From Cubamyces lactineus (taxonomy: Eukaryota > Basidiomycota > Agaricomycetes > Polyporales > Polyporaceae): a stretch of DNA of 64,000 bases. Each line of letters starts with the position of its first letter. Position 1 is the first letter of the stretch. Made by a program: the position numbers and the translations under genes. Under the pieces are notes generated by a model that ran no database searches, was not told where the DNA came from, and saw only the letters and a list, made by a program, of their open reading frames with translations. Location of the stretch: assembly GCA_022376465.1 (NCBI GenBank), contig JACDTU010000024.1, positions 332,936 through 396,935 on the forward strand. Direction: 5' to 3'. Below, piece by piece: positions 1 to 64,000 of the stretch.

Positions 1-1883
1 ACGTTGATGATTTGAGAGCCAAATTGAGGCAGAGATCCCGCAAGACGAGTTTCTAAAGCAATGCATGTTGATATTCGATAACTAATACAGCCGCATGCAG
101 AGAAGGGTGCGAGGGCGAGCTCGTGGTCGTGGTCGTGGTCGAAAGCGAGGAGCAAGTCGGCGCAGGTTGGTGGAGTTGACGCCGCTTCATCTTATCTTAT
201 CAGATAATACTGCCTAGCCCTAGCTAACGTTGCACCTTCCGCACTTCCGACATCTCCTTTCTCTCCTCAGTCAGTAACCAGGTTGCACAGATTGTTACTG
301 TCATCGTTGAGCGGCCTAGGTAGGTCCCGCACGTTGCATCGAACGTTGGTTCCATCTACTAGTGCTGACCAGCATACGCAATCAACACCGTTGACGTCCG
401 AGCAGCCTCAGACGAGCACAGTGTGGCGACCTGCCAGCATCCCGCAGGCCGTGCAGAGATAGCACGATACCTGGGACGTAACTCATAGGGCTCCCTCTGT
501 AGCCTGAGCAAGTGCAGCGGTGATGCTCGTAGCTCAGCGTCCTGAACACGTCGTTGCTCACTGCCACGCGATCGACTCGTACCGGCAGTGAGCGTGCCCG
601 TCGCCAAACCTCAATACCACCGTGCTAAAGTGACCATGAAAAATGCTGTGGACAGCTGTTAACTCGCCTTGAACGCGCATGCACGGCGTCATCACACGCG
701 TCTGGCACGGTGGGTTTAACTTGACTGGACTGGTGAGCGCATCGCCAGATCTTAGAGATGTATTGACGAGCTGTACCAAGTAACATTCATCCACTGCCCA
801 ACGCACCTCACGCTGTCTTGACCTGGTTCGCGTTTGGTTCATGTCCATGCGCAAGATGGACACGGGATCAGTGGTCACGTCCAAGCCACTCTCAGTCCAC
901 GACACTACGAGCCCTGCGTTGGTTGTACTCATATGAAGATCGCGCAAGATGTGGCCATCTCCCCTGGCATCAACTGAACTCCATGTGTTGTTCCTATCAA
1001 TATGTGTCGTGATTCCGAGTATCCGCCCGAACTGGGCGGCTTAGCAGACCGCTCTCAGACGCGGACCGAGAAGGCGCCAGATTGCGGAACGGGTGCCTCC
1101 CTCCTACTCGGTGCAACTCCCCATCCTCCGGTATGCCGCAGCCTTTCTCGGAAGCAATGTTCGACTTGATTCGCATGTAGGAGGTTGACCTGGCACGGGA
1201 GGCAAAGGGCCGGTGGCTTGCTAGAAACCCGATCGCCATTCTAGGCGTGGCGAACGGAAAACTGCCGTTCTATGCATTCTCTGACCGCAGAACCCTGAGC
1301 ATAGCATCTCGGCGACTCATGAATCGTGCGCTGGTGCCCCGGGGAGGGGATACGGCGGAGGAGTCGGTCGCCATGAGGACTATCCTGAGAAATCCGAAGG
1401 CTGCACATGCTCGACGAGCTCCGTACCGCTCACACTATCGCGGAGCAGAAGTCAGATCCGAGGCAGAAGTCTACTTGTCCGTTGGCCGCCCAGGCGGCAG
1501 ACACGGAACGTCAAACCAGACTCTCCATGTTCCCGTCCAGCATGCCTGTTCCGGTCGGCACGGGGCAGGCCAATTTCTATTTGGCGGAGAGGATATGTCC
1601 CCGACCAGACCGGCTACCTTCGATATCTTCCTCGCCTTCCCCTTCCCGTGCTTGTTCGCAGTCGTCCATTCTTCCATCTCTCATACCCCCCCTTCACATT
1701 ATATTAACCGTACTCCGGCATTCAAACCGGCTCTCCTCCCTGTTCTCGCTCTCGTCTTCTCGCCGCCCCCCAACTGCCGTCTCTCCTTCACAGTTCGACT
1801 CTCGCCTCCTCTCAACCGTCGGGATCTTGTTCCTGTTCTCAAGCTCCCTCTCACCTCCTAGAATCTACCAGGCCTTGTTCAAC
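1..1883. other. intergenic region and promoter of the MFS gene
   Basis: I see no convincing gene. A short GGTCGT-type repeat lies near 120-145. From about 1620 to the start codon at 1884 the plus strand is strongly pyrimidine-rich, as is common just upstream of fungal genes. The open frames overlapping this stretch have low-complexity products and no recognisable domain. Confidence 0.6.
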
Positions 1884-4557
1884 ATGTCTGACACTCGCGG
1901 AACAGGCACCACTCTTTCTGACAACAGCCGTAGTGACCTTGTCGAGAAGTCGGACGACAGCGCACCGGTCACATTGCCCAATTTTTCACCCCCAGATGGT
2001 GGTCGCAATGCATGGCTCACTGTAGCTGGCGCGTAGGTACTTCCACTTGTATCCCTCATACGCTCACACTCATTGCGCTCACAGGTGGATGGTACAATTC
2101 TCGACATTCGGGTGAGTAGATTCGGCGTCGAAAGCATTGCTCCTTCTGGACCAGCCGCTTCCGCATTCGTGGATACTGCTCGGGGTGGTAAGCGAGCGCG
2201 AGTTTATACGATAGATCAAGTCAATTCGGCCGTACAAGACAATCTTTGGCTTCACTGCATCTCATGAGACGCTAACATGCATTTATGGCAGATACTTGAA
2301 TGCATTTGGGGTCTACCAAGGTATGCGTGGCGCGTAGTCTCTGATTGGGCCCCAATCCTCATACTACAGTCGGTCAGATTTCTACACCCGCGACTTCCTC
2401 TCGAATTCGTCACCTTCCGACATCAGGTGCGCCTTGTAGGAAGGCGAATGCAAGCCAACGCTGACGTCTCATGCATTCCACTAGTTGGATAGGCAGTGTC
2501 CAGCTGTTCTTGATGTATGCACCCGCCGTCTTCGTCGGGAGCGCCTTCGATTCAGGATACTTGTGAGTGGCCTATTCAAAGTTTGAGAGGATTTTGTTTG
2601 AACGCAAACATAGTCACCACGTTCAGACTTGTGGCTCCATCCTACTCGTCTTCTCCATCTTTATGCTGTCTCTGGTCCAGCAGAACCAATACTACCAAGT
2701 CTTCCTCGCACAAGGCCTCGGAATTGGCCTTGGCGTCGGTCTCCTTTTCCTCCCCTCTCTCAGCATAGTTTCACATCACTTTCGCCGTCGTCGTGCCCTA
2801 GCCACCGGGCTCGTCGTGAGTGGCGCATCATCAGGCGGGCTGGTCTTCCCTATCCTGTTGAACCACCTCTTCGCGAACGCCAAGGTCGGCTTTGCGAACG
2901 GCGTGCGTGTCAGCGGCGGGATCATTGCCTTGCTCTTGATTATTGCCAGCTGTATCATGCGCACGCGCCTCCCGCCGAAGAAGAGACGTGCGGTATTCAC
3001 TCGCGACGGACTACTTCATATTGCGGGCGACGGGGCGTACACATCGTCAATCGCTGGGTATGCGGTTTGCGTCATCATTGCGCGCCGGGTGCTGAAAACA
3101 GCCTCATAGAGCGTTTTGCACAAACCTCGGCCTCTTCGTCCCGTGTGAGTGTGGTGTCTGCGATTATCTTCGATTGAAAGAGCTGACATGACCAGAGCTA
3201 GTCTTCTATCTCCAGCTCTTCGCCGCCGACTACAATGTCTCGCCGGCAATCACAACGTACATCGTACGTGGCTAATTCCTTCTCCCGTGCGCTGCCGCTG
3301 CTGCATCTCAATGTGCACAAACTCCTCTTTCAGCTCGCGATCCTCAATGCGGGCAGCACTCTCGGCCGGATCCTGCCAGTGGCGCTCGCGGACAGAGTGG
3401 GGGTGTACAACATGCTCCTCCCCGCGATCCTCGCCTCCGCCGTGCTCCTCTTCTCATTGTTCGCCGCGACGGATACCGCAGGCGTGGTCACTGTTGCCGC
3501 GCTCTTTGGATTCTCATCTGGTGCATGTGCGTGACATCCCACACTAGGAGTTCTTCGTGGAGGATTTGACCTGACGTTTTCCTCATGTGGAACCGACGGC
3601 TACGTCTGGCTTCTCCTGCGCACTCGCGACCCTGCCTACATAGACGTATCGCTTATCCCTCCCCTTCTCGGAACGCTCTGCACGGACGTTAGCGAACTTG
3701 GGTGAGCGCATTCCCTTTCTCCTCCGCGGCGTTCCAGCGCGAGCGCGCCTTGGCTTATTGACATCGAATGGTGAACGCTAATTATTGGCATTTTCTCTTG
3801 CGCCGCCATCATCCCACATCACGCATGCTGGCTTCCCGCCGTTCCTTCATTTCCGCGACTCCTGACGATCACTGCATGGTCACTTGGCGGCGTTCGTTAC
3901 GTTCGTACGCTCGCATGTCCGCACGCTCCAAACCTACGTCGCCGACCGGCACCCGTCGCGCACGCCCGACCCATGTGCGCGGATGCAACGTATGGGAAGC
4001 CTTCGGATGGGCCTCGCGTTCTCGCTCGTGGGCACATCCATGCTCGTCGGCACACCGATCTTCGGTGCGCTGCTCGATACGGAGGGCGGCGCCGGTCGCA
4101 CGCTCGTCTGGTGGAAGGCAATTGTCTTCGCCGGGGTACGTCCTCTTTCCGTTGTCTTCCCGCTTTCTCCGTGCCGCCCGTGCGGTGCTTCCAGTTCTCT
4201 TCGTCGAGCTCAGCGTGGTCGGTCTATTCTGGGCCACCCCAGCTGTGTCTGATCAAGCGGGTCGAGGGAGCGGAGGAGTGAGCTTGGCAGCTGACCGGCG
4301 CGTGCGACGAGGGGTGCCTTTCCGCTCAGCCCGATCTCTGTGTGTGTGTTCTTCCTCGCCCTGACGGTTCTGCGTATTACATACGGCAGGTCTGCATCGT
4401 GGCCGGGTTCGCGTTCATGGCGCTCTCGTGGACGCTCTTTGAGCGGAGGCGGACGAGGACGAAGAGCTCAAGAAGCGGAAGCGCGCTTGGGGCGCAGAGG
4501 CTCAGCGGTGGCACTGGCGGCGGAGCCACGGCGGCCATGGCTCATGCGCACGTCTAG
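1884..4557 (+). CDS. MFS transporter, monocarboxylate (MCT/Mch) type
   Basis: Major facilitator permease of the fungal monocarboxylate-porter-like family, predicted to lie in a membrane and carry small organic acids or related solutes; the substrate is not inferable. The first exon ends with the family motif PDGGRNAWLTVAGAW, which spans the first intron, followed by VQFSTFGYLNAFGVYQDFY assembled across exons starting near 2085, 2292 and 2379. The next exons give SDISWIGSVQLFLMYAP, a long hydrophobic run with GIGLGVGLLFLPSL and the cytoplasmic RRRALATG motif near 2790, then ILNAGSTLGRILPVALADR (about 3340-3400). The last segments are SLVGTSMLVGTPIFGALLD (about 4025-4080) and IVAGFAFMALSWTLFERRR. 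About ten small introns are needed; some in the second half are approximate. The start at 1884 gives the usual short hydrophilic N-terminus. The C-terminus is basic and Gly/Ala-rich. It looks intact; family assignment is secure, role unknown. Confidence 0.85.
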
Positions 4558-5145
4558 AATGACCTACCTGGCCCGCGCGGGAGGGAGGGGGCCCTTCGAT
4601 CTGGTGCGGTTTCTGCGTAGATGGCGCTGCGGCGTCTTGCGGGAAGAAGGAAAGGTCGGGCAAAAGCCTAGGACGTGTGCGAAGGACAGATAAAGTTGCC
4701 GAGCGGGGGAGACATCGGGCTCTTCGTACAGTGGATCGGGAAGGATGGAATAGGACAGCATACTGCTGCCTTCGTGGCTCAGCACAGGCCCATTCGTTAG
4801 TTACATTATCAGTCGGTTGATACCAGACCAATCCAGATGCTGTATTGTCCATAGATCGCAACCGGATGTGGCCTATCTATCACAACGTACAAACCGAGAG
4901 CATGCAATATCACGATCACGGCACCGTGTCCGATCTGGCAGGAGAGTTGGGGGTGTGGCATATCTGCTGACCGCGCATCGTACAGTACAGGCAATCCACG
5001 ATGTAGAACGGGAGCGTCTGAAGCGAGGCGCGGGGGAACTTCACCCGCGGAGGGGTCGTTGTTCGGTCGTGTATGATGTCCTAGCAAGTGGCGCACATCG
5101 TCCAAACGCTTCTTTCGCGAGAGCAGCGATGAAGCTACGGTGAGC
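4558..5145. other. intergenic space between convergent genes
   Basis: The MFS gene and the F-box gene converge here, so the space should hold both 3' ends. I see no coding signal, RNA gene or repeat. Confidence 0.6.
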
Positions 5146-7447
5146 TCAAGCTTCGGCTTCGGCCAGAGTGGTCATCGTAGCAGCTTCGGGTTGGGACTGC
5201 GCGGGGGCGGCGGTCGAGGATGGCGTCTCGACTTTGCTGACGACGAACGGACCCTCTATAGGGACGGTGTGGATGCTTTCCGTGATGTGCCGCCAGGAAC
5301 CGACGAGGTTCTCGCCCGCGACGATGTACCCGCGGAAGACGTAGGGCTGGAGCCGGGATGGGAAGGGACTGACGAAGTCAGGCGCGGGCGCTGGAAGACG
5401 TAAGAGAACGATGAGGCCGTCCCATGCACGGACGCGTCCGTAGATGCGATAGTCTCCCCACGACAGAGCATGCTGTCGAGGCGTCTGTAGAAACGAGTGT
5501 AAGGGGCGAGTTGAGGAATAGGTGAATGTGTGGAGAAGGACGTACATGGCCGGTGATGATGATATCGCAGATGCCGGTACAGACACGAGGGACATCGGTT
5601 GTGGTCGTGCTCTCGTTGTCGACTTCGCGTTCGACGTGATCAATGAACTCGTCCACGTCCATCCCGATGGTGTCTCGGGCGAGCTCCCGCGCTTGCTCTG
5701 GGGATAGGTCTATGTCTTCGCTCTGGTCCGAGTCGTAGTCCGACATCTGTTCATCCTTGAGGCTGGCGACATCCTGCAGGCGTTCCTGCTCGTCGCGCCA
5801 TCTTGCCTCGGTGCACATCCGGCACGTATCCTCGTTGTGCGAGTTCTCCTTGCCTTCCACATATGTTTCGTACACCCAGCTGTCCTTGCCGTGCCGCATA
5901 ATCAGCTTCCCGTCGCGCTGCGTCATGGCGTAGGCCTGTGGAAACCCGCGCGGCAGATAGGCGTTCATGATGCCCTCGTCGAGCGGGTCTGGCTTGGGGG
6001 CAGTGAATGGGAGCGGAGTCGCGGGACTAATGCAGTAGTGTTCGCGGAGCGTGAAGAAGAGCGGATACTCGGTAATATGAGGTGCATCCGGGTTCGAGAG
6101 GACCTCGTCGAACTCGCTCGCGCGGATCGCGTGTTCGTACTCGTCACCGCGAGGGTCCTACGGCTTCCGGTAAGTATGGGCGGGAGTGCACCGACGAGCA
6201 AGAGGGGACGCACCAACGAGCGACCTCCCCAAGACCCTGTGAGACTCCCGTAGGTGTATGGCACCCCGTGCGACCGAGGTCGAGCCCATGGATTGTAGCA
6301 TCCTCTCCACCGCTCCCAATCATCGTCGTGCGCCGTACTCGCGCGTACTAAACCGCGCCGCAATAAGCAATTGTCCTCGCGCGTGTGGCTGTCCTGCGGT
6401 AAACGGTCCTGCCAATCCCAATCGATGCAGAGAGGGAACTTGACAGCACGGTGGAGCGCGAACTCGAGATACTCGGCGCGCGTAGGGCCGCGTTCACCAA
6501 GACGAATGGCCTCTTCGCGGTCGTCTGGTACGGGTTGGTTGATCTCGACAGGACAATGGTGCTCTTGGAAGGTGACGTAAAGCAATTTGGCGACGAGTCC
6601 TATAGGAGGCTCTACGAGCGTGATGCTGCAGCCGTAGTGGAGGAGATGATGCTGGCAGAGGTCGGGGTCGCGGTAGACGGGGTAGTAGCCATGAGGGGTG
6701 ATGGTCGAGTGTTCGCGGTACATGTCAGGGTGGCCTGGGAGTGGTAGACGGGCATGATTGTCGGGGGCGAGGAAGGGAGGATAGCGGAAACTGTAGAGGG
6801 CGTAGGGGCGAAAGAGCGCCATGAGAACCGCGCGCTCTTCCGCAGTCTTGGAAGCGAGGCGCTCTGCGTTTGTGGTTTGGACGAGATGGGTTGGGAGGAA
6901 AGAGTAGGGACGGACCTTCAGATAAGGTGTACCAGTATAACCACAGGGCGAGAGAGTTTGTGATGTCTTCGGTGGGCCAGCCTGTACTCCTCTCCTCCCA
7001 AAGGTAATTGTAGATGTAGCTCTCGACGTAGTCGTGCAGGCGCACATGCTCGAGGTGGACCGCGTTCTTGCCATCGTTCTCGAGACAGAGAGTGAACGCG
7101 CGCCAGAGGTCGTGAAGAAGGGTGGGAGAGTCAATGTCACCGCGACGGATGTTGTTGAGAGCGATAGAGTACGCGACGAGTTGATAGGCGAGACCAGCGG
7201 AGTACATGGCATCTTGGGGGAGACGTCGGCGAGCGGCGCGACAGTCAAACCGAGCACAGAAGATGCGAGCGTAGAGATGTGCGTTGTGTGTGACGGAGAG
7301 GACACTGTAGAGGTAGCGACATGTGCTGGATAGGGACAGGAGATCGCGAGGAGAGTTGAGGGGGTCAAAAGAAGCCAAATCCTCTGCGACGCCCTCGAGA
7401 ACGTTGAACGGGAGAGCGCAGAAGTGGGAGCCCGAGACGGGGTACAT
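5146..7447 (-). CDS. F-box domain-containing protein
   Basis: Probable substrate-recognition subunit of an SCF ubiquitin ligase. From the chosen start the first about 50 residues hold an F-box-like segment: LPFNVLEGVAEDLAS followed by DLLSLSSTCRYLYSVL. A long helical region with few recognisable motifs follows (YQLVAYSIALNNIRRGD, DLWRAFTLCLENDGKNAVHL, YIYNYLWEERSTGWPTED). The C-terminal third carries FTLREHYCISPATPLPF, the sequence DEGIMNAYLPRGFPQAYAM, and an acidic stretch with SDYDSDQSEDIDLSPEQA. Several short introns interrupt the gene; exact exon edges in the middle are approximate. The start at 7447 is preferred because it lies just ahead of the F-box in the correct frame. Basidiomycetes carry large families of such proteins. 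The target cannot be named. Confidence 0.75.
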
Positions 7448-10400
7448 ATGGGAGAGGAGAGGAGAAGGAGGAGGAGGAGGGGGAGTCGGAGTTGGCCATG
7501 GCGCGAAGCAGGCGGTGTTTAAGAGAGGGAGGAGGGAGAGAAGAACTGCGCTGAGCACCGTCAGTACGAAACGAAACGAAACGAAGAGAGATATCGGAGT
7601 CGGAGTTGCACAAACACTCTCTCGTCCGTTCGGACACGCCCTCCCTCCTCCCTCGTTCTCCCCCCGGCCTGGCCTTCCGACGCAGGCAATTGCTCGCACC
7701 AAGCACCCCCCGCGGCCCCGTACGCACCGCCGGGCGTGGACTGGGAATAAGGCGGAGGAAAGTGCTGGATGGAGGAGGAGGACAATGTCTCCCTCGCCCG
7801 CTTACGGCACATTTTGATCGGCGAACTACACTACCTGCCCGATTTGGAAGGACGGGCGATAGTTACCAGAGTGCGGCCTCTCTCCTGCTCTCTTCCTCCT
7901 CCTCCGCCGGCTCCCAGTCCTCCCACTTCCCTCCCCCGCCCGAGCCGACCTCCCCCTCCAAGTCCCCGTGCTCGTTTTGGGTGCTGCACCATTCGCGGGA
8001 GCAATCTACCGTCCGATCTCCATTTCCCCTTTTCCGCCCGCACTCGCATCCGACTCCCTTCCTCGCTAATCTCCCTTTCCCTGCAAGCCCATCAGCCACA
8101 GCCCGAAACATGGCCACTTCCCGGGCCTTCCTCTCGGCAGCGCTCTCTTCTTCTCCTCGCTCAGCACCTGCTTTTTCGCTATATCCTAATGTGCCTGGCC
8201 TCTTCTGCCATCTCCGCCCGCACTCCACGCCCACCTCTCTCGTATCATCGCTCTAGTATGCGTCCCACCGGTTCTATTTTCTCTCTGAGACATGCCTTTG
8301 TCGCGCCTCCGCCCTGGTCGTCCGCCTATACCTACAATTGTTCACCCATGACAGCTGTTCCGTATGTTTGCCCGAAATGGCTATGCCGTCACTTTCGCGT
8401 TCGTAAATATCCATTTCCCACCCTCTTTGTCAATCACTCCCACAGCCGTAATCAACCTTCGACTCCCCGTATTTCTACTCCGGATATGACCGCCCAACCC
8501 ACCCCTCTTGGCTTGTCGGTCAGCCACACAATATTTCTTCCTCTCTGCCGACGACTACTACGCCGCTTACGTGCATCTGAACCACTCGTTACCGGTAGGC
8601 AGCTCTCCTTTCCAGGGCCGCCTATCGCCTGAACGCCTCTCCTTCACAGACTCCCGCCACTGACGTAGATTTTTGGCCGCCGTTTACGATCGGTAGACGG
8701 CATCTCTGACAAACTGACTTGTTCCCTGTCAGGTACCTGCGCTCTCCTGCCGTACACCAATCTCTTATAACACTTCTTCAGAGCTCGAGCAGCCCAATTT
8801 ACGGCACTCAACGCCCATAATCATCCTGCACCCTGCGCTGCGCCTTCTCAGCCCTGTCACCGATCCACCAAGAGAACCTCAGGGCTGAGAACTGCTCCAC
8901 GCCGGTCTCACCCCCGACTCTCGCCCCTGACGAGAGGCATCACAGGCTGCGCTGCGTTCATGTAGCGAGGACGCTTCTAGCCGTGTCCGGGTCCTATCGC
9001 TGTCTCGACCTTACGACCTGCTGTTTCGCAAGAAGGCGGTTTATTCTGGCTCGAGGTCAGATGGATAGTCCCATGCCGCAAGAAGTGCAAGATTTTTACG
9101 GCCGGGGAGGAGACAGTCGGATGGGGAGCCCTCAGCATCGTCTTCTAGGTTGGTTTCTCCCGGCCACGCTCTCTAGCAAAGCGGCTGCGACCCGTCTTGT
9201 CAGACGGTGTCCGACAAGATTCGAGTGTCATACGTACACGCATTCTCTCGTCCCTGCATGAGACAGGCCGAAGCCAGAATAGTACGGTAGCAGGCGCAGA
9301 GGCGCATCTCCATATGCTATGCCCGTGTGCGATACTTCCGGGATCCCACCGTTTTCCGCGCAGGAAGCACATAGAGTGCGCCTCCCGCGCTGGTTGTGGC
9401 CCGGTATGAAAGACCTTCCAAAACGATTCATGGGCGACGTAAAAACACAGCTTCGAGAGGCGATCGAGATTGTCGGGTTCCAATCTCCGTCAGAGTTTTC
9501 CTTCGCCTGCAGTGTAGGCGAGATACTGGCCATGCACACGGTCCATGCTACCCCACCTGCGGGCCGGGCCCGTGCGCCTCGCCCAACACCAGTACGAGAC
9601 GTTATGCAGACCAGATAATTGGAACCCTAGGTCAGTGGCGCTATCATGCTCCGGCCTATCTCTTGGCGCGCAGCTTGGGAGGATCGCGAGCCAGTCCGGT
9701 AGCCACGACGGAGCGCCCTATGAACCCTGACCGCTCTGAGCAATAGGCACTTGGATGGCCGTCCTGGATCGTGATGTTCGGCGAACAGTGTGGACGGGTG
9801 CGCGTTCGCGCCGCGTTCCTGGTCCTCTTGTCCTGCTCCCGCCACTCCCTCCCCATCCCAGCTACGAGACAGGCAGAAACCAAGACTCGTTCGGGGCCTG
9901 CACCGCTTTTTACGTGCGTCCGCGCTTCGTGGTGGGCGTGTGCGGGTGACGCGACCCTGCCCATTACGCGGACATGGGTACTCCAGCTCGGCGCTGACGC
10001 TGATTGTGCGTTTGGAAAGGGGGCATCGTTCGCCGGAATTGCATCTTCTGCAACTTTACGAACTTTTCTCTCTCCTCGCGTAAGTCAGTGTGGATACCGA
10101 CAGCGTGGCGCCGTCCGGCTCGAGCGCACACCGCCGATGATAGGTAAGCGGTGAACGGATGTCCCTTTCTCGCCGGACTATTGTCTTAACGGGCATGGAT
10201 TGCTTCCGGCAGGTTCTAAACGAGGCGCGCGGCTGCGGGTGTCGAGAGCCTGTCGAACGCCTGCCTAGCCGCAAGGTGCGCTATCAGACCGTGATTGAGG
10301 ACGCAAGGACGATACACGCGCGCGAGCACCTCTTCCGCCACTGGCACCTGCAGCGTTGACCTAAGCGAGCTTGCGCTCAAGTCGTGCGGATGACGCGTTG

Positions 10401-13282
10401 AGTCCAGGCCTCTCAGTGCGTGTCACTTTCTTCCGTATTTCTTCCGCGGCGGAGTTTGTGCGTCTGCGCCCGTGCCGGACGCGTCGACGCGCGAAGATCA
10501 GGAGATTTAGGACACGGTCATGTGATCGTGTGCGTTCTGTCCCAAACAGGACGCCATCGCCCAATCACTCCTCTCGATATAGCAACGGTCCAAGGGTCTC
10601 CCCCCGGGCCAGTCCGGTCAGGTACTCTACCTCCCCCACACAGGGCTGCATTCTCTTCTCAGATGACCAGGTGCGCTGACCTCACCGGAACCCTCGCCTT
10701 TCCCCGCATTCTCGCGTCGTAATGCTCGTCACTGGCCAAAGGGTGGCGTCGAATACAACTCCGAGAACCGCGCAGGACGTGTAGAAGGGATACGGGGATG
10801 TCGCGTCTCCTGAGCGTGTATCGTGCTGGTTTTGAAATTCAGCCCTCTCTCTCGTTACGATGAGTCCAGACGATTCCGCGCAGGGAGCTCGCTGATAGGT
10901 TGTATTGGGGCGTCCGATGATACCGAAGCCGCGTTTTGGGGGTCTCCCCTTCATCCCGTCCGTCACGCGACGTCTCTCCGCTGACATTTCGCAACAATTA
11001 GGACAACGTGCAGGCTCGTGCCCGTCCGTACGCGATCATCTTGGGAACCCATTGCCATGTCGGACCAGAACACGCCCACACGAACAAACACGGCCAAACA
11101 TTGGTTGCAACAGCAGCCGCGGCGAGGACCATGCGGTGGCGCAAGCCGTTTGTCTCTTCCTTTGTCCTCGTACAGCCCCTCGCTGTTCTCTTTCACCCTT
11201 TGGACCTCTGCGACTTGTCTCTTGGACCACTCTTTGAGCTCTTTGACCACAGCGGAAACGGATGTGCCGCGCGAAGCAGCCTGATTGACTCGCCCGTTGG
11301 AATGAGGCTTGGACTCTCGGCAATAGACCGCAAGCATCAGATGAAGAAGCGCATTGTGCAACTCAGCGACTCCGCCCCTTTTCTCGGCGGCCTGAGCGCA
11401 ACCTACGGCACCGCTCGACTATCCATCCGCACCCTCCACGAGGGTGCAAGACACCCAGAGCAACGAGTCCCATTGTTCTTTATCTGATGACAAAGTGATG
11501 CGGTGCTCTCCTTGGGCCTGCGGAGTCTAAACCTTGGTAGCTCTCGCGTACTTAAGTCCCCCATCCTCTCGTCCTATCTCTCTCCCAGACCTATCGGATC
11601 CCCTCCAAGTACGTCCCCGTCCCCGTCCTCTTTCCCCTACTCATCGCTGACCTCCCCCGCCAGTGCCAGGAGAAAGTGGCACTTCGCCATCACCCAGCTG
11701 CCTGAGACCTGCACGAGCACCTTTGCCGGCACACCCTCAGAGCATCCGGTATGGCGAACAAAAAAGCTTGGGTCGGCTTCGCAGACAGTGCGTAGTTAAG
11801 CGTGCGTCCAGCGATTCAAGACGTCGGTGAAGATCAACAGGGCGACGTGACGCCGGCGCCGAAGAAGAGAGCCCCAAACGGGCGGCGACCAGCAAGTGCG
11901 CATGGCAGAGGGGCGGCTGGCTGGAAGGATCCCGGAGCGATGGCGCAGGCCTTCTCGCGGCCTCCGGGGTGAGTACTCGTCGCCGACCGAGGTCGATGGC
12001 GAGGAAACCAACGTGCGCCACATCGATCTTTGTGCGAGCGAGCTTGGTGAGTTCTCCCGTTGACTGTTGCTACCACGAGCCAAGGCTAATCCTAGCTTCT
12101 CGAAGCTGTCGATTGTAGCAGGAACTATCGATCTCTGGTTGGTGAGTTGGTCGTTCAGGTCCTCTTCTCTGCTTCTTCCGTGGCGATCTATTCCCCGATT
12201 GCGCGCCTTGCGTTCGCAGCCCTCAACCTCTGCGTGACACAACAGATTCTGTGCCAAGTATATACTTCGTATATTCTGCGCCGTGTTCAGGTCTTGAATA
12301 GCCGTCGTCAGTAGTGGTAGAGAGTATCGTCTTGGATGTCGGCGTACTTAGTCTCAATACATGCATTTGATATGCTGGATTACTGCGGCTATGGCCTTAC
12401 GCAGTCAGCTATCGTTAGACTTTTGGTGGCTGTCTCTTCCTGTGTCACCTGAGAGTGTCTTCGAAGAGGCTTAACCGGAAGCTTGCCACCAAACGAGCAG
12501 CGTCTCCGAGGCCAATGCCATAACATGGGCGCTTAGATCGTAGTGGCACGGCGCCACAGGCCGGCCGTGTTGAACGATTCGCGAGTCATGACTCGGACCC
12601 CTGCTCGTTCACCACCACTTTGGCGTGCCATCTGCACGATAATTGTGCGTCTAAAAACATGAGCTATGTGTTGCTGTGGTATATATGATACAGGTCAGAT
12701 ACTTCAAATCCTCACGATGGGAGTCTTGCTAGAATCGCCTCCGCTCCCATTGGTATGGGCCGCGTCAGGCTGTCACACAGGGCGGACATGAACATTAACT
12801 CGCCAGAGTGTACGCGAATTGTTGGAAGTTGGAACGACGACAATGGGTACACCTCACACGATAGTATTTTGTGGAATACTGAGAGGACTGCATTCCATAT
12901 ACTGCGATTGAGATTCCCTCCCCGGAATGCTCGTTTCCCAGACTGGTATGTGCCAACATTCCAAGCACATAACGACGCAACATCCGCTCCAACTTACATT
13001 CTTCTTCATTCTCTCTCAGTTCCGATGTGTGTACACTATGGAGGCGTTTTTTGAAACCGTAATACTTCCAATCGGGCGTGGTAACGTCGTTGACACAGGG
13101 AGGTCTCGTCTACTGGATGCCACTCCATCTCCTTGCATGCTCTTTATATCGAAGGTATTGGCCGCAAGACCCATGACGCAATTTCGGTTCGCCGCAGACG
13201 GCTGCTCCTGGACTATTGAGGTCATTACGGTCTGGAGGAACGACACCTCTCGTTCTGCATACGAGGGTGCTGCCCTGGCTCG
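7448..13282. other. long gene-poor intergenic stretch
   Basis: Nearly 5.9 kb without a gene I can support. Between about 7600 and 8300 the plus strand is extremely C/T-rich, which keeps several frames open by composition alone (for example 7769-8632). A possible short spliced frame begins with MANKKAWVGFADS near 11751 and could continue through a Lys/Arg/Pro-rich segment to about 11970, but I recognise nothing in it. No RNA gene, transposon end or tandem repeat is evident. Confidence 0.5.
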
Positions 13283-13291
13283 ATATATATA
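13283..13291 (+). promoter_or_regulatory. TATA-like box of the AA9 gene
   Basis: A run of alternating T and A, TATATATA, lies about 65-70 bp ahead of the AA9 start codon, a usual spacing for a fungal TATA box. Assignment rests on sequence and position only. Confidence 0.5.
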
Positions 13292-13355
13292 CTCACAGAA
13301 ATCCATGCCAGAGTGAATCGCTATTGCTGCTCGACCCCGCTCACATCGGCCAGCT

Positions 13356-14404
13356 ATGCTCCGCTCCGTTGTCCTCACTGCGGCGTTCGTCGCCCAAGCT
13401 TTCGCTCACTGTGAGTCATCTATTTCCAGCGCTCCTCAAGCTTCGAGCTGTTGCTTAGTACGCCGGCAGACACCTTCCCCAGTCTCATCATCGATGGCGT
13501 GAAGACTGAGCCTTGGGTCAACGTTCGCATGACGAACAATCACTACGACAGAGCTCCCGTAAGTAACTCGTTGAGTCATCTGAGTGCATGTAGATAGCTC
13601 AAGCATCTGGTAGGTGACTAACGTGAACAGCACCGACCTCCGTTGCTACACCTCCAAGACCAACGCCAACGCAAAGACCATCGAGGTTAATGCCGGTTCG
13701 ACCATCGGGATCGCGTGCGATCAGACCATCTACCACGCTGGCGTGGTGAACGTTTATATGGCCAAGTCTCCTGATGGGACTGACGTTGCCGACTGGGACG
13801 GTTCCGGAAGCGTCTGGTTCAAGGCATACGAGATCACGGCGAAGACGGATGGCGGCCACAGCATCACATTCCCTGCGAAGGGGCTTCCGAGTGTGAACTT
13901 CACGCTCCCGGAAAGCCTGCCTAGCGGACAGTACCTCGTTCGGATGGAGGCCATTGCGCTGCACGACGCGGAGCAGTATGGTGGAGCGCAGTTCTACGTG
14001 AGTTCAGTTACTTCCTCGAGCGCCCTCCACGGTTCTGACGTGACCGTCGCCGATGTAGATCTCGTGTGGGCAGGTGAACGTCAACGGCGGCGGAGATGGC
14101 AAACCTGGTCCTCTGGTACCGATTCCAGGAGTGTACACGGGCTATGTGAGTCGCGAGATGGTACCCGAGGAATGATCTGACGTGAATGCATTGTTCTGTA
14201 GGAGCCCGGCATCCTGATCGATATTAACGTAAGCCATGGATTCACATTTAGTGTTCGAGGGGAGGATACTGACGTCGCACTGGCCTTTCTTACTAGTGGC
14301 CCATCCCGAAGAATTACACCCAACCTGGTCCCGTAAGTACACGTGAGACGTTCATCAGCACCGACGATGCTTACCATGTCCTACAGGCCGTATGGTCGGG
14401 CTGA
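13356..14404 (+). CDS. AA9 lytic polysaccharide monooxygenase (former GH61)
   Basis: Secreted copper enzyme that oxidatively cleaves cellulose or other beta-1,4-glucans. Seven exons splice to 231 residues: 13356-13410, 13470-13558, 13614-13997, 14059-14145, 14202-14228, 14297-14332 and 14387-14404. Residues 1-17 are a signal peptide ending AQAFA, so the mature protein begins with His18, the copper-brace histidine, in HYTFPSLIIDG. The acceptor at 13469 is needed to give this reading. The second copper histidine is His89 in GIACDQTIYHAGV; the axial set is His165, Gln174 and Tyr176 in HDAEQYGGAQFY. Cys59, Cys83 and the Cys of ISCGQV are candidates for the family's disulfides. The protein ends QPGPAVWSG with no CBM1 cellulose-binding module. 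All key residues are present, so the gene looks functional. Exact substrate and C1/C4 regiochemistry cannot be told. Confidence 0.93.
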
Positions 14405-15057
14405 GAATTGCCACCTTGATCTCCGGCGGCTCGTTTTTTTCATCTCCACTTCCCAATGCCCCTCCTGATACGATTAGTCTGCATCCTCCTCTGCGTTTTA
14501 GCACCACTGGGTTTACAGAATGAGACGGACGACCCGGATCCTTCGCTTCGAGTCCCAGCACATGAGTGCCAGCGTCTGAAGAAGTGGGATGTACGCGCGA
14601 GACCAACGGCGCAGGGCAGCGGCGGCATGACTTGCCACCATCATATCCCTCGCATCGCATTGAAGCCGTCTAGCATGCATCCGATTAGCACGTACTCCCG
14701 TCTTCATCCTTGCAGTCGAAACATTTGCAAGTGAACGTCAGATGCACAACAGCAGGTTGTGACGCAGGGCTTTCTCGTGAGCTGGATCCAAAGCACTCAC
14801 AAACGCCATCATTGCTCCGCTTGACGCGCCTTCGCAGCATAGGAGGAATATGATGCGGGGTCGGACATCGGCACTAGAACTCCATCCCAGGAACTGGCAA
14901 GGTCGAAGAAGCCGGGGCTAGGTAGTATTCGCAGTTGTTATCACGCATGCCGAGAACAATGATTCCAATATTTGGACGTCTACAGTACAATCTCGCGGGG
15001 AGTGTCCAAGGGTGATTCTAAGTCATGCATGGCCCGGAGTGGGACCAATGAATGAAG
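14405..15057. other. intergenic space downstream of the AA9 gene
   Basis: The AA9 gene and the Spo7-like gene converge on this stretch. Nothing coding or repetitive stands out. Confidence 0.6.
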
Positions 15058-16232
15058 TTATGGGCTCGAGCCTGGGCCCTTCTCTGCTGGGTGCTGCGCT
15101 GAGGATGCCAGTGATGACGATGATAGTCCGCCAGAGGCCTTGCGTGAGCTCCTCCCTGGAACGGGGCTTGATTTACGCGAGCCCGTGGGCGTGCCGCCCT
15201 GCGCTCTCCCCCTAAGAGAGGATGATCCGTGCCCCCCACTCCAGCTCCGCCCGCCTCCACTCACCGGTGTCGCCGTGTCAGAACCAGAGCCCGCATTCGC
15301 GGGCGGCACACCGGCGTTGCGCATCCAAGGCATCTTGAGGTGTATCCATCCAATCCATGTCTGTGCGTAAGCGGTCCGCTCGCGCTCTTGGCGGCGGCGC
15401 TCGAACTGGGCGCGGTAGCGGTCGTAGGCCTCGCGGAAGGAGCGGTCGACGCGGGAGGAGAAGATGAGCTCGCCGCGGGGGTTGGAGGCGGGAGGGATGG
15501 GTGCGATTGGGACGGAAGAGGAGCGGCGAGTGGTGGAGGATGTGCGGGATGGAGAAGGGCTGCGGGTGCGCCGAGGGGAGGTGAGTGTAGGGGATGCGGG
15601 CGGGGAGGGGCGGGCGAAGAGGAAGGAAAAGGGGTTGAAGGGGAGTTTGGAGCGCAAGGGGGGTTGGCGCATGTTGAGGTACATGTTGAAGTTGCGCAGA
15701 GCGCGGTTGGCGTGCGGAACGTACCTGGAAGGTGTTATGATATGGAAGAGACGGATGGATATGGAGGAAGACGCACTTGTTCGCATAGCCGATCTTCTCA
15801 GAGTACATGCCGCTTGCGAAGAAGAGGACGAGGGTGGTAACGGACACGAAGAGCAGACCTGAGGCAAAGTATGGATGGACCCTCACTTCTGACCTTTCCG
15901 TGTAGATGTCAGGGAGGAGTTGATGGAGGACCCATTTGTAGGGCACACCGAGGAAGTTGGTGTTCAGGAGGACCTCGGCGAGGAGAAAGGCGATGATGAG
16001 GAGCAACTGAAGTAGAAACACTGGACAGAGAAGGATGAGCTGTGGAAGGAGGCGGGCGGGGAGTCGGAGGACTCACGGCTCACGCACGTTGGTAGCGTCG
16101 TTTGCGCCGGTGCAGCGACGCGGCGTTTGTCTTTAGTCGCTCCTCGAAGAGTAGCAAATCGCGGTATGTCGCCGCATCGTTTGGTGGATGAAAGGATGGT
16201 GAGGCGGTCGGCGGTGATGGGCGTGGTGGCAT
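15058..16232 (-). CDS. SPO7: Spo7-like regulatory subunit of the Nem1-type phosphatase
   Basis: Predicted nuclear-envelope/ER membrane protein. In yeast, Spo7 partners Nem1 to dephosphorylate the phosphatidate phosphatase Pah1 and so controls lipid synthesis and nuclear shape. Three exons (16232-16088, 16020-15777, 15724-15058) encode 351 residues. Exon 1 carries the conserved N-terminal motif TYRDLLLFEERLKTNAASL, preceded by a Pro-rich tail. Exon 2 has two hydrophobic segments, LFLLQLLLIIAFLLAEVLL and FASGLLFVSVTTLVLFFASG, then MYSEKIGYANK. Exon 3 continues YVPHANRALRNFNMYLN, the characteristic post-membrane block. The C-terminus is a long Ser/Pro/Arg-rich region with SPRRTRSPSPSRTSS, well beyond yeast Spo7 in length, and probably disordered. 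The first exon would be missed by a simple open-frame search; its splice phase fits exactly. Confidence 0.85.
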
Positions 16233-16452
16233 ACGGTCGTGGTGGTGGTGGTGGTAGGATGGAGAGAGGGAGGAGCGCCGGTACTACACGTTTCGAGCTC
16301 GACGTTCCTTGTTACTTGCACCGCCGGGAGAAATCTGCGGGAGTAGACAAACCTTCGAGCCAGCGCACAGATCTTTGGACACGAGTCGCGACAACCATCG
16401 CGGCCCAGTCGGAATAACACCAATGTAGCCAGTGCATCCCAATCGCAAGTGA
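16233..16452. other. 5' flank of the Spo7-like gene
   Basis: Likely promoter of the Spo7-like gene, which is read to the left. Nothing else is recognisable. Confidence 0.45.
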
Positions 16453-17691
16453 GTGGAAGTCGTGGTCCTCGCTTTCCTCAGCTTTCGACTATCCCCACAG
16501 TTGCTTGCTATCGTCTGGGTGTGCAGCAACTATACGGTTGGCTCGACCCTCTCGCCATCCGTCTGTGGCCTCGCATCACCCGGGTCTGCAGGTATTGTCG
16601 CTCTCTCAACGCCCACAGTGTCGACGCCGATTAAAACCGACGCTGGGTGATCAACGAGGACAAGATGCATCTCGACGCGGGAATCCTGATCGCGTCCGAG
16701 GTGTTGTCCTACAATGAGCTCCTTCGAAGCCTTGTCCTGCAGCTTCATCAACCTCCTGTGGGGTTCCCTAGTCTACAAGACTCTGCAATATCTCAGGATG
16801 CGCGATATGGCATCACGGCTCACCATCGACAAAGTCCTGCAACTCCTCCGTTCGTGCCCACGTCTTGAGCACTTCTGCAACCGCCGCTCGGGATAACCTG
16901 GTGTCATCTCCCCCTCAAGAAACTGCGATCATATACCTGCCATGCATGAAGACTCTTTCTCAAGACGGCGACCATATCGCACTCTGGCTTATATCTGCGG
17001 ACGACTTTGCGTTCCCAGTTCGTGTGAGGTCCATGGCAAGGATAACCACCCCTCCGAGCAAGATCCCGGCACCAATTCTCATTTCCCCAGCAACGTGTTC
17101 TCCAGGAACTCATCCCCCACGCGTCAGTCCTCTCTTACCGTTCCGACACCCTAGGATTTTACCAGGAACCCATCACTGCCAAGCTCGCTCTTGGGACAGA
17201 CGCGGCAGCTCCTGGAGCGTCATGCTATCGGTCAGGTTCGATTGCTCCCTGGAATCCGGTCCGCACCCTTGGCGGATGCTCCTACATGTCTTCCGGCACG
17301 CCCCGCTCAACCGTCTCTCTATCATCCCCTCGACGAACGTGTTTCTGAATATGTGGCGAAGCCTCCTTCGACAGTTCTCTTCCATCTCGGCATCGGGTCG
17401 TCCCCAAGCCGCCCCTATGGCAACGCCGGTGATAGTATGCATGCATTTGTTCCCGCGATGGAAGCCTTGCAGACGGTAGATATGGGGAACCGGCAGCTCT
17501 ACGCTCCCCGTCTGCGCGAGCTCGTCTTCACCCGACATTGCGCAGTCGATCTTGTTCGTCTACGCGCGTAAGTCCGGGGATGTGCCGCTAGAGAAACTCA
17601 CTTTCTGTGACAAGCTTGGACGCGACGAGCTTGACCGCGATCTGTTCATGTTGCGGCTCCGAGCTTGTGTACAGAATGTCGACATGTGAGT
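16453..17691 (+). pseudogene. decayed F-box/leucine-rich-repeat-like gene
   Basis: Peptides typical of the large agaricomycete F-box/LRR-like families occur in order but in changing frames. The first is LWGSLVYKTLQYLRMRDMA with LTIDKVLQLLRSCPRLEHF (about 16745-16875). Next comes LLHVFRHAPLNRLSI with NMWRSLLRQFSSI (about 17280-17390). Then MEALQTVDMGNRQLYAPRL (about 17455-17515) and the family-like end YARKSGDVPLEKLTFCDKL with a stop near 17690. The frame changes between the second and third blocks are not explained by a good intron, so I call it broken. A multi-intron intact gene is the alternative. No F-box itself is seen at the 5' end. Confidence 0.45.
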
Positions 17692-19199
17692 TTCAATGTA
17701 GAGCGGGATAACTGCGGACTCATCGATCTTCGGTCCCACAGCGTTCTCACCTTGGGCCGTGGTGGCAATGAAGCTGTACCGACACTACCGTGCGTACTAT
17801 CGATGGGACGGGCTGTAGACTATGAGATGAGAACTAATTGAACCGATACAGTTATCATCCTGAACTACCCCGGCCAATTTCCATAGGAGATACCGGCAGG
17901 CCATGTATGGTACCACTAGACGCTTGTGAGGACTGTCGAGACTGCCCCGCCTGCGATTGAAAGGTTTCTGCCAAGCGAATGGTGTTAGGATTCAGTGGCT
18001 ACTGCGCGGTCGTCGTATGGGTCCGCGTCCAGCTGGTGCGATACAAGACATTCCGTTCTGCATTTGTCGTATTAATCAATGTATCCAGAATCCACACACT
18101 GACGAGCTTGTACGGACACGCTCAAGTATTGTGGATACACGAACGTGCTCGCCACCACGACGTCGATATGAACCTCTCACTGAGGCCGGAGGAGTCGTTC
18201 GATGGCAAGATGCACTCGGGATGCACCGCGGTCACGGCATTTCTGCTTTCGTACCTAGACTGCACTTTATGCCCTGCGAAGCGCATGCGTCTTCTATATT
18301 CGTATTTGATCTTTTCTACGAGCTGCATACGCAAGAATGAAAGGTAGTGTTGCGGGGGAATGACGGTTGAGTTAGCGAACCCACGACTGTGTAGAGGGTA
18401 GTGGCGAGACAGCGGATATATGTTGCCATCCACGTATCAAATCGGTGCTATGCCCTCCGCACAAGGTCCTAGAACACATACAAACAGATCTCATCGAGGT
18501 CGACTATTGTGATACGGCGCCGCAATCGCTGTTCTGCAGCGCAGGAGGGCAGTCCGAGTCCACTAGGAGAGGCCGCATTAATAGTACTTACGATCGGTTG
18601 AGATCCTGCAGTGCCCTGCGCGCGGCCGAGGCGAACCCAGAACAGCAAAAATCATTCAAAACGGACGAGATTTGGAAGGCGCGGAGCGTGCGGAGAAATC
18701 GCAACTCGCGCCTGCGACAAGCAGTGAACGTAGCAAGCCAAGTATATTCGCGCCATGTACGCTACTACACGATTCCTCCAGAGAATCCTTTCCATCCGTC
18801 CGTCCAATGCAGCGACTAAGAACACGACTATGACGACTACGACGGCGCAAATCTAGCGATATCGACCATCGGTACTAATGTCAAAGTCGAAATGAGGGAG
18901 TGAGTGAGTGCATATATGAAAATCCAGACTGTCCTCGGAGGACGAGCAATCCCAGCCGCCCATCGGTCTCAGGACCAAGCATGTAAACTAGATCCGTCCC
19001 GGGACTGCGCTCGGCAGCCGTCCACGAGTAAACGGGGAGAGAGCCATGCAGGATATCGGAGAAAATAGAGGTTGTGTACAATGCGGATGAAATGCGATGA
19101 CCAAATGTGTGTGCATGCGATGAGGGAACCCAAGTCGTCAAGTGCCAAATCCGGGTGCCGATGAGACGATGCCATGTTCGGGGACGCGCTCTACGGTTG
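17692..19199. other. intergenic stretch
   Basis: About 1.5 kb without a supported gene. Open frames here (for example 17957-18340 and 18445-18819) encode no recognisable domain and lie on a strand without clear splice logic. Confidence 0.5.
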
Positions 19200-20768
19200 T
19201 CAGTAGCTAAGTGCACGTCGTCCGTTACCACTGCTTTCTTGTCTGCCGGCGCCGATGAGCACCGTCATCCAACCGAACATGGTCATCAAGAATCGGACGA
19301 TCCACGCCGAGTCCGCGCCAAGCCCCAACCCGGGCCGCAGCTGCAGTGCAAACGCAATGTCCAGCGGCTGTCGCGGCGTACGTGTCCGAGGTCGTGGGAC
19401 CTCGACCATGTTCAGCTCGGGCGCGTCGTCAGCGAAGAGCGCGCCCGGGAGTTGAGGTGCAGGCGAGGCGGTACGGACTTGGGCCGGGGTCGAAGGTGAA
19501 GATGAGGCAACCGTGAGGCCGAGCGCAGGTGCGTCGGCTGCGCGGAGAGACCAAAGCGGTTTGGAGGCGGTTGTGGGCGAGGACTGGAGCTCGCGCATCT
19601 GCGCCGTGCGCCGTGCAGGCGAACGTGTCGGACTCGCGAGCGGTCCTGTGCTGCCGAGGGGCGTGGAGAAGGGAGTTGATTGTCCGGATGCAGTGGGTAC
19701 GTCGGGTAACGGGAGAAGGTCCGGGTCTGCGTGGTCTTCGATGACGATCCGGGGCACTTCAGGCTTGGGAGAGTACTGCGGGGGGAGATCGGTGTCGAGG
19801 AAGAGGAGCGAGTGCTCCTGGGCGTCTTCAAACTTCTCATCCAAGTCTTCCTCATCAGATGAGGGTTCGTCTGCGAGAAAACGATCGTCCTTCTCGTCCT
19901 GAAGCTCTGCGGGGGGAGGAAGCGGCGCGTTGGCCGGAAGCAGACGACGCTTCTCCGGCTGCTGGATTGCAGTGCCGGTGTGAACATGAATGTGGTCAGG
20001 GCCGTCGAGGCCGACACGGCGCTCAAGTTTGGGGAGGATATCCCAAGCGAGGTTGGACTTGAGCATGAACGACTGGAGATGAGTTAGAGCATAGAGGCCG
20101 ACTCCGATGCAGAGCAGAGACAGAAAGGCAGCGAGACACGAGACGGCAATGACGATGAGCGGGGGTGAAGTGTAAAAGTTGGCCAAGCCGATGGAAGGAT
20201 AGTCCTCTGGTGAGGGCTCCTGGGACGGATCAGCTTCAGCGTCGGTGGCGTCTACGGCGGTGGGGTGGTCCTCGGGGAGAGGGCGCTCGCCACCATCGAG
20301 GTCCTGAAGGGAAGAGCCAGAAGCAGAGTCCTTGAGACCGTTGAGGATGTCGTAGAGCTGCTTCTCGTCTTCGGAAGGATTGCCATCGACGTTGAGAGGG
20401 ATGACGGCTTTCACGGCGTCGAGATCCTTGAGACGGGAGAGGACGGCGGATTGGTGTTCTGAGGAGGTGAGGGAGATGTGCACGTCTTCATCTTCTGCAT
20501 GAGGCCAGAACTCGGGGCGTTGTCTGTAGGAGGATGTGTGAAATGAAGGACACGCCGATGGAACGTGGGGACGCACCCTGTGCGAGAAGCAAAGATGGCT
20601 TGAATGGCATTCTGAACCTCGAGCGACTTTCTCACCCTGCAGTCAGTGTTAGCGTCTACGCAGGGCAGGGAAAGACACGAGTACGCACGAGGGGGGCGCG
20701 TCCGGGATGGGACGAGCGGTGACGACCAGCGCGAGGAGGGAGAAGGAGACGAGGATGTTGAGAGTCAT
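19200..20768 (-). CDS. unknown membrane protein with signal-like N-terminus
   Basis: I do not recognise the family. Three exons: the first gives MTLNILVSFSLLALVVTARP, a signal peptide or anchor, then PIPDAPPS. A small second exon gives VRKSLEVQNAIQAIFASRTG. The third, running to the stop, starts QRPEFWPHAEDEDVHISL. The large exon has a strong membrane segment (PPLIVIAVSCLAAFLSLLCI and following residues), then a polar, acidic, Pro/Ser-rich region (DEEDLDEKFEDAQEH, PPQYSPKPEVP, many SPT). Near the C-terminus is a second hydrophobic run, IVRFLMTMFGWMTVLIGAG. The splice phases of both introns fit. Total about 510 residues. A role at the nuclear envelope or endomembranes is conceivable but nothing in the sequence proves it. 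Confidence 0.65.
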
Positions 20769-21067
20769 AGCGGCCGAAGCACGCGTTGGGAGTACTCTCA
20801 GAGCACGAGGGAAACGCTCGCCACGATGGGACGTGGAGAGAGAGGGATGAGGTGGAGGGGGTCGGCGCTGTTGGTGGCGATGAGCAAGACGGCCAGGACG
20901 TTGTTGGCGGCCGTCTTGAGTCGCCTCGCCCGATCCGCATGACGTGGAACAAGAGATAAGATAAGATCCAGCACAGGTCACGTGCGCCATGACTGTGTCC
21001 CCCCGCAGACTCGCAGAACAAAACACAAGTACAGATACTACTTGTCTGCGCGCAACAACATACGAAC
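20769..21067. other. divergent promoter region
   Basis: Short space between the membrane-protein gene and the ferredoxin gene, which are transcribed away from each other. It must hold both promoters; no clear TATA box is visible. Confidence 0.5.
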
Positions 21068-21926
21068 ATGTCGGGCAGGAAGATCGCACAGACATTCGCT
21101 CTTTGTTCATCTTCCGCCAGGTCCTGGTCCAGGCCGCAGCGCTTGCCCAGGCCGTTCTCCTCCTCGTCCGCATACCACTCCGCCGCCTCTGCTCCCTCTG
21201 CCTTCGGTCACAAGCCATTCGCTCGCACTTTCCACACCACAAATGGTCCGCTAGCTGTGTTTATCTTCCGCCGTCTCGTTCTCACCCCTCCACCTTCCAG
21301 TCGCCCGCCACTTTGGCATAGACCGCCCACAGCCTGGCACTGGGTTCGTCTCCGTAAAGCCGCCTTGCCCATCCTCGCGCTCATTCGCTCCTTTCAGCAT
21401 CAAGGTGCACTTCAAAGACCACAAGGGCAACCTCATCAAAACAGTCGAAGCCAACGAAGGCGATGACCTCCTCAGCATAGCTCACGAGTACGACATTGAC
21501 CTCGAAGGTGCGCAATCACCCGTGCTCGTGCCCTAGTCTTTCCCTCAATGCACCACCCGTCTGCTGTCTTCATAGGCGCATGCGAGGCCTCCATGGCTTG
21601 CTCGACTTGTCACGTCATCCTCGATCCAGAAGTCTACGATCAGCTCCCCGAACCAGAGGTCCGTCGCACACATACACTGGCCCTTTCCTCAACCTCGCTA
21701 ACGGCTATCCAGGATGACGAGAACGATATGCTCGACATGGCCTTCGGTCTCACAGATACCTCCCGCCTTGGCTGTCAGGTCAGAGTAACTAAAGCCTTTG
21801 ACGGCATGAACGTCACTCTCCCTGCCGCCACCAGGAATATGTTCGTCGACGGTTCGTGCTCTTCTTCATTCCTTGCCGCTGTCATCTATAGCTTCATTCC
21901 CAGGCAAGAAGCCCGCCCGCCACTAG
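21068..21926 (+). CDS. YAH1: mitochondrial [2Fe-2S] ferredoxin (adrenodoxin/Yah1 type)
   Basis: Electron carrier of mitochondrial iron-sulfur cluster assembly, reduced by an NADPH-dependent ferredoxin reductase. The start at 21068 gives an Arg/Ser-rich, acid-poor N-terminus ([20 protein letters not shown]) fitting a mitochondrial targeting sequence. Exon 1 ends at 21245. Exon 2 (21301-21507) gives [18 protein letters not shown] and then [22 protein letters not shown]. The next exon carries the cluster loop [16 protein letters not shown], with Cys spacing C-x5-C-x2-C. The fourth ligand is in LGCQ, followed by [15 protein letters not shown], and a final short exon encodes KKPARH. The segment [19 protein letters not shown] matches the acidic partner-binding helix of the family. 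All four cluster cysteines are present and splice phases agree, so it looks functional. Confidence 0.93.
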
Positions 21927-22092
21927 TATTGGTCCCGGAATTCAGGTCACCTCCACTGCTGTTATCTTACATTCGCCCAGTAATGAATACGTGATCACGA
22001 CCAACCGCTCACACTAGTCTTCCGCCGCGCACCCATCAGTCGTAAGCTACTGCTCCCCCGAGTCAAAGCTGCCGCGTCGTGCCTGTTCACCT

Positions 22093-23168
22093 TCATAGAT
22101 TTACCCATTCGCCCCGCGTTCCTCGTCTCTTCGCTCGCGCAACCACGTGGCACAAGCGACAAAACGTCATTCTCTGTGCCCCGCCTGCGCTCGCTGCTCC
22201 AGAGTCTTCTGTGTGGCGCACGAGGAAGCAGCTTGCAGGAAGTAAAAGCTCGCAGCTCGAACACGGGTATCCAGAGTTCTCGCTGTCGGCATCTTCCAAG
22301 AAGCCCATCGGTAGGAACCGCTTTAGGTCCATATCCTGGTGCTTCGCCAGCAGCCTCCTATTGGGGAACATGGCGACGTAGCGCTCCGACTTGGCTTTGA
22401 AGCTTTTGACCTTTTCGGGCTCCTTGTTCCACGGCTCTTGCATGAGGCGAGTGTATACTGCAGCGATCAGGACGGCATCGTGCGCAGCATAGTCCAAGAG
22501 TCCTTGCGAGAGTGGGCGTCTCATCCAGATGTCGCTCCCTTGGGCCCGGTGCATTGCGACCACGACCGCTGTCCCATTGTCAAGTTCTGGCCGCGCAACA
22601 TCTCTGTTCAAAGCTCACGATCTTTCGCACCAGCAGCGTCTGCGAGTCCCAAGGTGCGCACGACGTGGGCTAGTCCGCCGAGGCGGTAGATGCCGTCGAA
22701 CATGGCGGGCTTCGCTTGGATGTCTTGCTGTAGTGAGTTGAAATAGCCTCCCGGCCGTCTAAAGTCGTATAGTCGCATCGCGTCTGTTTGGCGCATGGAA
22801 TGTTGACGTGATGCGACCTCGACCAGCTGCAGGTCGAGCACACCCGCGATGGATAGTCCGGGAAAGGCTTCGACGAGCTCGAGTACGTCGGCACGGCCGT
22901 CCCAGAAGACCTTGGTGATGCACGGGTCGGAGAAGAGGCGGTGCAGGGCGGTCAGGGAGGGATGTGCGGTGGAGATGAGTGCGAGAACGTCGATGAGATA
23001 GACGTGCGAGGCTAAAATATCGCTGAGGGTGAGGATGCTTAGGGCACCATCGGGCATGCCGATATTGCGCCCTTCACAGTCGACGACGAGGACGGATGAA
23101 AGAGCCAGGGTAGAGGTGGCCGCGGCGAGGTCGTCGTAGGTGGTGCAGTACGTGACTTTAGGTGCCAT
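22093..23168 (-). CDS. 3'-5' exonuclease-domain protein, copy A
   Basis: Member of the RNase D/Egalitarian-like DEDDy exonuclease fold. Two exons are joined by a short intron near 22561-22611, after AKDR. Exo motif I is VVDCEG (D-x-E) near residue 30; motif II lies around TKVFWDGRADVLEL; motif III is DYAAHDAVL (Y-x3-D) in exon 2, so the active-site pattern appears complete. The C-terminus adds a likely zinc-binding module: YPCSSCELLL and, about 30 residues on, TFCRLCHVVARA, each with a C-x2-C pair. It is a tandem paralog of the gene just to its right, with the intron in the same place and phase. A nucleic-acid trimming role is the family expectation; the substrate is unknown. Confidence 0.82.
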
Positions 23169-23361
23169 AGCGCAGATGAGCGTATACGATCGAAGGGTTT
23201 TGCTGAACATATACCAGGAGCTGCGGTAGGGTTTGACTGTTTGTCACGTCATCGGGGGGCTGCGGGGTTCTATCCGTCGCGTATGTACCAATGTTCTTGA
23301 CTATTTGTACACTAGTGCAGCTCACGTTACATTGTTACGATCTTAGCCCATTGACGAGCAT

Positions 23362-24441
23362 TTACAGGTCAACCCAACCACCTTCCATCTCTCCATTACG
23401 TAGTGAAATCGCCTTGCACAGGCGACACAACGTTGACCTCTGTGATACAAATCGAGAGCGACCCTTCTTACTCTTCCTCTCCTCCACCCTCTTTGTGTAA
23501 CAGCTGCCGACAAGGCGTTGTTCACACTTCTGACAGGGGTAACGAGCCCCTTGCTTTCCTCCGTCGCCGCAGGTGAACTCGAGCGGCACGAAGCGCCGTA
23601 AATCTGCTTGACTGAATCGAACGTTCTGCTCGCGAGAGCGGATCATGCTGACATATCCCGCAGACTTTTGCTTGATCTGCTCGAGCGAGGAACGCACCCA
23701 AGCTTTGCGCATATAGTGGGCATAGACGAGCGCGATCATCTGGAGGTCGTGGGCGGCGTACTGGAGAAGGTTTGCCGGGAGGGGGCGGACGAGCCACATC
23801 GCGGAACCCTCGTTATGATGCATGGCGACTACCGCAGCTATAGGAAAGCGGGTGAGTATCTGAAGCCACATCTTCTCAGAGGTCTACTTACGATCTTTCA
23901 GCGTTCCTGCTTCCTTGCTGCACAGGCGGAACAAGCCCACGACCAGATCGAGGCCACGGACCCTGCAGATGCCGTCGTAGGCTGCAGGGTTCTCGCGCAG
24001 GTCGTCTTTAAGGGGCTGGAAGAACTTGGCGAGGTCCTTCATGCGCCGCTCCTGAGCCTCCGGGCGATCGTCGCGTGTGCGTGCTAGGACGTCGACGAGC
24101 TGCATGTCGAGCACGCCGGCGACCTTGGTCCCAAACACGAGCAGCAGCTCGAGCGCATCGGATCGGCCGTCCCAGAAGACTTTGGTGATGCGCGGGTCCG
24201 CGAGGAGGGAGAGAAGGGCAGCGAGGGCAGGGTGCGATGGCGATGTGAGGGAGAGTACGTCGATGAGGAAGATGTGCGCGGCTCCGATGTCGGAGATGCT
24301 GAGGAGGCTGAGGGTGCCACCTGGTCTGCCGAGGTCGTGGGCTTCGCAGTCGATGATGAGGGTGGTAAAGCGGGAGAGCGTGTCGTATGCCCGTTTCGCG
24401 TCATCGTAGGTAGCGCAATATGTGATGATAGCAGGGGCCAT
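23362..24441 (-). CDS. 3'-5' exonuclease-domain protein, copy B
   Basis: Paralog of the neighbouring copy A, same strand, about 190 bp apart, from a tandem duplication. Exon 1 starts MAPAIITYCATYDDAKRAYD and holds IIDCEA (motif I, D-x-E) and TKVFWDGRSDALELLL (motif II). Exon 2, joined after LKDR, holds VVAMHHNEGSAMWLVRPLP and QYAAHDLQM (motif III, Y-x3-D). The C-terminal zinc-binding pairs are YPCQKCEQRL and TLCRLCKAISL. Both copies end in a similar G-W/E-W-V-D/N-L tail. The two copies have diverged considerably but keep motif residues, which argues that both are used. Confidence 0.82.
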
Positions 24442-26007
24442 TGTGTATGCCAGCCGTTGACCGTCCGTCGAAGGATATACGATCCGAGTTGTATTGCAGG
24501 CGAGGGTGCCCCCACGCTACCGCAGCACATAGGAAGTCGAGCCGTTTCCCAGGCCTGACCGTCGCGTGCGAACGTGACACCGCCAAGTGGCCACGAGTGG
24601 ATGAGAAGCGGGACTCGGCCAAGTCTGCAACAGATTAACAAGACGCTCACAGAACGACTTCGAGGTGAACAGTAGCGCACAGGTGTGCTTGTAGCGGCAT
24701 CTGCACATCGAGGTGTACAGGATCATGCCGGTATGGGCAACCTGGGCCTCGCGAGCTTCAGGCGGGAGCGAGGTTTGATACGTAAAACTTGAACCACGGA
24801 GGTATCTAGTAGTGCCAAGTTGGCAGGCCATGGCAGGTTTGGCTTGGATAGTGTTGCCGTCAAGCCAGCCAAACCAAGCCGGAGAGCTTGCGATAGCAGG
24901 CTGTAGCAAGCGGAGTTGCGGAGTAGCTGGCTAAGCTCGAACTTGCTAGCTGGCTTGATTTCGGAGTGGACGCGGACAAGCGACGTTCCCAACCCAACCA
25001 AGGTGTCCAAGGCTATTGAATGGATCGTAATGAACGTACGCCGAGCGCATTGAGTCAATGGGGTCTGGCAATTGGGCCAACAAAAACGTACCAGCGTCTA
25101 AGGATGGCCGAGGTGCCCGATGGACAGAGATAGTGTAGGCGCCGTCAGGGGTTGGCTTGAGTGAATCCGGGATTATCCACGCATCCGTTCCCACGGTATC
25201 CGTAGATGCATCCATTTACAACCATACCCACGGTCCGGTCCTTGTCGTGACACGACATAAGGGAGCAATGTCAGCAGGCAAAAGTCACACTAGCATCGGC
25301 CCACCGCCGCCAGTGGCCGCCTGATGTAAACAAAGCTTCAGAAAGTATGAGTCCATTTATTAATTGTGTATTATGAAGGGCCCGGTGTGTAACTACTGTC
25401 CAGTATATACGTCGCATCATAAGTCATGAGTGACAAAGTCATGAGCGTGCAGGTTCACAGAACATTAGTAAGTGCTAGAGGTTCAAAGTACTTCAGAAGT
25501 AAGCATATTGAACGAATGGTCAAAGGTAAGCTCAGGTCGGAAGTGGGGGCAGCATGGAGGGAAAGGGAGGTATCAGCAATGATCTGCCCATGCGGAGACA
25601 CATGTCCTCATGCGGAACATCTGTGAAGGCATTCCTTCTTGATTCCAGTTGATCATGGTAGAGCAGCCTGAGGTGCCGTGGATGCTATGTCCAGCAGATC
25701 GCACATTCTGCACCAATTCTGGATTGCAAAGCTGCTAGAGCACATGTAGCTTTCTGTCTCGCGTCGTGCCTTGTGGCAGACTTATATGGTTGCGCTTCTG
25801 AGTGGCCTCAATGGATGCCAGTGGGCAGAGTGGCATCTGGCTCGAGGATTGCGTGGCCGAGCCACCAGCTGTGGGAGGATTAAAGACTTGGGGACCCGGG
25901 AGTAGAGCTCAAAGATGAACAGCTTGAGCCATGAGATAGAATAGAGGACGAGGAATCCAAGGAAGGTGGCGGTTCAGTGTGGGGGGCACCAGTGTGATAA
26001 CAACAGT
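24442..26007. other. intergenic stretch ahead of the retroelement cluster
   Basis: No secure gene. A short minus-strand frame from 25215 to about 25090 (MDASTDTVGTDAWIIPDSL, ending at a GTACGT-type donor) could be the first exon of a lost gene. Nothing recognisable follows it. A patch rich in AGCCAGC/TTGCTAGC words lies near 24840-24960. From about 25900 the sequence runs into the flank of the first LTR. Confidence 0.4.
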
Positions 26008-26537
26008 TGTTACGCTTTTGAGCGTGACTCTTAAACTATCAAGCCTTAAGACATCAATGAATAGAGAGCTTGTTTCTATTCGATTACTAGCCCTAGCTTG
26101 TTGAAGATAAGCGTGTAGTAACTTGTTCAGTGAAAGCGAGTTAACAAGCAATCCGAGTTTGTAATTTGCGAAGAGACTGAAAGCTGAGGGTCGCTCTGTG
26201 GTATCGCCTCTTATATACATGTACAGAAACCAAAGAGAGGAATGTTCTAGCGTATTCAGGGACTTTCTGGTATGTCGTAGTCAGCGCTAGTTGAACCTAG
26301 TACCACTGTGGCAGTGCTGCTGTGCACTGCGGGCGGATGCGCAGAAGCGACTGTGCACCCCTATATGGTAAGTATAGAGTAAGTGCTAGAAAGTCCTAGC
26401 TAAGACAAGAACGTTCCTGTCCTAAAGAACCATAGCTACAATCCTAGGGTCCACCATATCCGTATTATACAGGGAACATAGCACAAGTCCATAACAAATC
26501 GTAAAGTTTGTAAACCGCTTATCGTACATTTGTAACA
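26008..26537 (-). repeat. 3' LTR of E1
   Basis: Read on the minus strand it starts TGTTACAAATG and ends GCGTAACA, with TATATAAG-type promoter sequence (around 26211-26218). It matches, in inverted orientation, the LTR at 43597-44128 along most of its length, with scattered substitutions and small indels. It directly follows a polypurine tract. Confidence 0.88.
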
Positions 26538-26551
26538 TCAGCTCCCCCTCC
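26538..26551 (-). other. polypurine tract of E1
   Basis: On the minus strand the sequence is GGAGGGGGAGCTGA, placed directly before the TG of the 3' LTR, the position of the plus-strand DNA primer in LTR retroelements. It fixes E1's orientation. Confidence 0.8.
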
Positions 26552-26571
26552 GCTGAAGGTCGTTCTCGACC

Positions 26572-27867
26572 TTAGAGATCCACTATAGCATTAGGGTTTC
26601 TCTCAACAACCTCTGGGCGATAAATGTCCAAAGATATGTTAATGAGGTCAGCTTCATTGCCAACCACCTGAATGCAATCCCACAACGTACACTCCATCAT
26701 CGACATACCTAGAGTCTGGTGGTAAGTTGTTGGAATGCGCACTGCTTCGATCTTGAAGGCAGGAAAATTCCCTCGTTGAGTGATAACGTCATCAATGAGA
26801 AGAGAAGCTGCCTTAGTAGTCCTTACTGAAGCCTCTGGCCACCGAAGATGGTAGAAAGCCATGATGTGAGTGACTGACGTGCCGAAGGACTCATTAGGGA
26901 CCATGAAGATTTCACCATTGGAGTTGATGTAACCGAGTCGATCTCCTCTGGTTCCTCGAAAGAAACCGCATCGTCCACGAGGGTCCTCGACATTCTTAAT
27001 AAGAGTCATCGGAGAAGGGGGAGGAGGAGAGGGAGCCCTAACAGCAACCTTGAGGGCTTCATGGAACTCCTCTTCCGAAAGTTCATCAACAGTGCTGAGC
27101 TCAAGATTGTTGAGCTCCGGGAGTAAGTCGAAAGACCCGACCTCAGAGCAAGGTGAGTCAGAACGAGAAGAGACAAGGGAGGGAGTGGACTCCTTGGCCG
27201 GAGTCAGACCCCACTTGATAGCCTCCTCCTCAGGGTCAGGGGTGGAGACCTTTCAAGGGTCCGTCAAGGGAGTGGACCATCCTCCAGAGTGCTCCTCGTC
27301 CTCATCTTCATCCTCATCCGAGGAATCTGCTCCGAAAGGCTTCTAGTAGTTGTCGAGACGCGTAGGCCAGAAAACATGTCCCCAGTTCTGAGTACTATGT
27401 TGGTTGCGAAGCGGCATGAGATCCGAGAGGACCCCTGTGACCTGGGGGTTAGCGAGCATAGACATGACTTTCTCTGCCGCATGGATCACCGCTTGGTAGG
27501 CCTCGCTTGCGACTTAAATCACCTTCTTCTTCTCCGACTTGGGCGCCGGTGTTCTCTTGTTGTACTTGAGGAGAACAGTGTACGAGGGAGTGGCCCTAGC
27601 CAGAGCGCGGTAGACGTCGATGAGGTCCTTAACCTTGGGGAGATGGGAGACCCTAGCCTCAACATGGCTATAGAGGTCAGAGTGAATGATAAACCAGCCA
27701 ATACAATCAGTGAGGGTACCTTTGTTGTGAATAGAAATCGTGTGTCGGGGAAGATGATTGTAGAACACCATTCGCCGTTCACGAATGAAGTTGGGAGGGC
27801 GAGGGATATGACGTCTCGAGCCCTCAGTGAAGCGGTGTTCAGTGAGACAAGTACAAGTGTAGACCAT
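26572..27867 (-). pseudogene. extra 3' reading frame of E1, broken
   Basis: Downstream of the chromodomain, E1 has a further coding stretch starting MVYTCTCLTEHRF and running to a stop at 26572. Preserved blocks include RRMVFYNHLPRHTISIHNK, then SLPTP-free acidic Ser/Glu sequence around 27050-27340. The last block starts MTLIKNVEDPRGRCGFFRG and includes LLIDDVITQRGNFPAFKIE and ends RNPNAIVDL. At least two frame changes or stops separate the blocks (a stop near 27514 and others around 27340 and 27250). I recognise no domain. Position between pol and the LTR is where some Gypsy elements carry accessory or envelope-like genes, but I see no clear membrane segment. A second, unrelated extra 3' ORF exists in E2. 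Confidence 0.55.
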
Positions 27868-28183
27868 TGTAAAGATATGAAAATTTGTTGAGAAATTTGA
27901 AGAAATATTTGAGAGGGGAGTGCGATGAGTTGTTCGCCGCAACTTGTGCCTCTTCTTATAGTTGCGCAGGATCGTCTGCGCATTCTTGAGATGCTGTTCT
28001 GGCTCCCAAGAATTTTCCGATGCGGGCCAACCCTTCCAAGCCACGAGATACTGCTTTTGGGTACCTCTAGTATAGTGACTTAGGATCGCCTCTACCTCCC
28101 ATTCCTCCCCTTCAGTCGACTCTGGGGTTGGAACTGGTGGAGGGCGGATGTAGTCTGGGCTGTGCTCCTTTGTTGTGTGGTAC
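27868..28183 (-). pseudogene. E1 chromodomain end of pol (severed from integrase)
   Basis: Starts at the E2 insertion point with YHTTKEHSPDYIRPPP and carries the chromodomain: EWEVEAILSHYTRGTQKQYL, then VAWKGWPASENSWEPEQHL and NAQTILRNYKKRHKL. Chromodomains of chromoviruses bind histone marks and steer integration. The aromatic/acidic pattern is well kept. The preceding part of the protein (HPVFHTVLLTLY) lies 10.6 kb away at 38747 and joins perfectly once E2 and one copy of the GGTAC duplication are removed. Confidence 0.85.
28179..28183. repeat. target-site duplication of E2, left copy
   Basis: GGTAC directly ahead of the TG of the left LTR; the same five bases follow the right LTR at 38742-38746. 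Five bp is the usual Gypsy duplication. Removing E2 plus one copy restores E1's reading frame (LLTLY joined to HTTKEH). Confidence 0.92.
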
Positions 28184-28461
28184 TGTAAGGATTCCGTGCA
28201 ACTAGCACGGATCCACACTGGAATGTGCCACGAGCACATTCCGACATTCCGAAGGGGATGGCGCTAATTGCGCCATCCGCGTAGATTACAAACACTTGTA
28301 CTAGATCTATGCGAGCGTACGGCGCCCTAGACGTTCGGGGTCTGGGCGCCTGGTGGGTAAGTCTTTCTTACCCACCATCCTCACGAGTACGCCGAGCCCA
28401 ATACGAGCCCGGTCCAGAGTACTTGAGGATAGGGTGTGGAAGACACCCGTGAGTTTTAACA
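28184..28461 (+). repeat. 5' LTR of E2
   Basis: Runs from TGTAAGGATTCC to GTTTTAACA. Contains four inverted repeats: arm CCGTGC with loop AACTA at 28200; arm GGAATGTGC with loop CACGA at 28229; arm GGATGGCGC with loop TAATT at 28265; arm GGTGGGTAAG with loop TCTTT at 28362. An imperfect fifth starts at the GGCGCC of 28321. Nearly identical to 38463-38741. Confidence 0.93.
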
Positions 28462-28564
28462 CTTTTTTACTCTCCCGAGTAGCGAACAACAAGCCCGAAT
28501 TGGGCCCGACGTCACACGTCATCAAGAATCCCCCATTCCACCAACTCAACTTCTATCTCTAGAC

Positions 28565-29320
28565 ATGGCGTCTAGAGATTCTCCCACAGGAGAGGGGCAA
28601 CCATCACGGTTGTCCCCGAAGACAACTCGTCCTCCTCTCGCACCTCTTGCCACGTCGGCATCAGGTCCGAGCAGGTCCACCCCCTCGCAATTAGCGGGGG
28701 GTTCTTCACCTTTCGAATTGCTGCAAGCTGGCAGCGCGACGACCTCCAAGAAACCTTCACCTCTCGCTAGCAGAGCAGCTAGCAAGAGCCGGCCAAGCAG
28801 CAGATCATCAAACCGTTCAAACGCGAACAGTGACCGAGGTAAGCGAAGGGCTACCTCGCCCCGAGCATACAGAACTCCACCCGAGACAGAAGAGCCCGCC
28901 GAGCAATTAGTTCGCGCGGGTAACAAGCAATCACCTAGGTCGGATCACGAAGGACGATTGCAACAAGCAATCGAGTCGGGACAAGTGTCTAGACGTCAGT
29001 CAGAGCAAGGCAGCCAAGCGCTGCAGAAAGCCGCGATAGCCGGCTTACTTCGAGATGCGCGAGCACGATATAGCCAGCTCGCACAACAAGTGCAGCAGGC
29101 TGAAGAGCAATTCACAGCTCAAATAGAAGCTGTAATGGCTGCTACTGGGTTGTCCTTGGACTGGGAAGACGAGCGAGAAAACGACAAGTCGTCATTTCAT
29201 GAGGATGACGCCATGTCCTCCAGAGACGAACAGCAGGTGGACGATCTAGTCCAACCTGAAGAAAACGACCAGTCAGGCCCCGAAGAAGAAGGACCTCAAC
29301 GATTCGTGAGTGGAGTGTAA
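28565..29320 (+). CDS. E2 ORF1, probable N-terminal part of Gag
   Basis: 251-residue frame: Ser/Pro/Arg-rich first 120 residues (MASRDSPTGEGQPSRLSPK, then SRPSSRSSNRSNANSDRGK), a helical Gln/Ala-rich segment around residues 155-190 (ARYSQLAQQVQQAEEQFTAQ) and an acidic tail. It ends in UAA. Ten codons later, in the same frame, comes the Gag start, and the intervening codons (EALHRLDAGR) flow into Gag without a break. This suggests ORF1 and Gag were, or still are, one protein. The start codon sits in the 5-nt loop of a perfect 10-bp inverted repeat (arms 28555-28564 and 28570-28579), and the stop lies in the loop of another (arms 29310-29315 and 29327-29332). No domain is recognised. Confidence 0.7.
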   Translation: MASRDSPTGEGQPSRLSPKTTRPPLAPLATSASGPSRSTPSQLAGGSSPFELLQAGSATTSKKPSPLASRAASKSRPSSRSSNRSNANSDRGKRRATSPRAYRTPPETEEPAEQLVRAGNKQSPRSDHEGRLQQAIESGQVSRRQSEQGSQALQKAAIAGLLRDARARYSQLAQQVQQAEEQFTAQIEAVMAATGLSLDWEDERENDKSSFHEDDAMSSRDEQQVDDLVQPEENDQSGPEEEGPQRFVSGV

Positions 29321-29350
29321 GAAGCTCTCCACCGTCTTGATGCAGGACGA

Positions 29351-31639
29351 ATGCATCGTCTGCGAAGTGCCGGATTGGCGGAAGAGGAGCACTTCATTAG
29401 TACTCCTCAAACAAGCCCGTCGTATCATTCGGCCAGTGCCCAATTTGGACGCACCGAGGAGCAACGAGCCCCTCGGCGTAGTGTCGCGTTCGATGGGCTT
29501 GGTCCAAGTTCGATGCCGTCCGTTGAGGATTCGCTGGTTGCGGATCCCCAGCCTTCAGCATCGAGAGGTCCGGCATATAGGCAGACGGCGTGGACTTTGC
29601 CATTATCGGGACCGAGTGCCTGGGGTCCTCGTAGGACCTCGATGGCACCTACTATCACAGCGCCTATCTCGGGTTCACGCGAACCACGAGAAGACTTAGC
29701 CTACGTTGGCCCCATAGCCAACGTACGCGATGGTATAGGAGTCCAAAGGCTCCTTACCATGATAGATGAACAAGTGGGAAGTGATCCCACCGACGAGCCG
29801 CCTGCGTATTTGAAGCTGGCTAAATTGCCAGCTCCACCGCAATTCGAAGGCAAGGACGACGCCGACAAGTTCGAGGTCTGGCTTCAAAGCCTACTCGAAT
29901 ATTTCAGTACCCTGCGCCTAACTGGCAAAGGGTTCGATAAGGATCGTCTGCGACTAGCAGGCAATAGCCTAGGTGGCAACGCAGCCACCTGGTTCTACAA
30001 CACCATCAAGTCCCCGACGCGCGAGAAGACGCACTGGACGTTCGAAGAAGCCATAGTAGGCTTATATCGACGGTTCATTCACCGCGATATGCATTTGGTA
30101 GCAGAGCAGCAATTCGCTGCTCTGAAATACGACTCCACTAAGGGTGGAGTCGCAGCTCTTTACGAACAGATGCGCTTCCACGCCGACAAGATGTGGGAGA
30201 AGCCTACCGACTTCCAGATGCGCAAGAAACTGCTCGAAACATTACCCTACCAATTCGAGCAAACCCTCACTATATACAAAGGGCTATCTGCCCAGTATAA
30301 CACATTCTGGGAGATTTACCAGGCCGCGCTCGAATATGAGCAAAGCCTCCGAATTCTGCAAAGCCGCCGAAACTCGCGTGAAACATCGGGTACACAGGCT
30401 AGTACCTCTAGTTCAGGCAAAGCATCACGAGACGCTAAGTCTGGACGATCGCATGGAACATCACATCGTCAGCAACAACGAACCACTGCAAATAGCAGTG
30501 GCAAACCGGGATGGTCCTATCATAGACCATCCGACAATCGAAATTACCGTGCACCTCAAGCGAGTGCTTCAGGTACACGGCCCACTTCATCCACTAATGT
30601 ACCCCGCAATGAGCGCGGTACGGGTCCGGTGAAGTGCTTCGCATGTGGCCAAATAGGCCATTACGCAAGTGATCCAACCTGTCCGAAGTATGGGAAGCAA
30701 AATACTTCCCATAACGCGAGGATGTTCGCGCAGCAAGTAGTGCCCGAACCTCCAGCGGACGAAGAAGAGCCGGTTCCACTAGAACCTGCTGAAGTCCCTT
30801 CTAAGGAGGAAGCGGAAGAGGAACATCCCTTTTCCGAAACAATCCCTGAACCCGAAGCGGATTACCCCGAATCCGAATTCGGAGGTAATGGATCTCAATA
30901 CGAATCGGATCGAGAAGACTTACCCTCGCCGATATTCGAAGAAGAGATCGAATTCAATGGCATGCGCGTAGCAGCAATAAAAGAGATCGAAACTGATCTC
31001 TTGCGAGCCCATGCGATGGCCGTTCAACCAGAACGGAACATCCGGCATGGGTGGCTATACGATGCTAAGGTCCGAAGGTTGACAAGGCCTGAAGACCAAC
31101 CGAAGCGTAATGAGTACGCACAGCGCACACTATGTGCTGAGATACCCATCAATGGTATCAAAGCTCTGGCGTTATTCGATTCGGGTTGCACAACCGACTC
31201 GATGACACACGAGATGGCGTATCTGTGCAGAGCAGATCGCATCGACCTGAATGAACCCGTTGGGCTCCAACTAGGAACCAAGGGAAGTAGAACGCGCATC
31301 AATTTCGGTGCGCGTGCTACGGTACAGGTCGGCCCAGTCAAGGCTGACCACTACTTCGATGTAGTAGACATCGACAAATACGATGTCATCTTGGGTACCA
31401 TGTTCTGTCGAGAGCACAAAGTAGTGCTCAACTTTGGCAACGACACGGTAACGGTAAAGGGACAATCGATTAGATTGTTCGACCCGGCCGAGTACGAAAC
31501 GCGAAGACGACGTCAGGAAAATGACGTCGCAAAAGGAATTGCACAAAGCAATATCCCGCCACCTAAGGCTAATCGGCCTATGGTGGACAAGGGAAAGAAT
31601 ACAACCCAGTATTCTACGCCCACAGCATCCGCAAAGTAG
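29351..31639 (+). CDS. gag: E2 Gag with zinc knuckle and retropepsin domain
   Basis: 762 residues. A Ty3/Gypsy-type gag core spans about residues 155-340: PPQFEGKDDADKFEVWLQSL, then NAATWFYNTIKSP, LYRRFIHRDMHLVAEQQFAA and MRKKLLETLPYQFE. A nucleocapsid zinc knuckle CFACGQIGHYASDPTC near residue 430 has C-x2-C-x4-H-x6-C spacing, two residues longer than usual before the last Cys. An acidic linker leads to an aspartic protease with the catalytic triad DSG in ALFDSGCTTDSMTHEM (about residue 610) and the later hydrophobic strand YDVILGTMF. It ends in UAG, followed in the same frame by pol, so the protease is on the Gag side of the stop. It forms the virus-like particle and binds genomic RNA. Confidence 0.88.
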   Translation: MHRLRSAGLAEEEHFISTPQTSPSYHSASAQFGRTEEQRAPRRSVAFDGLGPSSMPSVEDSLVADPQPSASRGPAYRQTAWTLPLSGPSAWGPRRTSMAPTITAPISGSREPREDLAYVGPIANVRDGIGVQRLLTMIDEQVGSDPTDEPPAYLKLAKLPAPPQFEGKDDADKFEVWLQSLLEYFSTLRLTGKGFDKDRLRLAGNSLGGNAATWFYNTIKSPTREKTHWTFEEAIVGLYRRFIHRDMHLVAEQQFAALKYDSTKGGVAALYEQMRFHADKMWEKPTDFQMRKKLLETLPYQFEQTLTIYKGLSAQYNTFWEIYQAALEYEQSLRILQSRRNSRETSGTQASTSSSGKASRDAKSGRSHGTSHRQQQRTTANSSGKPGWSYHRPSDNRNYRAPQASASGTRPTSSTNVPRNERGTGPVKCFACGQIGHYASDPTCPKYGKQNTSHNARMFAQQVVPEPPADEEEPVPLEPAEVPSKEEAEEEHPFSETIPEPEADYPESEFGGNGSQYESDREDLPSPIFEEEIEFNGMRVAAIKEIETDLLRAHAMAVQPERNIRHGWLYDAKVRRLTRPEDQPKRNEYAQRTLCAEIPINGIKALALFDSGCTTDSMTHEMAYLCRADRIDLNEPVGLQLGTKGSRTRINFGARATVQVGPVKADHYFDVVDIDKYDVILGTMFCREHKVVLNFGNDTVTVKGQSIRLFDPAEYETRRRRQENDVAKGIAQSNIPPPKANRPMVDKGKNTTQYSTPTASAK

Positions 31640-34600
31640 AGGAGCGTGGTGCATTCCACGAAAGTGGAACCCTCCCGAACGCACCGCGCGACAAGCGACT
31701 TAATGTCGTCAGGAGGGGGAGGGGACGGCAACTCAGCCGTTAAGATTCCTGTACGACATCAAGGTCGGGCCAAAACAGACTCAGCCCCAAATATCAATGA
31801 AAGATTTGTGCCAACTAGGCACTCATCTACGGAACCCAGAAGAGACCGATGGGGTCAAGAAGATCCCTACGGAATGAACGAGATGCTTGATCGGATTGCA
31901 AAAGAGCAATGGGAAGATGAGATAATACGACGAAGCCACGTTGGCTTCGTCATAGACGAAAAAGAGGAGGAGCTAATCAAGCTCCGCGAAAAGTGGTATG
32001 CGAAGACGGAGGACATCATGCGTCCTCCGCCAGATGAATTACCTCCTTATAGGGAGATAAATCATCGCATTCCACTCATCGACGAACAGAAGAAGTACCG
32101 CTATCACCTACCTCGGTGTGCGGAAGTAGTCAAGCCCGCACTGATCGAGAAGATCAGGCGGTACGTTAAGGCAGGATGGTGGCGACATGCCACTGTGGAG
32201 CAAGCAGCTCCCCTGCTATGCGTAGCCAAGAAAGACGGCAAATTACGGACAGTTGTTGACGCACGTCAGCGTAACAACAATACGGTCCACGACCTCACGC
32301 CATTTCCGGACCAGGATCTGATCCGGATGGATGTCGCTCGAGCTAAGTATCGCTCGAAGATCGACTTATCCGATGCGTATGAACAAATACGCATAATAGC
32401 TGAGGACGTGTGGAAGACAGCGTTTGCCACTCCTTGTGGCACGTTTGTGAGCGAGGTCATGCAACAGGGTGACACGAACGCTCCATCAACGTTCCAACGC
32501 CTGATGACTTCCTTGTTCTGGGATTGCATTGGACGATTTGTCCATGTATATCTCGACGATATCTTTGTGTATTCGGACTCCATCGAGGAACACGAAAAGC
32601 ACCTGGAGATCGTCTTCGAGAAGCTACGCAAAGCGCAGCTGTATTTAAGCCGCAAAAAATGCGACTTATTCTCGAAGGACATGGACTGTCTCGGTCATCG
32701 AATAGATGATCGGGGACTTCACGCCGATATGGACAAGATGAGCAGAATCCGCAATTGGAGGACTCCTCGTTCGTACCAGGAAGTGCAACGCTTCCTGGGT
32801 CTAGTCAACTACCTCGCACACTTCATGCCTGATGTAACGGCGTACACCACGCCATTATCGGGTATGATTAGGAACGACAGACCTTTCGTCTGGCGCGCAT
32901 TGCACGACAAGTGCTTTGAGTCGATCAAAGCCTTGGCTTGCAAAGTTCCCATTCTCAAGCCGATCGACCCCAACAGGAATGAGCCTATTTGGCTCATTTG
33001 CGACGCTTCCGTATATGGGCTCGGTGCCCTATACGGCCAAGGACCTAACTGGCAAACCTGTCGTCCTGCTGGACTTCTATCTAAGAAGTTCACGAGTGCG
33101 CAACGAGCGTACCCCACTTATGAGCAGGAAGCTCTAGCAATTCTCGAAGGATTGATGAAGTGGGAGGACAAACTACTAGGACGACATGTCCACGTAGTAA
33201 CAGACCACAAGGCCTTGGAATTCTTGCAAGGGATACCTCGGCCCAACAGCCGACAAATCCGGTGGTACGAGTTTTTAGCTCGTTTCCAGTACGACATCAC
33301 GTACATCCCGGGCAAGTTGAACAAAGTAGCTGACTGCTTGTCACGCTACTATGAGAACGACAACTTCGATGAACCCGTCAACGAGTGGGACTACGTCAAC
33401 GCAGACGTACGTCTTGATCCGAATGGGGATTTTCTTCCCTTTTCGCGAATGATCGAGTTGAAGGCTAGTCGTATTTTGCGACGATCTGCAAGGCTAGCGG
33501 AGAAGCAAGAAGCTTCTCTTGCTGCAAAAGCCAAACTTCCAGAAGTTGTCGAAGATCGCGTTCAGGAAGCCCAACAGCTTTCTGTAGCCCGTCCACAAAC
33601 AGTGAACGAGGCTCCGAAGAAGGACGAAGATCCTACAGTAGGAGAACTCCTATCATCAGGACCTCCACTCAAGATTCGAGTGGAATCACAAGATGGATTC
33701 CATAACGCTATCCGAAAGGGATACGTTATGGACACGATGTTCAAGAAAATCGTCGAGGATCCGTCTCAGCACAAGGCCTTCACCATGCGTGAAGGTCTTC
33801 TCTACACTCAGAACCATAGCGGTAGCGAGGTACTATGTGTACCTCGCGTACTACTCAAGGCTAGGATGCTGCCCGAGCTAGTTATCGACCGTGCTCACGG
33901 CACGCTTGGTCATCTCGGGCCTCAACGCACGTCTGACTACGTTAGGCGATGGTTCTGGTGGCCTAGCCTACGCAAGGACGTAGATAAATTCTGCACATCT
34001 TGCGGCACTTGTCAGACCATTAAGGCGAGCAATCAGCTCCCTATGGGTCTCTTACATAGTTTACCAATTCCACGAATGCCGTGGAATTCGATTTCGATGG
34101 ATTTTGTGGGTCCTTTCCCGCCGTCGCACGGACACGATTATGTGTGGGTGATCGTCTGTCGATTAACTTCACTGGTACACTTAGTACCTATCAATACTAC
34201 TACTACCGCGGCCGAGTTGGCCATGGTCTATCTACGAGAAGTAGTGCGACTGCATGGACTGCCCGAGACTATTGTGTCTGACAGGGACAGCAAGTTCACG
34301 TCCAAATTTTGGCGCGAACTGCACCGGTTGATGGGGGCTAAATTGCTCATGTCGACCGCTTTTCACCCACAGACAGATGGACTTAGCGAGCGAACTATTC
34401 GTTCGGTCACGCAAATTCTGAGAGCCATGGTAGCTCCGGACCAGAAAGACTGGTACGATAAGCTACCCCTAGCCGAATTCGCCTTGAATTCAGCTACAAA
34501 CGCATCTACTGGGTTTGCTCCATTCGAGTTGACCTACGGCTACTTGCCGAAGTCAATGAGTGGTATCTCCACAGATACGCACTATCCCGGAGTGAAGGAG

Positions 34601-35179
34601 TACGCGCAACGAGCGCGTACTTATCTCGAGCAAGCACACGACGCATTGATCGATGCGCGAGTGTCGCAAACGTTCCACGCGAACAAACGAAGACGGCACG
34701 AGCCCGACTTCGAGGTGGGGGACAAGGTATACTTGTCCACCAAGAATTTAGCAATGCCGAAAGGACGAGCAAGAAAGCTCGTTCCCAAGTATATAGGCCC
34801 CTACACGATAATAGGAGCCTTCCCGGAGTCGTCCAACTACTTGTTGGACTTACCCGCTGAATTGAAGGAACGTCGGATACATCCGAAATTCCATGTGTCG
34901 CTACTAAGGCGACACGAGCCGAACGATGATGACTTGTTCCCTGGTCGAGAAGCACAGGCCTACTATGATGTAGGTCTAGACGACGAGCAAGAGTGGCTCG
35001 TCGACGAGATTATTGGACACGAGTGGGACGGCAAACGATGCCGTTTCCACGTACGATGGACGCTTGGTGACCATACATGGGAGCCATACGAGCATTGCAA
35101 AGAGCTCGTTGCTCTTGACAATTACTGTAACTTGATGGGGGTGAAGTCATGGCGGCAATTGCCTAGGCACAAGAGCTAG
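31640..35179 (+). CDS. pol: E2 Pol: reverse transcriptase, RNase H, integrase, chromodomain
   Basis: Open directly after the Gag UAG in the same frame; the first in-frame ATG comes later (31694-31703 region), so expression by stop readthrough is the simplest reading. RT: AKKDGKLRTVVDARQRNN, SKIDLSDAYEQIRI and the catalytic box VYLDDIFVYSD near residue 300. RNase H: ICDASVYGLGALYG, YEQEALAILEGL and VVTDHKALEFL. Integrase: zinc module HLGPQRTSDYV through CTSCGTCQ, then the D,D,E core with SMDFVGPFPP, IVSDRDSKFTS and HPQTDGLSERTI. The C-terminus has HPKFHVSLLR and a chromodomain with EWLVDEIIGHEWDGKRCRFH and WTLGDHTWEPYEHC. All catalytic residues I can check are kept and there is no internal stop. 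The UAG terminator lies in the loop of an 11-bp perfect inverted repeat (arms 35166-35176 and 35182-35192). Confidence 0.93.
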   Translation, partial: RSVVHSTKVEPSRTHRATSDLMSSGGGGDGNSAVKIPVRHQGRAKTDSAPNINERFVPTRHSSTEPRRDRWGQEDPYGMNEMLDRIAKEQWEDEIIRRSHVGFVIDEKEEELIKLREKWYAKTEDIMRPPPDELPPYREINHRIPLIDEQKKYRYHLPRCAEVVKPALIEKIRRYVKAGWWRHATVEQAAPLLCVAKKDGKLRTVVDARQRNNNTVHDLTPFPDQDLIRMDVARAKYRSKIDLSDAYEQIRIIAEDVWKTAFATPCGTFVSEVMQQGDTNAPSTFQRLMTSLFWDCIGRFVHVYLDDIFVYSDSIEEHEKHLEIVFEKLRKAQLYLSRKKCDLFSKDMDCLGHRIDDRGLHADMDKMSRIRNWRTPRSYQEVQRFLGLVNYLAHFMPDVTAYTTPLSGMIRNDRPFVWRALHDKCFESIKALACKVPILKPIDPNRNEPIWLICDASVYGLGALYGQGPNWQTCRPAGLLSKKFTSAQRAYPTYEQEALAILEGLMKWEDKLLGRHVHVVTDHKALEFLQGIPRPNSRQIRWYEFLARFQYDITYIPGKLNKVADCLSRYYENDNFDEPVNEWDYVNADVRLDPNGDFLPFSRMIELKASRILRRSARLAEKQEASLAAKAKLPEVVEDRVQEAQQLSVARPQTVNEAPKKDEDPTVGELLSSGPPLKIRVESQDGFHNAIRKGYVMDTMFKKIVEDPSQHKAFTMREGLLYTQNHSGSEVLCVPRVLLKARMLPELVIDRAHGTLGHLGPQRTSDYVRRWFWWPSLRKDVDKFCTSCGTCQTIKASNQLPMGLLHSLPIPRMPWNSISMDFVGPFPPSHGHDYVWVIVCRLTSLVHLVPINTTTTAAELAMVYLREVVRLHGLPETIVSDRDSKFTSKFWRELHRLMGAKLLMSTAFHPQTDGLSERTIRSVTQILRAMVAPDQKDWYDKLPLAEFALNSATNASTGFAPFELTYGYLPKSMSGISTDTHYPGVKEYAQRARTYLEQAHDALIDARVSQTFHANKRRRHEPDFEVGDKVYLSTKNLAMPKGRARKLVPKYIGPYTIIGAFPESSNYLLDLPAELKERRIHPKFHVSLLRRHEPNDDDLFPGREAQAYYDVGLDDEQEWLVDEIIGHEWDGKRCRFHVRWTLGDHTWEPYEHCKELVALDNYCNLMGVKSWRQLPRHKS

Positions 35180-35427
35180 TTGCTCTTGTGCCCTACCACT
35201 ACTAGTCGTAGTGGGAGGCAAAGCCGAAGAAGCCAAGTCTTCGAAATGGTGATGTCCACCATTTCAATAAGCGCCGGATACGATCACGAGACGAGAGGAC
35301 GCGACGCGTTACGCGTTAGCGCTGAATCTGGAGATTCAAACTCCACCAGCGCCAAACAGCGAGGACACGCGTTTTCGCTAAGTCTCCGTCTCTCGTGCCA
35401 GCCCTTCGCCAGCACTACACCACCACC
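35180..35427 (+). other. E2 inter-ORF spacer packed with inverted repeats
   Basis: Between pol and ORF3. Besides the terminator hairpin it holds arm CCACTAC with loop TAGTC (35196-35214), arm CGAAGA with a 7-nt loop (35225-35243), arm GAAATGGTG with loop ATGTC (35243-35265), arm ACGCG with loop TTA (35304-35316), and arm GAATCT with loop GG nested inside a GCGCTG/CAGCGC stem (about 35319-35355). No reading frame is evident, so the spacer may work as RNA, for example for ORF3 initiation. Confidence 0.6.
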
Positions 35428-37926
35428 ATGTCCAGCAACCAGCAACACCGTTCACCTCGCGGGCGACGACACTCGTCGCCGCCACTACCACCACCACTAC
35501 CGTATGGGACTCCAGGGGGCGAAGACGTCATGGAACAAGACCCGGGGCATTCGCTAGTTGCGGATGCCCCCCAGCTGCCGCCCAGCTACTTTGCTGGGCC
35601 ACAGCCTTTGCCGATGTCGGAACGACCGACACGATACGATCAGCCACCTCCCCCAGGATACAACTCGTATCCTGGACAAGGAGTCCACCCTCAACGTCAA
35701 GCTGCGCTGCCACACGCAGCGTACTTTGGTCAAGGGTCGTCCACTCAGACGGCCCACTTCCCTCAACTACCAACCGTGCCTGCGGGATCAAGTATGCCCC
35801 TGGGTATGCCTCCGCTAATGCCAATCCCGGGCATTCCCAACCTCATGTGGGAGGAGATCCCCGACTACCCTTTGCTAGTCGCGCACCGGGAAGGCTGTGC
35901 TTGTTGCATGGACTTCCTGCGGCACTATGCCGCCGCGACGAACGAAATGTCGTTCAGAGACGCACTCACGCGAGTCCAAACAGACTTGCAGAGGCGTTTC
36001 TGGGCGCATTTCGAGCAACACGCTCGGTCCTCAGGGGGAGGGGAGCGGGAACGAGAGCTCGAACGAGAACACGAGCGCGACGTCGGAAGGATCCGCGAGC
36101 TGCAACGAGCAGTTCGTGAATATGAAGAATTAGAACGAGCGAACGCCAGGCTGCGTGAAGAGCGGGATTGGCTCCAAGACGAGCTACGCGACGTCCGTTC
36201 AGACAATGAACGGCTTCGCGGTGAGCGCAATCGCATCCGCGAGACATTACAAAATTTATACCGCGAGCGCAATCAGCCTCGCGGCCCATATCAGACTCCA
36301 AGTTCCAATCCCGACCATCGTCATCGAGACCCACGCGAGGTCAGTCCACGACGACCAGCTCAGTCTCGAACCACCACAACGAGTGGTGTGCCTACGAGTC
36401 AAGCCACGACTGAGGCGGGGCCGTCGAGAAGAAGGTCGCCACCTCCGCAACGAGCGGAGGCGCAGCATACAGGACGAACAGCCTCGGCTGCTGGGTCTCA
36501 CCGATCCAGTCAGCCGGAGGCCGCGATATCCCAGTCCAAAGGCAAGCAGCCTGTGGGCCGTGACGACTTCGACAATTTGTCGGAATTGTCGTCAGACAGC
36601 GACGGCAATCCTGTCGACCGCGACAAGATCCAGAAGGCCATCATACGATCTCGTATGAGACGGGCGCGCACTGGTCGACCACCACCTGAGGTGGGACCAA
36701 TGCCGTCCGAAGACCGACCAGCGATCCCTGGTTGGCCTTACGACCTTATGGCGCCCCCAGTCGACACGGATCCGCGGTTAGCCAGCAATTGGACGTCATA
36801 CGTTCCAATAACCGCGTTGGAGGGCAATACGCTCATGCAGGCGGCCCGTGAGGGAAGTGGAGAGGCTCGTCATCGGTTGACGGATCTCCTACGCCAACTC
36901 ACGGAGCGTCCAGAGATGAACGGAGTAGAAGGTCTGCATGTTTGCCAGATGAGCTGGCGCAATCACAACAAGGATCGCGTCGCTTCCACCTCTACTGCCG
37001 TCAGCACCCGCGATCAGCGAGGCAACACGCCTCCTGATCTGGAGCATGCCTCCATCGACCATCTACCGCGCCCATTGGGACGTGGACACCACCCCGGCAA
37101 GACGTCAAAGTCGAAAGGCAAGCCGAAAGGGCCGAGCATGCCTAACCACTCGGACGCCCCCGAGATTTGGAGGCAATGGTATGTTGCCAATCCGGCACAT
37201 ACTCCTCGGTGGATGCTGGTGGATCGGGCAAATAGCCCGTCCGACACCAGCGTGGAATACCACCTCCTTGTTCGGCGCACACTTGGCCAAGGGGTGAGCA
37301 TCCAGGACCGAGCAGTATGGATTCGCTTATCGCACGTCCTATTCTCGGTACCTGGCATGTATAACTATATAGTCGCTAATGGCGGCTATCCTGTGCGCAA
37401 TCACGTCGAGACCGTGCGTTACCCCGGCCCCGTAGCCGAGGTCAACATCTTCCGCCTTGCTTGGTGGTATGCCTACTGTGGCATTACCGTCCAGCAAGCC
37501 AATGCACTACAGCCCTTAGCTGTACGTGCACGCAACGAGCGCATTGGACGAATGTTGGACGAGCCCGCGCCGTTCAACGACGACGAGTACAACTCCATGG
37601 ATGAGTTACCACTCATTCCTACGTCGCAGGACCTTGGCATGGAGCACCTCATCACGGGTGCTCCTCCTGTTCCCGTCATCGCTCCTACCACGGCTAACGC
37701 CGAACCCGTTGTGGTACGAGCTCCTGACGCTCCCGGCATGCCCGCCGCGCCTGTGCCTCACAACACTAGTGACGGCAACGTACCTGCGCCCACGGTCACC
37801 ATCGACAACCCGGTGGTCGACGAAGACCATGAGATGGCCGACCAAAGTGCGGTCGTACCACAGGAGGACGAAGGCATCCAATCGACGCCGCACCCGTCGC
37901 CGCTCAATACCCCGCCGTCGGCGTAG
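35428..37926 (+). CDS. E2 ORF3, unrecognised 832-residue coiled-coil protein
   Basis: I do not recognise this protein. Start chosen at the ATG of MSSNQQHRSPRGRR. Layout: residues 1-140 Pro-rich and disordered; a Cys/His patch AHREGCACCMDFLRHY near residue 155; a strongly charged heptad-like coiled coil at about 205-285 (GRIRELQRAVREYEELERAN, RLREERDWLQDELRDVRSD and on); a basic Ser/Arg/Pro linker; DDFDNLSELSSDSDGNPVD; a Trp/Tyr-rich, probably folded block at about 575-715 (APEIWRQWYVANPAHTPRW, DRAVWIRLSHVLFSVPGMY, FRLAWWYAYCGITVQQ); an acidic Pro-rich tail. It is intact, uses the same hairpin-rich style as pol, and lies in E2's own frame order, so it belongs to the element. A structural, RNA-binding or targeting role is possible; no membrane segment argues against an envelope. 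Confidence 0.78.
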   Translation: MSSNQQHRSPRGRRHSSPPLPPPLPYGTPGGEDVMEQDPGHSLVADAPQLPPSYFAGPQPLPMSERPTRYDQPPPPGYNSYPGQGVHPQRQAALPHAAYFGQGSSTQTAHFPQLPTVPAGSSMPLGMPPLMPIPGIPNLMWEEIPDYPLLVAHREGCACCMDFLRHYAAATNEMSFRDALTRVQTDLQRRFWAHFEQHARSSGGGERERELEREHERDVGRIRELQRAVREYEELERANARLREERDWLQDELRDVRSDNERLRGERNRIRETLQNLYRERNQPRGPYQTPSSNPDHRHRDPREVSPRRPAQSRTTTTSGVPTSQATTEAGPSRRRSPPPQRAEAQHTGRTASAAGSHRSSQPEAAISQSKGKQPVGRDDFDNLSELSSDSDGNPVDRDKIQKAIIRSRMRRARTGRPPPEVGPMPSEDRPAIPGWPYDLMAPPVDTDPRLASNWTSYVPITALEGNTLMQAAREGSGEARHRLTDLLRQLTERPEMNGVEGLHVCQMSWRNHNKDRVASTSTAVSTRDQRGNTPPDLEHASIDHLPRPLGRGHHPGKTSKSKGKPKGPSMPNHSDAPEIWRQWYVANPAHTPRWMLVDRANSPSDTSVEYHLLVRRTLGQGVSIQDRAVWIRLSHVLFSVPGMYNYIVANGGYPVRNHVETVRYPGPVAEVNIFRLAWWYAYCGITVQQANALQPLAVRARNERIGRMLDEPAPFNDDEYNSMDELPLIPTSQDLGMEHLITGAPPVPVIAPTTANAEPVVVRAPDAPGMPAAPVPHNTSDGNVPAPTVTIDNPVVDEDHEMADQSAVVPQEDEGIQSTPHPSPLNTPPSA

Positions 37927-38450
37927 ACGTACTCGAGCACCGTGCGCTACTTCATACTTGTATGATATTGCATCCCCGCGCGCGAGCTCCCCACTCGCGC
38001 GCGTCGAGAACTACGGGGAAAGCTCGTCGCTTCGATTCGCGACGAGCACAAGGGCACTCAGTGATCGTCACACTGAGTGTCATCGCCTCATGACGATATA
38101 GCTGCTTCGATTCGCAGCCTTTCAATTATACACCCTCCGAGTTGCAACTAGCAACTCTATGGGATAGTAAGACTCACCATCCTACTATTCCTTCTCTACT
38201 ACAAGGTGAAAAGGGACGCTTCGTTTCGCGTCCCCAATGGATACTATTCCACGCTCACTTGGCGTGTAAACTCAAGTGACAAGCAGCTTCGATTCGCTGC
38301 ATATTGTATATAATCGCGCTATCGCGCGTTTGACTCATATTACCACCGTTCCTGGCCTCGCCTAGCCATGAACGCAGTCAACAGGCGTATTGCCGCTTTG
38401 ATTCGCGGCTGTAAATATTCACTTTATATTCGAGACCCGTACACGAGTCT
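37927..38450 (+). other. E2 3' leader: array of inverted repeats, five with a TTCGATTC-like loop
   Basis: Non-coding. Perfect inverted repeats follow one another almost without gaps: arm TCATAC (37952), arm CGCGCGCGAG (37977), arm GCTCGTCGC with loop TTCGATTC (loop 38031-38038), arm CACTCAGTG (38055), arm GCTGC with loop TTCGATTC (38106-38113), arm GAGTTGC with loop AACTA (38146-38150), arm GGGACGC with loop TTCGTTTC (38220-38227), arm CACGC (38250), arm GCAGC with loop TTCGATTC (38288-38295), arm CGCGC (38315) and arm GCCGC with loop TTTGATTC (38397-38404). Confidence 0.85.
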
Positions 38451-38462
38451 GAAGGGGGAGAG
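38451..38462 (+). other. polypurine tract of E2
   Basis: GAAGGGGGAGAG ends exactly at the TG of the right LTR and should prime plus-strand DNA synthesis. Confidence 0.85.
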
Positions 38463-38741
38463 TGTAAGGATTCCGTGCAACTAGCACGGGATCCACACTG
38501 GAATGTGCCACGAGCACATTCCGACATTCCGAAGGGGATGGCGCTAATCGCGCCATCCGCGTAGATTACAAACACTTGTACTAGATCTATGCGAGCGTAC
38601 GGCGCCCTAGACGTTCGGGGTCTGGGTGCCTGGTGGGTAAGTCTTTCTTACCCACCATCCTCACGAGTACGCCGAGCCCAATACGAGCCCGGTCCAGAGT
38701 ACTTGAGGATAGGGTGTGGAAGACACCCGTGAGTTTTAACA
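38463..38741 (+). repeat. 3' LTR of E2
   Basis: Matches the left LTR except for one extra G after the first hairpin, C instead of T in the loop of the third (TAATC), and T instead of C in the GGCGCC word. It keeps all four strong hairpins. It is followed by the target duplication GGTAC. Confidence 0.93.
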
Positions 38742-38746
38742 GGTAC
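38742..38746. repeat. target-site duplication of E2, right copy
   Basis: GGTAC, identical to the five bases before the left LTR; E1's integrase sequence resumes here on the minus strand. Confidence 0.92.
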
Positions 38747-39938
38747 AGAGTGAGTAGCACTGTGTGGAAGACAGGGTGTATCTTCCATGTCTCCAGAAGT
38801 TCTAATTTGAATGTGACCGGTCCCAAGACCTTGACGATTGTGAATGGTCCCACTTGTTTTGGAATTAACTTCCTGGAGGCATATGGGAGCCTGAGGTTCT
38901 TTGTGTCGAGAAGAACCTTGTCTTCTTGCTTCAGCGGTACTCGAGCAGCAGGGAGCCTTTTTGACATTGCTGTGGCCGCTTGAGCATGCACAGTGATTGT
39001 ATTCTCCCTGGCTTCTTGAAGACTTTGAAGCCTCTGCTCTGTACTTGGATGCTTTGGGGTTGTTCTGACTGTCCCAACGGCCTCTGGCTGAAATCCGTAG
39101 AGGAGTTCAAAAGGGGATTTTCCTGTGACAGAGTGTGTCCTCTGATTATGCGCAAATTTGAATTGAGGCAGCAGTTTGGCCTAGGTATCCGGATTGTTAG
39201 CACAGTAGAGTCAAAGTGCTAAGTCAAGTTCTTGATTGACTTGTTCCATTTCCCCATCTATTTGCTGTTGTGTTATTCTTTGAATGCCTTGGAGATGAAT
39301 TGTGGTCCTCAATCCGAAATAACCCTTGCGGGTAATCCAAACCTGCAATATACATCTCTTTGCAGAATATCCATGGCTCCTTCAGCCATAATATTCTCTG
39401 TGCAGGGAGAGAATACCGCTGCCTTGGATACATCATGATTGACTACCACTTGGATGGCATTGAACCCATCCAACTCTGGTAGATCGGTGATATAATCCAT
39501 GGTGATCGTCCGGAAAGGCCTAGTATCCCCACTGTGTTGTATAGGAATTAAACCTGGTTTGAGGGAATGTGTATTGACCTTGCATGTTTGACAAGCTGCG
39601 CAACCCTTGACATATTGCGTGATGAATTTTTGCATGCTGGGCCACATATATTCCCGTTTAACCAAGTTGTAAGTCTTCTGGACTCCTGGGTGTGCCATAA
39701 TCAGCGCATCATGATACAACTTGACTATATCATGGTACAACTGATTATCTGGTGGAACGTATACTCTGTTCTTGTACAGAAGTATTCCATCATTGTCAGA
39801 CCAATCTTCTGGTTTGCCAAACTCCGGGCATTTGGTAGCCTTTCCTTTTAGAGTAATGTACCCCACTACTGAGGTATCCCGTAGTTTGCTATCCCTAATG
39901 CGCTCTTGAAGCTCAACATTAATAGCCTTAACAAACAA
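38747..39938 (-). pseudogene. E1 integrase, broken
   Basis: Zinc module HPGVQKTYNLVKREYMW and GCAACQTCK, then the core with TITMDYITDLP and GLPARVISD (first two acidic residues). After VISD at about 39309 the frame breaks. The third catalytic residue region is only traceable as scraps until SPFELLYGFQPEAVGTVRT and KQEDKVLLDTKNLRLPY, ending HPVFHTVLLTLY at the E2 junction. The breaks and a stop near 39224 show it is inactive. Confidence 0.82.
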
Positions 39939-41368
39939 TTCTGATCCCAGAACAACGACATCCTTGTTGTCATTTTCCCCCCATCATGCCCTGATCTCCG
40001 AGAAAGGGCGTCTGCTTGAGTGAGGGATTTTCCAGGTTGATGCTTGATTGCAATGTTGAATTCCGAGAGGAATAAATGCCATCGAGCTTGTCTACGATTT
40101 AACTTCTGCGCTGTATGGAAATATGTCAGATTTTTGTGATCTGAGAGAATTTCCACAGGATGAGGGAATCCCTGTAGAAAATGTCGCCATGCTTCGAGAG
40201 CTCGAACAATGGCTAGCAATTCTCTATCATAAATCTGATAGTTCCGCTCCGCAGGAGTGAAAGATTTGGACAAATAGGCACATGGATGCCATCATCCATC
40301 TTCCCCTTGCTGTCGTAGTACAGCGCCTGTTGCGACCTTAGATGCATCGCACTCTATTTGAAACGGTTTATCCGGATCCGGGATTTGTAGGATCGGTTCT
40401 TCTGTAAACCGTTTCTTGAGTGTCTCGAATGCTTCTTGACAATCTTGAGACCACACAAAGGGCTTGTCCTTCTTCGTTAATTCCGTGAGGGGTCGAACTA
40501 TCTTGGAATAATCCCGAATGAATCGTTGGTAAAAATTCCCGAACCCTAAGAATGCTTGGACTTGTTTGACCGTCTTTGGTGGCTCCCATTCAACAATTGC
40601 CTTGAGTTTAATGGGATCCATAGCGACTACTCCTGGCCGGATGATTGATCCTAAGAATTCGACTTCTTGCCTATTGAATTCACATTTTTCCGCCTTGAGG
40701 AATAAATCGCTGTCTTGGAGCCGTTGTAAGGCTCTCCTTGTCCTTTCGTGATGTTCTTCGACGTTGTTCGAGAATATTAGGATGTCATCCATGTAAATGA
40801 CCATCCATCCTTCCTGGAGCATATCTCGAAAGATGTCGTTCATCATGTTTTGGAATGTTGCTGGTGCGTTGCACAATCCAAAAAACATGACCGTTGGTTC
40901 AAACAATCCACTTGGTGTAATAAACGTAGCTTTCCACTCATCACCCTCCTTGATGCGAACATTATTGTATCCTGCTCGCACATCAAGTTTGGTGAATATT
41001 GTGGCCCCCTTCAGCCGGTCAATAATGTCACTAATGAGCGGCAAAGGGTATGTGTTTTTCACTGTTCCCTCATTGAGAGCCCAGTAATCTTGAACCGGTC
41101 GAAGACTCCCATCTTTCTTGGTGACAAAGAAAAATGGCGAGGCTAAGGGAGACTTGGATTTTCGAATGTATCCTCTCTCGAGATTTTCCGCAATGAACTT
41201 GTCGAGTTCTTCATGTTCCGTGTAAGTCAACGGGTAGATCTTCCTCCATGAACCTTTGGTGTTATAATCGAAATCCTTCTTGATATTCGATTGCGTGGTC
41301 CCATGGTCTCGAGGGTGGAAATCTACTTGCTGCCTTCTTCTCAAAGGCCTGTTGATAGTCTTTAACAA
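39939..41368 (-). pseudogene. E1 reverse transcriptase and RNase H, frameshifted
   Basis: RT is open from 41368 to 40292: [19 protein letters not shown] (with W where most relatives have R), [37 protein letters not shown] and the active-site box [10 protein letters not shown]. RNase H starts [17 protein letters not shown] and then shifts frame near 40285. It continues in a new frame as [29 protein letters not shown] and [13 protein letters not shown] to about 39970. Catalytic residues are visible but the frameshift breaks the product. Confidence 0.88.
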
Positions 41369-41399
41369 AATCTGGCAGGATTTCGTCCAAAGTTCTTTC

Positions 41400-42110
41400 C
41401 TTCTAGTCCTTCTTCGCTGCTATAGCGTTCTCCGTAGACTTATTAATCTTTCGAATTTTCTTCTTGCGGTACCATTGTTCAATGGTTCTTGAAGGATTGA
41501 ACGTAAGTCTTTCGGAGTCTGGGTCTTTGTCGTCCTCATCTGCACAAATGAGACCACCAAATCTTGATTTAGAGGCTTGACTGGGAAGTTCCATAGCATT
41601 CCCTCGGGTGGGTCATGTTCGCATTGGTATTTATAAATCCGCTGTTCCTTTTTGATAATATCCGGCTTGAAAGTGACTCGGCCACTTTCCCAGTTGATAT
41701 TAGGATTATATCTGTGAATCCATGGCATGCCGAATAGGACATCGTCCCGTCCAATGTCGGCAACATACTAATTGGTCAGAAGTTTCTTTCCTTGAATATT
41801 GAAAGTTCCTTTCACCCGATGGGTAATGGTTCCCATACTATTGATGCTATTGTCCACGTTCCAAAAAGTCAGAGTCTTGGGTAGTCTGACTGTTGCGGAA
41901 GATTGTACTTGTCTACAATCTTTCTATTGACGATGACTGCGTCCGCACCCGTGTCGATGAGCCCTTTGATTCCGACAGCTTTGTCCTGAACTTGCATGTA
42001 ACCGGGTATAAGCAGAGCACTTCGTCTCCACTCCATATTTGTTACAATAGTTACATGCAGTTCCTTTGGCAAGTCAGGCATCGAGTCTGCTTGCCTGCCT
42101 AAAAACCCAT
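41400..42110 (-). pseudogene. E1 aspartic protease region, broken
   Basis: A retropepsin signature, GLIDTGADAVIVNRK, lies in a 70-residue open piece (42081-41869). The downstream linker is split into several frames: VLFGMPWIHRYNPNINWES and VTFKPDIIKKEQRIYKYQC near 41720-41640 match the protease-to-RT connector typical of Gypsy elements. Stops and shifts separate these from RT. Confidence 0.75.
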
Positions 42111-42243
42111 CTTGAAATCTGTAGCTCTAAGTGCATTAATAAAAATATTGTCCTCCTCATCTTTGCTTTCTTTGTCTCAGACTTCCTCAGTCTTGTCCTC
42201 CAAATCCTCCTCTGTAACCTGTCGTACCTTCCGACTAACAGGT

Positions 42244-43548
42244 TTACCAGGTTTCTTGGGTTTGGAAGGACAACTCATCGACTGAGGAATAGTCTTTGAG
42301 TTGGATCATTGTGAGATTGACCCTAGAGTCGTCGACCTCGTCCACTGGAGTGAAAGCGAGCAAGAAATTTCTCTTGAAGACAGCCCAAGAGTCGAATCCT
42401 CGAAACTCTCCTGGTCTAATTTCTTCTTTGGCTCGCTGGATAGTAATATCCTTCCAGTAGTTTATGTTGTCCCCTTCCATGGAGGATAAGGCCGTCGCCA
42501 CCTTCGTGTAGTCATTGACGAAGTCATGGGGTCTTGCCGTGAACAGAAGGAACAATTGATTGAGGAAGGACCTAGTTTTGTTTCGGTCTCCAGTAAAGAC
42601 CTCTGGGTCCTTGATCTTGCCCTTTCCTTATCTTTATTCCTGCGGCATATTATTTCCTGGGGGATTTCCTGGTTGTCCAGGCGGATCAGGGTCTGGGCCT
42701 TGTCCCAGTGGTCCTCCTCCTGGTGGATAAGGACTTTGTGGTCCTCCTCCATCTGAAGGTTCAGGATCGGGTCTGCCTCCAGGCCTACTGGGTCCGCCTC
42801 CTCCTCCGCCTCCAGAAGGATTAACCATTCCTCCAAAGAATGATGTCGCCCTTGGGGCTGGTCCACTGGATGAAGACCCAAATGTTCCTCCTCCGAGAGT
42901 AGTCCTCGGAGTGAAGGCATATCTATCGGCTCCAGAAATGGATTCCCCTGTTGCCGTAATTGTTCCAGACATATACGATGGTACTGACTTTTGTATAAAC
43001 TCTGGGGTCGTACTACGACTTGATTCTTCTTCTGCCTTCGGTTCAGGTACTTCGACCTTTGTCCGAATAGTTTCTTCTTCTTCCAGATGAGGTACTTCGA
43101 CTGTCGTCTGAAAATTGTCTTCTTCAAAGTCCGAATCCTTCTTCTCAGGCTGTTTGATCTCTAGCCCTTTCTCTTGTATAGGTGGATTGGGTTCCCTGGG
43201 TGATTCAGACTCTTGTAGTCTCGGGGTTCCTACTCTTGAAGTCGGAAACGATCCTGACACTATTGGACTAATAATCTGACTAGTACTTCCTGCTGGTAGA
43301 GGATTCTTTACTAGCGCGGGTTGTTGTCCGTGACTCTTAATTTCCTTCTCCTGAGAGACCTTGGTTTTAATAAGAGCTGGGGAGTGTGCGATGTTTGGGA
43401 CCTCCTTGGTATTGTATCGAAGTGGGCACCGTGCGTGTGTGCAATTAGACCACTTTTCTACTAATTCCCAATAGTAAACGTCCCGAACTTTGTCGGAGTT
43501 GTAGAGATGATATAGACGTGAACAACTGTATGTTCCGGGTGAACTCAT
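42244..43548 (-). pseudogene. E1 gag, broken
   Basis: The start MSSPGTYSCSRLYHLYN opens a 304-residue frame ending in a Gly/Pro-rich stretch (PSGGGGGGGPSRPGG). Overlapping it in another frame is the conserved gag core: LFLLFTARPHDFVNDYTKV, GDNINYWKDITIQRAKEEI, FDSWAVFKRNFLLAFTPVD and MIQLKDYSSVDEL. At least one frameshift therefore separates N-terminus and core. No zinc knuckle is kept in frame. Confidence 0.78.
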
Positions 43549-43596
43549 ACATGTTGTACTTCTCGAAGGAAAGCTTGATGTAGTTCCCTAGCTCGG

Positions 43597-44128
43597 TGTT
43601 ACAAATGTATGATAGGCTGTTTACAAACTTTACGATTAGTCATGGACTTGTGCTACGTTCTCTGTATGATACGGATATGGCGAGCTCTAGGATTGTAGCT
43701 ACGGTTCTTTAGGACAGGAATGTTCTCGTCTCAGCTAGGACTTTCTAGCACTTACTCTATACTTACCATATAGGGGTGCACAGTCGCTTCTGCGCAGCCG
43801 CCCGCAATGCACAGCAGCACTGCCACAGTGGTACTAGGTTCAACTAGCGCTGACTACGACATACCAGAAAGTCCCTGAATATGCTGGAACATTTCTCTCT
43901 TTGCTCTCTGTACATGTATATAAGAGGCGACGCCACAGAGCGACCCTCAGCTTTCAGTCTCTTCGCAAATTATGAACTTGTATTGCTCGTTAACTCGCTT
44001 CCAGCTGAACAAGTTACTACGCGCTTATCTTCGAAAAGCTAGGGCTAGTAATTAAATAGACACAAGCTCTCTATTCATTGACGTCTTAAGGCTTGATAGT
44101 TCAACAGTCACGTTCAAAAGCATAACAC
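43597..44128 (+). repeat. E1-family LTR in inverted orientation
   Basis: Starts TGTTACAAATG and ends GCATAACA on the plus strand, with TATATAAG at 43917-43924. It is the mirror copy of the LTR at 26008-26537, so both point outward-to-inward like terminal inverted repeats. It abuts the leader of E1's gag with its U3 end. Flanking pentamers (CTCGG left, CTTTA right) do not match each other or the left flank of the other LTR. Confidence 0.85.
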
Positions 44129-45740
44129 TTTATTCCCAGCCCTGACTTTATGTAGTTATACTGGACTCTCACTGTACATAGCACCTACGTGGTGCTGACG
44201 TGTCACTACTCCCTTTCCTGTATTTAAGACCAGAGGATCCACTCAGAATCCTCAGCTTAACCCGGTTATCCATTGCGTATTCCTCAGACTCTCTACTCAA
44301 CTCAAACTCTTTTGACCCCATGGTCTGGCCCCTAGAAATTCACTTGCAGTGACCAACCTAGGCTTATTGTAACATTAGGTCAAGCTCAAGAAAACCTGAC
44401 AATCTACTCAGATCTCGACACAAAGACTCCACTCAAGACAGAGTGGGCCAGAACTGAATAACACAGTGTCGACACTGCAGGAATTCGCAGTTGACAGACA
44501 GGGAGACCAGGCAAGGCTACTACAAATGCCCAGCACTTCACTGAAATCCCCTTACCTGGTAAAACTGCCTTCACATTGACCCAGAATACTGAGAACAATA
44601 CCATGAAATATTGCTTGGAGATGAACTTCCGGATGAACCAGTGGCCACCCCGGAACCAAGACCAGGACCAGAACAACCTTCCCTGGTGGACCCCATTACT
44701 CCCAGATCTGCTCAAGCAGAGTACTTGAGTAAACTAGAAAGCGAGAACACCATGAGAACCCCAAATGACAACCCGGATGAAAGCGAAGCCACACCAGAAC
44801 CCATAGGGACAACCCCTCAGGAAGAACCAAACCGAACTATGAACAAACCCGAAGAATGAACCGAAACCACAATGGCTGAAAAAAAGATGAACAAAATCAA
44901 GCTCAAGATGCCCCCGGAGTTTTCTGGGAAATGAGGCGAAGTGGTGGAGTGGCTGCAGAAATGCTCCCTCTACCTCACGATAAACAAGAAGACCTATGCC
45001 ACCGACAAAATGAAGATCATTGTCTGCCTTATGCTAATGAACCAAGGCACCGCTGGAACCTGGTCCCACACCTTTATTGAAGACGTGGAGCAGCAGGCAG
45101 CCAACCAGAACAAGAACTGAAGACACGGCAAAGACCACATTGAACCCAACTATGGAATGTGGGACAACTTCAAGAAGCAGCTACTGGAAGCATTCAATGA
45201 TGTCAACCAGAAGGCTGGTGCCCGTGTGCTGCTGCGGAACCTGAAGCAAGGAAACAAGAAAGTCGAAGACTACATCACAAAATTCAAGTTGATTATCTCC
45301 TGATGCGGGATCACCGAGGTTCAATGCAAATGCCACCAGATTGGGCATCTGGCGCGACAGTGACCCAACAAAAGAACCAATGATCACAGGAAGATGAAAC
45401 TCACTGCCACTGCCATCTCCTCCGCCTACCTGAAAAGCAAGCTCAAGGAGGAGATCTACATGAAGCAGCCTGAGGGCTTTGAGGAGAAGACACCGGACTG
45501 GGTGTGGCACCTGCTGGAGATGATCTATGGCCTCAAGCAGGCTGGCTGTTGCTGGCATGAGACACTGCATGAGGTGTTCACCAAGCTGGGCTTTGATTGC
45601 CTGGTCTTTCTACCTTCATGATGGAATGCATCATTATTCCTGTCATTGTTGATGACACCACTATTGCCTCTAGTTCAAAGGATGCTATCCAGCATGTTAA
45701 GGATGAGCTGTGTGTGCACTTCAAGCTCTGGGACCTGCGG
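44129..45740 (+). mobile_element. degenerate retroelement: gag remnant plus Copia RT fragment
   Basis: Starts with LTR- or leader-like sequence (a TATTTAAG near 44222). Then comes a gag-like frame: KIKLKMPPEFSGK, VVEWLQKCSLYLTINKKT, LMNQGTAGTWSHTFIEDVE and LLEAFNDVNQKAGARVLLR, followed by a remnant knuckle CHQIGHLARQ. Several in-frame stops, all TGA, break it. Directly after, the sequence jumps to Copia-type RT: SKLKEEIYMKQPEGFEEKT, LEMIYGLKQAGCCWHETLH and, one frame on, VDDTTIASSSKDAIQHVKD. Protease and integrase are missing, so this is a deleted or chimeric element. Confidence 0.7.
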
Positions 45741-46179
45741 CCAACGCCCTGGCTTACTGGTATCAGGACAGCCTGACATTAACATTCCACTTGGATGATC
45801 CGGATATGCTGGCAGCGTACACTGGGCTGCTAGAGGCGATCACTCCGGAAGGGGCAGTGTTGCTGCATGTTCCGCATTTGCGTACACTAGGCCCGCTCTC
45901 CCCAATCCTGGAGCGGTGGACAGAGGTGAAGTGTTTGCACCTGTTGCTGGATGCAACGAATGGGTCCCCCATTCACCTTTGGGACACATTTTGTCGCACC
46001 ACTGCAACTGGAGGCAAAGTTTCCACTGCCAGTGATTCCTGGAGTGGAACTCCTGATTGTTACTGTTTGGGATCAGAATGTTGGAATGGTATGTCGGTCT
46101 TACCAGAGTGTGCAATGGGAAACAGTTCACTGATATTGTTGGGTCGCTGTATGTTAGGTGGACATTGGGGTGTTTTTGG
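45741..46179 (+). other. unrecognised sequence into which the LINE inserted (left side)
   Basis: The reading frame of the LINE runs open into this stretch, giving about 160 residues (for example LDDPDMLAAYTGLLEAITP) unrelated to LINE proteins. The matching right side resumes at 51190. I see no family. Confidence 0.5.
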
Positions 46180-46193
46180 AGAATATGGTTATG
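46180..46193. repeat. LINE target-site duplication, left copy
   Basis: AGAATATGGTTATG, repeated right after the poly(A) at 51176-51189. The first A of the right copy could belong to the tail, so 13 or 14 bp. Confidence 0.9.
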
Positions 46194-49100
46194 TCCTGCT
46201 GCTACAGGAGACGCACCTTACGGAGAGACGTATCGCAGACATACACCGTATGTATGCCGGAAATATCAAAATATTCCACTCAGCCCATCCGCATGCCCCA
46301 ACGCAAAAAGAGGGAGTTGCAATAGTGCTAAACAAAAAACTTGTCAGTGATGAAGGCGCGAAGATGACAGTTGTTGTACCCGGAAGGGCAATACAACTGA
46401 CAACGATGACGAGAGGAGAGGCGAGGCACGTCCTATGCATATATGCGCCCACATCAGAAGGGGCGGCAGAGAGGAGAGAATTCTTCGAACAAGTGGCACT
46501 GTTCTACGAATTGCATCCGAATATACCAAAGCCGCACCTAATGGCCTGCGATTTCAACAACGTTGAAGATGCTATTGATCGACTCCCAGTAGCGGAATCC
46601 ATGGATAGCTCAGTAACGACCCTAGACCGTCTGAAGATGGCCCTGGGAGTAATGCTAGTCGATGGATGGAGAAGGACGCACCCGGATGAGCGTGACTACA
46701 CGTTCCACAGAGGAACAGGAGACGCAGCGACCATGGCCCGGCTGGACCGCATCTATGTTAGACCAGAAGTTTTTGACTATGCGCGCTCCTGGATGATCAC
46801 GCAGCCGGGAGTTAAGTCCGACCACCTCCTAGTGTCGATACAGCTGTCCACACCAAATGAACCCGAAGCAGGAACTGGTAGGCCAGTGTTCCCGCTGTCC
46901 CTGCTCAAGCATAAGAACCTAGCGAAGAAGATGAAAGCAAGAGGCCTCGAAGCGGAGGCAGAGTTGAGCCGAGTAGAGGCAGCGGGTGGCCGCTCTGAGG
47001 AGTGCAACCCGCAGACAATTCTATGCAAACTAAAAACGGACTGGATGAAAATGGCCCGAGAATATGAGAGAGCCACAATCCCGAAGCTACTGAAAGAAAT
47101 CAAGGACCTAGAGGACCGACTGAAGGAGGTGAAAAGCGACACACACAGCAGCGAGCAAGTACGCGCAGATGATATCAACGCACTTACGAGGCAGATTCAA
47201 CAGCGGAAAGCAGGTCGCCTGAAGCAACAGCAGCAACGGGCACGGGCAAAACACCACGTTGATGGAGAGAGGCCTACAAAATACTGGATCAGCATGAATA
47301 GAGCGCGGGCACCGCGGGAACTCATACCAGCCTTCGAGAAAATCAGTGAGAACGGCGAAGTAATATATGAAACAAATCCAAAGAAGATGGCTGAAATGGC
47401 ACGGTCGCACCATGACAGGATGCAGGCCGATGGACCAGAGACCGCAGAACCAGCGCAGCGGGAACAGGACCTCGAGGATGTGCTAGGAAGCATCGAGGCG
47501 CAACTCACCGATCAGCAGGTGGACATGATGGCAGCCAAAATTGAATATAACGAGTGCGAGTTGGCCCTGCGGTGTGCCAAAACAGGCACCGCCCCCGGCA
47601 TAGATGGTATACAATATGAGGTGTGGAAGACCATGCATGACCGCTTTAAGGGGGACCTGCGAAATCCGAATAAGCGAGCGTTCGATGTGCTGAAGGTACT
47701 GACGGCTGCGTTCACTGATATTCAAACGTATGGGGTCTGCAAATCCACGTCCTTCGCGGAAGGATGGATGTCACCAATCTGGAAAGAGAAGGGAGAAAAA
47801 ACAAAAATTGTCAACTACCGCCCAATCACGCTGCTGAACTCGGACTATAAACTGATGAGCAAGATTTTGGCTATCCGTATCGCAGAGGTGGCACCAGATA
47901 TTGTACACCCAGCCCAAGCGGGTTTTGTACCAGGTAGACGTCTTAGAGACCACACTCAACTGGCGCGGATGATGATGCACTGGGCTGAAGTGAGAGAGGT
48001 CAATGGGGCAATAGTCGCGCTTGACCAGGAAAAGGCGTACGATAAGATCGCCCATGACTACCTTTGGCGAGTACTTAGAAAGTTCCGTGTCCCAGAGACG
48101 TACATCCAAACAGTGCAGTCACTGTATAACGGGGCAATGACCTCAGTCATGATCAATGGAGTGCTGAGCAGACCGTATAGAGTAACTAAAGGGGTAAGAC
48201 AAGGCGACCCTCTCTCATGTCTATTATTCGACCTAGCCATAGAGCCCCTATCAGCAATGATACGCAAATCAGACATCAGAGGAATCGAAATACCTAATCG
48301 CGTAGAGGCGCTGAAAGCGACGCTGTTTGCAGACGACACAACAGTATACCTCGCGGCGGAGGACGACTTTGCAATACTCCAATGCGTGCTTGATAAATGG
48401 TGCTCCGCTGCAAAAGCCAAGTTCAACATAAGTAAGACGGAGATCATACCTATTGGCGAGCCCAAATACCGTAAACAGATGGTAGAAACATACCACTGCA
48501 CGGGGAGATGGGGAAACTACCCCCAGAATGTACATATGGCTGGAGATGGCGATGCGGTCCGAATCCTGGGAGCCTACTTTGGGAATGGACTAGATGATTG
48601 CAATGTCTGGTCAGTGAGACTGGCGAAGCTAGAAGAGACTCTGAAGCGCTGGAAAATGGGACACACCTCGCTTGAAGGGAAGCGGCATGTTGCCCAGATG
48701 TTCGTGGCAGGGATGACACAGTTTCTCACGGATGTCCAGAGGATGCCCGGCTACATTCTCAAAAGGCTGAATACTGTAATACGTAACTATATATGGGACG
48801 ATAAACATAACACCCCGGTCGCAATGACCCACCTCCACCTACCTGTTGAAAAAGGTGGTATTAAGCTGATTGATTTGGAAGCACGAAACGAAGCGATTGA
48901 CTTAACCTGGCTACGGTCATACCTCTCGTTTGGAGAAGGTCGACCCCTATGGGCAAATGTCGCGGATGCGCTCTTTGCGCATTTTGTCACCAAAGACTGC
49001 AGGGTACGGGAGGAATTCCGGGTGAACCCATTCCTCCAACACTGGAAACCGAAGATGTCAGCTCTTCCCAAAGAATTGAAAGGAATGATGACAATAGCAA

Positions 49101-50923
49101 TGAAATATGGACTCAGGCCGGAAGGCCTAGCTTTTGACCGGAGAATCCTCAGGGAGATGCCGATGTGGGACCACAGCCAGGCGGACAGGACGGCTATCCG
49201 AAGACTGGCCGTACACTCGGCGGTGACAGTATGTCTACATAAAAACCACGGAGTGAGAACGGTAGGGGACTGCGAAGCACTGGCAGCGAAGAGAGACGAC
49301 GCCAGACATATGCCGACACAGACGTGTGCATGCCACAACTGCGAACAGATGATTACCAACAACCAGTGTGCGAACCCGCAGAGGTGCTACGTAAGAGCGA
49401 AACAACTGCTAGATACGCTACCACCAAAGTGGGACCCAAGGGGGGAGCACCCGGAGGACTATGAGCAGAGGCAACAAGAAGAGAGACATACCAATGGCGT
49501 GCGCAATGCCGAACACCTCTTTGACCGGCGAATAACCACATCAGGTTCACTCGGAAAGATATTTCGCATATTCACCTCACGGGAAGCGCCGTACAATGGG
49601 AGGCTCGACATGAAGCTAGACGAGGGAGAATCAAATGAGATTGTAATAGCAACGGACGGATCTTGCATGAGAAATGGAGAACGTGATGCCCAGGCAGGTG
49701 CAGGAATCTTTGTCGAAGAGAATCACCCGTTAAACAGAAGCGTACGACTCCCCAAAAGTTGGGAGCAGTCCAACCAAACAGGAGAGGTGGCGGCAACGCT
49801 CCTCGCAAGTACAATACCAGACCATAGGATAAACGTGATCCAAGAGACGGACTCACGTACAACAATGGAAGCACTCACGCGATACAGAGCTAAGCACGAA
49901 GACTCTGGATTTATTACGACAAAAAATGGGCCCTTAATAAGCGTGACCATAGCAGCACTACGAAATAGGAGGGCCCATACCGCGTTTAATTGGGTAAAGG
50001 GACATAATGGCCACCCAAGAAATGAGGGCGCAGACAAGCTAGCAGGACTAGCAGCGGAGAAAGAGAATGAGGGGGAGGCCGAGCTCCCCGCAGTCGTACC
50101 AGAAAGACTCCGAGTGTCAGGAGCAATGCTGTGGACGCTGTCACAGAAGTTAGCATACATAGCAATCAGACAGAAGAAGAGCACAAACACACCGCCGAGA
50201 CCAAGCACGATAGCGAACCTTGAAGTGATCGAGGACGAACTCGAAGTGGCATGTAATTTCAAGGTGAGGCGAGAAGCGGTGTGGCTCTCTCTCAGAAAGA
50301 GGGACGTCACACGGGAGTGTCGCCAGTTCATGTGGAAGACAATCCACGACGCCTTCATGACTGGCCGGCACTGGCTCAGAAGCTCAATGCCAGATCAACT
50401 CCGAGAACGCGCGACGTGCAAGGTGTGCCTGGAAACCGAATCTCTGGACCACATCCTGTTCCGATGTAACGCAAGAGGACGTGAGCGAATAAAGGAACTC
50501 CTTGAGGAGCTATGGTCACATACGAAAACGCAGTGGCCGGGATTCAACTGGGGCACAGCTCTTGGCGTGGCCTGCGTAGTATTCAAATCGGAGGACGACA
50601 AGCGCCTAACCAACAGAGAACGACTCTGGACAATCCTGGCAACCAAGTCGGTCTACCTTATATGGAAACTCCGCTGCGAACGTGTGATCCAGAATGACGG
50701 ACGGGAGTTTACTGATGTGGAAGTAGAAAACAAATGGTTTGCAACGATAAACCGCCGCTTAGCCCTGGATCGTTGGGCCACGGCACCTTTCCTAGAGAAA
50801 AGAGCGAAAAGTCCGGAAGAGGTAGCGACAACGTGGGGGGAAATCCTCGAGAATGCGAATGGCCTCCCGCCCAACTGGGTAGGAGATGGCGGGGTTTTAG
50901 TGGGTATCAAGAGAGGAAGATGA
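46194..50923 (+). CDS. LINE polyprotein: APE endonuclease, RT, RNase H, zinc-binding tail
   Basis: An uninterrupted frame of about 1576 codons. Endonuclease starts already at LLLQETHLTERRIADIHRM and includes LCIYAPTSEG, MACDFNNVEDAIDRLP, LDRIYVRPE and SDHLLVSIQL. It lacks the first roughly 40 residues of the domain. RT: IVNYRPITLLNSDYKLMSK, AGFVPGRRLRDHTQ, LDQEKAYDKIAHDYLW, GVRQGDPLSCLLFDLAIEP and the active site LFADDTTVYL. RNase H: VIATDGSCMRNGERDAQAG, TGEVAATLLAS, QETDSRTTMEAL and KGHNGHPRNEGADKLAGLA, with all catalytic acids. A C-terminal CKVCLETESLDHILFRC is a C-x2-C-x8-H-x4-C zinc motif. The open frame continues upstream to 45710 into unrelated sequence by chance. No damage in so long a frame implies recent insertion. 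Confidence 0.93.
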
Positions 50924-51176
50924 CAGGGTCCTTGCGATCCTGGAGGACTCCTCCTCCTTGAGCCCCACACGAAGTGCGTAAATGCATTTCCTCGCGGTAA
51001 TAGTGACAAACATGGTATGCACGACATCAAACCTTGACGCTTCAGGGGGAATCCCCTTTTGAGTCACTAGCGCGCCTGACCGCTATGGCGGTCGCGGAGT
51101 ACACAATGGGCCCCTCTGGGGACGAATGTATTCCAGGGCATTATGCGCTCCACCAAAAAAAAAAAAAAAAAAAAAA
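46194..51176 (+). mobile_element. 5'-truncated LINE with poly(A) tail
   Basis: Non-LTR retrotransposon with endonuclease, RT and RNase H in one frame, a 3' untranslated region of about 230 bp, and 22 A residues at 51155-51176. The perfect 13-14 bp direct repeat on both sides fixes both ends. The 5' end falls inside the endonuclease domain, the usual outcome of incomplete target-primed reverse transcription. The RNase H and the single APE-type endonuclease fit the Tad1-like elements of filamentous fungi; the clade is inference. Confidence 0.92.
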
Positions 51177-51189
51177 GAATATGGTTATG
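51176..51189. repeat. LINE target-site duplication, right copy
   Basis: Same 14 bases as at 46180-46193, directly after the poly(A) run; the pre-insertion sequence continues from 51190. Confidence 0.9.
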
Positions 51190-54100
51190 CCTTCCCTTCC
51201 CTGCATACCGTCCAGATCAGGATACAGCGGGTATGGAGGAATGCATAGGTGGGGTTTCATTCATGCTGTGTAAGTGGATTAAGAGTATGTTTGCTTTGCT
51301 TGGGAACCCATACTTTTACTTTTGAACATTTCGTGTGGGGGCGGTGGATATTTGATGGCACACATCATTGTTACCATGGGATAGAGGATGTGGACTTTGT
51401 GTTGCCTTACATTGAGTATGTGTTTCCGAGCAGAGTGGGTATGTCATGTAGATGCAATTGTTGTGGGTGCGGTTAGTCCTTGTCCTTATTAAGCACAATT
51501 TTGAGGCACAGAGTAAAGTAGGCACATACTTCAAACATGGGTGATATACAGTTGTCGATGGTTTGCAGTGTACAATGTAAGCGGTACACTGTAATTGAGA
51601 GAGAGAGAAAAATTGGAGAAGCTTCACAGTGTACCAAGTAGGTGGTGCACCACGGAGCGGTGCAGAGTTGGGGAAATATATTGGCTTGCAATGGATTTCA
51701 TTGCACATAGTGTATAGATCAAACAAAATACATTGCAGATTTGCTGCTCATCAATCCGGATTCAATAGAATGAGTACTGTCTTGAGTGCTCTTGAGAGTG
51801 TGGCAGTGCTCTTGAGAGTGTGGCACTACCCTGCGTACTGTGGTACAACCACGAGTAAAGTATCACCTCAAGGCTACATTCTCAGCACTTCTTGGCAGGA
51901 TCTACAGGACTGAGCATTCAGTAACAGTAATGAAGACCCTTGCCATGTGACTCGAATCGACTACCGTAGTACTCTGGCCCAATTTTATAAACATCCTTTG
52001 CTTTGGTAACATGTAAACAACCCAAAATCTTGGACCAATCAACAAGTAACCCAACAGCACCCAGGGGCATGTTGCTTGCCCTGCGCTTGCAGACAATGCA
52101 AAGCTGAAGAAGGGCTGTCGCTATTCTACCACCAGATATGGCGTGTGAATATTGGATAACCTGAGCAATATATCCTGCATGGATCCACACAAGATCCAGT
52201 GCATTCTACTATCATTGTGGTACATGTGAATACCTTACCTCTTTCCCAAGCGCATCCGTGTTGCTTCCTTGTTCTTCTAGTCAGCACAAGGCAATGAACT
52301 GACAGCTTTTCTGCATCCATTCACTAAGAGCAGAGTGCTGAGAGCTAACTCCATCACGTGCAAAGCATGCATATGCCCCTTCTGCTATGGATGAACGTTG
52401 AGGACTGGCATCCACACACTCTTGCTATACTAGGTCACACTGCCTAAGGTGAGCTGCGCACCACGTTCTTCCGCAGAATGCCCCTCCACCACAAACAATC
52501 ACTGGGGTGCAGCAATACTGACGGGCAATTGTGAAGCACTCTCTGCGTGTGGCTGCAGAGCCCCCTCATCGGCCTAGTAAACATCTTTGTAATTGCGCAG
52601 GACATCTCTACAAGCTCTATGATCAAGCTAGTGTAGCGTGACCTTATACTTGTTGGTAAGAGCCTTCTGTGCCTTCACCAGCAATTACAAATACAATGTA
52701 CAAGGTACTCATGCAATCTTTGGAGTGCGCTCCACTTCAAGCTGCACAGTGACTTCATTGTCATCATCACTGTGATAATCAGAGTTAGCAGACAGCAGCA
52801 TAACATGACTTGACAATATACCTAATCAATGGCACGGGGTGAGGCCCATCCCCATTGACGCTGTCTCTGCGAGTGCCTATTAGAAACAAGAATCGGTGTA
52901 CACTGAAAAAGCAAAACTTACAAGATATACTGGCTAGCATCATCCTCCTGCCCATTCTCAGAATCCTCCTCAGCTTCACTGTCGACAACTGGAACACTCT
53001 TGAAAACCTTGGTGGGCTTCTCAGTCTTTCCCTTAGCCAACATGTTAGCATAAGCAGGCCATCTAAGAAAATGCAACTTACTGTGTAGTGGCAGGCCCAC
53101 CCTGCTTGCGGGCCACATATTCTTGGCCTGCTTGGATTGGAGGGAAGATCATTGTACAAGGAAAGCAATTGGAAATGCAGCAATGATACCACTGATGACT
53201 ATTGCTAAGCTTGGAAATATCCCAAGGAAGTCATCGCAGCTCAAGATCTGCAGCAAGACTGACGTCCAGCCCTTCACGCTGGTGAGCAGAAAAGCTGTTC
53301 ACATTCACCCAAGTTGCCATGTGCGTTTTTCCATGGGATGCTCAAGGACGGCAACTCAGTCAACCTCAACTTGCACAGTGCACCCATGCAACTCCCCACT
53401 GACATGGCCAACATCAATAGCGCCATTGACACTCAGCCCAATGCATAGCCCAACACTCAGGAGTCAGACATACAGAACGTGTAAAATCATGTACCGGCAG
53501 TGCTGCCGTACGCTATGTTGTTTTGGCATGTGTTTGATGAATCAGAGCGCATATGTTACACGTGTAGACAACAGGTTCTCTCAATTTGACAATCATAGCT
53601 ATCTGTTTCCGTCGCCAAATGGTGTTTGTGAATGGGAACTACATATCCTCAGTGCAACAATGATAGGACATATGAAGTACTCTTGTTTGGACCCTCTCTC
53701 AAATCTCTCAAAGATGGAACACTTTACACCTCTGCCATACTCAAGCAATTCCCAGTTCAGAAGCCTCCACCTTGTGCCGCTGAGGGTCCCCCCCCCCCCC
53801 CCCCAAATGGGCCAAAAGCTGAGCCCATCAGCTCAGAACAAGAAGGCCATTGAGAAGGCAAGACACAGGATGCAGAATCTCCTGGCACACGCTCCAACAT
53901 ACCAAGCCAACAGAACCCTAGAAGAGCTTCACGCCTTGTCCCGAAAACCATCTACTATCCCTGCTCTGCAACAGCAGTGGGATGAAGTCAAGAAAACAAT
54001 ACCTGTTTCCCCAATGTCATGCAAGTACATGAAGCGAATCTTATCTGTATCTCTGGTTAAACTCAATAATTCCCCAGATTTGTTGATGCTTCAGGCCAGC

Positions 54101-54621
54101 TTCTGGCAGTCTATGTTGGAATCAGGGATACTACAATCAGTGTAAGCAGGCCAACAGTTGTGTGGTCTCATCCACTTGAGAACTGACCTCTCCCAAGTTT
54201 AGGGAAGCACCCCCTCAAACCTTAGAATCTCAAGAACATGGTGCCCAAAGAGAACAAGGCAAAGAATATGTCTTTGGTGGCATTCCTGTGGGTACAAACA
54301 TTTGAGAGGCACTTTGTGATACTTATCTCTCTCACAGCTGGCTCTTTTGAATGACTACCAATATGCGGTCCAGCAACTATTGTTCTGTTGTCCAACCCCC
54401 CATTAGTGCAACTGAGAAATGGCACCCCCTGCCAACAGCTGCCAATACTGTGCTTCATTAGTGGCACAACCCTTTGGGTGAACTTCAAAGAGAGAGAAAG
54501 GGTGTGCATCACCTGGTGTATGCTTGGACACCACAGACCATCCTATGGGGTAAGTTGGATCCTTTTGCTAGTTTCTGAAGTGAAGCTCAAATCATTACCA
54601 GCCTATAATTCCATCAACACA
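51190..54621. other. gene-poor relic DNA right of the LINE
   Basis: No intact gene. The frame starting MPSLPCIPSRSGYSGYGG continues the LINE's target sequence. Near 51786-51823 a short direct repeat of CTCTTGAGAGTGTGGCA occurs twice in tandem. A minus-strand piece around 53118-52918 (MLAKGKTEKPTKVFKSV then an acidic Glu/Asp run) could be an old exon. A C homopolymer lies at about 53791-53805. The plus frame 53123-54145 has no domain. Confidence 0.4.
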
Positions 54622-54643
54622 AGTTAGGGGACCAAGTGCAGCA

Positions 54644-55200
54644 GCTGCTATGGCTGCAGTAACCTACTTCAAGCATACCAGCCTAGTCAGCCATCTGTTG
54701 GCTACCATGTTCCAAGCTGCCTTCCCAGAGCGGTATACCAAGTATGCTGCAGCAGCCTTTGCCGCTGGAGTTTGGATCCCAGAGGACCCTTGGCTCAGTA
54801 GGGTCATTGTTTACAAGCTGGACTCAGAGCTCCACTACAACCAGGGAGATGGTAGCCCCACTGCCATTTTCCCTGTGGGCCAATACCGTGGGGGGACTCT
54901 TGCTATTCCACAGCTTAGGGCTAGGCTAGAGTAAGTGGCTGATTTGCTGCCTGGGCTTAACTATGCTAATCAAACATAGATATAGCCCAGGAACAGTGTT
55001 CATTGCTTGCGCTGAGGTTCTGGCGCACATTGTAGAACCTTTTTTCACAGCAGTGGAGGGTCCTCCCAATGGATGCACACCAGGTCGAATTGGGAACGTG
55101 TTCTTCTCCAGGGCCAACATCCTTCAGATGCTTGAGGGGAAGCCGCCAGGTGGGGGCCCTCATACAGCTTACAGTGCCAACCTTGTCCCTACCTCCCCCC
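54644..55200 (+). pseudogene. relic of a 2OG-Fe(II)-oxygenase-like (double-stranded beta-helix) gene
   Basis: Two exons joined by a proper intron (donor after GCTAGA near 54931, acceptor near 54979). Together they read VIYKLDSELHYNQGDGSPTA-like sequence near 54810-54860, then IFPVGQYRGGTLAIPQL, ARLEYSPGTVFIACAEVLAH, IVEPF. The order H-x-x ... GG.L..P.L ... Y.PG ... H resembles fungal 2-oxoglutarate dioxygenase folds, including those spread with TET/JBP-type genes in basidiomycetes. The expected metal-binding H-x-D reads H-Y-N, and no convincing upstream or downstream exons complete the protein, so I call it a remnant. Family choice is tentative. Confidence 0.4.
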
Positions 55201-57264
55201 CACAACATGAACTACTATAGAGTGATTAACTTAGTCTCTATTCTCAGGACTGTCAATACAAGTCACTGTATTAGGGACTGAGGTGACGGGACATGGATCA
55301 ACACATATAAGTACACACTAGAACAAGACTCATCATCAACAGAAGAAATGATACCAGACTGACCCCTATGGCCTTTACAAGGACATGCAAGAAAACAAGA
55401 ATCAAAATGTTCACTCATGGGCCTCAATGCCCACACGCCCTCCGCCACAGCGCCACACTGCTTGTCTGTGGCCCCACGCTCACAGTGACCATTCCCTCCA
55501 ATAGCTACATTGGGTTTTCAACTGTTGAAGGGGGTACCAAGTCCACAGGCAGTCAACATTGTTGGGATATCTAGCTTGAATTTCCCTGAACAGTGGCAAC
55601 AAGCGGTAGGTTCCCAACTGCACATACAACTCTATGGTGGAGACATTCTGCTGATGTGCTTGCATTGCAGCCCAGCGACTTCCAGAGTCTTGCAAATGCC
55701 ATCCAGGCTGCAGGGGATTAGGCATGTTTGCCGGAATGTCCTCAGAGTGAATAGACAGATTAAGGGCCTGTTCTGCTGTGATTGCATACTATGCAATGTG
55801 TTAATATACTATCTCAAACACTTTGACTTTAACGTGAGTTGAGAACTTGCATCACACCCCTGGCCCGCCTTGCACGAACACCATGACGAGGCTGAATGGG
55901 AAGGTCTGAAGGGAGGGCAGCTGAAGACTGAGCATGCTGGTTTAGAGCAGCAATGAGTTGTTGTGCCATGACATTCTGCTCATCCTGAACCTCATCCTGC
56001 TCCAAGTCTGCATGGCAAGCCTTCGGGCCAACGAGGATTCGGGGCTTTGGTGTAAACCGCAGCCATTTCCTGGTTGAACCACTGATGGACCTGCCCAATT
56101 CTCAAGTGCTCCAAGACCTTCTGCCAAAGCTGGTGCTGGATGACATTGGCTGGACCATTTTTGAAGGCTTGGATGTGGTGTGCGTAGGATTCCTGAGTGT
56201 GCTGCCCATACGTTACAACAGTATGATTGTCATGTTGCTGAACCACTTAGTCTTTTTAGGGACAGGGGTAAGCTTCAACTGAGGGGAGATGACACCACCA
56301 AAGGTGACTGTGTCCATTCCGTCTGGCAGGAACTTGGTTTTTGCATCACAGTGGTGGTTGAGGGGCTCATCCGGGTGGGCATCACCATTTACCAAAGCCT
56401 AAGGGAAGTGATGAAGCCATTCTGTCACATTGCAAAGTAAAATGCTAGTGTTCTGTACATCACCAAGTCAGCAACAATATCCAGCATCCAAAGCCAAATT
56501 GCCTAACCCTAAGTGCCTGCAGATATTTCTGGGATGCTTACTCATAGAGCTGCACCACTGTGGTATTGAGGTTTTCAGCACCGGCCAAACCGAGCCTCAA
56601 GTGGATGAGATGGGACAAAATGACTCCATCACCAGACTTCCACCACTGCAGGAATCCCCATGAGGGCTGGCCTTGCTTTACAGGGATGTTTCTGGGCTGC
56701 AAGCTGTTACAGATGTTGGCCCATGACGGCACATGCGTCATCCAAATGATCTATGGTATATGAGTACATAACTGAATAAATAGTTCTGCAATGGGACTCA
56801 CGCAGGTCACCAGGACCAAATCATCAAACCTTCCACGGAGGTTTGTGATTGGATACCCAGATGCTTGTGTTCCCGTACCTCTGGACCACGAGCCTGTAGC
56901 CTGCAAGCCATGCAAGATGGTGGAAGCAGAATGCTCATGGGAGGCTGGTATGTGATTGATCAAATAGTTGACCTTTCCCTAACTGAATGTTGTACTCTCA
57001 GGAATGTTTGCGTCAGCAGAGGATATTTTCACTACAAATGTTTTAAAATCTGTGTCCACCACCTTGGAACGCCAGGCATGCGCCATACACAGGGCTGTTG
57101 ATGTGGTCAAGGAAGCAGCCAAAACCATCCGCAATCTGCAAGAACAAGGTCACTTCAAGAAGGAGCACCTAAAGACAACTGAAAGTCAGTTGCAAAAAGG
57201 TATGTGTGCTGTTGCTTGCAATGTTACTCTCAGTCACCAGTCCTACAGCCCAGAAGTCTCTTGA
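55201..57264. other. relic DNA with scattered coding-like pieces
   Basis: Pieces that look once-coding but match nothing I know. On the minus strand at 56247-55829: HHIQAFKNGPANVIQHQLW with VMAQQLIAALNQHAQSSAA. On the minus strand at 56741-56538: MTHVPSWANICNSLQPRN. On the plus strand at 57004-57264: TTLERQACAIHRAVDVVKE, a helical stretch. No intact frame longer than about 90 residues. Confidence 0.35.
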
Positions 57265-58155
57265 ATCTCTTCAAGGCACCCAGTGGACTGGGTCGGGCAG
57301 TCAGGACGATCCCATGGAAATGATGATATGAAATCCTGATACCACCCGATGAAGTACTTGTCTCTCTCTTACAAGGACTGAGACGAATTGTGCTCGCGTG
57401 CTCACAGGACTTGCAATACGCGTCGTGAAGTGTTGTACTAGGATAGACAGTCGCAGTGTAAGCCAGGATAGTGGTCATGGTCTGTGGTCTTCACGCAAGA
57501 AGAGTCCGCCTGAGTGTCGAATATGCGAAATTCCAACGCGACCTACATGCCAACCATTTAAGGATGCTCATGAAGCAGCATACTGGGACATGTAATAGCC
57601 CGGATTGCCGGTCGCAGACGTGGGTTTCTTGGCCCCGCACACCCGCCTCCTCCGTTGCCTACCGTGCTTCGGCGACATGCCTAGAGGAGGAGTGCGTCGA
57701 GTGCAGGTATAGGCTATGGCGGCCGGCGTTCATCGCAGGTTTCATGCTGGCGAGCGCAGTGTATCTGTATATGGCTTTGAGCATTGTGCTCATACACGAT
57801 GGAGACGTGCTTGCGCGCATCGGTACGGGCGAGCAGCAGAAGGCAGATTGTATGCCAGAGGAGGATGAAGAAAAAGACTGGCAAGAGGGTTTGGAGGGGG
57901 AGTGAGGTCTGGAGCCCGAGGATGAAGCGGAGCCTGGAGAGGAGTCCTTAGTTGTCCTGTGTGGGGCGGTATGATAGCTAAGTATACATTGAGCATGCCA
58001 ATGCTTACATTCCTATCATATTTGGCCATAGTAGGAGTACAAGAACCATAATATACAACAACGAGGGCCTAGGCAAACACACACTATTCTTACACTCTAG
58101 TCGTATACTGCCCCCTGCTCATCCGCTTTGTACATGCCCCTCCCTTCACAAGGCC
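57265..58155. other. stretch with one short unrecognised frame
   Basis: A plus-strand frame at 57471-57905 has a hydrophobic run (FIAGFMLASAVYLYMALSIV) and a Cys-rich patch (CLEEECVECRYR) but no known domain and no splice partners. I do not call it a gene. Confidence 0.3.
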
Positions 58156-58827
58156 TCAGCCTCCTACTGCCCAGCCGAGCGCGATCTGCACCAGCCCATC
58201 ACACACCATCCTGAACTGCAGCTCGGTCAGCCATCCCTCCTTCACCCAGCTATATAGCCAGCTCCGCCACGCCGGCATGCGCAGCATCCCGCGCAGCACC
58301 TCACTGTCATTCACCCCGTGCTGCAGGAACACTGGTAGGAGACTACTGAGGTCCTGCGGGAGTGTGTGTAGGAACACCACAATGGTCTCGGAGCCTTGGC
58401 CGGTAGTTGTATTGAACTTTCTCGGCACGCTGGAGCGGTTGTCAGTGCCGCGGGCGGCGCGAGGCCCCGCTGTGTCCTCCGGCGTGTTGGCATGGTCATG
58501 GGCTCTATGACTGTGGGAACCAGTGTGCAGTCGGCTAGTGGGTGTCACTGTACTGAGGCTGCTGATGCTTGTGCTCCTAACCACTCCTTCATTGTCCGAT
58601 CGTACCAGAACCCTCTGTGAGATCTTCCGTGCCTGCGCCAAGAGGCCGTGATGCACTGCCATTTGCAAGCATATCTCTACCGCCAGTGCCTCCGCCCAGC
58701 CAATGTCATACTGCTTTCGCAGGCCAACCTCTACCCCTGGTGCATACCTCCAGATGCCCCAGAACTGCCCTACTACCACCACAGGGGACAAAGTAAAATG
58801 TTTTGAAGAAAAATATGGCAGGAACAC
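58156..58827 (-). pseudogene. fragment with RNase H-like (DIRS/recombinase-associated) sequence
   Basis: The N-terminal part, FWGIWRYAPGVEVGLRKQYD followed by IGWAEALAVEICLQMAV and RVLVRSDNEGVV, resembles the RNase H-like segment carried by many agaricomycete DIRS-type or tyrosine-recombinase elements (the D-x-x-W-A-E and D-N-x-G motifs). It then runs into a different block, FLHTLPQDLSSLLPVFLQHG with MPAWRSWLYSWVKEGWLT, of a kind often seen in short agaricomycete orphan proteins. No RT or recombinase is nearby. Probably a fused remnant; it could also be a spliced host gene fragment. Confidence 0.35.
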
Positions 58828-59350
58828 GGCATAAAGTGAAAATGTGTTTGTGCCATGTTCCTCGGTGGCAACATGGCGACTTGCATGTCGGCAAATGTTG
58901 AGATATTCCTGAAAATGTTCTTGACATTTTTTGGCTCGAAAATGGCAATCAAGATTCGTATTTTAATGGCGTGTTCGACACGAAAACATGGTGAAAGAAC
59001 ATGCTAGAATTGTTACGAATGAATTCGCCATGCTTTGTGGCCCAACATGGCCAGATTAGCCCAAGAATATATGCCATATTCCGTTTGGCATAATGCTGCC
59101 ATGAGGCGTGTCCCGAACATGGCAAGAATGGGACACCTTTTCTCAAAATGTTTCCTTATAAGAACATCCTGGAGAACACGGCAGAATTGATTCTGATATT
59201 TTCGCCATGTCGTCCAATACAACATTGCAGGAGCATGGCACAGAAAATGGTAAATGTTCGCGCCATGCAGGTTCTCATGTTCCCACACCAGAACATGGCA
59301 TAAACACGTTATCAGCTCCTGCCATGTCTTACGCCTGAACATTGCGCTGA
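58818..59350. repeat. degenerate tandem repeat, period about 176 bp, rich in CATGGC/GCCATG
   Basis: The motif GAACA(C/T)GGCA ... GCCATG recurs from about 58823, 58997 and 59174, with clear local identity between the last two (AGAATTG then TTCGCCATG at the same spacing). The short words ACATGGC and GCCATG occur on both strands many times. No coding potential. Confidence 0.6.
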
Positions 59351-59580
59351 ATATTTGAACACAATCATACCGAGAATCTGACAGCGAATCACGCCACCAT
59401 TCCAGGCTTGAATCATGTCGCGAAAGCCACTGCGACACCGACGCCGAAACCCCAAAGTGAGTTTCCCCAGTTCTCATACAACGCTCATCATATCGTTCAG
59501 GCCTGCGCCAAGACATCATACGCCTATACATCTGCGCCACGCCTATCTATATAACCCGGGAATGTAGCGCTACATTCTCG

Positions 59581-60200
59581 CGAATTTTCGTTCACGAGGC
59601 CGTAGCACTGCCAGATGTTGACGGAATCTCGCGCCTCGAATACCACAGCGTAGAGCCTGTTTAGGGCTACGTATAGCATGTGGTTGCATGACAATACGTG
59701 CAGTGGTTGGCCGGAAAACACTTCGCGAACACCAAAAATGGAGTTCGCGAGGTCAGCCAGCTTGCAAAGATTTGTTCGCGAAGTCATAGCACTGCCAAAT
59801 CTTCACAGAATCTCGCGCCTCAAATACCACATTGTAGAGTGCATTCAGGGCTGCATATAGCATATGGTTGCAAGGCAATATGTGCAGTGGCTGGCCAGAG
59901 ATTTCTTTGCGAACACCCAAAATAGCATTTGCAGGTCATCTTAGGAAAGTGTGGGTTGTAGGGCATTCAAATCTCAATGGAATCTCGCGCCTCGAATAGC
60001 ATAGTGTAGAGCTCATTGAAGGCTACATATCACATATGGCTTTATCTGAATACGTACCACGATTAAGCAGGAAACTCTTTGCGAACACCAAACATGACAT
60101 CCACAAAGTCAGCCTGCTGCCAGATAAGAATTGTATGGAGCCTAGCACATTCAAATCTCAATGGATTTTTATGAAATCTGTATTGCACTGTTCAGCAAAG
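59581..60200. repeat. tandem repeat, period about 172-184 bp
   Basis: The core AATCTCGCGCCTC recurs at about 59625, 59809 and 59981. Around each copy are conserved blocks: TAGCACTGCCA, GGGCTACGTATAGCAT-like, GCAGTGGTTGGCC-like and CGCGAACACC-like. TTCAAATCTCAATGG recurs at about 59967 and 60149. About 3.3 diverged copies. Confidence 0.7.
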
Positions 60201-61714
60201 CTAGGGCTATGTATGAGCAATTTAATAATAAAGAGTTGAAGCTTCAGACAAGTGGCAAGGCTGATAGAAGATGTGATTCCATGTGACAGTGACAGTCACA
60301 AACTGTGACCAAGGTGGACCATCCTGACATTGGTCACACAGAGTCACAAGATCACATGATCCAAGAGTCACAAGATCACATGATGAGATATGATGTAAGC
60401 AAGTAGGATGGCCATTCCAAGAGCTGACATAAGCAGGTAGGATGGACATCCCAAATATAGCAATAGCTATTTCTTTGTATTTGCTACTGATGATAAATCT
60501 ATGGAAGACTTCTCCATGGCTATGAGTCACTCCCATGCTGTCCTCTCAGAGATTCACCAATGTCAAGTTATAACAGCTTCACCTGCTAAGTTGTATGGCA
60601 AATAACAAAACAGAAGCCACTTGCCCCTTACTGAAGGATAATCTTTGGCATCTTGTGGCATGAGATGAATAGCAAATGGCCTAGCAATTTTTTTCTCTAC
60701 TGTTATCTCTTCTGCTCAAAGGACAGGAAATGTGACATTCTGGCTGTATTGAGGGTCAGACTTCCAAGTCAAATATTACTATACTGTCATTGAGCCCTCT
60801 GGTACACCACTAACCACTCTGCTACCTACTGTCCCTATTATGCCCACCTCCCCCTGCCCCCAGCCCCCTGCCCCCAGGTGCTATCTGGTGTCAACATACT
60901 GTTACCACTCTGACTGCCTGACTGCTCAACTCTCAGGCGCTGTCTCTGCCATCCCAACAACTTCTGAATTGCTTGTCCCTGACTCAGAAATCTCATCTAG
61001 CAGTCAACTGTCAGCTTCAACCCCCCTAGTCCAGCCAATGTTTGTTCCCTTGCTTCAAAATGTGTATATCACCAACATAATAGTTCTCACCGAGTGCTTG
61101 TGTGACATGCAGCCATAATGTAGCCCCAAACTTTATCCAAGTCCACTGCAACTGACTCCTCTGCTGTACTGCCAACTGCTTTGCTAGCTGGTGTCCCCAT
61201 TACGCCTACCTTCCTCTGCGCCTGCAAAATAGATACTACGTATGGTGACCATGCTCTGCACACATTGACTGGCTAACTATCCAACTAAGTGGCCAACTGG
61301 CGGACACTGACTCTGCCATATATTATGACAAGTGAAGGATCTGCTGAAGTGGCACACAAAGAGAAGTGAATGTGAGGATGGAAATGTTGACTGTGGTAGA
61401 ATGGCACAAGAGATTGATGTGAGAAATGACAAGGTATGTGAGGAAGGCAGAAGGTGATGTATGGGGTAAAGAGTGAAGTGGAGAATGGAATAACAGCTAT
61501 ATGGAAGTTATGGGGGAGCAAGAGGAAGGGTAAATGGATGTTAAGGATAAAGTATGAAAAAAGCGAAGGGCAGTTAAGGGAGGGGTAAGTAGGGAAAGGA
61601 GAGTAAGTAGGTGAAGTTAAGGAAGTAAGGAGGTGGGTAAGCTATTTATAGGAGAAAAAGGTGGGGGGTGAGGGTTAGGCCTAAGCTTACAAGGTTAGGT
61701 CTATGATTCTGACG
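60201..61714. other. AT-richer non-coding stretch with small repeats
   Basis: No gene. GAGTCACAAGATCACATGAT occurs at 60341-60360 and again at 60365-60384. A related pair, GTAGGATGG, lies near 60410 and 60440. From about 61320 to 61690 the plus strand is markedly purine-rich (GAAG/GTAAG words). Confidence 0.5.
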
Positions 61715-62010
61715 TTTTGCTTGCAGCGGTGCGCATCCTTGCGCTGCCGCACTCAATAATATATGTCGCCATGCTCATTGGTGTGCCGCCGCAACAGCGT
61801 AATTTCGCGAAACCAGGTTTCGCAGCAATGCGCATCTGCGCTTCGCCGCAATGTGCGAAATCCTTCGCGGTATCAAAATAATATTCCATGCGGCCATGCC
61901 CAAGTGCGCACTGCCGCAGCAGCATAATCTTGCAGATCAAGACCGCACATCAAAGTGCGGCAACGCGCATCTGCGCATCGCCGCGAGCAATCTCTGTTTC
62001 GCACAATACG
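61715..62010. repeat. cluster of GCGCATCTGCGC-like words
   Basis: Words such as GTGCGCAT, GCGCATCTGCGC and GCCGCA recur on both strands about every 20-40 bp. They stand out in base composition from the AT-rich sequence just before. No unit length is constant, so this is a motif cluster rather than a clean tandem array. Confidence 0.45.
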
Positions 62011-62142
62011 TGCCTTCGCACAATAGAGATGGACGTCGACGAGGAGATGGGCGACGGCAGCGGGGAGGGAGAGGGCGAGTAGATGGACCTCGATACAAAG
62101 AGGTGCTGAAGCTCAAGCGTGCAAAGGCGAACTCGGGCGCGG

Positions 62143-62646
62143 TCATCGCAAAGAACGCGAGGCACCCTCGGTCAAATTGCCACCTCGCTGGCCTGCAGGA
62201 CGAGGTAGTGAGTACCTTACAGAGGGTGCACCGTCGTCTGATACTGATGTGGCCTTTTCTCCTTCTAGCAAGCATCGAAAGCGGTCAAGCTGCGGAATCT
62301 TGGGCAGAGAGAATGCAACATGCAAGTGCGCGTAGGAGAGAGCGACCGCGCGCCTTCGCACAAACGCGCCTTCGCACATCCGGCGACACCTGCGTTCCTT
62401 GGGGTAGCTTACCTCGAACCGGCGCGTCCACGACAACTGGTTGAAGACGAAGATGTCGAGCGTGAACTGGTCGAGCGGGTACATCCGCCCGGCGCGGTGC
62501 GCCTTCCCGTTCGCGCCCTTTTTTGCGATCACCGCCACAGAGGTGTGGTAGTGAGGTGAGAGCAGGCCGACGGAAATCACGATAGGCTCGTTCGTGCTGT
62601 CGACCTTGCTTGTCCTCTTATCGCTAGGCAAGGAGACAGGCTGCAT
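62143..62646 (-). CDS. unrecognised hypothetical protein or exon
   Basis: The first part is compact and well-formed: VISVGLLSPHYHTSVAVIAK, GANGKAHRAGRMYPLDQFTL, DIFVFNQLSWTRRFE, then a good donor (GTAAGC) after the GAG codon near 62411. Beyond the donor the open frame becomes Arg/Cys-rich and is probably intron. The continuing exon may start near 62302 after a CAAG or GCAG acceptor. I recognise no family, and neighbours give no clue. Confidence 0.3.
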   Translation of the reverse strand: MQPVSLPSDKRTSKVDSTNEPIVISVGLLSPHYHTSVAVIAKKGANGKAHRAGRMYPLDQFTLDIFVFNQLSWTRRFEVSYPKERRCRRMCEGAFVRRRAVALSYAHLHVAFSLPKIPQLDRFRCLLEGEKATSVSDDGAPSVRYSLPRPAGQRGGNLTEGASRSLR

Positions 62647-62890
62647 GCCTTGAAAGCCACCCGTGATGTGCCATCAACGACTCGTCCGCACCTCACTCTT
62701 ATTGTGAGAGCCGGTGATGTGCAAAGTCACCCTGCCAGGTGAGAAGGTGTCGCGGGATGCATCAATGCCGCGAACAATCTGCACAATTGATGGATCCATT
62801 GTTTACGTTCTGATTGGACGTCCGCTGGTGCAGGTGAGAAGGTACTGAATACCTCCTGTGTTCGATTATCGTTGGGTTGTCGTGTGAAAC
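62647..62890. other. spacer ahead of the minisatellite
   Basis: Short flank of the hypothetical gene; nothing recognisable. Confidence 0.3.
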
Positions 62891-62965
62891 GTCGTCGCGC
62901 GAAACGGCGTCGCGCGAAATGTCGTCGCGCGAAATGTCGTCGCGCGAAATGTCGTCGCGCGAAAT
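62891..62965. repeat. 15-bp minisatellite, five units
   Basis: Five consecutive units of GTCGTCGCGCGAAAT type; the first ends in C and the second begins GGCG. A shortened, decayed unit precedes it (62879-62890), and GTCGCGCGAA reappears near 63283. Its length is a multiple of three and one minus-strand frame reads the pentapeptide ISRDD repeatedly, but no gene context supports translation. Confidence 0.9.
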
Positions 62966-63594
62966 TCCGACGGTCCGTGATGCAACATGTGTCTGGTGTC
63001 CCATGCGTTTGGGGTTTGGGGTCTGGGATACTGCTTTGATCCCACAGATGTGCTCAACACTGTCTCACAATTGAATGAGAAGAGCCCTCTGGACTTGCTA
63101 CTTGTCCCGCCAATTGCATTCGCATACAACGTGGCTCTCTGCGGCGGTGCGCATACGTGCCATGCTGCGTGCTTGCTCTGACTATCACTCTCGCCGCCTG
63201 TTCCGAGATGTAACCCTCCTAACCGCAGTCAATTCTTCATCACCTGTCGTCCTAATTCTGCCTATATTCTCGCGCGCAGGTGTCGCGCGAACCTGATACC
63301 ACTGGCAACATCGTGAACCTGGTCGCCACATCCGTCTCGTGCGACAAGTGAAATAGTATATTCCATGGCGATCGTTCTCATCTCGACTTAGGCATGCTGC
63401 CTGTCCCGGCAGCGCGCATTGATGCTTGGCCGCTTACTCGCATGTGTCCTACACATTGCAATATATACACTCAGCTCGGTGGGGTCTGAATTGTTTCGCA
63501 TGTGCCAGAGATAGGTGAAAGGTGATACATAGACGGTTAATGGGAGAGTAATAGACGCGAACATAACTGTGCCTTGTAAGCAAATACAATGCAG
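62966..63594. other. intergenic stretch
   Basis: No gene seen; probably the 3' side of the gene at the right edge. Confidence 0.4.
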
Positions 63595-63953
63595 CTAGTA
63601 GTGACGACGACGACTTGATGGTACCGAGATGTCATCTATATTATCAGCAGCACGTTTGCGGGAGGTACCAGACATAGTGTGATGTGAAGAGGACTTAGCA
63701 GGATCTGCGGGAATGTGTGCGAAGTGACCGCGTTGGACTAGGCCACTTACGACCTCTCGACCAAAGACCATGTGTACGAGGCTGTACGGGTTCTTGCGAA
63801 GGAGCGATGTGACCGATGTCCACCACTGGCGCAGTTCATCATCACTTAGGACTTCAAAATTGGAGCCGTACAATGGTCGGCCGATGATACCGCCTGACAG
63901 AGGGTACGCGATGCCCATGCGAATGAGATTGACAGGCGTAAGGCATTTGTTAC
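63595..63953 (-). CDS. 3' exon of an unrecognised gene running off the right edge
   Basis: On the minus strand a pyrimidine-rich acceptor (TTTTCAG) near 63954 precedes KCLTPVNLIRMGIAYPLSG, GIIGRPLYGSNFEVLSDDEL and RQWWTSVTSLLRKNPYSLVH. The C-terminus is basic and Ser-rich with a nuclear-localisation look (SRKRAADNID, SSRRRHY) before the stop. Upstream exons would lie outside the window. The Trp-rich block is suggestive of a fold, but I cannot name it. Confidence 0.4.
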
Positions 63954-64000
63954 CTGAAAACAGTCTCATATTAGCATCAGCGCTACGACCCGATAGCAGT

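Follow-up and report, generated by a model that had tools for sequence, protein, structure and literature searches.

The window, i.e., the whole 64-kb stretch of DNA analysed, contains an element at positions 28184-38741, called E2 in the following. Judged by its sequence, E2 is a Ty3/Gypsy LTR retrotransposon: it has the LTRs, the 5-bp target duplication and the order protease-RT-RNase H-integrase of this group, with gag-protease placed ahead of RT-RNase H-integrase, the capsid, CCHC, aspartyl protease and integrase-core matches lying below Pfam's curated cut-off. It differs from Ty3/Gypsy elements in its additional ORFs without assignment 5′ of gag and 3′ of pol. The LTR pair is 98.9% identical in self-alignment, and near-identical copies give E2 the appearance of a recently active element. 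A search of viral contigs found no relatives. The element is organized as follows:

28179..28183: left target-site duplication GGTAC, matching 38742-38746
28184..28461, +: 5′ LTR with TG...CA ends, four perfect hairpins (self-alignment with the 3′ LTR)
28565..29320, +: small 5′ ORF, 251 aa, no family match
29351..31639, +: gag-protease ORF, 762 aa (Ty3 capsid, CCHC, aspartyl protease)
31646..35179, +: pol ORF, 1177 aa (RT, RNase H, integrase, Tf2-type SH3)
35395..37926, +: ORF3, 843 aa, no family match above cut-off
37927..38462, +: 3′ untranslated stretch, five perfect hairpins, polypurine run at its end
38463..38741, +: 3′ LTR, 279 bp
38742..38746: right target-site duplication GGTAC

Hairpins, defined as perfect inverted repeats with arms of at least 7 bp and loops of 3-8 nt unless stated otherwise, were counted along this element. 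The original prediction had claimed at least 45; the count gave 56 (53 when the 3′ LTR is omitted), with arms of 7-11 bp. All eight hairpins quoted there were found in place, except that the one at 31929-31951 pairs one position further than described (10 bp, loop CGT), and the 13-bp stem with one bulge at 33700-33731 was confirmed. The hairpins are listed below ("motif" refers to the loop motif C-AANNA-G):

28193..28211, +: arm 7, loop AACTA (motif)
28220..28242, +: arm 9, loop CACGA, LTR; 3′ LTR copy 38500-38522
28256..28278, +: arm 9, loop TAATT (reverse-complement motif), LTR; 3′ LTR copy 38536-38558
28351..28377, +: arm 11, loop TCTTT, LTR; 3′ LTR copy 38631-38657
28555..28579, +: arm 10, loop ATGGC
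28955..28973, +: arm 7, loop AACAA (motif)
29702..29725, +: arm 9, loop CCCATA
29814..29833, +: arm 7, loop TAAATT
29971..29990, +: arm 7, loop AACGCA
30102..30124, +: arm 9, loop AATTC
30130..30152, +: arm 9, loop TAAGG
30483..30501, +: arm 7, loop AAATA (motif)
30509..30532, +: arm 8, 8-nt loop
30689..30713, +: arm 9, 7-nt loop
30981..31002, +: arm 8, loop GAAACT
31356..31387, +: overlapping pair, arms 7 (31356-31374 and 31367-31387)
31508..31529, +: arm 8, loop GGAAAA
31596..31615, +: arm 7, loop AACCCA
31929..31951, +: arm 10, loop CGT
32007..32029, +: arm 8, 7-nt loop
32373..32394, +: arm 8, loop GAACAA
32776..32798, +: arm 8, 7-nt loop
32913..32931, +: arm 7, loop GTCGA
32978..32998, +: arm 8, loop TATTT (reverse-complement motif)
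33500..33523, +: overlapping pair, arms 7 (33500-33518 and 33504-33523)
33664..33702, +: overlapping pair, arms 7 (33664-33684 and 33681-33702)
33700..33731, +: 13-bp stem, single bulged C, loop GAAAG (read from the sequence)
33777..33795, +: arm 7, loop CATGC
33825..33847, +: arm 9, loop TATGT
34066..34088, +: arm 9, loop AATGC
34599..34621, +: arm 9, loop AACGA (motif)
34720..34738, +: arm 7, loop GTATA
34831..34849, +: arm 7, loop TACTT (reverse-complement motif)
34895..34915, +: arm 7, 7-nt loop
34981..35003, +: arm 8, 7-nt loop
35166..35192, +: arm 11, loop TAGTT, holds the pol stop codon
35196..35214, +: arm 7, loop TAGTC
35243..35265, +: arm 9, loop ATGTC
35462..35480, +: arm 8, loop CAC
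35580..35599, +: arm 7, loop TACTTT
35653..35675, +: arm 9, loop AACTC
36195..36213, +: arm 7, loop GACAA
36442..36460, +: arm 7, loop AACGA (motif)
36570..36591, +: arm 8, loop TGTCGG
36641..36658, +: arm 7, loop ATCT
37641..37664, +: arm 8, 8-nt loop
37977..38003, +: arm 10, 7-nt loop
38022..38047, +: arm 9, loop TTCGATTC
38055..38079, +: arm 9, 7-nt loop
38139..38157, +: arm 7, loop AACTA (motif)
38213..38234, +: arm 7, loop TTCGTTTC

Dinucleotide shuffles of E2 (n = 40) contained 3.7 ± 2.3 hairpins with a maximum of 10, which places E2 at about 15 times the chance level, and the remaining 53,442 bases of the window held 33. Of the 56 hairpins, 40 lie entirely within ORFs. Synonymous-codon shuffles (300 per ORF, arms of at least 7, loops 3-8) were used as well. 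Gag (13 hairpins observed; mean 1.05, maximum 6), pol (18; 1.37, 6) and ORF3 (8; 1.20, 5) carried counts that were never attained in their 300 shuffles, whereas the small 5′ ORF showed no excess (1 hairpin; mean 0.33, maximum 2). The excess, predicted to lie outside codon-shuffled controls, is confirmed as real, and a reading as chance, base composition or codon use, refuted by both kinds of shuffle and by other elements of the genome, was rejected as practically negligible.

The same trait is present in C15, an intact relative of E2 with 56-58% identity in pol, where the hairpin excess is again strong but located at positions other than those of E2. It exceeded codon shuffles in three of three ORFs, compared to three of four in E2. 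In five further Gypsy sequences and a LINE the excess was mild at most, and the strong excess is confined, among the RT lineages tested, to that of E2 and C15. Two of the controls, L035 and L048, had 5 hairpins each vs. about 1.4 expected, and for arms of at least 6 the counts were 13 vs. 6.3 (L030) and 11 vs. 5.1 (L035), all inside the shuffle range; control L031 was excluded as it offered a frame of 129 bases only. In line with the original prediction, an equal density was not observed in any of the controls tried (window remainder, LINE, other Gypsy sequences).

The loops had been described as mostly 5-8 nt long, which is correct but loose, as 29 of the 56 are exactly 5 nt long, where 50 kb of this window would predict 0.4. 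Loop length 5 is therefore the carrier of the E2 signal. Within E2, one loop motif is prominent, C-AANNA-G: 25 of 42 occurrences of CAANNAG lie in hairpins vs. 3 of 44 for CA[CGT]NNAG. The reverse complement works equally well (9 of 14 in hairpins), and E2 loops showed no significant strand bias. Known stable RNA loops differ from this motif in being 8- to 66-fold one-sided, according to PMC8794818. C15 lacks the motif (A at loop position 2 in 6 of 22); its loops favor A and C in the sense orientation, these two accounting for 139 of 206 bases (P = 6e-5), with 27 AC-majority loops vs. 7 GT-majority ones. A second loop type, GC-TTYGWTTC-GC, occurs five times in the 3′ untranslated stretch of E2, and all five TTYGWTTC loops of the element are in sense orientation; the loop type of the hairpin at 38022-38047 (TTCGATTC) recurs in shorter stems at 38105, 38219 (TTCGTTTC), 38287, and 38396 (TTTGATTC). 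Strict loop conservation as a proof of recognition (position 4 hypervariable, position 5 conserved) was dropped, since much of the pattern reflects codon position.

The presence of both AANNA and TNNTT loops might suggest that they pair with each other as kissing loops and thereby compact the RNA. We regard this as very improbable, given that complementarity is automatic for any motif found in both orientations, the two types being reverse complements by definition, and that their numbers are unequal (25 vs. 9 hairpins) and C15 manages without the motif. The two orientations, together with the missing G-U preference described below, also strain a simple selection on RNA. They would be expected if one enzyme made both strands, and the main alternative builds on this: the RT of this lineage would often let the growing strand fold back at a short seed, either C-AANNA-G or the complementary sequence, copy 5-10 nt of that strand and rejoin the template, so that palindromes are written, re-perfected and tolerated where the proteins allow. 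This is possible, though in our estimation unlikely. It agrees with the coding motifs left outside hairpins, which in sense number 13 where shuffles predict 20.0 in all (antisense: 5 vs. 5.9, no depletion), with the turnover of hairpin positions between E2 and C15, and with a strong effect in a single tested RT lineage. Conversion of existing loops would, however, leave the loops unaltered, yet motifs in the E2 ORFs exceed codon shuffles (35 vs. 20.0 ± 3.8 in sense, 12 vs. 5.9 ± 2.1 in antisense). The related argument that the motif excess equals the number of hairpins was kept only weakly, as it relied on a first estimate from base composition and codon shuffles expect more (20.0 in the ORFs).

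Folding energies, compared with dinucleotide shuffles only and expressed as z per window, revealed a local folding excess in both elements. In sense windows of 100 nt, the mean z was -2.55 for E2 (105 windows, 56% of them with z < -2) and -1.61 for C15 (103 windows), compared to -0.49 to 0.07 in five control sets, of which the one for L030 joins two overlapping loci and counts part of them twice. Folding below the shuffled controls was also found at 60 and 120 nt. The sense strand folded better than the antisense strand by 0.34 ± 0.14 (E2) and 0.33 ± 0.11 (C15) at 100 nt and by 0.32 ± 0.12 and 0.31 ± 0.14 at 120 nt, with a smaller advantage at 60 nt (0.15 ± 0.09 and 0.14 ± 0.09); in decayed copies the difference was inconsistent (C12, -0.13 ± 0.17; C1, -0.50 ± 0.16; C8, +0.19 ± 0.19). 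No preference for G-U pairs was found: one-mismatch stems had G-T and A-C mismatches at 15 to 15 in E2 and 9 to 12 in C15, and the G-U share in predicted structures of E2 at 120 nt was under the shuffle level (0.074 vs. 0.104). The suggested selection for a folded genome is backed by the folding excess in two lineages, the modest sense advantage and the loop bias of C15, but not by pairing type.

Perfect Watson-Crick stems without G-U preference suit the RT-based alternative, and what speaks against it is the sense-strand bias, seen in the loops of C15 and in the folding of both elements. The same holds for base pairs, since A-T exceeds T-A in E2 stems (A share 0.60), opposite to the U-A excess derived for intrastrand switching in PMC8794818. 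The missing G-U preference and a loop motif usable in both orientations would also fit a function of the hairpins in single-stranded cDNA, either in minus-strand folding during reverse transcription or as target of a DNA-binding protein. This is nevertheless quite improbable in view of the sense-strand bias in C15 loops and folding, and we know of no demand for cDNA folding in LTR retrotransposons.

Decayed copies allowed the age of the hairpins to be assessed, with the comparison limited to hairpins covered by a copy and with E2 as reference. Of the 38 hairpins that could be compared, 27 were recognisable in one or more copies by a stem in which no more than two pairs were broken (slid control: 19 of 1056), and hence the hairpins are not fresh. 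Individual histories vary: the hairpin at 32776..32798 has an identical stem in C12 and C1; at 32373..32394, copy C40 has one C-G pair replaced by T-A; at 31596..31615, three copies almost keep the stem while the loop is strongly altered; at 28193..28211, one additional G alters the stem in copies C6 and C21 and in the 3′ LTR; and 35166..35192 is entirely absent from C12.

Template switching that turns imperfect palindromes into perfect ones had been proposed as a cause, which the data bear out only in part. The balanced G-T and A-C mismatches and the two-way motif are in favor of it; its footprints are lacking and the hairpins are not fresh. An overwritten arm was not seen in four copies (C12, C1, C40, and C7): differences in C12 were spread evenly across arms (sum 31 vs. 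42.7 ± 5.3 under random placement), and those in the other three resembled random placement. Loop inversion was nearly absent: among 89 changed loops, 4 were closer to the inverted sequence, and a single site accounted for three of these. Among near-identical copies, the three differing stems showed broken pairs or wobble, not repair. All of this weighs against an RT that re-perfects palindromes. Amino acids encoded by hairpins were slightly less conserved in four of four comparisons, each within 1.5 SD, as tolerated palindromes would have it. PMC8794818 further describes how template-switch mutations, arising in host DNA replication within RNA genes, give rise to RNA hairpins and maintain them; E2 resembles these cases in its perfect Watson-Crick stems, short loops and a loop motif that could promote switching, and differs in the scarcity of loop inversions and the missing footprint.

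The expectation that both arms change together was borne out in part. For arms of at least 6, both-sided changes preserving Watson-Crick pairing were in excess over shuffles in C12 (10 vs. 4.5) and in C8 compared with C15 (8 vs. 3.3); they were not significant in C1 and C40 and absent in C7, and in C12 the excess vanished at arms of at least 8 (1 vs. 0.7). Most of these double changes are of the C>T/G>A type and come from copies with CpG decay; other kinds number 4 of 24 for the E2 family and 0 of 8 for C8. As proof, the double changes are weak because a CpG in one arm means a CpG in the other. Reduced substitution in stems was dropped as a proof of selection, since low divergence is expected anyway for hairpins selected as perfect in E2.

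Taken together, we favor, at a probability of roughly 0.5, that the genomic RNA of E2 is selected to be packed with hairpins. Selection over most of the element's length, with gag, pol and ORF3 included, would make the RNA fold as a chain of short perfect hairpins spaced about every 200 nt. The structure would act in the sense RNA, and single hairpins may be dispensable and replaceable, such that density is maintained as positions change. Its use might lie in condensing the RNA and in its uptake into Gag particles, with the C-AANNA-G loop as a preferred contact in E2, and possibly in some protection from nucleases and silencing. Template switching may supply new hairpins which selection then retains. 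A variant with reversed emphasis, which we consider doubtful, assumes a palindrome-writing RT with sequence-prompted switching at C-AANNA-G on either strand, the structure arising by mutation pressure and being used for packaging or protection later.

Some RNA viruses possess genome-scale ordered RNA structure (GORS), and in bacteriophage MS2 and others, dispersed packaging signals consist of hairpins along the genome. Like GORS, E2 and C15 fold beyond shuffles along the genome including coding parts, with hairpin counts in E2 exceeding amino-acid and codon demands and with positions not fixed between relatives; unlike GORS, E2 is an LTR retrotransposon with short perfect hairpins, a preferred 5-nt loop and a modest strand preference. 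With dispersed packaging signals it shares the many hairpins and perhaps a common recognition motif in the loops, although this motif is not strand-specific and is absent in C15. Among the matches listed from the open-licence literature, in their accessible parts, no such hairpin arrays were reported for LTR retrotransposons. If selected, the hairpins would mean that an LTR retrotransposon carries RNA structure along its entire genome, coding sequence included, and the loop motif would make it testable how such RNAs are packed or hidden; if mutational, they would show an entire genome being shaped by an enzyme through backward self-copying. In both cases, the host genome offers a natural comparison, since it contains two elements with the trait as well as relatives that lack it.

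An origin of the hairpins as insertions was not supported by the gap share in hairpin codons compared with random placement (pol: 0.061 vs. 0.061 in E2 and 0.116 vs. 0.061 in C15, SD about 0.05; gag: 0.163 vs. 0.066 in E2, SD about 0.05, and 0.416 vs. 0.428 in C15, SD 0.12). The codon register using the fewest synonymous sites was rare among the coding hairpins of E2 (6 of 40 vs. 13.3 expected), which speaks for selection; C15 showed no register bias (12 of 35), which speaks against it. Finally, the 5′ arms showed a weak trend toward purines (30 hairpins vs. 20).

E2, the Ty3/Gypsy LTR retrotransposon at 28184-38741, has LTRs flanked by a GGTAC target duplication and carries a gag-protease ORF and a pol ORF with RT, RNase H, integrase and Tf2-type SH3 domains. 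Two further ORFs had no Pfam or NCBIfam match above cut-off:

28565-29320: ORF before gag, 251 aa
35395-37926: ORF after pol (ORF3), 843 aa

Two more copies in the 36.3 Mb genome, on contigs C6 and C21, are 99.8% identical to E2 where aligned, the one on C21 being interrupted in ORF3. Decayed copies on contigs C12, C1, C40 and C7 show 70-88% identity in aligned pieces, with the matches on C40 separated by kilobases, a layout that suggests intervening insertions. The leader bases ACTCTCCC (28469-28476) are complementary to GGGAGAGT at the polypurine tract/LTR edge (38456-38463).

The hairpin pattern in E2 is genuine. A scan for perfect inverted repeats (arms of at least 7, loops of 3-8) yielded 56 in 28184-38741 versus 33 in the remaining window, and 40 dinucleotide shuffles of E2 gave 3.7 ± 2.3 (maximum 10). 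Loops of length 5 were found in 29 of the 56, where a rate derived from 50 kb of the window predicts 0.4. Hairpins with arms of at least 6 cover 18% of the element. Scan and sequence reading recovered all eight example hairpins of the original prediction as well as its bulged 13-bp stem. In the codon-preserving control that it proposed, the counts for gag (13 hairpins), pol (18) and ORF3 (8) each lay above all 300 synonymous-codon shuffles; the single hairpin of the small 5′ ORF was no excess over the same number of shuffles.

Hairpins per kb in parts of E2
LTRs: 11-14
3′ untranslated stretch: 9
pol-ORF3 spacer: 9 (2 hairpins)
gag: 5.7
pol: 5.1
ORF3: 3.2
small 5′ ORF: 1.3
103-base leader: none

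Among the elements tested, the pattern is limited to one lineage. Contig C15 bears a Gypsy element whose ORFs are intact (gag of 1243 aa, pol of 1175 aa, ORF3 of 799 aa) and which has a weak, below-cut-off match to a chromodomain. Its pol is 56% identical to that of E2 over aligned residues, a figure that the genome search put at 58%. The ORF3 proteins are weakly related (E 1e-4), with likeness around an HR(E/Q)GCAxC stretch of the 843-aa ORF and its C15 counterpart. Hairpins in C15 numbered 15 in pol, 12 in gag and 8 in ORF3 versus codon-shuffle means of 1.8, 2.2 and 1.9, each count exceeding the maximum of 300 shuffles. The LINE (1 versus 1.4 expected) and five other Gypsy sequences of the genome (0 to 5 versus 1.1 to 1.7) stayed inside the shuffle range, including the mild excess in L035 and L048 (5 each). 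E2 hairpins lay within 6 nt of the place homologous to a C15 hairpin in 2/18 cases for pol (0.8 expected, P 0.19), 2/13 for gag (0.5 expected, P 0.08) and 0/8 for ORF3. As hairpins of the two elements are not clearly at homologous places, density is common to both while positions turn over.

The loops of C15 hairpins also differ from those of E2. Among the C-NNNNN-G sites of E2 (one sense pair being an LTR duplicate), at least four of the next five pairs were Watson-Crick in 25/42 C-AANNA-G sites and in 9/14 of the reverse complement C-TNNTT-G, including 3/8 for its subset C-T[CGT]NTT-G. With one motif base changed, paired flanks fell to 3/44 and 1/32, and loops with pairable ends had them in 7/161. 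The E2 ORFs contain 35 C-AANNA-G motifs versus 20.0 ± 3.8 in codon shuffles, and 12 in the opposite orientation versus 5.9 ± 2.1; C15 has no motif of this kind. Template switching, one of the causes originally proposed and described as a known route to stem formation in PMC8794818, accounts for this motif in both orientations and likewise for perfect Watson-Crick stems without G-U tolerance.

Comparison with the decayed copies nevertheless speaks against such an origin. Full alignments to one or more of them exist for 38 of the 56 hairpins (the other 18 were not comparable), and 27 of the 38 kept a stem in which no more than two pairs were non-Watson-Crick in one copy or more (18/24 on C12, 11/18 on C1, 8/13 on C40, 4/7 on C7), as against 19/1056 stems slid to other places. 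Differences did not pile up on one arm, and changed loops were seldom nearer the inverted form (4/89), so that both footprints of template switching that were sought are missing. With arms of at least 6, both-sided changes keeping Watson-Crick pairing exceeded shuffles on C12 (10 versus 4.5, P 0.008) and between the C8 copy and C15 (8 versus 3.3, P 0.006), with 9 versus 5.7 on C1 (P 0.08), 5 versus 3.7 on C40 (P 0.30) and none on C7; the C12 excess vanished at arms of at least 8 (1 versus 0.7). All five copies decay mostly by C>T and G>A, with C>T commonest before G, i.e., CpG-type decay (L013-L020, L054), and of the double changes 20/24 for the E2 family and 8/8 for C8 follow this direction. 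Since stem pairing sets a CpG of one arm opposite a CpG of the other, these could be correlated decay. At 35166-35192, the loop of a perfect 11-bp hairpin contains the pol stop codon; the C12 copy lacks this hairpin, having a 29-base gap there.

Minimum-free-energy folding in 100-nt windows gave mean z of -2.55 (sense) and -2.21 (antisense) for E2, -1.61 and -1.28 for C15, and -0.53 to 0.07 on both strands of the controls (window bases 1-12000, the LINE, three other Gypsy sets). With windows of 100 and 120 nt, the sense advantage of about 0.3 in E2 and C15 corresponds to 2.2 to 3 standard errors; with 60-nt windows it is 0.15 ± 0.09. In decayed copies the difference varies from -0.50 to +0.19. 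Sense-strand C15 loops are richer in A and C than in G and T (P 6e-5), and E2 loops lean non-significantly in the same direction. Template switching does not account for the sense bias. Selection for a folded genomic RNA explains these sense-strand effects, as well as how old the hairpins are and why their density is common to both elements while positions shift. Against an RNA reading, G-T and A-C are about equally frequent in one-mismatch stems, and predicted structures on both strands contain fewer G-U pairs than shuffles. Selection on RNA does not by itself explain why the stems are perfectly Watson-Crick, with no tolerance of G-U, or why the loop motif occurs in two orientations; a combination, with switching as the source of hairpins and selection maintaining them, would be consistent with these results. 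The hairpins may serve packing into Gag particles or resistance to nucleases or silencing.

Five hairpins in the 3′ untranslated stretch of E2 (38022-38410), all sense, have TTYGWTTC loops, which presumably resemble the tRNA T-loop sequence. Outside E2, TCGCGCGA hairpins form a short tandem array at 62895-62962.
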